A DNA stretch of 31,042 nt, from positions 1 through 31,042 of IMG/VR virus record IMGVR_UViG_3300009790_002314. The stretch is one strand, 5' to 3'. The stretch is from a virus. Position numbers and translations under genes: made by a program. The notes under the pieces were generated by a model. That model was not told where the DNA came from. It saw only the letters and a program-made list of their open reading frames with translations, and ran no database searches. The number at the start of each line of letters is the position of its first letter. Positions within the stretch are counted from its first letter, which is position 1. Positions 1 to 31,042 of the stretch are shown in pieces.

Positions 1-399
1 ACACAAATTGTTAGTGGAGATTTGGCAGCGTTCTTTAATAACCTTCCTGATTTACATGTAACATGGAGTACATCTCCTAAGTTAAGTTTAAGTGGAGAAA
101 AGATAGAAGAGGCTTTGAACCCCGAGGCACTATCTTCAATGAATGGGGTTTGGAACAGTCATTTATATAATAAATTTGTTGTTAGAGATATGAATGATTT
201 TGAAGAAGTAGATATTTTTGTTGAGGCATATAAAGAGGCAGGTGTAAAACTAGATGCTGTTTACTGTATGCCTGAAGGAGCAACATTAGAACAACAAACA
301 TTAACTGCTAAAGGCGTAGCAGAAGCTTGTATGGAAACAGGATATAAGTTTAGCCCACGATTACATATTGATTTATTTGGCAACGCTTGGGGAACATAA
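1..399 (+). CDS. queE: 7-carboxy-7-deazaguanine synthase QueE, C-terminal part (partial at window edge)
   Basis: The reading frame is open from base 1, so the gene starts upstream of the window and only about 132 C-terminal residues are visible. The tail shows motifs typical of the QueE radical-SAM family: a VYCMPEG segment followed about 35 residues later by SPRLHIDLFGN near the C-terminus. QueE converts 6-carboxy-tetrahydropterin to 7-carboxy-7-deazaguanine, using SAM and a 4Fe-4S cluster. The cluster-binding CxxxCxxC motif would lie in the missing N-terminus, so catalytic competence cannot be checked here. FolE, QueD and a DpdA-like protein downstream fit a pathway that makes 7-deazaguanine for phage DNA. 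The stop codon overlaps the next start (TAATG). The TTG at 22 is not a credible start because the frame continues upstream. Confidence 0.85.
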   Translation, partial: TQIVSGDLAAFFNNLPDLHVTWSTSPKLSLSGEKIEEALNPEALSSMNGVWNSHLYNKFVVRDMNDFEEVDIFVEAYKEAGVKLDAVYCMPEGATLEQQTLTAKGVAEACMETGYKFSPRLHIDLFGNAWGT

Positions 400-608
400 T
401 GAAATGGAAAGACATTAAAGAAACTTTATGGGGACAGAATCCTCAGCAAGACATTGACACCTGGAAAGATCCAGATCCAGATGAGTTAAGTATAGACAAT
501 GCTTATAAGACTAGATGGATTTGGTATCATACAATACTAGCAGTAGAATTATTCTTGGTTATTGTAATACAGTTATTAATATTTTTATTATTGGCAATTA
601 AATTATGA
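399..608 (+). CDS. small membrane protein, 69 aa, unknown function
   Basis: I do not recognise this protein. The start chosen is the ATG at 399, which overlaps the queE stop as TAATG; a TTG 12 bases earlier is less likely. The first 45 residues are polar and rich in Asp, Lys and Trp. The last 25 residues form one strongly hydrophobic segment rich in Leu, Ile and Val, ending in a single Lys and Leu. It therefore looks like a single-pass, C-terminally anchored membrane protein with its soluble part at the N-terminus. It is coupled on both sides: the stop overlaps the start of the phosphoribosyltransferase as ATGA. Its position inside the deazaguanine operon does not by itself give a function. 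Confidence 0.65.
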   Translation: MKWKDIKETLWGQNPQQDIDTWKDPDPDELSIDNAYKTRWIWYHTILAVELFLVIVIQLLIFLLLAIKL

Positions 609-1111
609 AGAGTGCAATAGATCCAAGAACAACAGAAGAAAAAATTTATGTTACATGGGACGAGAACAAAGCGTTAGTCTATGAACTTTACGAACAAATA
701 AAAATAGCAAGGTGGTATTTTAATGAAACATTATCTGTTCATCATCAAAGACCTGTTAAAAGAATTGTAGGTGTAAGTCGAGGAGGACTTATTCCAGGTG
801 TTATGTTAAGTCATATGTTTGATGCAGAGTTTGAACCATTAGTTTGGCAAACAAGAGATGGTGGAGAAACAGATACAATTAAAGCTGTTGAATTAAACAA
901 TAGTGATATACTAGAGGATACCATTTTTGTAGATGATATATGTGATAGTGGCACAACAATAAAACAAATAAGAGCTTTAATTCCAGATAGTCAATGGGCA
1001 GTACTTCACAACAAATTGGGTGAAATGGATGTTGACTTTGAAGGTAAAAGGCTGTATCATGATGGAATACCTGACAAAAGATGGGTAGTTTACCCTTGGG
1101 AAAAGAGTTAA
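605..1111 (+). CDS. type I phosphoribosyltransferase
   Basis: 168 aa. It carries the PRPP-binding signature of type I phosphoribosyltransferases, FVDDICDSGTT near residues 108-118: two acidic residues after a hydrophobic strand, then DSGTT for the 5'-phosphate loop. A PPi-loop-like segment, GVSRGGLIPG, lies near residues 56-65. Length and motifs resemble xanthine/hypoxanthine-guanine phosphoribosyltransferases, which join a purine base to PRPP. In this operon the substrate could be guanine (salvage that feeds GTP to FolE) or a deazaguanine base, but nothing in the sequence decides between them. The start overlaps the upstream stop by ATGA. A late-type promoter for folE follows directly after the stop. 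Confidence 0.8.
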   Translation: MKSAIDPRTTEEKIYVTWDENKALVYELYEQIKIARWYFNETLSVHHQRPVKRIVGVSRGGLIPGVMLSHMFDAEFEPLVWQTRDGGETDTIKAVELNNSDILEDTIFVDDICDSGTTIKQIRALIPDSQWAVLHNKLGEMDVDFEGKRLYHDGIPDKRWVVYPWEKS

Positions 1112-1116
1112 CGATG

Positions 1117-1124
1117 TATAAATA
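1117..1124 (+). promoter_or_regulatory. T4-late-like promoter box upstream of folE
   Basis: TATAAATA matches the T4 late promoter consensus exactly and lies in the gap between the phosphoribosyltransferase stop (1111) and folE (1187). If initiation is about 6 bases past the box, as in T4, the folE leader would be about 57 bases and include the AGGAGAAAAA-type ribosome site just before the ATG. The site is short and the genome is AT-rich, so position is the main support. Confidence 0.5.
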
Positions 1125-1186
1125 TAAAGGTAACACAAAGGTTACAAACATAACAAATAATATCCGTGTAAGGAATAGGAGAAAAA

Positions 1187-1861
1187 ATGGCTTTTAATAA
1201 GACAAAAACAGACCCTGAGTTGGGTCTTAAAATTCACGAACACTTAGTCAAGTGTGGAGTAGAAACCCCCGTAGTAGATAATGGATTAACTCGTACAGAG
1301 AAGATTGATCTAATAGAACAAAACTTTGTTGAAGTTATGAACACATTAGGACTTGATCTTCAAGATGATAGTCTGATGGACACACCTAAGCGTGTGGCAA
1401 AAATGTATGTGAACGAAATCTTTTGGGGACTAGACTATGAGGCATTTCCAAAATGCACAGCAGTTGAAAACAAAATGGAATATGAAAGCATGGTTATAGA
1501 AAGGAACATTAATGTTCAATCTAACTGTGAACACCACTTTGTTGTAATTGATGGTGTAGGAACTGTGGCATACATTCCTAATAAAAAAGTATTAGGATTG
1601 AGTAAACTTAATAGAGTAGTAGAATACTTTTCTAAAAGACCTCAGATACAAGAACGTCTAACAGAACAAGTATATTATGCACTACAATACATTCTCGATA
1701 CAGACAATATTGCAGTAGTTATTGATGCTCAGCATTATTGCGTAAAGAGTAGAGGTGTAGAAGATGTAGGTTCGTCTACTATTACTAGCAAACTTGGTGG
1801 TGGTTTTAAAGATGACCAAGCACTAAGGCATGAATTTATGAATATGATTGCCTACAAATAA
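1187..1861 (+). CDS. folE: GTP cyclohydrolase I
   Basis: 224 aa, close to the usual length of the family. It opens the guanine ring of GTP to give 7,8-dihydroneopterin triphosphate, the first step to preQ0 and also to folate. The zinc ligands expected from E. coli FolE are present: C114 and H117 in the NCEHH motif, and C185 in AQHYCVKSRG. MDTPKRVAK near residues 64-72 and the conserved GLSKLNR segment are also present. The start follows an AGGAG-type ribosome site. With QueE and QueD in the same block, the role here is most likely supply of the 7-deazaguanine precursor, not folate synthesis. It sits behind a late-type promoter box. Confidence 0.96.
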   Translation: MAFNKTKTDPELGLKIHEHLVKCGVETPVVDNGLTRTEKIDLIEQNFVEVMNTLGLDLQDDSLMDTPKRVAKMYVNEIFWGLDYEAFPKCTAVENKMEYESMVIERNINVQSNCEHHFVVIDGVGTVAYIPNKKVLGLSKLNRVVEYFSKRPQIQERLTEQVYYALQYILDTDNIAVVIDAQHYCVKSRGVEDVGSSTITSKLGGGFKDDQALRHEFMNMIAYK

Positions 1862-1875
1862 CAAGAGATTTTATT

Positions 1876-2385
1876 ATGAATATTGATGGAAAGCACATAG
1901 TCTTAGACTTAGAAACATTATCAACTAGAGCCAATGCAGCTATTGTTTCAATAGGAGCAGTAGCAATTGAAGGCCTTGAGATAGTTGACGAGTTTTATGT
2001 TAATGTAGATCCTAAAACATGTAAAGATGTAGGACTACACATAGATCCTTTGACTATTGAATGGTGGGCAGAACAGGATAGGGAAACAAGAGAAGCATTA
2101 CAAATAAATCCTGTTCCATTACAAGAGGCATTGGACAAATTTATTAGTTGGTATGGAAGTGAGTCAATTCCTATTTGGGGATTTGGCGCTAACTTTGATG
2201 TAGTTATTATTGAGAGTGCTTTACATGCAGAAAACATTGCTACACCCTGGAAGTTCTGGGACATTAATTGTTTAAGAACATTAAGTAATGTATTGGATAA
2301 AAGACTACCCAAAAAGAATAATCACAATGCGTTAGATGACGCTAAAGCAGAGGGAAATCTTTTAATAGATATTTTGAGGTCATGA
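1876..2385 (+). CDS. DnaQ-fold 3'-5' exonuclease (DexA / Rv2179c-like)
   Basis: 169 aa. The N-terminus has an ExoI-type acidic motif, LDLETLSTRANAAIVSIGA (first catalytic D and E near residues 11 and 13). An ExoII-like region with FGANFD follows near residues 112-117. The C-terminus has NHNALDDAKAEG, an ExoIII-type H-x(4)-D pattern. The TRANAAI stretch after the acidic motif is typical of the DexA/Rv2179c group of RNase-T-like exonucleases. T4 encodes a comparable exonuclease, DexA. The substrate, DNA or RNA ends, cannot be told from sequence. The stop overlaps the start of the DpdA-like gene (ATGA), so the two are probably translated together. Confidence 0.85.
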   Translation: MNIDGKHIVLDLETLSTRANAAIVSIGAVAIEGLEIVDEFYVNVDPKTCKDVGLHIDPLTIEWWAEQDRETREALQINPVPLQEALDKFISWYGSESIPIWGFGANFDVVIIESALHAENIATPWKFWDINCLRTLSNVLDKRLPKKNNHNALDDAKAEGNLLIDILRS

Positions 2386-3722
2386 ATAAATTAGAATATG
2401 TAATATCAGGAACATCGTATATGCGTTTAAGCAATCCAGGAATTGCTTTGGACGAAACGAATACTGCTATTGTAAACATGTTGATTGATAAGTTATGTAA
2501 AGACTTTTCACATAACATATCCTTATTATATAATGCTCATACCGAAAGTGCATTTGGAGAAAGGTTTAAACCTTATAAAGACCATGTTCATAGCATACAT
2601 GCTGACTCTGGTGGTCTACAAATGATTACATTAGGTTTAGATATTACAGATGAATTAAAAGATAAAGTTTATGAGAACCAGGCAGAGTACGCAGATGTAG
2701 GTATGTGTTTTGATGAGATACCTGTTAAGGTTCGAGAAGGAAGGTCAGAAAGAAATGACACAAAAGGTAGATCGTTTGATAGAGAAAATTTTGAAGACTA
2801 TGCTAGGAAGACAGGACAAAATGTTAAACGTCAACTAGAGGTTTTTGACAGTAAAGAGAGTAGCTGCAAACCATTTGTTATTATACAAGGGAACGATATT
2901 GATACATACCTGAGTTGGTATCAGTATATTATGGAAGAGATCCCTACTGAATGGCACAATCGTTTGGGTGGAGTAGCATTAGGTGCAGCTGCTCTCGGCA
3001 CTGGTGCATTAGAAGATATTAAAAGAGGTTTTATAGCATCTGAGATTGAGAAGATGTGGCCACAAGATAAAATGCACTTACACGTCTTAGGTATTGGTTC
3101 TATTAGACGAATGTTGCCTTACTTGGTGTTCCAAAACAACGGTCTTTATAAGGATATTAATATATCATATGACTCTACAACTCATAGTAGGGCGGTTGAG
3201 ACGGGTTTATATTACATGGGACAAGGCACAACTAAGTTTAGCAGAGAGATGTCCAATTTCTATACAGAAATGTATCAAAACTGCATGAAAACGGTTAATT
3301 TGGGTGTAGAAATAGACGAATTTCACACTCTTTTAAACACACCTAGTCTAAAGGCAAAGGAACAATATGGAGATTTGAATAAGTGGTTGTATGTTAGAAC
3401 AGCATTTATCCTAATGTCTATTAGAAACTTTATGCAACACTTAGAACAGATGACTGAGAAGGAACCATTGTTAAAATTTGCAAGTAGAATGAAACTAGAG
3501 CCTGTATTCAATGCTTTATATAATGTTGAAGACAGAGATTCGTTTGAAACATGGTTACGAGAAACAAGAACAGTTAAAGAGTTAAAAAGTCAAGCAATTG
3601 GTACTGGAGATGAGGGAGAACTAGAAGTAGAACTTCCTGCAACAGATCAAGATGCTTTGAAAGAGTTTAAGAAAAGTAATTTTAAAAAGGAGACAGGCAG
3701 TTTAGATGAACTGTTTGGTTAG
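2382..3722 (+). CDS. dpdA: DpdA-like DNA deazaguanine transglycosylase (TGT superfamily)
   Basis: 446 aa. TGT-superfamily proteins swap guanine for a 7-deazaguanine base; the DpdA branch acts on DNA. The hallmark HADSGGLQM is present (D75), matching the DSGG[FY]Q active-site motif of tRNA-guanine transglycosylase. A CFDEIPV motif near residue 110, a VIIQGN strand and an LGGVALG phosphate-binding-like loop follow in the expected order. ISYDSTTHSRA, around residue 262, is where the catalytic aspartate of the second half should be. No zinc-binding Cys cluster of the bacterial tRNA enzyme is visible, which favours DpdA over a tRNA TGT. FolE, QueD and QueE next door supply the base. No QueC is seen in this window; it may lie upstream or be provided by the host. 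Confidence 0.85.
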   Translation: MNKLEYVISGTSYMRLSNPGIALDETNTAIVNMLIDKLCKDFSHNISLLYNAHTESAFGERFKPYKDHVHSIHADSGGLQMITLGLDITDELKDKVYENQAEYADVGMCFDEIPVKVREGRSERNDTKGRSFDRENFEDYARKTGQNVKRQLEVFDSKESSCKPFVIIQGNDIDTYLSWYQYIMEEIPTEWHNRLGGVALGAAALGTGALEDIKRGFIASEIEKMWPQDKMHLHVLGIGSIRRMLPYLVFQNNGLYKDINISYDSTTHSRAVETGLYYMGQGTTKFSREMSNFYTEMYQNCMKTVNLGVEIDEFHTLLNTPSLKAKEQYGDLNKWLYVRTAFILMSIRNFMQHLEQMTEKEPLLKFASRMKLEPVFNALYNVEDRDSFETWLRETRTVKELKSQAIGTGDEGELEVELPATDQDALKEFKKSNFKKETGSLDELFG

Positions 3723-3726
3723 TAAC

Positions 3727-3804
3727 ATGGATGAAGGTTGGTTAGTAGGTTTAATGATGTTAGGCTTTGTAATAATGGAGATGTTTTTATATGTCAGTTT
3801 CTAA
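3727..3804 (+). CDS. micro-ORF, 25-aa hydrophobic peptide
   Basis: An ATG-started frame of 25 codons fills the 68-base gap between the dpdA-like stop and the next gene and overlaps that gene's start by 14 bases. After a short acidic start (MDEG) the peptide is almost entirely hydrophobic, rich in Met, Leu, Val and Phe, long enough for one membrane span. No clear ribosome site precedes it, so translation would probably depend on termination of the upstream gene. It resembles the tiny membrane peptides at 23070-23312, which is the main reason to list it. Confidence 0.4.
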   Translation: MDEGWLVGLMMLGFVIMEMFLYVSF

Positions 3805-4177
3805 TAGAATGATAAAGGTATCCTTCCAGAGAGAAGGTATCCACATGTTCCCTGGAGCAGATACAAATCCAGATTATGCAACAGGTGATTGGAGAGATGT
3901 TAGTTTTTTAGGTTATCCTCATAGACACATCTTCCATTTTTATGTAACACTAGGTGTTTCACATAATGACAGAGACGTGGAGTTTATACAGTTTAAGAGA
4001 GAATTGGAAAGACAGTTTGAACAAGGTGTACTACAACTAGACCACCAATCATGTGAAATGATAGCAGAATCTCTTATAAATTATATAGAGGAACAGTATC
4101 CTAACCGTTCAGTCCGAGTGGAAGTATATGAAGATAATGAAAACGGAGCAATCTTAGAAAATGATTTATTTAATTGA
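3791..4177 (+). CDS. reduced T-fold (QueD-like) protein, function unknown
   Basis: 128 aa, starting at an ATG 10 bases after a GGAG site. It looks like a divergent relative of QueD/6-pyruvoyl-tetrahydropterin synthase. A PHRHIFHFYV segment (H44, H46, H49) sits where QueD has its HGHN zinc motif. VEFIQFKREL resembles the QueD VDFGDLK segment. LDHQSCEMIAE (D84, H85, E89) then looks like the LDH...PTAEN region with the intervening loop deleted. The C-terminus, VRVEVYEDNENGA, resembles the final QueD strand with its conserved Glu. A standard QueD follows at 5254, so this is a second T-fold protein in the same operon. It could be a non-catalytic partner or a separate enzyme on a deazaguanine or pterin. 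The homology is inferred by eye only. Confidence 0.55.
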   Translation: MSVSNRMIKVSFQREGIHMFPGADTNPDYATGDWRDVSFLGYPHRHIFHFYVTLGVSHNDRDVEFIQFKRELERQFEQGVLQLDHQSCEMIAESLINYIEEQYPNRSVRVEVYEDNENGAILENDLFN

Positions 4178-5267
4178 TTTAGAGTATGTAGAAACACGAT
4201 ATACTGCCCAATGGAAATCAGCATTTCCTCAGATGATGGCAAATGCTATAAAAACAGATATAACATCAATTGAAGGTCCAAAAGAAATACCACCTTCTAC
4301 ATCTCCAGGTGCCTTTTTAAACTTTGGTGGTACCAATATTTACAAGTCAGCACAAGTTATAGAAATTGCTAGTAGGTTTACCAATGATGAGATACAAGAT
4401 GGTGACCAATTTGTATTTGCAGATGCTTGGCATACAGGTATCTTACAATTAAAATATATGGCAGAACTTTTACAGAAAGATATAACAATACATGCTTTAT
4501 GGCATGCTGGTAGTTATGATCAACATGATTTTTTAGGTAGACTTATAGGAGATAAACCTTGGGTTAGGCATACAGAAGAAGCTATATTCCATGCAGTAGA
4601 TAAAAATTATTTTGCATCTACATTTCATATGGAACTATTTGCTAATTGTTTTTTCTCAGATCCTGATTGGCAAAAACCTAAAAAGGCAGAATATTTAGCA
4701 AGTAAAATGGTTAGATCAGGTTGGCCTATGGAGTATCTAGAAATGATGATAAACAACGACATTGAAGATGGTTGTAACAACAAAAAAGATAAAATTTTAT
4801 TCCCACATAGAATTGCACCTGAGAAACAAGTAGATATATTTAAAGACTTAGAAAAAGAATTACCTCAATATGAATTTATTGTATGCCAAGAAAAAGAATT
4901 AACAAAACCTGAATATCACAAATTGTTAGGTGAGGCAAAGATGGTATTTAGTGCTAACTTACAAGAAACATTAGGTATATCTTGTTATGAAGCACTATGT
5001 ACAAAAGGAATGCCATTAGTTCCTGAAAGACTAAGTTACAAAGAAATGTATGAAGATAGATTTATGTATCCTTCTAAATGGACACAGAATTGGAAAGAGT
5101 ATCAGGAACATAAAGAAGAATTAAAAGAAAAGATTGTTACTTTGATGGAGAGTTATAATACTAATGAAGTCTTAGCTGACATTGAAACAAATAAAGAAAG
5201 GTTGCAACTACAATATTTTGGAGGTGGCAACTTATACACGGAGATATATAACAATGAACCAACCTGA
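4161..5267 (+). CDS. GT-B fold glycosyltransferase (GT4-like)
   Basis: 368 aa. The C-terminal half is typical of GT-B retaining glycosyltransferases. ILFPHRIAPEKQ, near residue 215, resembles the start of the nucleotide-sugar domain. It is followed by a YHKLLGEAKMVFSAN segment and ETLGISCYEAL with the EX7E pattern (E269 and E277), then a MPLVPERLSY loop. The N-terminal half is less conserved but has a Rossmann-like region with an ALWHAGSYDQHD stretch. T4 phages use unrelated GT-B enzymes to glucosylate hydroxymethylcytosine in their DNA. Here the gene sits between a T-fold protein and QueD in a DpdA block, so a sugar on a deazaguanine base is a reasonable but unproven idea. Overlaps both neighbours, by 17 and 14 bases. 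Confidence 0.7.
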   Translation: MIYLIDLEYVETRYTAQWKSAFPQMMANAIKTDITSIEGPKEIPPSTSPGAFLNFGGTNIYKSAQVIEIASRFTNDEIQDGDQFVFADAWHTGILQLKYMAELLQKDITIHALWHAGSYDQHDFLGRLIGDKPWVRHTEEAIFHAVDKNYFASTFHMELFANCFFSDPDWQKPKKAEYLASKMVRSGWPMEYLEMMINNDIEDGCNNKKDKILFPHRIAPEKQVDIFKDLEKELPQYEFIVCQEKELTKPEYHKLLGEAKMVFSANLQETLGISCYEALCTKGMPLVPERLSYKEMYEDRFMYPSKWTQNWKEYQEHKEELKEKIVTLMESYNTNEVLADIETNKERLQLQYFGGGNLYTEIYNNEPT

Positions 5268-5727
5268 ACCTTATAGAGATTACAAGTACTACTCTACAAA
5301 AACTTATGGACATGAAGAAGGTCTTTCATGTATGTTTAGACAACCTTTGGCAACTCATAGTCATTGTAGTTTACTACATGGTTACGCTTTGTCTTTTAGT
5401 TTTAAATTTGGGTGTGACCATCTCGATGATAAAAATTGGGTGGTAGACTTTGGAGACTTAAAAGATTTAAAAGCATGGTTAAAAGATTCTTTTGATCACA
5501 AGCATGCAGTTTGTAAAGACGATCCTGAACTACAAGAGTTTCTATTAATAGAACAGAAAGGATTGTCAGAAGTAAGAGTTATGAATGGTGTTGGATGTGA
5601 GAAATTTGCAGAACACGCATTCCACTTTGCTAATGATCTAGTTAAAAAGAAAACGAATGGTAGATGTTATGCTGTGTCATGTGAAGTTCGAGAACATGGA
5701 GCTAATAGCGCTATCTACGAGGGCTAA
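5254..5727 (+). CDS. queD: 6-carboxy-5,6,7,8-tetrahydropterin synthase QueD
   Basis: 157 aa from the ATG at 5254, which has GGAG 10 bases upstream; an in-frame extension to 5182 lies wholly inside the glycosyltransferase gene and is rejected. The T-fold motifs are clear: HSHCSLLHGYAL (H35, catalytic-type C38, H42), NWVVDFGDLK at 61-70, and SFDHKHAV with the D/H pair near residues 81-82. An EHGANSAIYE C-terminus completes the pattern. QueD converts dihydroneopterin triphosphate (the FolE product) to 6-carboxy-tetrahydropterin, the QueE substrate. One oddity is that the last zinc His of the usual HGH motif is Tyr (HGY). From memory this substitution occurs in a recognised subgroup of the family, so I do not take it as inactivation. 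Confidence 0.88.
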   Translation: MNQPEPYRDYKYYSTKTYGHEEGLSCMFRQPLATHSHCSLLHGYALSFSFKFGCDHLDDKNWVVDFGDLKDLKAWLKDSFDHKHAVCKDDPELQEFLLIEQKGLSEVRVMNGVGCEKFAEHAFHFANDLVKKKTNGRCYAVSCEVREHGANSAIYEG

Positions 5728-5729
5728 TA

Positions 5730-6791
5730 ATGAAAGTAGCTCTTGTTACAGACACCCACTTTGGTGCCAGGTCAGATCATTTAGCTTTTGATGCTTACTT
5801 TGAAAAATTTTATACTGATTTTTTCTTTCCTTACTTAGAACAGGAAGGTATTAAAACAATATGTCATTTGGGTGATATATTTGATAGAAGAAAGTATATA
5901 AATTTTAATACATTGAAGTCTTGTAAAAGATACTTCTTTGGTAAAGCAGCAGAACTAGGTATTGAGATACATATGGTACCTGGCAATCATGATACATACT
6001 TTAAAAATACAAATGATGTAAACAGCCCTGACTTATTGTTAGGGGAATATAACAACATAACATTATATCAAGAACCAACAGAAATAATGTTAGACAGAGA
6101 GAAGGTACTTTACCTTCCATGGATATGCGGAGAAAATTATGACAGGACTATGGCCAAGATTTCAGAGACTGATGCAAAAACTTGCTTCGGACATTTCGAA
6201 TTCGCAGGTTACGATCTTCTTCCAGGTATGCCTAATCTCCACGGCATGGACTCTACTATTTTTAGTGATTTTGAGCTTGTGGTTAGTGGCCATTTTCATC
6301 ATAGGCATAGCAGAGGGAATATTACATATATGGGCAACCCTTACGAAATCACTTGGAGTGATTACGAAGATCCCAGAGGATTTGCGGTCTTCGATACAGT
6401 TCAAAGATCATTGGAATACCACAACAACCCTTATAGACTCTTCCATAAAATCTATTATGACGACTCCAATTTTGAAGGTGTTAACAACATCAGTCATTTT
6501 GATTTTGATTCTATTGTTGGTGGTAATGTAAAACTAATTGTAAGTAATAAGACAGACTTTACAAGGTTTGACCACTTTGTAGACAAGTTATATCAATGTA
6601 ACTTAATTGATCTAAAAATTATAGAAGACTTTTCAGAGTTTGAAGATGAAGCATTAGGTGAAGATATAGATTTAGAAGATACAATGACGTTATTAAAAGA
6701 TTATGTTAATTCAGTTGAAACAGATTTAGATAAACAAAGAATTAAAAATCTATTACAGAGTTTATATGTGGAAGCACAAGATATAGGATGA
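5730..6791 (+). CDS. 47: gp47-like recombination endonuclease subunit (Mre11/SbcD nuclease)
   Basis: 353 aa; T4 gp47 is of similar size. It has the calcineurin-like phosphoesterase motifs in order: DTHFGAR near the N-terminus, HLGDIFDRR, PGNHDTY, and a SGHFHHRH motif, which supply the metal-binding Asp, His and Asn residues of Mre11/SbcD nucleases. With gp46 it forms the complex that resects DNA ends for recombination-dependent replication. The stop overlaps the gp46 start as ATGA, as expected for two subunits of one complex. It begins 2 bases after queD, so it may share transcripts with the modification block. The segment 6140-6440 uses more C-ending codons than the rest of the gene. Confidence 0.96.
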   Translation: MKVALVTDTHFGARSDHLAFDAYFEKFYTDFFFPYLEQEGIKTICHLGDIFDRRKYINFNTLKSCKRYFFGKAAELGIEIHMVPGNHDTYFKNTNDVNSPDLLLGEYNNITLYQEPTEIMLDREKVLYLPWICGENYDRTMAKISETDAKTCFGHFEFAGYDLLPGMPNLHGMDSTIFSDFELVVSGHFHHRHSRGNITYMGNPYEITWSDYEDPRGFAVFDTVQRSLEYHNNPYRLFHKIYYDDSNFEGVNNISHFDFDSIVGGNVKLIVSNKTDFTRFDHFVDKLYQCNLIDLKIIEDFSEFEDEALGEDIDLEDTMTLLKDYVNSVETDLDKQRIKNLLQSLYVEAQDIG

Positions 6792-8461
6792 TTAAATTTA
6801 CAAATATTAGATGGAAAAACTTTCTGTCTACAGGCAATGCGTGGACCGAGATTGATTTCCAACATAGTCCCAGCACATTAATTGTAGGAGAGAATGGTAG
6901 TGGTAAATCTACATTGTTAGATGCTTTGACATTTGCATTGTTTAATAAACCATTTAGAAATGTATCTAAACCACAACTAATTAATTCTATTAACAACAAA
7001 CATTGTTTGGTTGAAATTAACTTTAAGATAGGTAGTAAGAATTATCTTATAAGAAGAGGATTACAACCAAGAGTATTTGATATAGAAATTGATGGTGAGT
7101 TATTAGATAAGAATGCTAATATTAGAGACTTCCAAAAGTATTTAGAAGAGAATATTCTTAAACTTAATTACAAATCATTTACACAGATAGTGATGTTAGG
7201 TAGTGCTTCTTTTACTCCTTTTATGCAATTACATTTAGGTGCTAGACGAGAGATAATTGAAGACATATTAGACATTACAATCTTTACTGCCATGAACGGT
7301 GTGTTAAAGACAAAGGTAAATGACTTAGAAAACAAAGTAAGACTTATAACAGGAGAGGTAGATGTAGCAAAGCAGAAAGCAACTCTTCAAGAACAATATA
7401 TAAAGACATTAGAGGACGATAAAACGTCTAAAGTAACCTCATTACAGGAATCAATTAATGAAGCAGAACACGCGATCAAGGTTTATGAAGAAGGTACATC
7501 AACAGCAACAGAGAAGAAGAGTTCTTTGGGCGACGTTACGCAAAAGAAGAGAGAACTCGAGCGATACAGAGACAAATTCACAGGACAAATTAACGACCAC
7601 AGAAAACAAATAGAATTCTTCCATAACAATGAGGAGTGTCCTGTTTGTCAACAAGGTATTGAGCATGATCATAAAGAGATAATGACACAAAGAGACGAAG
7701 AGAAAGTCTCTGAACTGGAAGGTGCTCTAGAAGAACTGAATACGAAGTACGAAGAGGTAGAGAAACTTGTTGAGCAAGTAACTGAATTAGACAAACAGAT
7801 AATGGATTCTAATAATGAAGTTATTACACAACAAAGAATAATACAAAGACTTACATTAGAGATAAGTGAGACTCAAAATAAAGTAGGAGATATAACAACA
7901 GAGAAAGACAAGTTAAAGAGACTTGCCAAAGATGTTATTAAAAAGTCCTCAGAAAAAACAGACTTAAATGAAACAAATCATTATTACGGTCTATGTACTT
8001 CCTTATTAAAAGATTCTGGTATTAAAACTAAGATAATCAGGCAATATGTTCCTATAATAAACAAATTAGTTAATAAATACCTTGCAGCAATGGACTTTTT
8101 TGTTCAGTTTGAAATGGATGAAACATTTAAAGAAACAATTAAGTCTAGGTTTAGAGATAAATTTAGTTATGCTTCTTTCAGTGAAGGAGAAAAACAAAGA
8201 ATTGATTTAGCATTGGTGTTTACTTGGAGAACGATTGCCAAGATGAAGAACAGCGCTAGTACTAATATACTCTTACTAGATGAAGTGTTTGATAGTAGTT
8301 TAGACAATGATGGAACACAATATGTTATGCAACTATTAGACACAATAGGAGAAGATACGAATGTATTCGTAATATCTCACAAGGGTGATCAACTGTTTGA
8401 TAAATTTAGATCAGTTATTAAATTTGAGAAGAGGCAGAATTATTCTGTAATATCAAAGTGA
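6788..8461 (+). CDS. 46: gp46-like recombination endonuclease subunit (Rad50/SbcC ATPase)
   Basis: 557 aa, nearly the same length as T4 gp46. Walker A is GENGSGKST at residues 34-42. A long charged coiled-coil region follows, interrupted by a Rad50-type zinc hook CPVC (C284 and C287). The C-terminal lobe has FSEGEKQRIDLAL (ABC signature) and LLLDEVFDSSLD (Walker B and D-loop) near residues 494-505, then a VISHK switch histidine. The protein is the ATPase and tethering arm of the gp46/47 nuclease. It is translationally coupled to gp47 upstream and to the methyltransferase downstream (GTGA overlap). Codon use in 7430-7780, around the zinc hook, is richer in C and G than in the flanks. Confidence 0.97.
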   Translation: MIKFTNIRWKNFLSTGNAWTEIDFQHSPSTLIVGENGSGKSTLLDALTFALFNKPFRNVSKPQLINSINNKHCLVEINFKIGSKNYLIRRGLQPRVFDIEIDGELLDKNANIRDFQKYLEENILKLNYKSFTQIVMLGSASFTPFMQLHLGARREIIEDILDITIFTAMNGVLKTKVNDLENKVRLITGEVDVAKQKATLQEQYIKTLEDDKTSKVTSLQESINEAEHAIKVYEEGTSTATEKKSSLGDVTQKKRELERYRDKFTGQINDHRKQIEFFHNNEECPVCQQGIEHDHKEIMTQRDEEKVSELEGALEELNTKYEEVEKLVEQVTELDKQIMDSNNEVITQQRIIQRLTLEISETQNKVGDITTEKDKLKRLAKDVIKKSSEKTDLNETNHYYGLCTSLLKDSGIKTKIIRQYVPIINKLVNKYLAAMDFFVQFEMDETFKETIKSRFRDKFSYASFSEGEKQRIDLALVFTWRTIAKMKNSASTNILLLDEVFDSSLDNDGTQYVMQLLDTIGEDTNVFVISHKGDQLFDKFRSVIKFEKRQNYSVISK

Positions 8462-9126
8462 AATATACAGAACAAAGATGGTCAGGACCTGAATACTTAA
8501 CAGATAAATGTTGGCCACATACATATGGGTCTGAAGTATATGATGAATTATTTGAACCTATACAAAATTCTGTTAGAAATTATTTAGAGATAGGCTCTGC
8601 ATATGGAGGCTCTTTACTATTAGCTATGGATTATTTTCCTAGGGCTACTATTTGGGCAATAGATAAACTTCCACCTAATAAACGAATTAGAGATTGGGAT
8701 AGAATAATTAATTTAACTGCTGATGCTTATCAACAAAAAATAGCAAATATGTTTTCAACAGAAATGGATATTATTATTGATGATGGTTCACATAATATAG
8801 AGGATCAATGCAAAGCTATTGATTTATATTTAGAGAAGTTACTACCAGGAGGCATTTTTATTATTGAAGATGTAGAGGTGCTGGAATGGGATGAAGAGAA
8901 AGGATGGCCAGAAAAATCATTTCAAAAATTCGAAGAGAGAGTAGATTTAATTCGTAATGGTAATCATACTGCAACTTATGAAACTAATACATATAAAGGC
9001 CCAGAATACTTTAGTAATATAAAGCCTGGAAGGGAACGGGAAGCAGAAGAAGAAATAGAAAAGCATGGCGAATTAAAAAGTATATCAAAGGATGATAATC
9101 TTTACATAATAAAAAGAGTATCGTAA
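8458..9126 (+). CDS. class I SAM-dependent methyltransferase
   Basis: 222 aa starting at a GTG that overlaps the gp46 stop (GTGA); no ATG is available near the start of the domain. NYLEIGSAYGGSLL, near residues 41-54, is a SAM-binding motif I with the expected E-x-G-x-x-x-G pattern. ATIWAIDKLP gives the acidic residue at the end of strand 2. IIIDDGSHNIEDQ and LLPGGIFIIEDVE are motifs seen in the broad group of small-molecule and sugar methyltransferases related to cephalosporin hydroxylase-type proteins. It does not carry the catalytic motifs of DNA adenine or cytosine methyltransferases (no DPPY, no PC motif). The substrate is unknown; a modified base, a sugar or a capsule-like product are all possible. 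Confidence 0.75.
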   Translation: MKYTEQRWSGPEYLTDKCWPHTYGSEVYDELFEPIQNSVRNYLEIGSAYGGSLLLAMDYFPRATIWAIDKLPPNKRIRDWDRIINLTADAYQQKIANMFSTEMDIIIDDGSHNIEDQCKAIDLYLEKLLPGGIFIIEDVEVLEWDEEKGWPEKSFQKFEERVDLIRNGNHTATYETNTYKGPEYFSNIKPGREREAEEEIEKHGELKSISKDDNLYIIKRVS

Positions 9127-9150
9127 AGTTAATTTTTAAAAGGAAGACAA

Positions 9151-9384
9151 ATGAAGGTTACAATATATGGAAAGACACGATGTACATTTTGCACATCAGC
9201 AAAACAACTTTGTGAACAAAAAGGATTAGACTATGAGTACTTGTTACTAGATGCTGATTACAAAGCAGAAGAACTGTTTGAAAAAGTGCCTAATGCAAGA
9301 ACATTTCCACAAATTTTTATTGATGACAACCCTGTTGGTGGGTTTCAAGAGTTCCAACAGGTATTGAACTTAGGAACAAAATGA
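9151..9384 (+). CDS. glutaredoxin
   Basis: 77 aa. It has the dithiol active site CTFC near residues 11-14, a TFPQIFI segment with the cis-proline that binds glutathione, and the GGFQEF motif near the C-terminus. Length and motifs are those of classical glutaredoxins. It is a cytoplasmic thiol reductant; in T4 the analogous protein, NrdC, serves the phage ribonucleotide reductase. No ribonucleotide reductase gene is seen in this window. A GGAAG-type ribosome site lies about 7 bases upstream. The stop overlaps the peptide deformylase start (ATGA). Confidence 0.93.
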   Translation: MKVTIYGKTRCTFCTSAKQLCEQKGLDYEYLLLDADYKAEELFEKVPNARTFPQIFIDDNPVGGFQEFQQVLNLGTK

Positions 9385-9914
9385 GCGATTTAGAATTAAT
9401 ACCTTTTACATCTCCAGCATTAAAAGAAGCTCCACAGCAAGTGGACTTAGAAAAGGAAGATTTAAAAGCACTTAAATTTGAGTTATTACAAGCAATGCAA
9501 AAGTTTGGTGGTGTAGGTTTGTCTGCAAACCAAGTAGGTATAGACAAAGCATTTTTTGTTATTGGAGATGGCAAACCTGAAGGTATGCAAAAAGCATTTT
9601 TCAATCCACTATTAATAGCAGTTAGTGATGAAGAGGAAGTTATGAGAGAAGGTTGTTTATCATTCCCTGGTTTGTGGTTAATGGTAAATAGACCTAAACA
9701 ATGTACTATAATGTATCATACTTCTGAGGGTGAAGAGAAGACTGAAACATATGAAGGGATAGGTGCTAGAGTTATACTACACGAATACGATCATATGGTA
9801 GGCCAAAACTTTACAGGAAGAGTTTCAAAGTTCAAATTAGAGCGTGCTTTCAAAGCTCTAGAAAAGAAAATAAAGAAGTACCAAAGACAATCCAAACACC
9901 TCAAGCAGGCATAA
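9381..9914 (+). CDS. def: peptide deformylase
   Basis: 177 aa. The three deformylase motifs are present: GVGLSANQVG at residues 44-53, EGCLSFPGL at 90-98 with the metal-binding Cys, and HEYDH at 134-138 with the two metal-binding His and the catalytic Glu. Motif 2 has F where plant and many bacterial enzymes have V, and motif 3 has Y where HE[FM]DH is usual. The enzyme removes the formyl group from new proteins. Phage deformylases are known from marine cyanophages, where the proposed role is keeping host or photosystem proteins processed; here the role is inferred only. The C-terminus is a basic tail rich in Lys and Gln. Coupled to glutaredoxin by ATGA. Confidence 0.95.
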   Translation: MSDLELIPFTSPALKEAPQQVDLEKEDLKALKFELLQAMQKFGGVGLSANQVGIDKAFFVIGDGKPEGMQKAFFNPLLIAVSDEEEVMREGCLSFPGLWLMVNRPKQCTIMYHTSEGEEKTETYEGIGARVILHEYDHMVGQNFTGRVSKFKLERAFKALEKKIKKYQRQSKHLKQA

Positions 9915-9917
9915 ATA
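9910..9917 (+). promoter_or_regulatory. T4-late-like promoter box upstream of the 116-aa gene
   Basis: CATAAATA overlaps the deformylase stop codon and lies 20 bases before the ATG at 9937. With initiation about 6 bases past the box, the transcript would start right at the strong AGGAGG ribosome site (9923-9928). It could open a late transcript through the 116-aa gene, ClpP, the exported protein and the TonB-dependent receptor. The consensus is short; position and the adjacent ribosome site are the support. Confidence 0.45.
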
Positions 9918-9936
9918 GTAGTAGGAGGAAAATAAT

Positions 9937-10287
9937 ATGGCAGAAGAATTTGATTTTGGTTTTACGGCAGTTGATGAACCGGACCAACCGGCAACTCAAC
10001 AAGTAGCTCCGTCCGTTGATGAAGATAAGATAATGGATAAATTACAGCAGCTAGAAGCCAAGATACTGACAGCTGATAACTCCGGAATGATTAATGAGCA
10101 TAGAGCTCTAATTGAATCTGATGTGGCAACTAAACTTCGTGATGTAGAAGATCTCATACTACCTTTACTGTTTAACTTGCAGAAAAATCCTGAGAAGGAA
10201 TATATACATTGGCCCAATAGAACGGCAATAATTGATAAACAAGTTGAAAAAATAAAGGCGGTAACGAGATATTATGAGCGAATCTAG
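9937..10287 (+). CDS. conserved-looking phage protein of unknown function, 116 aa
   Basis: I do not recognise a family. The protein is acidic at the N-terminus (EEFDFGF, then a Pro/Gln-rich linker). Residues 28-85 look helical and probably coiled-coil, with DKLQQLEAKIL and a KLRDVEDLILPLL stretch. The C-terminus is more basic, with a Trp-Pro-Asn segment and a final KAVTRYYERI. It starts after an excellent AGGAGG site and overlaps the ClpP-like gene by 14 bases, so the two are probably co-translated. A late-type box in front suggests expression with virion genes. It could be an adaptor or scaffold for the protease, but that is only a guess from position. Confidence 0.8.
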   Translation: MAEEFDFGFTAVDEPDQPATQQVAPSVDEDKIMDKLQQLEAKILTADNSGMINEHRALIESDVATKLRDVEDLILPLLFNLQKNPEKEYIHWPNRTAIIDKQVEKIKAVTRYYERI

Positions 10288-10882
10288 TCCAACAAAACCA
10301 ATAAACATACAACCCACGGGCAACGCTTACGAAAGACCTGTTGCCCGTGTTTTTGATTTATATCTAACAGGTATCATAGGGGAGGCAAAAGAGTATCAAG
10401 ACTGGAATCAGATACTACGAATGTCTAGTGAACATGATGCTGTTATAATCCATATTAATTCTAGTGGCGGAGATATGTTCTCGGCAATACAATTAATGAA
10501 AGCAATCTCAGAAAGTCCTGCAACAGTAATTGCCTCGGTAGAAGGTATGTGTATGTCAGCAGCAACTCTAATATTTTTAAGCGCAGAAGTATGTGAAATA
10601 TCTGAACATAGTCATTTTATGTTCCATACATACAGCTCAGGTAATTGGGGTAAAGGTAACGAACAATTAGCAGGCGTACAAGCAGATGATAAGTGGGCTA
10701 GGAATTTATTCCAGTCCGTATATAGAGACTTCTTAACTACACAAGAGATGAAACAAATGATTGATGGCAAAGACTTTTGGATGTCTCCTAAAGAAGTAAC
10801 TGATAGATTAGAAAAACGAAACAAAAAAATTAAAAGAAGTAGAGGACCAAAAACACAACAAAAGCCTTTACAAAAGGTATAA
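10274..10882 (+). CDS. ClpP-like serine protease
   Basis: 202 aa. It has the ClpP fold signature: AVIIHINSSGGDMFSAIQL near residues 56-74, GMCMSAATLI with the nucleophilic Ser at position 95, and HSHFMFHTYSSG with the catalytic His at 118. DGKDFWMSPKEVTD follows, with an Asp near 167 as the third member. Phage ClpP-like proteins act either as prohead maturation proteases or alter host proteolysis. The usual T4 prohead protease gp21 is unrelated, and no capsid genes are in this window, so a host-directed role is at least as likely. The C-terminal 25 residues are a Lys/Arg-rich tail not expected in housekeeping ClpP. No ClpX or ClpA partner is encoded here. Confidence 0.9.
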   Translation: MSESSPTKPINIQPTGNAYERPVARVFDLYLTGIIGEAKEYQDWNQILRMSSEHDAVIIHINSSGGDMFSAIQLMKAISESPATVIASVEGMCMSAATLIFLSAEVCEISEHSHFMFHTYSSGNWGKGNEQLAGVQADDKWARNLFQSVYRDFLTTQEMKQMIDGKDFWMSPKEVTDRLEKRNKKIKRSRGPKTQQKPLQKV

Positions 10883-10923
10883 ATTGTGCTTAAATACTTG
10901 TATATATATTAATGGAGGTCCAG

Positions 10924-11511
10924 ATGAGAAAAAAATTAATAGTAATAGGAGTTATTTTAGCAGCAATCTTTATTGCAACTCCTGTAAAGGCAGCAGATAC
11001 AAGTGATGTAATTGCTGGTATTATCTTTGGCGGAATCTTAGGTTCCGAAATCCAAAAAGACAAACAATATAGGGAAGACTATCCTTATTACACCGAACGC
11101 TATGATAGACACGGTGGGTATGAATCAAGACGTAGGCAAGGTAATTACAGGCATTATTATCAACCTAGTATTTTAATTCTACCTGACGGAACTATCATTG
11201 AACCAAGAGTAAGTTTACCTAGAGTTAGGGAAGACTTCTGTTGGTATGTAAATCCAGATAATACTCTACCTAGATGTAGGGATATTGATGTGGGTTACAT
11301 GAAAGACTCTGGGTTTAATTACATGGAGATTGATCGTATGTTAAACTTAGGTACATACGCACAGTCTTATGTAAACAGAACTCATGGTAAAAGGAGAAGT
11401 ATCGAACACCGAGACTTGGTGGAACGATATAAGTATCCATGTGGACATGCTGGTTATGTTCCAATGGGTATTAGGGGCTGCACGGAAGTAGCAGAATATT
11501 ATAACAAATAA
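10924..11511 (+). CDS. exported protein with signal peptide, unknown function
   Basis: 195 aa from the ATG at 10924, 5 bases after a perfect GGAGG; the in-frame ATG at 10912 lies upstream of that site and is rejected. The N-terminus is a typical signal peptide: MRKK, then a hydrophobic core, then a VKAA-like cleavage site near residue 24. A Gly/Ile-rich IIFGGILGSE stretch follows. The mature part is very rich in Tyr and Arg, with four Cys that could form disulfides (FCWYV, PRCRD, YPCGH, RGCTE). It does not match a family I know. It lies directly before the TonB-dependent receptor gene, so a periplasmic or outer-membrane partner of that receptor is plausible. A weak CTTAAATA box lies at 10889. 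Confidence 0.8.
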   Translation: MRKKLIVIGVILAAIFIATPVKAADTSDVIAGIIFGGILGSEIQKDKQYREDYPYYTERYDRHGGYESRRRQGNYRHYYQPSILILPDGTIIEPRVSLPRVREDFCWYVNPDNTLPRCRDIDVGYMKDSGFNYMEIDRMLNLGTYAQSYVNRTHGKRRSIEHRDLVERYKYPCGHAGYVPMGIRGCTEVAEYYNK

Positions 11512-11525
11512 ATTTTAAGTACATT

Positions 11526-13070
11526 ATGAAAAATTTGGTAGTATTAGTCGTGGCCTTATTGGCCACGTCTGTCTATGCGCAACAAAGCGATGTAGAAGAA
11601 CTTATAGTAGTTGGATCAACTATCTCAAACGGGTTTTCAGATCCTGAAACAGATAACCTGGCAATAGAAGCAATAGAACCCATTAAAGTATATGCACCTG
11701 GAGGCAGGGGTGGTTTTATTGGAGCAACATTAAAAGGAACTGACGTAAAGAATACAGCAGTTTTTAGAAATGGAATTCCTGTAAACGATCCTGGCTCTGG
11801 TTGGTATGACTTTGGTGTTGACATTCCAGCATATCAATCTTACAAAGTAATATCAGGACCTAACTCTGTATTATTTGGAAGTTCAAGTATGGCAGGAACA
11901 GTATTGATAGAAGATGAATATTGGCAAGACGTATTATATAGTAAAGGTGGTGAAGACCAAAGCTATGTGATGTTTGGTAATAAGCATTTACTTGTATCAA
12001 GATACCATGGTACTAGCGGCTCTGTAATGACAGACAATAGTGAAGACGATTGGTTTAAAAATACAACATTAAAATCTAATATGGAGTGGCAAGGATTTAA
12101 ATTTGTTTCTACAGTTACAGATTATGAATATGATTATGATAATTGTTATGCAGTTGACTGGAGTAATACAGATGACTGTAAACAAAATGGCACAAAGTTA
12201 ACAACATCAATAAGAAACGATTGGTTAACAATAGGTGCCACTAGAAATGATACTGAACATCTTAGTGCAGGAGATAAAACTTGGCAATCAGATAATAATA
12301 GATATTATATTGATGTTAAGGAAAGTGTTGGTGACTTTTTATTAGGTGCAACATATCAAAAAGAAGAGTACAATGATCTAGAAGAAGATAGACCAGCAGT
12401 ATATGTTAATTGGGAAAATAAACATTTTGGAGTTGGTTATCGTCGTGAAGACTCAACAAACATATTTAAATTTGGATTAGACTTAAAAGGTGTTAAGTTT
12501 TCTTTAGGTAACAGTTTTAGATCTCCTAATTTATATGAACGATTTGGAGATGATTGGGTTGGTGCAAACCCTAACCTAAAACCTGAGGAAGGTAAAGGTG
12601 CTGAAATAAGTTATGCTAAGTTTACTGCATGGAGATATGAATTTGATGAAGGTATTGATTTTAACTTTATGCAATATAGATATGTAAACTCTGGAGAGTA
12701 CACATCTACAGGTATTAAGTATGCTAATCATATCATAACTGAGAACGGAAGTTGGTATGTGTTGGCACAATACACAGACACTGATAAGATTAGAGTACCT
12801 AAATATCAAACAAAGATATCCTACTACAATGGTTGGAATGACTTTGATTACCTGATTGAATATGTAGGTGCTTACGATAAAGGATTAGAGTTTGATGGTA
12901 GACCTATAGACGACATGTCAACATTTAACCTTAATGTAGGTTATTATTTCGATAGAAAATATCGTTTAGGTTTCCAGATCAAAGATGTTATGAACAGACA
13001 CTTTGAAATTTTACCAGGGTATAGTGCAGGTGGTAGAGAGTTAACAATTAGTCTCGACGTCAGTATATAA
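11526..13070 (+). CDS. TonB-dependent outer-membrane receptor (BtuB-like plug and barrel)
   Basis: 514 aa; most cellular relatives are 600-800 aa, so the barrel has short loops. Residues 1-19 form a signal peptide ending VYA. EELIVVGS just after it resembles a TonB box. The plug domain is recognisable: NTAVFRNGIPVND, then GPNSVLFGSSSMAGTVLI at 111-128, the conserved plug end. The barrel is made of alternating strands and contains SFRSPNLYERFG and NPNLKPEEG, highly typical of TonB-dependent receptors. The last residues, ELTISLDVSI, fit a final strand but lack the usual terminal Phe. Such receptors import vitamin B12, siderophores or sugars. In a phage it could replace a host receptor, feed the cell, or block superinfection. 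No clear ribosome site precedes the ATG. Confidence 0.9.
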   Translation: MKNLVVLVVALLATSVYAQQSDVEELIVVGSTISNGFSDPETDNLAIEAIEPIKVYAPGGRGGFIGATLKGTDVKNTAVFRNGIPVNDPGSGWYDFGVDIPAYQSYKVISGPNSVLFGSSSMAGTVLIEDEYWQDVLYSKGGEDQSYVMFGNKHLLVSRYHGTSGSVMTDNSEDDWFKNTTLKSNMEWQGFKFVSTVTDYEYDYDNCYAVDWSNTDDCKQNGTKLTTSIRNDWLTIGATRNDTEHLSAGDKTWQSDNNRYYIDVKESVGDFLLGATYQKEEYNDLEEDRPAVYVNWENKHFGVGYRREDSTNIFKFGLDLKGVKFSLGNSFRSPNLYERFGDDWVGANPNLKPEEGKGAEISYAKFTAWRYEFDEGIDFNFMQYRYVNSGEYTSTGIKYANHIITENGSWYVLAQYTDTDKIRVPKYQTKISYYNGWNDFDYLIEYVGAYDKGLEFDGRPIDDMSTFNLNVGYYFDRKYRLGFQIKDVMNRHFEILPGYSAGGRELTISLDVSI

Positions 13071-13076
13071 ATACTG
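13061..13076 (+). promoter_or_regulatory. T4-late-like promoter box inside a 16-bp palindrome, upstream of the radical SAM gene
   Basis: CAGTATATAAATACTG has perfect 6-base arms (CAGTAT/ATACTG) around ATAA. It contains the T4 late consensus TATAAATA at 13066-13073 and also the stop codon of the receptor gene. A T4-like start point would fall near 13079, three bases before the ATG at 13082, giving an almost leaderless message. The palindrome may be an operator, or partly a chance product of AT-rich sequence. Confidence 0.5.
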
Positions 13077-13081
13077 ATGAG

Positions 13082-14530
13082 ATGCCTGATATAATACTAT
13101 TCACAGATATATGTAGTCCCGGTTTTGGAAGATATGCCGGGACATATCGTATAGCATCTGAGCTCAGAGCTAATGGATACAAAGTACAGGTTATAGAATA
13201 CTTTACTAAGTGGTCAACAGAAGAACTTATAAGCATAATTAAAAAATTTGTTGGTAAAGATACCTTATGGGTTGGCCTTAGTACTACATTTTTAGAGTAT
13301 GAACGCATGCTCCAAACAGGTAAAAACAGAACGAATGTTTTTACTGCACAAATGACTGTTACAGGAAGAGATGATTGGGAAGAATTAGTAGATGAAATAA
13401 GATCTATTAATCCTGATTGTAAAATTGTAGCAGGCGGACACAAAGCAAACCATATAAGACCTGATGATAAAACATTTGATATTATTATACATGGGCAAGG
13501 TGAGGAAAGTGTTCTACAAATCACAAAAGAAATAGAAGAGAAAAGACCATCTAAAAGAACATTAAGTTTAGGGTTTGAAAGATTTTCAACCTGTTCTATA
13601 TTATGGGACGAAGATGATTTAATATTTCCTAACGAACACTTACCAATAGAAATTGCTAGGGGTTGCATATTTAAATGTAGCTATTGTAGTTATGATCTTA
13701 ATGGTAAAAAGATATGGGAGTTCAATAGAGTTCCTGAATTAGTTAGAAAAGAAATAGAAGATGCCAATAATAGATTTGGCAGTACAGGGTTTATGTTTTG
13801 TGATGATACTTATAATGATAGTCCAGAGAAAGTAGAAAGGTTCCATGAGGAATTTATGAAAATGGATTTCAATATTGAGTTCAGTAGTTTTGCTAGATTA
13901 GATCTGATAGTATCACATTGGGAGACAGCAAAACAATTATATGAGAGTGGTCTTAGAAGTGTATTTTTTGGAGTTGAATCCTTTAATACAGCATCAGGTA
14001 AAGCAATAGGTAAGGGTATGCCAGGTGAGAAACTTAAAGAAGGACTTATGAGATTACGAGAGGAATGTCCTGAGATGATTATACTTACAGGTTTAATTGT
14101 TGGATTGCCACACGATACACCTGATACATTACGAGCCAATAACGAGTGGTTAATGCAGCCAGACTGCCCCGTAGACGTAGTTTCATATCATCCACTATAC
14201 ATACACCCACATGATGGCAGTCTAATGTCTAAGAATCCAGGACATTATGGATATGAATTAGATGGACAGGGTGGCTGGACACGAGATGACGGCATAACAA
14301 GACAAGATTGTGTAGGGTTGGCACAAGAGTTACAACTAGATTTTGCTAAAGGAGAACCCTTAAAACGCGGTGCTTGGACCTTCTTTAATAGGTTCCAGAA
14401 CTTAGGGTTTAGTGCAGAACAATTCAAGAAAACCTCACTAGGGTATCCAAATGACGTTTTGGACTCAGAAATAGTGCGTAGAGAGCAAGAAAAATTCGAC
14501 TTTTATAAGTCTAGACTCCTAAGTCTTTGA
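13082..14530 (+). CDS. radical SAM protein with B12-binding-like N-terminal domain
   Basis: 482 aa. Residues 1-150 resemble the cobalamin-binding-like Rossmann domain of B12-type radical SAM proteins: a first strand with PGFGRYAGTYRIASEL, WVGLSTTF, CKIVAGGHKAN and DIIIHGQGEESV in the expected order. The 4Fe-4S motif CxxxCxxC is at C195, C199 and C202 (ARGCIFKCSYCSYD). SAM-binding features follow: GFMFCDDTYN, SSFARLDLI, FFGVESFN and TGLIVGLPHDT. Substrates of this large class include methylations at unreactive carbons and ring rearrangements, so no reaction can be assigned. The DxHxxG cobalamin-ligand motif is absent, as is usual for this class. It is the first ATG after the receptor gene. I see no ribosome site, which fits a nearly leaderless transcript. 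Confidence 0.88.
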   Translation: MPDIILFTDICSPGFGRYAGTYRIASELRANGYKVQVIEYFTKWSTEELISIIKKFVGKDTLWVGLSTTFLEYERMLQTGKNRTNVFTAQMTVTGRDDWEELVDEIRSINPDCKIVAGGHKANHIRPDDKTFDIIIHGQGEESVLQITKEIEEKRPSKRTLSLGFERFSTCSILWDEDDLIFPNEHLPIEIARGCIFKCSYCSYDLNGKKIWEFNRVPELVRKEIEDANNRFGSTGFMFCDDTYNDSPEKVERFHEEFMKMDFNIEFSSFARLDLIVSHWETAKQLYESGLRSVFFGVESFNTASGKAIGKGMPGEKLKEGLMRLREECPEMIILTGLIVGLPHDTPDTLRANNEWLMQPDCPVDVVSYHPLYIHPHDGSLMSKNPGHYGYELDGQGGWTRDDGITRQDCVGLAQELQLDFAKGEPLKRGAWTFFNRFQNLGFSAEQFKKTSLGYPNDVLDSEIVRREQEKFDFYKSRLLSL

Positions 14531-14551
14531 TTCTCTGTAGAAAAAGATTTT

Positions 14552-14606
14552 AAAAAATGCTTGACTCTTGGTTCACCAGAGTGCATAATAACGGTATATT
14601 AAATAA
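14552..14606 (+). promoter_or_regulatory. sigma70-like promoter with internal inverted repeat, copy 1 of a 55-bp repeat
   Basis: Core: TTGACT at 14561-14566, a 17-base spacer, CATAAT at 14584-14589, so transcription should start near 14596, ahead of the ATG at 14630. The whole 55 bases recur at 17069-17123 with one difference (C/T at 14576). The spacer contains CTCTTGGTTCACCAGAG (14565-14581), an imperfect inverted repeat (CTCT-GGT / ACC-AGAG), a possible operator that would compete with RNA polymerase. Confidence 0.8.
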
Positions 14607-14629
14607 AAATGTAAGGACTTTTATAAGAT

Positions 14630-17050
14630 ATGAACCAGATAGAAACCAAATCAATATTAGCAAAATGTTTAGCAACCGAGAACATTGAAATAGTTCACGA
14701 CAAAGATATGCCTACAGCGGCATTTGATGTTAAGAACAGAGTTTTAATGCTTCCAGTATGGAAGGAAATGTCTACAGATTTATATGATCTGTTTATTGGA
14801 CATGAAGTAGGACACGCACATGAAACTCCTGAAGAAGGATGGCATGATTTCGTAGTTGACGACATGAACAAAAAAGCATTCCTTAATGTTGTTGAAGATG
14901 TTCGTATTGAAAAGAAAATTAAAGCAAGGTATCCTGGTTTAGTTAAGTCCTTCCACAAAGGTTACAAAGAACTATTTGAAAAAGACTTCTTTGGTCTTGG
15001 TAATTTAGATGTTGACCAACTACCACTTATTGATAGAGTGAACTTACATTATAAAGTAGGCAATCTACTTGGTGTTACTTTTGCAGACCACGAAAAAGAT
15101 TTAGTAGAAAGAATTGGTAAAGTCAAAACTTTCGAACAGGTTATGAAACTTGCTGAAGAACTTTATGGTAACCACAAACAGGAACAACAGGAAAGACAAG
15201 AAGACCTTTCACAATTTATTGAAAAAAACATGCCTCATCCTTTTACAGAAGAAGGACAAGAGGAAATGACACAAAGGTCAGAAGCTAGGGAAGAAGCTAG
15301 GGAAGAAATAGAAGAACAAAAATCCAAATCATTGGAAGAGTACGAAGAAGAATCCCAGCGTAGAAAAGAAATTATAGATGATGCCTACGATAACGGTAAA
15401 GAACATCCAGACTTTTCTGATGAAGAAGGCAACGACGAACATACTACTAGATCATACTATGACGGTATGACTTATGATGAAAGAAGAGCATTGGAAGAAA
15501 AACTAGAAGAGCTTGATGCAGAAGAAGTAGCAGACAAAAAAGCTATTGAAGAAGCACAGAAAGAAAAAGATCTTCTAGATGAAATTAGTGAGTACCTAGA
15601 AAATGATGGACACTCAATTACAGATTCACAGTTTAGAAAAAATGAGAAAGGTTTAGTTGATGAAGAATCAAAAGAACTTATTCATGTTAAACCATTCAAC
15701 GGTGAAGTAGCTGACTTTGTTATTCCAATGGAAGAAGTATATGATTGGACCAACGATAATTGTGCTAGAGTAAGTGAATATAAGCGTGAAGATTCATGGT
15801 CAGAAATTGAGATAGAAGATATCAAAGGGTATGGTCAAAAACTTTGGAAAGAGTTTGAACCAAAACAAAGATCTATAATCAACTCAATGGCTCAACAGTT
15901 TGAACTTAGAAAAGCAGCTACTTCATTTAAGAAATCTAAAATTTCTAAAACAGGTAAGTTGAATGAGGACAAACTTTGGGCTTACAAAATTACTGAAGAT
16001 CTTTTCCACCAAACTCAAATTGTACCACAAGGTAAGAATCATGGTATCCTAATGTTCGTAGACATGTCAGGTAGCATGCACAGACAAATGAAGGGTACAT
16101 TAGAACAAATGGAAACGATGGCAATGTTCTGCAGAAGGGTTAACATTCCTTTTGATGTTTATGGATTTAGCGACAATGGTCCTTCAGGTGAGAGGGACAT
16201 TACTGCTAAACAATTACAAGGTGAACTTACAGCAGAGGGTGGTAGAAGAGACTTTTGTTTTGCACACCTACTTAGCTCTAAGGTTAACAATGTTCAATGG
16301 AACGACACAATGGCATACCTACAGTTAATGAAGAAAGGTTATGAAAGACATAGATACTACAATGATTTAGCTGATGGCAGATCTGTACAGATTTACAACA
16401 GGTATTTTAGACTTGGTGGTACTCCATTAATGTCAGCATTGACATTGGCTCCTAAGTTAGCACAAAGGTTCCAAAAGAATTACAATGTAGAAAAATTGAC
16501 TACAATCGTTTTAACAGACGGTGATCCAACTGATGACATGACATTCGTTACTGAAGAAGGTCAAAAACAGTATTACAGAGGCGAACAGAAGTTCGTATTA
16601 AAAGATGGAGCAGCTAGTTTTTCAATCCCAAGCGATAACGATGGCTGGTACAGAAGTAACAGACAAGAAAATGTGCTTTTACTTTTAGAGTATTATAAGA
16701 AAGTTACAGGGTCTACTCTAATCAACTTCCACTTACTAGATGACAACTCTAGGAGAGGCTTTGAATCAGAGTATGCTAGGAACAATTCTTTTAACAAGAA
16801 ATCTAGAGGTTACATTGAAGAGGATACTTGGAAAGAAACATTGGCTAAGAAGTTCATGAGAGTTGAAGACGACTTTGGATACAGTGCTAGGTTCCTTATT
16901 AAAGGTAAGGGAGAACTAGAGATAAAAGACGAAGAATTAGAGGTAAAATCCAACAAAAAAGGAGATTTACTTCGAGGATTTAGGAAATTTCAGAAGGGTA
17001 AAACAACCCAAAGAGTTTTCCTTAATCAAATCATAGAGTTAGTAGCGTAA
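14630..17050 (+). CDS. large protein with HEXXH motif and VWA domain (CobT-like)
   Basis: 806 aa. The N-terminus has a zinc-metallopeptidase-type motif, GHEVGHAHE (H58, E59, H62), followed by a NVVEDVRIEKK segment. This pattern is seen in bacterial and phage proteins that combine a metallopeptidase-like region with a VWA domain. Residues 180-330 are a long, highly charged Glu/Lys/Gln-rich stretch, probably coiled-coil. The C-terminal half contains a VWA domain with the MIDAS motif DMSGS at D478 and further metal-site residues in the GGTPLMSAL and VLTDGDPTDD segments. It resembles CobT, but cobaltochelatase activity is doubtful. VWA proteins often work with MoxR/CobS-type AAA+ ATPases, and one follows at 17145 under a copy of the same promoter. 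A 12-base tandem duplication lies in the charged region. Confidence 0.85.
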   Translation: MNQIETKSILAKCLATENIEIVHDKDMPTAAFDVKNRVLMLPVWKEMSTDLYDLFIGHEVGHAHETPEEGWHDFVVDDMNKKAFLNVVEDVRIEKKIKARYPGLVKSFHKGYKELFEKDFFGLGNLDVDQLPLIDRVNLHYKVGNLLGVTFADHEKDLVERIGKVKTFEQVMKLAEELYGNHKQEQQERQEDLSQFIEKNMPHPFTEEGQEEMTQRSEAREEAREEIEEQKSKSLEEYEEESQRRKEIIDDAYDNGKEHPDFSDEEGNDEHTTRSYYDGMTYDERRALEEKLEELDAEEVADKKAIEEAQKEKDLLDEISEYLENDGHSITDSQFRKNEKGLVDEESKELIHVKPFNGEVADFVIPMEEVYDWTNDNCARVSEYKREDSWSEIEIEDIKGYGQKLWKEFEPKQRSIINSMAQQFELRKAATSFKKSKISKTGKLNEDKLWAYKITEDLFHQTQIVPQGKNHGILMFVDMSGSMHRQMKGTLEQMETMAMFCRRVNIPFDVYGFSDNGPSGERDITAKQLQGELTAEGGRRDFCFAHLLSSKVNNVQWNDTMAYLQLMKKGYERHRYYNDLADGRSVQIYNRYFRLGGTPLMSALTLAPKLAQRFQKNYNVEKLTTIVLTDGDPTDDMTFVTEEGQKQYYRGEQKFVLKDGAASFSIPSDNDGWYRSNRQENVLLLLEYYKKVTGSTLINFHLLDDNSRRGFESEYARNNSFNKKSRGYIEEDTWKETLAKKFMRVEDDFGYSARFLIKGKGELEIKDEELEVKSNKKGDLLRGFRKFQKGKTTQRVFLNQIIELVA
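15281..15304 (+). repeat. tandem 12-bp duplication within the VWA gene
   Basis: GAAGCTAGGGAA occurs twice head to tail, giving a repeated Glu-Ala-Arg-Glu unit in the charged coiled-coil region. The frame is kept. It looks like a recent slippage event in a tolerant linker. Confidence 0.85.
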
Positions 17051-17068
17051 AAATGTGCAAATCTTTTG

Positions 17069-17123
17069 AAAAAATGCTTGACTCTTGGTTCATCAGAGTG
17101 CATAATAACGGTATATTAAATAA
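17069..17123 (+). promoter_or_regulatory. sigma70-like promoter with internal inverted repeat, copy 2 of the 55-bp repeat
   Basis: Core: TTGACT at 17078-17083, 17-base spacer, CATAAT at 17101-17106. It is 54/55 identical to 14552-14606, including the stretch after the -10 box. It lies between the VWA stop and the AAA+ gene, so the two genes have separate but matched promoters. The spacer inverted repeat here reads CTCTTGGTTCATCAGAG. Confidence 0.8.
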
Positions 17124-17144
17124 TTAAATGTGAGGACATTAAAT

Positions 17145-18335
17145 ATGAAAGCAATAGATAGAGAAAACTTAATTAGTAACCTGGAGTCCAAAGACAATGG
17201 CACAGGTGTTTTTACAAGAAAGCAGATTATAGAGGCTGCTACTGAAATAGGACTTGGTTTCCCAGCTTGGTTGGTAAACAAACCAGACTATAAAGTAGAC
17301 AGAGGCATCTACAATCTTACAACCATGTTCAGTGGACAGACAGTAGCAAAACCAGCAGCTCCAGTAGCAGCTCAAGAAGCTAGGGTTCCACTTGCAGTGG
17401 TTGAAACTCAACCAGTAGAGGTTGTTCAAGCCAAATTAAGAGTTGAAGTTCAAGACTTGATCCCAAGTAAGGACGATACTTTTGTTCCATTTGGTTTCTA
17501 CAAAGACTTGAAATCCGTATTACAAGGTAATATGTTTTACCCAATCTTTATTAGTGGCTTATCAGGTAATGGTAAGACTACAATGGTTGAACAAGTATGT
17601 GCTAATCTTAAAAGAGAGGCAATAAGAGTGAATATTAGTATTGAAACCGACGAGGATGATTTGATCGGTGGCAATACTCTAGTTGACGGTAACGTCGTTT
17701 ATAGGGAAGGCCCAGTCCTCACCGCGATGAAACGCGGGGCAGTCCTAGTTCTTGATGAGATAGATAGAGGCTCAAACAAGCTGATGTGCTTACAAGCAAT
17801 ATTAGAAGGCAAGCCCTACTTTAACAAGAAAACAGGCGAAACCGTAACTCCTGCTCCCGGCTTTAACATTGTTGCAACAGCCAACACTAAAGGCCGAGGT
17901 TCAGATGATGGCAAATTTATTTCTGCCAACATACTAGACGAGGCATTCCTAGAAAGGTTTGCTATAACCGTGGAGCAGGAGTACCCTACAATGGCTACCG
18001 AGAAAAAGATCGTTATCAATAAAATGGCTAAGGCTAATATTGAAGACGATGAGTTTGCAACTCACTTGGTAACTTGGAGTGATGTAATAAGAAGAACTTA
18101 TTACGATGGAGCAATTGACGAGTTGATTTCAACTAGAAGGTTGGAACATATTGTTAATGCGTTTGCAGTATTTGGTGATAAGCAGAAGGCTGTTCAACTT
18201 TGTGTTAACAGGTTTGATGATGACACCAAACAGGCTTTTATAGATCTGTACACTAAGGTAGATCCTACAGTAGAACTTGCAGCAGATTTTGAAAGCCAAA
18301 CAGAACAGGAGATACATGAAGATGCCGAAGAATAA
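17145..18335 (+). CDS. cobS: CobS/MoxR-like AAA+ ATPase
   Basis: 396 aa from the ATG at 17145, which follows a GTGAGG ribosome site; the GTG at 17130 is part of that leader. Walker A is GLSGNGKT at residues 138-145 and Walker B VLVLDE at 200-205. EFATHLVTW and the STRRLEH motif, with sensor-type Arg, lie further on. Residues 1-62 form a separate small domain (FTRKQIIEAA and a GFPAWLV segment) like those in phage CobS proteins, followed by an Ala/Pro/Val-rich linker. The name CobS comes from the cobalt chelatase subunit, and it is a common annotation in T4-like cyanophages. The sequence supports a MoxR-type ATPase that remodels a VWA partner, here very likely the protein at 14630. 17690-17960 has a higher GC content than its flanks. 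Confidence 0.9.
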   Translation: MKAIDRENLISNLESKDNGTGVFTRKQIIEAATEIGLGFPAWLVNKPDYKVDRGIYNLTTMFSGQTVAKPAAPVAAQEARVPLAVVETQPVEVVQAKLRVEVQDLIPSKDDTFVPFGFYKDLKSVLQGNMFYPIFISGLSGNGKTTMVEQVCANLKREAIRVNISIETDEDDLIGGNTLVDGNVVYREGPVLTAMKRGAVLVLDEIDRGSNKLMCLQAILEGKPYFNKKTGETVTPAPGFNIVATANTKGRGSDDGKFISANILDEAFLERFAITVEQEYPTMATEKKIVINKMAKANIEDDEFATHLVTWSDVIRRTYYDGAIDELISTRRLEHIVNAFAVFGDKQKAVQLCVNRFDDDTKQAFIDLYTKVDPTVELAADFESQTEQEIHEDAEE

Positions 18336-18636
18336 AAAAGGCGATGTACCTTATAAGTTCAACGAGGGAGCTCTCATTAGGGAGCTCCAATCTTATATCG
18401 ATGAAACTTATAATGGCCATTACAGTAAAAACAAATTCCAATCAACGGAATTTATCAGTGATTGTGGACACGGAATTGGATTTGCCATAGGTAATATTCT
18501 AAAGTATGCACAACGATATGGAAAAAAAGGCAACCATGAAGACCACAGACGTGATCTAATGAAGGTTTTACATTACGCTATTATTGCACTAAACGAACAT
18601 GATATCCATGCAGTGAAGCACTACTTAGACGATTAG
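18316..18636 (+). CDS. DUF3310-like protein
   Basis: 106 aa from the ATG at 18316, with AGGAG just upstream; an ATG at 18322 is an equally good start with better spacing, and the longer in-frame opening at 18277 lies inside the ATPase gene and is rejected. GFAIGNILKYAQRYGKKG followed by DHRRDLMKVLHYAI resembles the core of DUF3310, a small helical family common in phages and sometimes labelled nucleotide-kinase-like on weak grounds. The function is unknown. It overlaps the AAA+ ATPase by about 20 bases and so probably belongs to the same transcript. A late-type box follows at once. Confidence 0.7.
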   Translation: MKMPKNKKGDVPYKFNEGALIRELQSYIDETYNGHYSKNKFQSTEFISDCGHGIGFAIGNILKYAQRYGKKGNHEDHRRDLMKVLHYAIIALNEHDIHAVKHYLDD

Positions 18637-18639
18637 ATG

Positions 18640-18647
18640 TATAAATA
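18640..18647 (+). promoter_or_regulatory. T4-late-like promoter box upstream of the diiron gene; predicts a leaderless transcript
   Basis: TATAAATA matches the T4 late consensus and lies in the 16-base gap between the DUF3310-like stop (18636) and the ATG at 18653. With T4 spacing (start 6 bases past the box) the first transcribed base would be the A of the ATG. No ribosome site exists in the gap. Confidence 0.5.
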
Positions 18648-18652
18648 TTGAT

Positions 18653-19717
18653 ATGAAAATCACTCAAATAACTACTCCTGATAGCTTTCAGGAGTTTCCA
18701 TCTCAGAATGATTCAGACTTAGCAGAGTCTTTTTCTACACCTTTGGACTCTTATTATAATTGGGATTATAAAAATGAGGACACTCGTATTAGAAAAATAT
18801 ATGAGTTGGGTAAAGAGAGAGCCTGGAATCCTACTAAGGATATTGAATGGGATTTAGAACACCCAGGAGATATTAAAGTATTAGGACAATGGCCTGAGGG
18901 AGACGATCCTTTTTGGTTTAATTATAGGCCATATAGAGAGCTTTCTGATGATGATAAGAGAGAATTTCAGAAGCATAAAAACCTGTGGCAATTATCATCT
19001 ATCTTACATGGAGAACAAATGGGAGCTATATGTTGTGGCCAACTTGTTTCATGTGCACCAACATACCAAGCAAAATTATTTGCAGCACAACAGGCTGCTG
19101 ATGAAGCGAGGCATGCAGAAACTATGAGTAGGTATATTGCAGAAAGATATGGTTGTGTCTACCCTATCCAAGAGGGTGTAAAAAATATATTTGATATAGC
19201 ACTAGCTTCTAAGGAGTGGGATTTAAAATTTATTATTGTACAGATAGTAGTGGAAGGATTAGCAGTAAGTACATTCCAAATATGTAGACAAAATACCAAT
19301 GACCCTTTACTAAGACAAATAATGGATTTAATACTACAAGACGAAGCAAGGCATATTACATTTGGTATTAATTATTTAGGTGATTATCTAAAGACGTTAT
19401 CCCAAGATGAGATAGAATATAGAGCAGGGTATGCTTTAGAATGTTGCACTACATTACTCAATAGAGTTGGTTTTGCACCAGGGTTTTATAAACAATTTGG
19501 ATTTGATCCTGTAGGAGCACACAATTTTGCATGTGAATTTGAAACAACTGAACTAGGTAGAAACTTTAGGCTCACGAGAAAACATCTCTTAAGAAGAGTA
19601 ATTCCTAATCTTAAACGAATAGGATTGTTAACCGATAAAGTTAGACCTGGGTATGAAGGATTAGGATTATTAGAGTTTGAAGACTTACCAGATGATATGG
19701 AAGCCTACCTTTTTTAA
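18653..19717 (+). CDS. ferritin-like diiron oxygenase or oxidase
   Basis: 354 aa. A four-helix diiron carboxylate site is visible: E121 in LHGEQMGA, E151/H154 in DEARHAE, E201 in VVEGLAV, and E231/H234 in QDEARH. This E, ExxH, E, ExxH order is that of the ferritin-like oxygenase superfamily. The spacing (30, 50 and 30 residues) differs from class I ribonucleotide reductase R2, and no conserved tyrosyl-radical context is visible, so NrdB is not favoured. AurF-like N-oxygenases, fatty-acid or ligand oxidases and tRNA hydroxylases share the site; the substrate is unknown. The N-terminal 100 residues contain the conserved-looking YELGKERAWNPTKDIEWD. It is the first gene after a late box and has no ribosome site. 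Confidence 0.82.
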   Translation: MKITQITTPDSFQEFPSQNDSDLAESFSTPLDSYYNWDYKNEDTRIRKIYELGKERAWNPTKDIEWDLEHPGDIKVLGQWPEGDDPFWFNYRPYRELSDDDKREFQKHKNLWQLSSILHGEQMGAICCGQLVSCAPTYQAKLFAAQQAADEARHAETMSRYIAERYGCVYPIQEGVKNIFDIALASKEWDLKFIIVQIVVEGLAVSTFQICRQNTNDPLLRQIMDLILQDEARHITFGINYLGDYLKTLSQDEIEYRAGYALECCTTLLNRVGFAPGFYKQFGFDPVGAHNFACEFETTELGRNFRLTRKHLLRRVIPNLKRIGLLTDKVRPGYEGLGLLEFEDLPDDMEAYLF

Positions 19718-19732
19718 AAAATTAAAGACAAA

Positions 19733-19750
19733 ACTCTTATAAATAAGAGT
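19733..19750 (+). promoter_or_regulatory. T4-late-like promoter box inside an 18-bp perfect palindrome
   Basis: ACTCTTATAAATAAGAGT has perfect 8-base arms around AA and contains TATAAATA at 19738-19745. It lies 26 bases before the ATG at 19776, with a GGGAG ribosome site between. Its CTCTT...AAGAG arms repeat those of the inverted repeat in the gp43 promoter (26190-26206). As RNA it would fold, but no U-run follows, so an intrinsic terminator is unlikely. Confidence 0.55.
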
Positions 19751-19775
19751 GTAAGACAATTATTGGGAGACTAAA

Positions 19776-20150
19776 ATGGCATACGTCGTAAGGCAAATTT
19801 ATACTAGACCAAATACAGGAGTTAATTGGCCTAAGATATCTGATTATGATGCAGACCTACATACAGAGAGATTAGCTGATTATGCTGATAAAAGTATTGA
19901 GGCAGGTTATTCTTTATCAGAAGATGAATTAACACTTACTGCAACACTAACAGCACCAGACAAGGCAACTTGGGATGCACATAAAGCGTTGATAGAGTCT
20001 GCTACAGGAAATGGTGGCGCATTAAAGAGTTCTAATTGGACAGCAGTTCAAACATCAATTAAAACTTATTGCACTGATAATAACATCTCATATAGCATTC
20101 AAGCTATTGATGATGGTACTGCTGGAACTTTAGTAGAACATAATACCTAA
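19776..20150 (+). CDS. unknown protein, 124 aa, late-type expression
   Basis: I do not recognise a family. The start ATG follows a GGGAGAC ribosome site. The protein is soluble-looking, with no signal or membrane segment. The N-terminal half has an aromatic and charged start (MAYVVRQIYTRPNTGVNWP). It is followed by a Ser/Thr-rich segment, LTLTATLTAPDKATWDAHKA. The C-terminus holds one Cys and a TAGTLVEHNT end. Composition (Thr, Ala, Asp-rich, mixed beta and helix) would fit a small virion or tail-associated protein, and the late-type palindromic promoter agrees, but this is only suggestive. It stands alone between two promoters, so it may be a single-gene transcript. Confidence 0.7.
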   Translation: MAYVVRQIYTRPNTGVNWPKISDYDADLHTERLADYADKSIEAGYSLSEDELTLTATLTAPDKATWDAHKALIESATGNGGALKSSNWTAVQTSIKTYCTDNNISYSIQAIDDGTAGTLVEHNT

Positions 20151-20167
20151 AACGGTACCCTACTATA

Positions 20168-20196
20168 TTGACTTTTAGTATGAAAGAATCTATAAT
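20168..20196 (+). promoter_or_regulatory. sigma70-like promoter of gp45
   Basis: TTGACT at 20168-20173, a 17-base spacer, and a perfect TATAAT at 20191-20196, leading to the gp45 ATG at 20227. It has the same -35 and spacing as the promoters before the VWA, AAA+ and gp43 genes but lacks their CTCT...AGAG inverted repeat, so it may be regulated differently. Confidence 0.85.
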
Positions 20197-20226
20197 ACAC
20201 TTATAGATTTAAATTTGGAGTATATT

Positions 20227-20883
20227 ATGAAAATTAGTAAACAAACTCTTGAAGTCCTCAAGAACTTTGCTACAATCAACACAAACATTCTGGTTCGAGA
20301 AGGCAACAAGCTTTCAACTATCAGTACAGGTAAAAACATATTTGCCAGAACTGAGGTTACAGAATCCTTCCCTAAAGAATTCGCAATCTATGATCTAAAT
20401 AGTTTGCTTTCATTACTTACATTAATGGAAGACACAGACGTTGAGTTTGGAGACGAGTCTCTTATTGTTACAAAAGGCAATTCTAGATTTGAATATTTCT
20501 ATGCAGATCCTAATATTATTGTTAGTGCACCTGACAAGAGTATTGATGTAGACAACTTCTTTCAGTTTGATTTAACAAAAGAAGATGTAGACATGATACT
20601 TAAGGCTGCTGCTATTACAGCAGGACCTATGTTAAGTGTCGTAGGCGATAATGGAGAGGTTGTAGTTAGTGTTGGTGACCCTAGTACACCTAAGTCTAAT
20701 AGTTTTAGACAAGTAATAGGAACAACAGACAAAACCTTTGATGCTAAACTAGCAATGGAAAACTTTAAGGTTATCCCTGGTAGTTATAGTGTAACTCTTT
20801 CTCAGAAGAAATTTATGTTCTTAGAGAGTAGTAAGGGTGAATTAAAATACTGGTTGGCGCTTGAGCGTTCATCAGATATATAA
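20227..20883 (+). CDS. 45: gp45-like sliding clamp
   Basis: 218 aa, close to the length of T4 gp45. The start is the ATG at 20227 with a TTGGAG ribosome site; the TTG at 20215 is part of that site. The sequence begins MKISKQTLEVLKNFATINTN, then shows DLNSLLSLLTLM and FQFDLTKEDVDMIL, patterns of the clamp's repeated domains, and ends in LKYWLALERSSDI. The trimeric ring tethers the DNA polymerase to DNA and in T4 also activates late transcription from TATAAATA promoters, which fits the late boxes seen in this window. The genes that follow encode the clamp loader, as in T4. Two non-T4 genes, a 60-aa protein and a peroxiredoxin, are inserted between clamp and loader. Confidence 0.93.
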   Translation: MKISKQTLEVLKNFATINTNILVREGNKLSTISTGKNIFARTEVTESFPKEFAIYDLNSLLSLLTLMEDTDVEFGDESLIVTKGNSRFEYFYADPNIIVSAPDKSIDVDNFFQFDLTKEDVDMILKAAAITAGPMLSVVGDNGEVVVSVGDPSTPKSNSFRQVIGTTDKTFDAKLAMENFKVIPGSYSVTLSQKKFMFLESSKGELKYWLALERSSDI

Positions 20884-20892
20884 GGAGTCGCA

Positions 20893-21075
20893 ATGGACGA
20901 AGAGAAATTAGAAGTCTCTCTAAGAGAGGCAACAAATGGTTGGATAGTAGAATTCAACAAATTTGGTGAGACAGTTGAGTATATATTTACTCGCCCCAAC
21001 CCAGCTATCTCACTCGTGAGAAAAGTAATGAAGGGTGAGTTAGATGTATTTACATCGGAGGAAACAGATGAGTGA
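20893..21075 (+). CDS. small acidic protein, 60 aa, unknown function
   Basis: It begins 9 bases after the gp45 stop with a TAAGGAGTC ribosome site, so it is almost certainly expressed with the clamp. It is acidic at both ends (MDEEKLEVSL at the start, a Glu/Asp-rich tail) with a central GWIVEFNKFGETVEYIF stretch that looks like paired beta strands. No membrane segment and no known motif. The gene overlaps the peroxiredoxin start by a few bases. In T4 a small RNA-polymerase-binding protein (RpbA) is encoded next to gp45, but I see no sequence resemblance that I could defend. Confidence 0.7.
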   Translation: MDEEKLEVSLREATNGWIVEFNKFGETVEYIFTRPNPAISLVRKVMKGELDVFTSEETDE

Positions 21076-21742
21076 GTTAAACCCACAAATACCTCCAGCA
21101 GTTTTCAAGAAGCATGTTAAAACAATCGACGGCGTAAGCAAGTGGATTGATCTTAATTCTATAGATTTATTCGAAGGAAAAAGGATCGTGGTATTTGGAT
21201 TGCCTGGAGCGTTTACACCTACATGTTCTGGTCAACAGTTACCAGGTTTCGAAGCTCTATACCATGAGTTTAGACTAGCAGGAATAGATGATATTTATTG
21301 CGTTAGTGTTAATGATACATTCGTTATGAACGAGTGGGCAATAGATCAGAACCTTGTTAATGTTAAATTGCTACCAGATGGTAGTGCAGACTTTACTATT
21401 AAATTAGGTATGGATGTTAGAAAAGACAACCTAGGATTTGGTGTAAGGTCATGGAGATATGCAGGCATATATGACGACAAAGAACTTGTCTGGTCAGGTG
21501 TTGAAGAAGGATTTGGAGATGATATTGAAGGCGATCCTTATGAAAAGAGTAAACCAGAAAATGTTTTAGATAATGTTAAAGCATTTGGATGGCCTGCTGT
21601 TACTACTAGCTTAAATGATGAGCCTGTTAGTAATGAGTTAGAAACCTTTGGTGATTTAGATGATGCTATTGCTGAGGCAGAAGGTAAGCATATAGATTTG
21701 TCTCTCTCAGATTCGACTGAGGTTAAGGAGAAAATCAGATAA
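21068..21742 (+). CDS. peroxiredoxin (Prx5/PrxII type)
   Basis: 224 aa from the ATG at 21068, preceded by a CGGAGGAAAC ribosome site; the in-frame ATG at 21044 lies inside the previous gene. The active site PGAFTPTC gives the PxxxTxxC motif with peroxidatic C53, followed by QQLPGFEALYHEF, typical of the Prx5/PrxII group. A conserved-type Arg is present in GVRSWRYAGIY. Family members are usually about 160 residues, so the C-terminal 60 residues are an acidic extension of unknown function. It reduces hydrogen and organic peroxides using thiols; the glutaredoxin at 9151 could be a reductant, though that is inference. Its place between clamp and clamp loader is unusual. Confidence 0.9.
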   Translation: MSELNPQIPPAVFKKHVKTIDGVSKWIDLNSIDLFEGKRIVVFGLPGAFTPTCSGQQLPGFEALYHEFRLAGIDDIYCVSVNDTFVMNEWAIDQNLVNVKLLPDGSADFTIKLGMDVRKDNLGFGVRSWRYAGIYDDKELVWSGVEEGFGDDIEGDPYEKSKPENVLDNVKAFGWPAVTTSLNDEPVSNELETFGDLDDAIAEAEGKHIDLSLSDSTEVKEKIR

Positions 21743-21749
21743 TCCAAAA

Positions 21750-21812
21750 ATGTCGAGGAAAAAAAGGCCAGAATTTTGGAGCAAAAATAGTTCGCTAGTT
21801 TGGAGTAAGTAG
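21750..21812 (+). CDS. micro-ORF, 20-aa basic Trp-containing peptide (tentative)
   Basis: The 73-base gap before gp44 contains an ATG-started frame of 20 codons that ends just before the gp44 start. The peptide is basic at the N-terminus (MSRKKRP) and has two Trp. A GGTTAAGGAG site lies upstream, inside the peroxiredoxin end, about 20 bases away. The evidence is weak; it is listed because nothing else explains the gap. Confidence 0.2.
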   Translation: MSRKKRPEFWSKNSSLVWSK

Positions 21813-21815
21813 AAT

Positions 21816-22754
21816 ATGGAACCAGGACAATTTTTATGGGTCGAGAAATATAGACCCTCACGCATAGAGGACTGTATTATACCTGATGAGGTAAAAGAAC
21901 AGTTCACACAATTTATAGCAAAGGGAGAGGTTCCTAATCTATTATTAAGTGGTAGTGCCGGAACAGGCAAAACAACTATTGCACGCGCATTATGTAATGA
22001 GTTGGGTTGTGATTATATTATAATTAATGGTAGTGATGAAGGTAGGCAAATAGATACCCTCAGAACTAAGATACGAAACTTTGCTAGTGCTGTTTCATTT
22101 GAGGGTAAGACTAAGGTTGTTATCCTAGATGAGGCAGACTACATGAATAGGGATAGTGTACAACCAGCACTCAGAGGGTTCATAGAGACGTTCTCTGAGA
22201 ACTGTAGATTTATATTTACATGTAACTATGCCAATAGACTTATAGACCCTCTACATAGCAGGACTACTGTTATAGACTTTAAATTAGCACCCTCAGATAA
22301 GCCTGTATTAGCCTCTAAGTTCCTAAAAAGGATGGAGTACATACTAGATACCGAGGGTGTAGAGTACAATCAGAGGGTACTAGCGGAGCTCTTAAACAAG
22401 TATTTTCCCGATTATAGAAGGGTTATAAATGAACTGCAGCGTTACAGCGCAGGGAATAAAGTTGATGAGGGTATATTAAGTAACTTCCAGGAAATCAATG
22501 CTAAGGCCCTTATAGAGAGTCTAAGGGAAAAGGATTGGAAGAAGATGAGACAATGGGTAGTAAATAGTGTAGATACAGACCCTCAGGGTATATTTAGACA
22601 GATATACGATACTCTACTTCCTGAGATTAAGAGCATTCCTCAATTAGTCTTGTTAATTGCTGATTATCAGTATAAAGCAGCATTTGTTGCAGATCAGGAG
22701 ATTAACTTGACAGCTTGTTTGACAGAAATTATGGCGAATGTGGAATTCAAGTAA
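21816..22754 (+). CDS. 44: gp44-like clamp loader ATPase (large subunit)
   Basis: 312 aa, close to T4 gp44. The N-terminus WVEKYRPSRIEDCI is the RFC-type box II. Walker A is GSAGTGKT at residues 46-53 and Walker B VVILDEAD at 101-108. The following FTCNYANRLIDPLHSRT carries sensor 1 and the SRC-type motif, here SRT (148-150), whose Arg finger is retained. Four gp44 and one gp62 form the loader that opens the gp45 ring. In T4, genes 44, 62 and regA are adjacent; here the order is kept but an RHH gene and four tiny membrane genes lie between 44 and 62. It ends immediately at the ATG of the RHH gene. Confidence 0.96.
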   Translation: MEPGQFLWVEKYRPSRIEDCIIPDEVKEQFTQFIAKGEVPNLLLSGSAGTGKTTIARALCNELGCDYIIINGSDEGRQIDTLRTKIRNFASAVSFEGKTKVVILDEADYMNRDSVQPALRGFIETFSENCRFIFTCNYANRLIDPLHSRTTVIDFKLAPSDKPVLASKFLKRMEYILDTEGVEYNQRVLAELLNKYFPDYRRVINELQRYSAGNKVDEGILSNFQEINAKALIESLREKDWKKMRQWVVNSVDTDPQGIFRQIYDTLLPEIKSIPQLVLLIADYQYKAAFVADQEINLTACLTEIMANVEFK

Positions 22755-22919
22755 ATGGCACAAAAAGAGTCTAAAGACACAAATATCATAATTCGTGTCC
22801 CTTCATCGTTGAAGGAAGAAATCAAGGAAGAAGCTAAAATAAGGGAAACCACTGTAACTGAGCTATTGTTAAAAGGTTACAGTATTTTAAAAGAAGGGCA
22901 ATACATTGACTTTAAGTAG
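22755..22919 (+). CDS. small ribbon-helix-helix (Arc/CopG-like) protein, 54 aa
   Basis: It starts directly at the base after the gp44 stop (TAA then ATG). NIIIRVPSSLKEEIKEEAK (residues 10-28) is the beta strand and first helix of a ribbon-helix-helix DNA-binding domain. TTVTELLLKGYSIL forms the turn and second helix, as in CopG/Arc-type repressors. Proteins of this type act as dimers of dimers on short inverted repeats. The gene is short and without a partner toxin. It is a candidate for the protein that recognises the inverted repeats in the promoters described here, but no direct evidence links them. The next start overlaps its end by 14 bases. Confidence 0.75.
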   Translation: MAQKESKDTNIIIRVPSSLKEEIKEEAKIRETTVTELLLKGYSILKEGQYIDFK

Positions 22920-23070
22920 ATTATGGAAATTGTGGTGTATGTCATTAGGAGAGAAAGCAAGCGATGATTCCAGGGAAGCAGATATGGTGGCTATCCTTAG
23001 GACAATAGTCGTAGGTGTAAACTTCATAACCTGCTTTTTTATTATAGCAGGAGTTTTAAGGCATTTCTAA
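22906..23070 (+). CDS. small membrane protein, 54 aa
   Basis: The TTG at 22906 has a good AAGAAGGG ribosome site 9-16 bases upstream and gives an N-terminus of SRLWKLWCMSLGEK type; an ATG at 22939 is an alternative start that would remove 11 residues. After a charged region (EKASDDSREAD) comes a single hydrophobic segment of about 25 residues ending in LRHF. I recall similar small membrane proteins, with an LW.LW...LGEK start and a membrane helix ending near an Arg, in T4-like cyanophages. Function is unknown. The stop overlaps the next start as TAATG, making it the first of a chain of coupled membrane micro-genes. Confidence 0.6.
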   Translation: MTLSRLWKLWCMSLGEKASDDSREADMVAILRTIVVGVNFITCFFIIAGVLRHF

Positions 23071-23150
23071 TGGATAATGATACAGACATAAAAATATTGA
23101 CGATATATTTTATAATTATAATGTTAATAATCAGTTACAGTTTTGGTTAA
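23070..23150 (+). CDS. micro-ORF, 26-aa membrane peptide
   Basis: The ATG overlaps the preceding stop (TAATG). The peptide has an acidic start (MDNDTD), then about 18 hydrophobic residues rich in Ile, Leu, Tyr and Phe, ending SYSFG. This is a standard shape for a single-span peptide with its N-terminus outside or its short ends exposed. It is only supported by the coupling, the composition and the fact that it tiles the gap exactly. Confidence 0.4.
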   Translation: MDNDTDIKILTIYFIIIMLIISYSFG

Positions 23151-23151
23151 T

Positions 23152-23214
23152 ATGACTATAGAACAGATATTAGTATTAATAGTTATATTGGTAACTATAT
23201 GGGGTTTATCATGA
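23152..23214 (+). CDS. micro-ORF, 20-aa membrane peptide
   Basis: The ATG follows the preceding stop by one base and its own stop overlaps the next ATG (ATGA). After MTIEQ the peptide is nearly all Ile, Leu, Val, with a Trp near the end. It is very short for a stable span, but the coupling on both sides is exact. Tentative. Confidence 0.35.
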   Translation: MTIEQILVLIVILVTIWGLS

Positions 23215-23312
23215 GTAATTGGTGGTATAACTTTTTCATATGGTTCTTTGTAGGTTCTATAACATACATATTAGCAACAAGGATTTGGAGATGGTTGAAA
23301 AAGCAATTCTAG
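23211..23312 (+). CDS. micro-ORF, 33-aa Trp-rich membrane peptide
   Basis: The ATG overlaps the preceding TGA (ATGA). The peptide begins with a Trp- and Phe-rich stretch (SNWWYNFFIWFF), continues as one membrane span, and ends in a basic tail (RIWRWLKKQF). The aromatic belt and Lys/Arg end suggest a cytoplasmic C-terminus. It overlaps the start of the clamp-loader small subunit by 22 bases. It resembles no family known to me. Confidence 0.45.
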   Translation: MSNWWYNFFIWFFVGSITYILATRIWRWLKKQF

Positions 23313-23755
23313 AAGGTTTTGGAGAACCTATAGAAGAAATAGACGAGGAGGAGTTTCAGCAGAAACTTAAAAAGATATCTCCCTTCGATTTTGCTAATAG
23401 CATCAACTATACTAAAGACAACTTAATTGTAGATGAAAGAACAGAAAATGAATACAATGCTTTCATCGTTAATCGTGCAATGGGATTTGGAAAAGACACG
23501 GTTATTGCAGGAAATGAAATGAATGCAAGACCTCACTTGGATAAAAAGTTACAATATGACTTTCTTAAGAGTGTGGTAAGAAAATCCAAACGATACAATA
23601 AATGGTTAAAGTCTGAAGAAGAGAATATAGAAACTATACAAGAATTCTTCGGATATAGCTTTTTTAAGGCAAAAGAAGCATTAAACCTGCTTTCTCAGAC
23701 GGATATAGACTTAATTAAGCTACATTTGAGTACGTCTAAAGGTGGCAAACTATAA
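23291..23755 (+). CDS. 62: gp62-like clamp loader small subunit
   Basis: 154 aa from the ATG at 23291, which follows AAGGA with an 8-base gap; the longer frame to 23240 lies within the micro-gene and is rejected. T4 gp62 is 187 aa. SPFDFANSINYTKDNL, then NAFIVNRAMGF, and the KSKRYNKWLKSEEE segment match features I recall from gp62 of T4-like marine phages. The KRYNKW segment has a counterpart (KRYGKW) in T4 gp62. Position between gp44 and regA agrees with the T4 order 45-44-62-regA-43. A late-type box overlaps its stop. Confidence 0.85.
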   Translation: MVEKAILEGFGEPIEEIDEEEFQQKLKKISPFDFANSINYTKDNLIVDERTENEYNAFIVNRAMGFGKDTVIAGNEMNARPHLDKKLQYDFLKSVVRKSKRYNKWLKSEEENIETIQEFFGYSFFKAKEALNLLSQTDIDLIKLHLSTSKGGKL

Positions 23756-23758
23756 ATA
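23751..23758 (+). promoter_or_regulatory. T4-late-like promoter box upstream of regA
   Basis: TATAAATA overlaps the gp62 stop codon and lies 49 bases before the regA ATG. With T4 spacing the leader would be about 44 bases. A late promoter for regA would be unusual because RegA acts early to middle in T4, so chance occurrence in an AT-rich gap is a real possibility. Confidence 0.35.
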
Positions 23759-23807
23759 AGGTATTATAACTTAAATTTATAGAATTAAAACAACGAGACG
23801 TATTGAA

Positions 23808-24230
23808 ATGAGTGATCAAGAGAATTACTTTAATATTGACTATCCAGGGTACACACCCTTAGAAGTTTCACTGAAAGATCCAGAGGATTTCCTTAAGGTT
23901 CGTGAAACATTGTCAAGAATTGGAGTAGCTTCAAAAAAGGACAAAGTATTATATCAGTCCTGCCATATCTTGCATAAGAAAGGTAGATACTTTATAACAC
24001 ACTTTAAAGAACTTTTTGCTTTAGACGGCAAGGAAGCTGACTTCCAAGACAATGATTTAGAACGAAGGAACACTATAGGCAAACTATTATCCGATTGGGG
24101 TCTACTAGACATAGTTACAGAACAAGAACTAGACTATGCACCTTTAAGCCAAATAAAAATTATTTCGTTTAAAGAGAAAGGTGAATGGGAGCTGATACCA
24201 AAGTATAACATAGGCAAAAAAACAAAATAA
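23808..24230 (+). CDS. regA: RegA translational repressor
   Basis: 140 aa; T4 RegA is 122, so there is an 18-residue N-terminal extension (MSDQENYFNIDYPGYTP). After it the match to T4 RegA is very strong by eye: LKDPEDFLKVRETLSRIG, ASKKDKVLYQSCHILHKKG, YFITHFKELFALDG, LLSDWGLLDIV and a terminal KYNIGKKTK. RegA binds ribosome sites of several phage mRNAs, including those of replication genes in T4, and blocks their translation. Its position between gp62 and gp43 is the T4 order. Targets in this phage cannot be read directly. Confidence 0.96.
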   Translation: MSDQENYFNIDYPGYTPLEVSLKDPEDFLKVRETLSRIGVASKKDKVLYQSCHILHKKGRYFITHFKELFALDGKEADFQDNDLERRNTIGKLLSDWGLLDIVTEQELDYAPLSQIKIISFKEKGEWELIPKYNIGKKTK

Positions 24231-24266
24231 CTGAACATAGAGCCACCAAGTGATTCTATTCCAAGG

Positions 24267-24350
24267 ATGATTGGGTGTATCTTTATATGTGTTTTATGCT
24301 ATTATCTAACGAGGTTAATTGATTGGAAATTTCCGAAGCAAGATATTTGA
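24267..24350 (+). CDS. micro-ORF, 27-aa membrane peptide (tentative)
   Basis: This ATG-started frame covers the gap after regA and overlaps the start of the 2OG oxygenase by 28 bases. The peptide has one hydrophobic span with three Cys (IGCIFICVLCYYL), then TRLIDWKFPKQDI. The frame is the same as regA and is open from the base after the regA stop, with an acidic, Pro-containing lead-in. So the coding part may begin further upstream at a non-ATG codon. Weak ribosome site. Listed because the composition is protein-like and matches the other micro-genes. Confidence 0.35.
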   Translation: MIGCIFICVLCYYLTRLIDWKFPKQDI

Positions 24351-24856
24351 AGTCAACAATTGATGGAGAATCTTTATACTTGCTTGGTGGAGTTTTTGAC
24401 GATGAAACTATAAAAGTTTTTAATAAAATTAAAAAGGAAACTCCATCTTCAGGAGTTTATAATCAAACAGAAAGACTCTCTTGGCCTCTTCTAATAGACA
24501 ATCCTAGTGAAATACTATCACAGATAAAAGAACTATCTGGAAAAAAGTTTACCAATGTAAAAGCATCGTTATGGGAAGACGCACCTGGATATAAGATAAA
24601 TGCACATAGAGATAATGAAGGTGTTGAAGGTGCAATGCAAATATATTTACCAGATGATGAAGGCTTAAAAGAAACAGGAACAGAATTTTATAAGAGTAAT
24701 ATAAATGGCTACCCTGAATATGAACCTTATATAAAAGTTCCTTTTGTATCTAATACAGGATATTTTATAACAAATGCACAAAAGATGTGGCATGGAAGCG
24801 GAGAAGTCGTTCCACCTGGTTTAGTTAGGTCAAGTGTATATTATATTTTCAATTAG
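24323..24856 (+). CDS. 2OG-Fe(II) oxygenase
   Basis: 177 aa. A TTG at 24323 is chosen as start because a GAGG site sits 8 bases upstream and no ATG is available before the conserved part. The double-stranded beta-helix motif is visible: H95 and D97 in NAHRDNEG, H157 in MWHGSGE, and R169 in GLVRSS, with GTEFY between. These are the iron and 2-oxoglutarate ligands of Fe(II)-dependent dioxygenases. Small oxygenases of this kind are frequent in T4-like cyanophages with unknown substrates; protein or nucleic acid hydroxylation are both possible. It lies between regA and the Hsp20 gene. Confidence 0.82.
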   Translation: MEISEARYLKSTIDGESLYLLGGVFDDETIKVFNKIKKETPSSGVYNQTERLSWPLLIDNPSEILSQIKELSGKKFTNVKASLWEDAPGYKINAHRDNEGVEGAMQIYLPDDEGLKETGTEFYKSNINGYPEYEPYIKVPFVSNTGYFITNAQKMWHGSGEVVPPGLVRSSVYYIFN

Positions 24857-24913
24857 GGTAAATTAATACCAAAAGAACTTGTAATTTTGAATAAAAGTAT
24901 TATATATATTATA

Positions 24914-24936
24914 GCAGATGCCAATTATGGGTCTGC
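24914..24936 (+). promoter_or_regulatory. hairpin in the hsp20 leader region
   Basis: GCAGA and TCTGC, with a U-G pair next to them, can close a stem around an 11-base loop, 33 bases before the Hsp20 ATG. An AT-rich TATATATATT run lies just upstream, with TTGTAA at 24879 as a possible -35 element. No U-run follows, so it is not a clear terminator. It might be a regulatory stem or the remains of a promoter region. Confidence 0.3.
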
Positions 24937-24969
24937 AGTTTAATAACTCGCTTAATAAAGGAGAAAAAA

Positions 24970-25422
24970 ATGGTTAGAGTAAAAACTACAAATTGGGACA
25001 ATTTTGTCTCAACATTTCCACAAATAGAGAGAGAATTTATTGGATTCAACAAAGTGTTTGATGCTATCACAGCATCTAATCCTGGTGTCCAAAGTTCTTA
25101 TCCTCCATACAATGTTAAAAAGGTGGACGAAGAAAACTATCTTATTGAAATTGCCGTATCAGGTTTTAAGAAAGATGAGATAACAATACGAAAAGAAGCA
25201 GACAATAAAAATTCACTTCTAATCGTAGAAGGTTCACAAGCTGAAAAGGAAGATGCTGACTATATACATAAAGGTATAGGTGGCAGAAACTTTAAAAGAG
25301 CCTGGAACCTTGCAGATACTATTGAAATTAGTTCTGCAGAATATGTTGATGGTATTTTATCAATTGCATTATTAAATGTTATTCCAGAATCCCAGAAACC
25401 ACAAGTGATAGAAATTAAATAA
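24970..25422 (+). CDS. Hsp20 / alpha-crystallin small heat-shock protein
   Basis: 150 aa after an AAAGGAG ribosome site. The alpha-crystallin core is clear: PPYNVKKVDEENYLIEIAVSGFKKDEITI (start of domain near residue 45), LLIVEGSQ, then IHKGIGGRNFKRAWNLAD and VDGILSIAL. The N-terminal 40 residues resemble IbpA-type proteins. The C-terminal KPQVIEIK contains an I-x-I anchor. Small heat-shock proteins bind unfolding proteins in ATP-independent fashion; they are common in T4-like marine phages and may assist virion or scaffold assembly. It could be transcribed from an AT-rich promoter region at 24879-24910. Confidence 0.93.
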   Translation: MVRVKTTNWDNFVSTFPQIEREFIGFNKVFDAITASNPGVQSSYPPYNVKKVDEENYLIEIAVSGFKKDEITIRKEADNKNSLLIVEGSQAEKEDADYIHKGIGGRNFKRAWNLADTIEISSAEYVDGILSIALLNVIPESQKPQVIEIK

Positions 25423-25440
25423 TTATAGGAGATAAGGAGC

Positions 25441-25779
25441 ATGTCAAACGTTCAGATAGTAAAATTAACCACAGGCGAAGAATTAATAGCAGATGTTAAC
25501 GAGGCTGAAATCGAGGATAAACAATTTTTGATATTAACCAAACCTGCAATTATATTCATGCAACCGAAGGGAGATTCTGAAACAGAATTTGGCGTGGGAC
25601 TTGCTCCTTATGCCCCCTTTGCAAAGGAACATAAAGTTCCTATTTTCCCAACCCATGTTGTTTCGTTATACGAGCCAGAAGTTGAAATGAAGAATGAGTA
25701 TAATAAAAGATATGGTTCAGGTATCATACAGCCTGAGCTTATAAATAAAAAAGTCTTAAACGAAACAATTAAAAGGTAA
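25441..25779 (+). CDS. unknown phage protein, 112 aa, possible Sm-like fold
   Basis: I do not recognise a named family. The ATG follows a perfect AAGGAGC ribosome site. The N-terminus NVQIVKLTTGEELIADVNE, followed by a FLILTKPAIIFM strand, has the strand pattern of an Sm/Lsm barrel, where a glycine-containing turn follows strand 1. That suggests RNA binding, but the resemblance is by shape only. The middle contains GVGLAPYAPFA and VPIFPTHVVSLYEPE, and the C-terminus is polar. Similar short proteins with a TGEE-type start occur, as I recall, in T4-like marine phages. It lies between Hsp20 and the nuclease. Confidence 0.65.
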   Translation: MSNVQIVKLTTGEELIADVNEAEIEDKQFLILTKPAIIFMQPKGDSETEFGVGLAPYAPFAKEHKVPIFPTHVVSLYEPEVEMKNEYNKRYGSGIIQPELINKKVLNETIKR

Positions 25780-25783
25780 ATAA

Positions 25784-26185
25784 ATGTATGAATACAGAAT
25801 TAGTGTTGTTAAAATAGTAGACGGAGATACAGTAGATGTGGATATCGACCTGGGCTTCGGTGTATGGCTTAAGAAACAAAGAATTAGGTTATACGGTATT
25901 GACACCCCAGAAAGTAGAACCCGTGACCTCGAAGAAAAAAGGTATGGACTTATGGCAAAGGCGTTCATTACAGAACAACTTAAAGACGGAGCTATACTCA
26001 AAACGAGGCTTGATAAAAAAGGCAAGTACGGAAGAATCCTCGGTGAATTTCTTAGTCTAGATGACAGAACAAACATAAATGAGCTTATGATACAAAAACA
26101 TCATGCAGTCTCATATCATGGTGCAAGTAAAGCAGAAATAGCAGAAGGCCACTTGCGCAACAGGACCAGAGTTAAAGATTTATAA
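25784..26185 (+). CDS. staphylococcal-nuclease-like (thermonuclease family) protein
   Basis: 133 aa. The SNase active-site residues are all in place: D15 (in IVDGDT), R35, D40 and E43 in RLYGIDTPES, and R84 in KYGRIL; three of these even fall at the same numbers as in the S. aureus enzyme. YHG and ANG-type residues near the C-terminus also fit. It should be a Ca2+-dependent DNA/RNA endonuclease. There is no signal peptide, so it would act in the cytoplasm, perhaps on host DNA or RNA. 25850-26060 uses more C- and G-ending codons than its neighbours. It is directly upstream of the gp43 promoter. Confidence 0.9.
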   Translation: MYEYRISVVKIVDGDTVDVDIDLGFGVWLKKQRIRLYGIDTPESRTRDLEEKRYGLMAKAFITEQLKDGAILKTRLDKKGKYGRILGEFLSLDDRTNINELMIQKHHAVSYHGASKAEIAEGHLRNRTRVKDL

Positions 26186-26214
26186 TTGACTCTTGGTTCG
26201 TAAGAGCCTATAAT
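26186..26214 (+). promoter_or_regulatory. sigma70-like promoter of gp43 with internal inverted repeat
   Basis: TTGACT at 26186-26191, a 17-base spacer, and a perfect TATAAT at 26209-26214, leading to the gp43 ATG at 26243. It starts one base after the nuclease stop. CTCTTGGTTCGTAAGAG (26190-26206) has perfect 5-base arms, and shares CTCTTGGTTC with the VWA and AAA+ promoters, so one regulator may control all three. Confidence 0.85.
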
Positions 26215-26242
26215 ACAGTATGAATAAATGGTGTTGTGATTA

Positions 26243-28741
26243 ATGAATTTCTATACTTATGCAAGACATTATGGTGATAAAATTTTGGTTCGTGGAGTTG
26301 ATAAGCACGGAGGTCGTTTTACCACAAAGCGTGATTTCCGCCCAACCCTGTTTGTAAAATCAGAAAAACCATCAGAATACAAATCAATTTATGGTGACCC
26401 TGTGTCACCTATCCAATTCGAGACAAACAAAGAGGCAACTGCCTTTTTTGATAGATATAAAGATGTATCTAATTTTCCAATATATGGCCAAAACTATTAT
26501 GGCTATCAATACATAACAGAAAACTATCCCGGCGATATACAATGGGATGCTAAGAAAATACAGGTTTACTCTATTGATATAGAGACGACTTCGGAACATG
26601 GTTTTCCGAATGTAGACTCTCCAAGCGAGAAGATGTTAGTTATCACACTTCAAAATAACAACACCAAAGAGATAACAACTTTCGGACTTGGGGAGTTTAC
26701 TCCAGGAGAGGATACAAAACATTTAGATATAGAATATGTTGCATGTGAAGATGAGAAAGAATTACTTACAAATTTCCTAGGATGGTGGAGAGACAATACA
26801 CCAGATATTATTACAGGTTGGAACAGTCAATTATTTGATATACCTTATTTGTTAGCAAGAACAGAAGCAGTTTTAGGAAAAGACGAACACAAAAAGTTTT
26901 CTCCTTTTGGCATTGTTCAAAGACGTAACATTAGATTCCAAGCAAGGGAAATGACTGCTTATGAAATTGTAGGTGTTGCACAATTAGATTATTTAGACTT
27001 ATATAAGAAGTTTACTTATGTAACTCGAGAGTCTTACAAACTAGACTTTATTGCACAGACAGAACTAGGACACAAAAAACTAGAATCTGGTTTTGACACA
27101 TTTAAAGAGTTTTATGAAGGTGATTGGAATAGATTTGTAGAATATAATATTGTAGATACAGTTCTTGTTGATGAGTTAGAAGATAAGATGAAACTTATTG
27201 AACTTGCTATTACAATGGCATATGACGCTAAGTGTAATTATAATGATGTGTTCTCAGCAGTTAGAACCTGGGATAGTTTACTCTACAATCACTTGTGGGA
27301 GAAGAAAATTGTTATACACCAAGGCGGTGGTAGAAAAGATAGACAAATTGAAGGTGCTTATGTACAGGAACCTGTTCCTGGAGGTTACGATTGGGTTGCT
27401 AGTTTTGACGCTACTTCCCTATATCCTTCTATTCTTATGCAGTACAATATGAGTCCTGAAACTATCGTAAGTGATTACACCTATGATGTTAAGGTTGACG
27501 ACTTGTTGGAAAGGTATAAGTTAGATAAGTTAAAAGAAAAGAACTATGCCATGGCAGCTAATGGTACTTGCTACAAGAGAGATAAACAAGGTTTGTTTCC
27601 TGAGATAGTACAGAAGTTTTTTGATGATAGATTGAAGTATAAAAAACTAATGCAGGAAGCACAAAGGAAGTTCCAAGAAACAGGTGCTAAAGTTTATCAG
27701 AATGAAGTTAGTAAATATAACAACTTCCAAATGGCAAGAAAGATTCAATTAAACAGTTTATATGGTGCCCTCGCTAACCAATACTTTAGATTCTATGATG
27801 ATAGGATTGCAGAAGGTATTACAATGACAGGGCAATTAGTTATTAGAGATACTGCAAAGGCATTAGATAATTATGTTAACAAAGTCTGTGGCACGGAAGA
27901 TAAAACTTATTCTTTTTATTCTGATACTGATTCTTGTTATGTTACATTAAAGGATATGGTTGAAAACTTTTTCCCTGATAAAGGTAAAGATAAAACAATT
28001 GATCTAATTGACAAGATTGCAACAGAAAAAATAGAACCAGCAATTGAACAGGCAATGACAAAACTTGCCAACTATACTAATGCGTTTGCTAATAAGTTAG
28101 ACTTTAAGAGAGAGATTATAGCAGATAAAGGTGTCTTTGTTGCTAAAAAACGATATGCCTTAAATGTATATGATGACGAAGGACTAAGACTTACAAAACC
28201 TAAACTAAAGGTTATGGGTTTAGAAATTGTAAGAAGTAGTACACCTGGACCTATTAGAGACTCTCTAAGGGAGGCGGTTAGGTTAATATTAACAAGTGAT
28301 GAGGATAACTTACATTCGTTTATAGAGAACACTAAGAAAGAATTTAATGGCAAGTCAGTAGAAGAAATAGCATTTCCTCGAGGGTGTAATAATATGGCAA
28401 AGTATAAGAGTGTTGCTGATATTTACAGTAAAGGAACACCTATACATGTTCGAGGTGGTTTGTTATATAACTATTATTTAGATAAACTAGATCTTAAATT
28501 GAAGTATGAGAAAATACAAGAAGGTGATAAGATTAAATTTGTTTATCTTAAAGAACCAAATGTAATAGGAGAAAACACCATTGCATTTGTAGGAAAGTTA
28601 CCAACGGAATTTGAATTAGAAAAGTATGTTGACTATGATACAATATGGCAGAAGGCATTTGTAGATCCGTTGGACAACATTTTGAAACCTATTGGTTGGC
28701 ATACAGAACCACAAGCAACATTGGAGGATTTATTCGCATGA
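26243..28741 (+). CDS. 43: gp43-like replicative DNA polymerase (family B)
   Basis: 832 aa; T4 gp43 is 898. The 3'-5' exonuclease domain has Exo I SIDIETTSEHGFP (D112, E114) and an Exo II region near NSQLFDIPYLL. The polymerase domain has motif A SFDATSLYPSIL (D389), motif B KIQLNSLYGALANQYF, and motif C YSDTDS (D561 and D563), followed by KKRYALNVYD. All three catalytic aspartates of the polymerase site are retained, so the enzyme should be active and proofreading. The C-terminus ends in ATLEDLFA, a plausible clamp-binding tail. It has its own promoter with the inverted repeat, and a small membrane-protein gene overlaps its stop. Confidence 0.98.
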   Translation: MNFYTYARHYGDKILVRGVDKHGGRFTTKRDFRPTLFVKSEKPSEYKSIYGDPVSPIQFETNKEATAFFDRYKDVSNFPIYGQNYYGYQYITENYPGDIQWDAKKIQVYSIDIETTSEHGFPNVDSPSEKMLVITLQNNNTKEITTFGLGEFTPGEDTKHLDIEYVACEDEKELLTNFLGWWRDNTPDIITGWNSQLFDIPYLLARTEAVLGKDEHKKFSPFGIVQRRNIRFQAREMTAYEIVGVAQLDYLDLYKKFTYVTRESYKLDFIAQTELGHKKLESGFDTFKEFYEGDWNRFVEYNIVDTVLVDELEDKMKLIELAITMAYDAKCNYNDVFSAVRTWDSLLYNHLWEKKIVIHQGGGRKDRQIEGAYVQEPVPGGYDWVASFDATSLYPSILMQYNMSPETIVSDYTYDVKVDDLLERYKLDKLKEKNYAMAANGTCYKRDKQGLFPEIVQKFFDDRLKYKKLMQEAQRKFQETGAKVYQNEVSKYNNFQMARKIQLNSLYGALANQYFRFYDDRIAEGITMTGQLVIRDTAKALDNYVNKVCGTEDKTYSFYSDTDSCYVTLKDMVENFFPDKGKDKTIDLIDKIATEKIEPAIEQAMTKLANYTNAFANKLDFKREIIADKGVFVAKKRYALNVYDDEGLRLTKPKLKVMGLEIVRSSTPGPIRDSLREAVRLILTSDEDNLHSFIENTKKEFNGKSVEEIAFPRGCNNMAKYKSVADIYSKGTPIHVRGGLLYNYYLDKLDLKLKYEKIQEGDKIKFVYLKEPNVIGENTIAFVGKLPTEFELEKYVDYDTIWQKAFVDPLDNILKPIGWHTEPQATLEDLFA

Positions 28742-28887
28742 AGATAGACGGACATTTTAAAGTTAGCATGTATAAAAGTGTTCTTAGAATTGGTGCAGGA
28801 ATGACATTAATTTTAGGACAGATATATTGGGCAGGAATTTTACTTATATTAGCAGAGTTCCTTGGTATAATCGAAGAAGTAGTTTAG
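28738..28887 (+). CDS. small membrane protein, 49 aa
   Basis: The ATG at 28738 overlaps the gp43 stop (ATGA); the longer frame to 28645 lies inside gp43 and is rejected. After a polar first 15 residues comes a hydrophobic region of about 30, with a Gly/Met-rich first part and WAGILLILAEFLGII, enough for one or two short spans. It ends in EEVV. Function is unknown; translation is probably coupled to the polymerase. Confidence 0.65.
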   Translation: MKIDGHFKVSMYKSVLRIGAGMTLILGQIYWAGILLILAEFLGIIEEVV

Positions 28888-28892
28888 GACAT

Positions 28893-29225
28893 ATGGCGTG
28901 GGATATGGACACATATAGACCATTACCAGATGGGCTTACAATAAAATCTAGTAAAATAGATGGATTAGGATTACATGCAGCACAGGCGTTTGATGCTGGA
29001 ACAGTATTTGGAGAAACACATGTCTTGGTACATAGTAGAGATAGACATGAATGGATAAGGACACCCTTAGGAGGATTCATTAATCACAGTAATGATCCTA
29101 ATTGTTTTATTACTACAGAAGCAGGTGATAGAACATTATATGCAGTTAAACCTATAAAAGCAGGAGAAGAGATTACTGTTTATTATAGATTCAAAGGTTA
29201 TGATGGCATTATAGGAGAAAAGTAA
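28893..29225 (+). CDS. SET-domain protein (probable lysine methyltransferase)
   Basis: 110 aa from the ATG at 28893, with TTTAGGAC upstream; an in-frame TTG at 28827 would overlap the membrane gene and is less likely. Features of the SET fold are present: DGLGLHAAQAFDAGTVFGE (residues 25-43), GGFINHSNDPNC (the NHS motif that binds SAM), and AVKPIKAGEEITVYYRF (the E-E-x-x-x-Y end). It is a minimal SET domain without the usual pre- and post-SET Cys clusters. Such proteins methylate lysines; a host or phage protein target is unknown. It is coupled to the next micro-gene by TAATG. Confidence 0.82.
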   Translation: MAWDMDTYRPLPDGLTIKSSKIDGLGLHAAQAFDAGTVFGETHVLVHSRDRHEWIRTPLGGFINHSNDPNCFITTEAGDRTLYAVKPIKAGEEITVYYRFKGYDGIIGEK

Positions 29226-29347
29226 TGAGCATAATGGCAGGTTGGGTATTATTTGGAGTTTGTATTTTAGTAAATGTGGCCATATATATAGGTATTGATA
29301 TGGCTTATGAAAATAATTTTTGGAGAGATGATGCACGGAAAAAATAG
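29225..29347 (+). CDS. micro-ORF, 40-aa membrane peptide
   Basis: The ATG overlaps the SET stop (TAATG). The peptide has one hydrophobic segment (AGWVLFGVCILVNVAIYIGID) and a charged C-terminus ENNFWRDDARKK. The arrangement suggests a membrane anchor with a cytoplasmic polar tail. It overlaps the next gene by 20 bases. No family is recognised. Confidence 0.5.
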   Translation: MSIMAGWVLFGVCILVNVAIYIGIDMAYENNFWRDDARKK

Positions 29348-29555
29348 AACATATTCCGCTACTGGTGGAAGAAAGGCGAGACGGGAACGAGCTTTAGAAC
29401 GTCTTATTAAAAGTAAATTCACAACTAAAGTCCTAAACGGCAAGGAGCGCAGTGAAAAGAACTGGAATGAGAAGAAAGAAAAGGCAATTGAAACACTTAC
29501 AGGAAGAATTGGAACATCAGAAACAAAAGGGTATGTTTCAAGAGAAACAAATTAA
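29328..29555 (+). CDS. small basic protein, 75 aa, unknown function
   Basis: I take the ATG at 29328 or the next codon, 29331, as start; a GGAGAG site is directly upstream, and the longer frame to 29295 lies in the micro-gene. The protein is very basic: NRTYSATGGRKARRERALERL, then a Lys/Glu-rich region, ending GYVSRETN. It should be soluble and mostly helical, and could bind nucleic acid. No family is recognised. A second, shorter frame overlaps its last 89 bases (29467-29628). Confidence 0.55.
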   Translation: MMHGKNRTYSATGGRKARRERALERLIKSKFTTKVLNGKERSEKNWNEKKEKAIETLTGRIGTSETKGYVSRETN

Positions 29556-29628
29556 GGATCAACAGAAAGAAATAAAAACACAATGGGACGAGATAAACAA
29601 ATTGCTATCATCGGATACGGATTCGTAG
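29467..29628 (+). CDS. overlapping coiled-coil ORF, 53 aa (tentative)
   Basis: This ATG-started frame overlaps the 75-aa gene by 89 bases and the UDP-sugar dehydrogenase gene by 46. It would encode a charged, Lys/Glu/Gln-rich helix with a heptad-like pattern (LKHLQEELEHQ, then an IKTQWDEINKLL end). The nearest AAGGAG is about 19 bases upstream of the ATG, too far for a strong site. AG-rich DNA gives such composition by chance, so confidence is low. Confidence 0.25.
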   Translation: MRRKKRQLKHLQEELEHQKQKGMFQEKQIKDQQKEIKTQWDEINKLLSSDTDS

Positions 29629-30398
29629 GTAAGGCTACTGAGCTTTTATTAGATACTTACTACGCAGGAACTGATGTACAAATCCATGATCCTGCAAAAG
29701 GATATGAGATAGAAAATTGGTCAGGTATTGAATATGCTTTTATTTGTGTTCCTACAGATTTAGGTGGGTGGACAACTTTAGATATTAGTATTGTAGAAAA
29801 AGTTCTGAACGATTTATCCACAAGATCATGTGCTAATACTGTTATCCCTGTTATACGAAGTACTGTTGGACCTGATCAGGCATTGATGCTAACTAAAAAA
29901 TATGGCGCAATTATTATGCCAGAGTTTTTAAGAGAAAAACATTGGGATTTAGATGTATTGAATTTAAACATTCCTATTGTTGTTGGTGCCACTCTAGGTA
30001 ATCATGATGATTTTATCTTTTGGTTAAAGGATAACGACAGAATCTATAATGAAAAAAAAGTCTGGGTTGTTAATCCAGGAGAAGCATCAGCAATTAAAAT
30101 GTTTAGAAATGCTGCACTAGCAGTTAATGTTGGTTTGGCAAACGAGTTTAAAGAAATTTGTGAAGTATTTGATTTAGATTATATTGACATTAAAGATTTC
30201 TTTATGCAAGATAAAACATTAGGCACACATTGGCAAGTTCCAGGACCTGATGGAGAATTAGGTTTTGGTGGAACTTGTTTACCAAAAGACTTGACACATA
30301 GTTCAGGTTTGTGCTATAGTAGCGATAGTATTATGAGAACTGCAATAGCAGCTAATAAAATTAGGAGAAAAGATGGCAAATCTAATAGACAGGATTAA
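29583..30398 (+). CDS. truncated UDP-glucose/GDP-mannose 6-dehydrogenase-like protein
   Basis: 271 aa; complete family members are about 390-450, so the C-terminal nucleotide-sugar-binding domain is missing. The NAD-binding domain starts IAIIGYGFVGKAT with the GxGxxG motif, and a CVPTD segment follows. The central helix region has IKMFRNAALAVNVGLANEF, with the usual catalytic-type Lys. FGGTCLPKDLTHSS carries the catalytic Cys, C232, in its normal motif. About 35 residues follow, with no stop-codon anomaly, so this is a short form, not an obvious pseudogene. With a UDP-binding partner it could act as a subunit; alone it may use a different substrate. The glycosyltransferase at 4161 could use such a sugar, which is speculation. 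Confidence 0.8.
   Translation: MGRDKQIAIIGYGFVGKATELLLDTYYAGTDVQIHDPAKGYEIENWSGIEYAFICVPTDLGGWTTLDISIVEKVLNDLSTRSCANTVIPVIRSTVGPDQALMLTKKYGAIIMPEFLREKHWDLDVLNLNIPIVVGATLGNHDDFIFWLKDNDRIYNEKKVWVVNPGEASAIKMFRNAALAVNVGLANEFKEICEVFDLDYIDIKDFFMQDKTLGTHWQVPGPDGELGFGGTCLPKDLTHSSGLCYSSDSIMRTAIAANKIRRKDGKSNRQD
30291..30320 (+). promoter_or_regulatory. possible sigma70-like promoter of uvsX, inside the dehydrogenase gene
   Basis: TTGACA at 30291-30296, an 18-base spacer, and TATAGT at 30315-30320 lie 53 bases before the uvsX ATG. The -35 overlaps the codons of the conserved KDLTHS motif, so its fit could be a coincidence of the protein sequence. No inverted repeat of the type in the other promoters is present. 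Confidence 0.35.
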
Positions 30399-31042
30399 GA
30401 AAAATTCCACGATTAGAGAAACAGATATTATAACTGACTCTAAGTTTTTTAATTCTAAAGATCTAATACAAACCTCAGTTCCAGCAGTTAATGTTGCATT
30501 GAGCGGTAAATTAGATGGTGGACTAACACCTGGACTTACTGTTTTTGCAGGACCTAGTAAACACTTTAAAACAGCGTTTGCTATGTTGTTGGCAAAAGCA
30601 TATTTAGACAAGTATGAAGATGGTGTTATTTTATTCTATGATAGTGAGTTTGGAGCACCTCAGTCTTATTTTGAAACATTTGAAATAGATACTGACAGAG
30701 TAGTACATACACCTATTACAGATGTAGAACAATTAAAACATGATTCCATGCAACAGTTGAATGGTATTGAAAGAGGTGATCATGTTATGATTATTGTTGA
30801 TAGTGTAGGTAACTTGGCAAGTAAAAAAGAAGTTGAAGATGCTCTTGACGGTAAAAGTGTAGCAGACATGACAAGAGCTAAACAAATGAAATCCTTGTTT
30901 AGAATGATTACTCCTCACTTAACAATTAAAGATATTCCTGCTATTGTAGTGAACCACACATATAAAGAGATAGGATTGTTTCCTAAAGATGTTGTTAGTG
31001 GTGGCACAGGCATTTATTATTCAGCAGACAATATCTACATTA
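30373..31042 (+). CDS. uvsX: UvsX RecA-like recombinase, N-terminal part (partial at window edge)
   Basis: The first 223 residues are visible; the gene runs off the window end. The ATG overlaps the end of the dehydrogenase gene by 26 bases and follows a TTAGGAGAAAAG ribosome site. Walker A is GPSKHFKT, the distinctive UvsX form (T4 has GPSKSFKS), and Walker B is VMIIVDSVGNLASKKE. The conserved YDSEFG, VADMTRAKQMK and VVNHTYKEIGLF segments also fit, as does a start of the L2-type region, SGGTGIYY. UvsX forms filaments on single-stranded DNA for recombination-dependent replication and works with the gp46/47 nuclease upstream. gp43 then uvsX is the T4-like order. Confidence 0.95.
   Translation, partial: MANLIDRIKKNSTIRETDIITDSKFFNSKDLIQTSVPAVNVALSGKLDGGLTPGLTVFAGPSKHFKTAFAMLLAKAYLDKYEDGVILFYDSEFGAPQSYFETFEIDTDRVVHTPITDVEQLKHDSMQQLNGIERGDHVMIIVDSVGNLASKKEVEDALDGKSVADMTRAKQMKSLFRMITPHLTIKDIPAIVVNHTYKEIGLFPKDVVSGGTGIYYSADNIYI

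Follow-up and report, generated by a model that had tools for sequence, protein, structure and literature searches.

The receptor gene described here lies in a linear, 31 kb record of a T4-like phage in IMG/VR, and all 31,042 nucleotides of that stretch were analysed (referred to below as the window). Its surroundings include genes for SbcD/SbcC-like, ClpP-like, CobT-like and CobS-like proteins and a family B DNA polymerase, all encoded on the + strand, in line with the T4-like context that the original prediction had given to the receptor gene. The features that bear on the argument are collected in Table 1.

Table 1. Positions in the window of the receptor gene, its sequence elements and its neighbours.
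Feature	Position	Strand	Evidence and remarks
Small exported glycine-zipper-like protein	10912..11511	+	Just upstream of the receptor; frequent neighbour
Compact BtuB-like TonB-dependent outer-membrane receptor (predicted), 514 aa	11526..13070	+	Pfam Plug; AlphaFold2 model; best match in PDB and NCBIfam is BtuB
Signal peptide (predicted), residues 1–18, MKNLVVLVVALLATSVYA	11526..11579	+	By eye
TonB-box-like EELIVVG, residues 24–30	11595..11615	+	Aligns with BtuB DTLVVTA
Plug domain, approximately residues 32–130	11619..11915	+	Pfam match, model and alignment
Codons E173–D175	12042..12050	+	E173 and D175 in 45/45, on BtuB Ca-cage D193 and D195
Codons Y204–D205	12135..12140	+	44/45 and 45/45; on BtuB Y229–D230 (Ca, cobalamin loop 3)
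B12-binding-domain radical-SAM enzyme, 482 aa	13082..14530	+	PF04055 5e-16, PF02310 1.5e-5; 11 bp past the receptor stop
CobT-like (VWA) protein	14630..17050	+	phrog_459 7e-168; synteny; constant downstream neighbour in the main clade
CobS-like AAA+ protein	17130..18335	+	phrog_249 4e-112; PD_CobS 6e-21, below cut-off; constant downstream neighbour in the main clade

The receptor is encoded by an intact open reading frame that begins with ATG. Each of the sequence elements originally read from the letters was recovered: a signal peptide, recognized by inspection and forming a hydrophobic N-terminal start that is similar across the homologues, a TonB-box-like stretch, a plug end motif (GPNSVLFGSSSMAGTVLI, residues 111–128) and a barrel motif (NPNLKPEEG, residues 348–356). 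The Pfam Plug domain (PF07715) matches residues 57–125 of the window protein above the gathering cut-off (1.3e-6) and is found in 17 of 17 aligned family members, and the TonB-box columns (EE-[VI]-[IV]-V-V-G) are conserved in 45 distinct homologues, where they align with the TonB box of BtuB; the motifs are therefore more than chance resemblances. The protein had also been described as short for its family, and so it is: 514 amino acids compared with 594 residues in the PDB chain of Escherichia coli BtuB, because its loops are shorter and its plug lacks approximately 17 residues, the gap in the alignment falling after the TonB box. The C-terminal residue, expected to be aromatic in outer-membrane barrels, is I in the window protein and varies among the homologues (Y, L, I, T, M or W). 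Cysteines C207 and C218 are invariant in the phage receptors and could form a loop disulfide.

The structural model was generated with AlphaFold2, template-free, from an alignment of 17 phage sequences (a 3-sequence input gave a pLDDT of 28). It reached a pLDDT of 78 and a pTM of 0.78, and places a plug at about residues 32–130 followed by 22 strands after residue 130, as counted by us from the strand list of the model. The architecture on which the original prediction had been staked beforehand, a plug in a 22-strand barrel, is thus present in the predicted structure. Against solved structures, Foldseek ranks E. coli BtuB first (E values as low as 7.7e-15, TM 0.63–0.69), with other TonB receptors following closely, so that the ligand cannot be read from the fold by itself. 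Judged by sequence and predicted fold, the gene product is a TonB-dependent outer-membrane receptor.

To place the receptor within this family, we compared it with profile and structure databases and with its closest bacterial relatives. A PDB profile search with the phage family ranked E. coli BtuB first (2.4e-23) and Bacteroides BtuB1 next (6e-4); a PDB search with the single receptor sequence gave no match. The NCBIfam TonB-B12 model is matched by 15 of the 17 members (best 9e-18), and there are weak secondary matches to NCBIfam heme and hemoglobin receptor models. Identity to BtuB is approximately 25%, and the window protein scores 44–46 bits, short of the NCBIfam BtuB equivalog cut-offs of 599.7 and 836, as do the riboswitch-linked bacterial homologues tested (241–344 bits). 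A cobalamin riboswitch upstream of BtuB genes is usual, not essential. Such a riboswitch lies at or just upstream of 17 of the 20 bacterial genes that rank nearest to the phage profile, compared with 4 of 20 other receptors in genomes from one of the same classes (Fisher P = 9e-5), a contrast that is conservative because the control receptors, hand-picked down a Plug ranking, include some BtuB-like genes. This regulatory contrast is the strongest independent evidence for kinship with B12 receptors. Neither the window nor nine phage loci yielded a cobalamin riboswitch. By PDB profile, NCBIfam models and riboswitch-bearing relatives, BtuB is a closer relative of the window receptor than other TonB receptors are.

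The residues that serve BtuB at its ligand site can be followed into the phage proteins. BtuB holds two calcium ions near the B12 pocket, in a five-aspartate cage, and its Y229, D230 and Y579 contact cobalamin in simulations (PMC7360065). When 45 phage proteins were aligned with Salmonella BtuB by MAFFT, residues E173, D175, Y204, D205 and Y499 of the window protein came to lie on BtuB D193, D195, Y229, D230 and Y579, and each is conserved in 44 or 45 of the 45; hhalign pairs the first four with BtuB positions in the same way. The five cage aspartates are D179, D193, D195, D230 and D241: the columns of D193, D195 and D230 hold E, D and D in 45/45, and D179 and D241 are not securely placed.

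The original prediction argued against a contaminating host fragment, named a chimeric assembly as an outcome that would refute it, and proposed a search of marine viral contigs and a phylogeny against host receptors. Alignment-based scans of IMG/VR yielded 70 viral loci with relatives of the receptor (29–92% identity), mostly at one site in the order clpP, receptor, CobT-like, CobS. Some of these contigs are 140–170 kb in length and carry the T4 capsid gene; the capsid protein gp23 is encoded on 10 of 17 receptor contigs. The independent contig L002 is approximately 90% identical and syntenic over about 15 kb spanning the receptor gene, dozens of further contigs share the synteny, and L004 has the gene order of the window with a receptor of 67% identity. 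Of the CobS-anchored loci in which ClpP and CobT are both visible, 26 have the receptor between the two and 13 lack it, and it is present in 20 of the 21 loci with a CobS at least 79% identical to that of the window; some contigs in these counts are near-copies. The 45 distinct phage receptors form a single clade (SH-aLRT 99), separated from bacterial BtuB by a long stem (0.78 changes per column). With a dN/dS of 0.15–0.20 (window versus L002), the receptor is, as far as sequence comparison can tell, under purifying selection, which extends to the plug, the TonB box and the ligand loops. Two sets of genomes were searched by profile, 369 from the class to which an Oceanospirillaceae MAG belongs and 385 from that of a Rhodobacter, and only remote relatives emerged: the best full-length score was approximately 100 bits, compared with 359–860 bits for the phage copies in whole-record searches. 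GTDB scans with A1 and A3 found no close cellular copy. On this evidence the receptor is a resident phage gene and not a chimera. A tblastn search of a phage collection with the receptor protein found no phage homologue, and its matches to coliphage ssDNA-binding-protein genes (26%, E 0.2–0.8) were taken as chance. Two records of that ‘phage’ collection, AGRM01000004.1 and AFYI01000005.1, are Salmonella contigs with btuB and 16S rRNA.

The gene that follows the receptor encodes a predicted radical-SAM enzyme with a B12-binding domain, for which the best NCBIfam models are the PhpK P-methyltransferase and a B12-radical-SAM lipid-biosynthesis family; a sequence search found no relatives in the PDB. 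The two genes adjoin in three members only, and other members have a homologue of the enzyme a few kb away. Of the 10 receptor contigs that are 72 kb or longer, 8 carry a B12-binding domain, compared with 0 of 8 related receptor-less phage records (three of them 142–162 kb in length). This co-occurrence, uncorrected for kinship, is suggestive rather than statistical proof, given the relatedness of the phages and the near-copies among the contigs. As a user of the vitamin, a class II ribonucleotide reductase was considered and rejected for the main clade: the alpha and beta subunits of one receptor phage (G001) score above class I cut-offs, the other contigs read have an NrdB-like gene near that for the alpha subunit, and a class I enzyme needs no B12. 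The phage Melnitz (L278) has a large ribonucleotide reductase subunit annotated as vitamin B12-dependent (MZ577097.1, 27054–28877) with a small-chain gene beside it, which is probably a class I misannotation as described for cyanophages (PMC6370689). By eye, a QueC-like protein is encoded between NrdA and NrdB in L086, L087, L088, L091, L092 and L093, and some such receptor-bearing phages have a ThyX-like protein upstream.

CobT-like and CobS-like genes are found in receptor-less phages too; for that reason they lend no specific support to a B12 theme and were not counted. Just upstream of both lies a 55-base, sigma-70-like element (TTGACT-N17-CATAAT), at 14552–14606 and 17069–17123, the two copies being 98% identical; the −10 part is retained in L004 (6889–6932 and 9428–9509), and the elements are probably paired promoters. 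Downstream of CobS, at 18653–19717, is an AurF-like diiron oxygenase-type protein (PF11583, 1.6e-12), which also occurs at L106 3886–4380; few relatives have one. No family match was found for the glycine-zipper-like protein upstream of the receptor. Such proteins stand at the same place in receptor-less phages as well (L153 7217–7576; L182 6992–7327), and a functional link to the receptor is unproven.

The likeness to BtuB, taken together with a B12-binding enzyme in most of the genomes, suggests that this large group of uncultured T4-like phages pulls B12 into infected cells. From sequence and model, the receptor is probably a phage-specific, compact descendant of BtuB that imports B12 during infection and feeds the B12 enzyme of the phage. 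We also lean towards the broader proposition that a widespread T4-like clade encodes a cobalamin-scavenging module, comprising an outer-membrane B12 receptor and a B12-dependent radical-SAM enzyme. The setting of the receptor gene amid genes for replication and recombination suggests that it is expressed early or midway through infection. We infer every step after synthesis of the receptor. During infection, host machinery would export it to the outer membrane of the cell, where it would bind cobalamin at a BtuB-like, probably calcium-dependent apical site; import would be powered by host TonB–ExbBD, and the B12 would then be passed on to the inner-membrane uptake system of the host, which must supply this stage because no phage inner-membrane B12 transporter is seen in the window. 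The extra B12 would serve the B12-dependent enzymes of the infected cell, foremost the radical-SAM enzyme of the phage. Expression itself, insertion into the outer membrane, cobalamin as the substrate, transport and a benefit to the phage are likewise what we infer. Three functions had originally been proposed for the gene, namely rescue of nutrient uptake, a decoy and a block to superinfection; the first is favoured here and sharpened to vitamin B12, and the other two gained no positive evidence.

Vitamin B12 need not be the cargo. The protein could be a working TonB-dependent importer of another ligand (another corrinoid, heme or a metal chelate), its specificity having changed after it left the BtuB lineage, as the long stem of the phage clade, the weak secondary matches to heme and hemoglobin receptors and the closeness of other TonB receptors in fold would allow. 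We consider this unlikely, given the strict conservation at positions aligned with the calcium and B12 site of BtuB and the co-occurrence of the receptor with B12-binding proteins. Phages are known to exclude superinfecting rivals by means of outer-membrane proteins, as in the action of T5 Llp on FhuA, and the receptor may accordingly block or divert competitors, as a decoy, a BtuB substitute or a competitor for TonB, against phages and colicins that use BtuB or TonB. The conserved TonB box would also suit competition for TonB; however, a decoy needs neither intact B12-site residues nor a linked B12 enzyme, purifying selection on the plug, TonB box and ligand loops argues against such a role, and PADLOC gives no match for the receptor, so that we regard it as improbable. 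A non-transporting adhesin or virion component that retains the barrel fold seems very improbable: a TonB-receptor-like gene of Polarivirus skadi lies among virion genes and was read by its authors as related to adsorption (PMC10504331), whereas the gene in the window sits among replication and recombination genes and its product has a signal peptide, a TonB box and a plug. A chimeric assembly, host contamination or a freshly captured, decaying host fragment has a negligible chance of being correct; nothing was found in its favour, and it was ruled out at the sequence level by the synteny in dozens of independent contigs, the strongly supported single phage clade, the lack of a close cellular copy in the genome searches, the low dN/dS and the presence of gp23 on the same contigs.

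Should the receptor import vitamin B12, as we favour, it would, as far as the open-access literature shows, be the first importer of this vitamin known to be encoded by a phage; we came across no phage BtuB-like receptor there, and papers on B12 and marine phages (PMC10547690, PMC6370689) do not mention one. B12 has been argued to be scarce and too bulky for a lytic marine virus to depend on, and no B12 transporters are known from picocyanobacteria or the phages that infect them (PMC6370689). It has also been speculated that some viruses may increase the uptake of B12 in the course of infection (PMC10547690), for which the receptor family provides a concrete, conserved candidate. The receptor family itself is known; what is new is its unexpected carrier and the compact, old phage lineage that it forms there. 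If the B12 reading is true, outer-membrane nutrient uptake of the infected cell would come under viral control, outer-membrane import would join the host functions taken over by viruses, the adjoining cobS/cobT-like genes might acquire a B12 context, and there would be a bearing on marine vitamin cycling.

TonB-receptor-type proteins are known from other phages, in different settings. That of P. skadi belongs to a podophage. The BFVD entry A0A8D9FQQ5, ‘TonB-dependent receptor SusC’ of an uncultured marine phage, differs from the window receptor in being SusC-like and 805 amino acids long (TM 0.47, 10% identity). The isolates nearest by capsid to one receptor contig (71–72%) are the OM43 phage Melnitz, a Methylophilales phage, and the SAR11 (Pelagibacter) phage HTVC008M, both T4-like members of the Kyanoviridae. 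HTVC008M shares the order SbcC, CobT-like peptidase, CobS, but neither a receptor homologue nor a B12-binding domain was found in either isolate. BtuB itself (E. coli 1NQH; TIGR01779/NF007926) has 594–614 amino acids and a plug longer by about 17 residues; the phage receptor, far below the equivalog cut-offs, is distinguished by its extra invariant C207 and C218, by being phage-encoded and by having no riboswitch. The two nevertheless share a TonB box, a plug, a 22-strand barrel (predicted in the phage protein), C-terminal barrel motifs and acidic or tyrosine residues at four to five positions of the calcium and B12 site, and the bacterial genes closest to the phage receptor are riboswitch-controlled and of the btuB type.

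Follow-up and report, generated by a model that had tools for sequence, protein, structure and literature searches.

The stretch of viral DNA analysed here (31,042 nucleotides, hereafter the window) carries on its plus strand two intact open reading frames separated by 79 bases. The first (14630..17050) encodes an 806-residue protein with an N-terminal zincin metallopeptidase domain, a charged linker and a VWA/MIDAS domain, and matches PHROG 459 ('peptidase') over residues 1-806 (E 6.7e-168); the second (17130..18335), which begins with GTG, encodes a 401-residue MoxR/CobS-like AAA+ ATPase that matches PHROG 249 ('cobS', E 4.1e-112) and the Pfam family AAA_5. Both PHROG matches are full length, and the two families co-occur. 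On the same strand, to which all coordinates below refer, the pair is preceded by genes for gp47/SbcD-like (5730-6791) and gp46/SbcC-like (6788-8461) subunits of a recombination endonuclease, and followed by those for the gp45 sliding clamp (20215-20883) and the gp44 clamp loader (21816-22754). An AurF-like diiron oxygenase adjoins the ATPase gene, and in the window's own phage clade a BtuB-like TonB-dependent receptor is encoded next to the pair, which is also adjoined by a B12-binding-type radical SAM gene. A scan for the late-promoter motif was not used, as its chance expectation is too high at 35% G+C.

The N-terminal domain of the larger protein (residues 1-205, 14630..15244) contains the sequence HEVGH (residues 58-62, 14801..14815), predicted to supply zinc ligands and a catalytic glutamate, followed by N-V-V-E-D-V-R-I-E (residues 86-94, 14885..14911), with E89 predicted as third ligand of the zinc in a gluzincin pattern. 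Among 89 aligned T4-like homologues the residues H58, E59, H62, N86, E89, D90 and R92 are invariant, as are D478, S480 and S482 of the distal domain. That set was gathered partly by the HEXXH pattern itself, and a repeat set was drawn from the ATPase side only: in the phage proteins reached in this manner, HEXXH and the downstream N-x-x-E-D-x-x-I-E/D are present in 43/43 full-length partners, and a chance occurrence of the motif is ruled out by this conservation. HEXXH is likewise found in 49 of 50 family members from phages, plasmids and one chromosomal island, and the seven N-terminal positions remain invariant when a Trichlorobacter sequence of 24% identity is added. The predicted structure of the domain alone is of high confidence (pLDDT 94.3), and its leading structural matches are zinc metallopeptidases, with modest scores (Z up to 7.3) and with fold-level resemblance to Wss1, IrrE/PprI and ArdC of plasmid R388 at Z 4.5-6.0. 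A Foldseek search with this domain returned nothing below E 0.001, and a Pfam search with that of the window protein gave no match; the support for a zincin fold is that of the second structural alignment and the uniform identity of its matches only. Taken together, the HEXXH helix, the downstream glutamate helix and the modelled fold fit a gluzincin, with zinc binding predicted.

The initial annotation had described a long coiled-coil region behind this site, which is better regarded as a charged helical linker (residues about 206-348, 15245..15673) with almost no conserved columns among the aligned T4-like homologues; relatives carry acidic low-complexity sequence in its place. In the AlphaFold2 model of the entire protein (mean pLDDT 79.5), the helices of this region span residues 168-200, 207-252 and 282-324. 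The VWA domain follows (residues about 470-806, 16037..17047), with an insertion at about 515-595, and its MIDAS motif D478-x-S480-x-S482 (16061..16075) is completed by T598 (16421-16423) and D630 (16517-16519). Both the metallopeptidase-like site and the VWA/MIDAS domain were proposed when the sequence was first read, with HEVGH and D478-x-S480-x-S482 at the positions given above, and conservation and models bear them out. The best structural matches of the VWA domain are the NorD VWA domain and the midasin MIDAS domain, tied at Z 14.5, with generic VWA domains at about 11.8; the models suggest that these two domains, which have known AAA+ partners, are structurally the closest to it.

The ATPase has a Walker A motif (GLSGNGKT, 17556..17579) that is invariant in the alignment, a Walker B pair D209-E210 (17754-17759) and a putative Arg finger, R276 (17955-17957), which, with the full DxSxS-T-D of its partner, are the features of a MoxR AAA+/VWA system. 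Its sequence matches in the PDB are midasin, CobS, NorQ and CbbQ, with the midasin AAA+ domains the best of them (E 4e-41). Against the CobS equivalog model TIGR01650 it scores 74.9 bits, with a cut-off of 558.55. In the ATPase tree, from which the positions of VibMJW and HCTV-16 were disregarded as long branches meeting, the T4-like ATPases group in a clade by themselves (support 100/98) and are excluded from that of cellular CobS and the cobaviruses (98/97). The Staphylococcus and Listeria proteins labelled 'cobS' were set aside as guides to function, given that their ATPase is separate and long-branched and that the neighbouring proteins inspected lack HEXXH and MIDAS motifs.

The ATPase and its 806-residue partner are strictly paired. 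Record counts in the phage collection are equal for the two proteins (365 for Synechococcus phages, 61 for Cyanophage and 24 for Prochlorococcus phages), and five of the six viral contigs of at least 100 kb picked via the ATPase carry both genes, non-adjacent cases included; separate distribution, which the initial annotation had named as a check on its pairing of the two, was not seen. Its statement that many marine phages of T4-like type retain these genes agrees with these counts, and cobS has been reported as a core gene of cyanophages (PMC3037559). Homologous pairs are also carried by IncC, IncA and other large plasmids.

The company that these genes keep is largely that of DNA recombination and replication. 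Of the 37 T4-like loci with room, 30 have gp46 or gp47 upstream of the pair, and on the downstream side gp45 or gp44 is found in 56 of 74; in HTVC008M the pair sits in the replication block, outside the structural block, and the same holds for the pelagiphage and cyanophage relatives. On plasmids the pair is often found in a block of the order ssb-recT/bet-exo-MoxR-DUF3150-VWA, while other plasmids and the Trichlorobacter island have toprim, primase, ribonucleotide reductase (RNR), PD-(D/E)XK or RadC genes nearby. DNA polymerase III alpha adjoins the pair in phage-plasmids and relatives, and primase or DNA polymerase genes lie near it in Zobellviridae. The chance of falling within 6 kb of such genes is about 9% on the IncC plasmid IP40a and 35% in HTVC008M. 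The high base rate of neighbouring replication genes in T4-like genomes weighs against reading a DNA-related role from this context, itself an indirect kind of evidence, as do the BtuB-like receptor and radical SAM genes beside the pair in the window's own clade; two phage contexts, CRP-810 and HCTV-16, are not clearly replicative, and the plasmid blocks may descend as one module, such that the lineages are not fully independent. A paper on SXT recombination (PMC2786100) covers the roles of bet and exo and holds nothing on the neighbouring ATPase/VWA genes.

From these computed domains, residues, pairings and neighbourhoods we infer that both genes would contribute to a single ATP-driven protein-remodelling machine. 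The CobS-like protein would assemble into a hexameric MoxR-type AAA+ ring on which the VWA domain of the partner may dock, its MIDAS metal gripping a substrate protein by an acidic residue; the ATP cycle of the ring would then pull or twist that substrate, as has been shown for NorQ-NorD and midasin. The N-terminal domain would be a working zinc metallopeptidase, able to cleave either the substrate or a bound partner. We regard membership in this class of machine, with a predicted active peptidase, as very probable. Given the conserved protease site and the place of the pair among recombination genes, on conjugative plasmids as well, it is reasonable to postulate a role in protein handling during DNA replication, for example the removal or restart of proteins at DNA ends or forks. 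Recombination and recombination-linked replication as the site of action is a tentative assignment, held at somewhat less than even odds, and we put the probability of the full explanation, a remodelling machine with an active protease in recombination-linked replication, at roughly 0.4. A bolder extension, which we consider quite unlikely, is that an ATP-powered protease common to T4-like marine phages and conjugative plasmids would strip or cut the proteins on DNA ends or forks in the course of recombination-linked replication, as a prokaryotic functional counterpart of Wss1/Spartan with Cdc48; cellular CobT would then be a derived member in which the protease site was lost.

The closest mechanistic model, NorQD, inserts iron into nitric oxide reductase (PMC13036017, PMC9976466), and by analogy the pair could open non-haem iron enzymes of phage or host for metal loading, class Ia RNR, 2OG-Fe(II) oxygenases and diiron oxygenases being the candidates. 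On plasmids, RNR genes or yfaE, a gene for RNR maintenance, are found near the pair, HTVC008M encodes several 2OG-Fe(II) oxygenases as well as a class Ia RNR, and the diiron oxygenase of the window adjoins the ATPase. However, there is no one metalloenzyme that is found with the pair in every case, and the invariant HEXXH is left unexplained, a peptidase site not being known in NorD; we consider this unlikely. For the group 2.2 jumbo phages, a part in the maturation of heads or tails as chaperone and protease has been proposed on the model of a MoxR-VWA pair in an archaeal virus (PMC7824862), and in Staphylococcus phage fRuSau02 a distantly related AAA+ protein carries an annotation as virion-borne, with no VWA partner seen beside it. 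The identical pair and active site on conjugative plasmids, which have no virions, and the replication-block location in HTVC008M and the pelagiphage and cyanophage relatives make virion assembly a rather improbable function. Wide occurrence on mobile elements and the likeness of the zincin fold to ArdC and IrrE/PprI would suit a protease directed at a host protein of defence or regulation, which it would unfold and cleave, yet this is a core gene across a whole phage family as opposed to a patchy one (for cobS, PMC3037559), and we judge such a role slightly less plausible still. No PADLOC model matches the 806-residue protein, and the ATPase has weak generic AAA matches only; membership in a defence system was dropped, and the earlier suggestion of a conflict system finds no support.

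The published interpretation is that the pair boosts cobalamin synthesis as CobST, taking the place of the host's CobS and CobT and co-opting CobN, with cobT 'mistakenly annotated as a peptidase' in cyanophages (Liu et al. 2021, PMC8651126). Common ancestry is supported by homologues from plasmids, phage-plasmids and Trichlorobacter that score above the PF06213 cut-off, CobS is among the PDB matches of the ATPase, and the window's clade has both the BtuB-like receptor and radical SAM proteins of the B12-binding type beside the pair. Against this, HEXXH is kept by the phage family and present in 0/31 cellular CobT proteins, the T4-like ATPases fall outside the clade of cellular CobS and cobaviruses, no CobN was found on the same element in the 14 viral records examined, and the class Ia RNR of HTVC008M needs no B12. 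The same pair also occurs on plasmids in E. coli, which is not known to have the aerobic CobN pathway. The window protein itself scores 14.1 bits against CobT_C (PF11775; cut-off 21) and has no CobT (PF06213) match; with the low TIGR01650 score, the HEXXH motif and the separate ATPase clade, straightforward CobT membership was rejected. As the HEXXH is kept and the model is of zincin type, and cellular CobT lacks the zinc site, 'peptidase' is the better label, and we hold enhancement of cobalamin synthesis to be very improbable.

The pair is not undescribed, as had been supposed at first, in that two published accounts exist (PMC7824862, PMC8651126), and it is already annotated as 'peptidase' and 'cobS' in cyanophages, usually under the label of vitamin B12 genes. 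What is new is the HEXXH with its partner glutamate in 43/43 phage proteins reached via the ATPase and the absence of HEXXH from the 31 cellular CobT sequences, the zincin model, the structural closeness of the VWA domain to those of NorD and midasin, and the homologous plasmid pairs with a recombination/replication neighbourhood shared by plasmids and phages. Vitamin B12 auxiliary metabolic genes are routinely taken to include that of the ATPase; should the pair instead be a remodelling protease of replication and recombination, this ecological interpretation would be mistaken for a virus group of very high abundance, and the phage pair would be linked to the block of IncC, IncA and other MOBH plasmids, seemingly described separately so far. 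The plasmid version is testable in laboratory E. coli.

Among known systems, Iyer et al. 2021 (PMC7824862) describe for the group 2.2 jumbo phages a MoxR-vWA pair of the same architecture, viewed as a chaperone with a proposed function in virion assembly, in which the MoxR ATPase gene adjoins that of a VWA protein fused to a metallopeptidase domain at its N-terminus; the window pair differs in lying in the replication block of T4-like marine phages and in having plasmid relatives. The phage and haloviral CobST of PMC8651126 are the same genes as those of the window, with the zinc site intact in the phage protein and lost in cellular CobT. NorQ-NorD of Paracoccus denitrificans (PMC9976466, PMC13036017) likewise combines a MoxR ring with a VWA/MIDAS partner, but no HEXXH peptidase domain is known in NorD and the target is nitric oxide reductase. 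Midasin/Rea1 is similar in ATPase sequence and MIDAS structure, but is one giant eukaryotic protein with six AAA domains and without a peptidase, acting in ribosome assembly. The zincins of DNA metabolism Wss1 and IrrE/PprI, together with ArdC of R388, weakly share the fold of the N-terminal domain and have neither a VWA domain nor a dedicated MoxR partner. The MOBH plasmid block (IncC, IncA and others), together with ORF100-103 of pCAR1, reported as conserved in R478, Rts1, SXT and R391 (PMC2642839), likewise encodes a HEXXH-linker-VWA protein with a MoxR ATPase, and differs in the DUF3150 gene between or beside them, where none is annotated next to the phage pairs examined.

With 31,042 bases at 35% G+C, the window covers part of a T4-like, Kyanoviridae-type phage genome and carries homologues of gp47, gp46, the clamp, the clamp loader, RegA, Hsp20, DNA polymerase and UvsX. 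The interval from gp46 to the clamp contains the genes for an 806-aa protein (14630-17050) and a 401-aa ATPase (17130-18335), which share a strand and are separated by 79 bases. The two products match along their full length the families PHROG 459 ("peptidase") and PHROG 249 ("porphyrin biosynthesis"), respectively. Upstream of the pair are a peptide deformylase and a ClpP-like protease (9381-10882), homologues of which occupy the same interval in several relatives, and just 3' of the ATPase is an AurF-like diiron oxygenase (18653-19717), found elsewhere only in the close relative L002. The genes at 1-5727 (QueE-, FolE- and QueD-like genes, a phosphoribosyl transferase and the unknown PHROG 10773) suggest 7-deazaguanine DNA modification. 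A 514-aa TonB-dependent receptor (11526-13070) carries a signal peptide and a TonB-box-like DVEE..VVG; its plug domain scores over the Pfam cut-off, and among named families the vitamin B12 receptor BtuB is the closest. Two bacterial contigs aside, no phage relatives of it were found among 50,697 phage records, and for a phage to encode such an outer-membrane receptor looks unusual. Beside the receptor stands a radical SAM protein (13082-14530) whose match to a B12-binding domain is weak, at 25.3 bits (cut-off 32.1); a related gene lies 3' of the ATPase in three compared contigs (L098, L095 and L147).

The HEXXH and MIDAS motifs reported by the initial annotation are present in the 806-aa protein (H58-E59-x-x-H62 and D478-x-S480-x-S482), with T598 and D630 also in place. 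At the zinc site and the MIDAS, 89 T4-like homologues show no or almost no variation in the motif residues. As this set was gathered partly via a pattern over HEXXH, a second set was gathered through the ATPase only, and here HEXXH and an N-x-x-E-D motif occur in all 43 full-length upstream partners. When the N-terminal alignment was widened with homologues from Trichlorobacter (only 24% identical) and Desulfuromonadaceae, the invariant residues were H58, E59, H62, T66, N86, E89, D90, R92 and G103, which at the level of sequence is the pattern a gluzincin active site would leave. The full-length model has a mean pLDDT of 79.5, and the N-terminal domain modelled alone reaches 94.3. Leading structural matches of this domain are zinc metallopeptidases with modest Z values of at most 7.3 (selecase/jannalysin, an M48-like peptidase, BlaR1, ArdC, IrrE/PprI, Wss1 and aminopeptidases); plain Foldseek gave no match for it below E 0.001. 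The predicted zinc-metallopeptidase fold is well supported, mainly because structural matches and motif agree. A helical, charged and poorly conserved linker (approximately residues 206-348) joins the domain to the VWA domain.

Pairs of this kind have already been published for jumbo phages, cyanophages and haloviruses, and plasmids (PMC7824862, PMC8651126, PMC2642839), and the pair in the window thus belongs to a known kind, not to an undescribed one as initially supposed. For group 2.2 jumbo phages, Iyer and colleagues reported a MoxR-vWA pair that includes an N-terminal metallopeptidase (PMC7824862); Liu and colleagues gave the name CobST to the pair of cyanophages and haloviruses, and argued "peptidase" to be a mistaken annotation (PMC8651126). 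Cyanophage core genes include cobS (PMC3037559), and the MoxR and VWA block of pCAR1 was noted as conserved in R478, Rts1, SXT and R391 (PMC2642839). The pairing of the two genes holds: phage record counts are equal for both (Synechococcus 365, Cyanophage 61, Prochlorococcus 24), and on viral contigs the ATPase lies 3' of the VWA gene nearly always where room permits, the sole T4-like locus with room and no neighbouring ATPase encoding it elsewhere on the contig. Even among 16 contigs selected by their ATPase, in most cases since no partner was seen nearby, the partner was present in nine (five of the six of at least 100 kb). The matching counts and co-occurrence therefore argue against separate distribution in related phages. 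One T4-like homologue lies on a 188-kb contig (L191) assigned to Nonlabens xiamenensis 1Q3, a Flavobacteria genome, and this contig is probably a co-sequenced or carried phage.

Upstream, 30 of the 37 T4-like loci with 5 kb of room carry gp46 or gp47; downstream, 56 of 74 carry gp45 or gp44. This neighbourhood is weak evidence by itself for a role in replication or recombination, because 35% of the T4-like phage HTVC008M lies within 6 kb of such genes, as compared to approximately 9% of the IncC plasmid IP40a. The argument is carried by recurrence across element types. A search with the Trichlorobacter homologue matched 2,131 plasmid records, and IncC, IncA and two other MOBH plasmids share the order recT or bet, exo, then DUF3150 and VWA, with MoxR within the same block on all four and ssb on three. 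On plasmids, the DUF3150 gene constantly separates or adjoins the genes for MoxR and VWA (e.g. IP40a, L213 1783-9776). DNA polymerase III alpha is the product of the next large gene in phage-plasmids and relatives, in Zobellviridae the neighbours are primase and DNA polymerase, and elsewhere they include toprim or primase genes, ribonucleotide reductase, and a PD-(D/E)XK nuclease or RadC; in two viral cases the context is not clearly replicative. The lineages are not fully independent and may go back to a single inherited module.

Plasmid, phage-plasmid and Trichlorobacter members exceed the Pfam CobT cut-off, which indicates common ancestry of the 806-aa family and CobT. All 31 cellular CobT proteins examined, from genomes of the order Rhodobacterales, lack HEXXH, which 49 of 50 mobile-element members have. 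The exception, Stenotrophomonas phage ANB28 (L250 4774-6759), has REVST in its place, and is the only mobile-element member examined to have lost the zinc site, in parallel to cellular CobT. In an unrooted ATPase tree, cellular CobS groups with cobavirus-type phages (support 98/97), and a separate clade holds the T4-like ATPases (100/98); as a CobS, the window's ATPase was rejected at 74.9 bits against a cut-off of 558.55. The simplest reading, with the root of the tree not fixed, is that in true CobT, a related protein, the zinc site would have been lost. CobN was found in none of 14 viral records searched, and HTVC008M has a class Ia ribonucleotide reductase, an enzyme that does not need B12. 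A B12 link for the window's own clade has a low probability, and is kept alive by a BtuB-like receptor whose gene immediately precedes that of the radical SAM or VWA protein, also in related viral contigs (L003, L015, L016, L018 and L098, with a fragment in L017), and by weak B12-binding matches in radical SAM proteins near the pair; a B12 role may exist in particular lineages.

Virion assembly was proposed for the jumbo-phage pair (PMC7824862), but plasmids without virions have a homologous pair, which counts against this as the common function. Metal insertion stays a serious rival, since genes for iron enzymes and ribonucleotide reductase are frequent neighbours. The pair would grip, remodel and cut a substrate, and we infer that it would do so in recombination-linked replication. 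The mechanism probably follows the NorQ-NorD template, in which a finger of the VWA partner enters the pore of the hexamer on docking, an acidic target residue is held by the MIDAS, and a linker is twisted by ATP hydrolysis (PMC9976466, PMC13036017); unlike that template, the 806-aa protein has a protease domain attached via a long linker.
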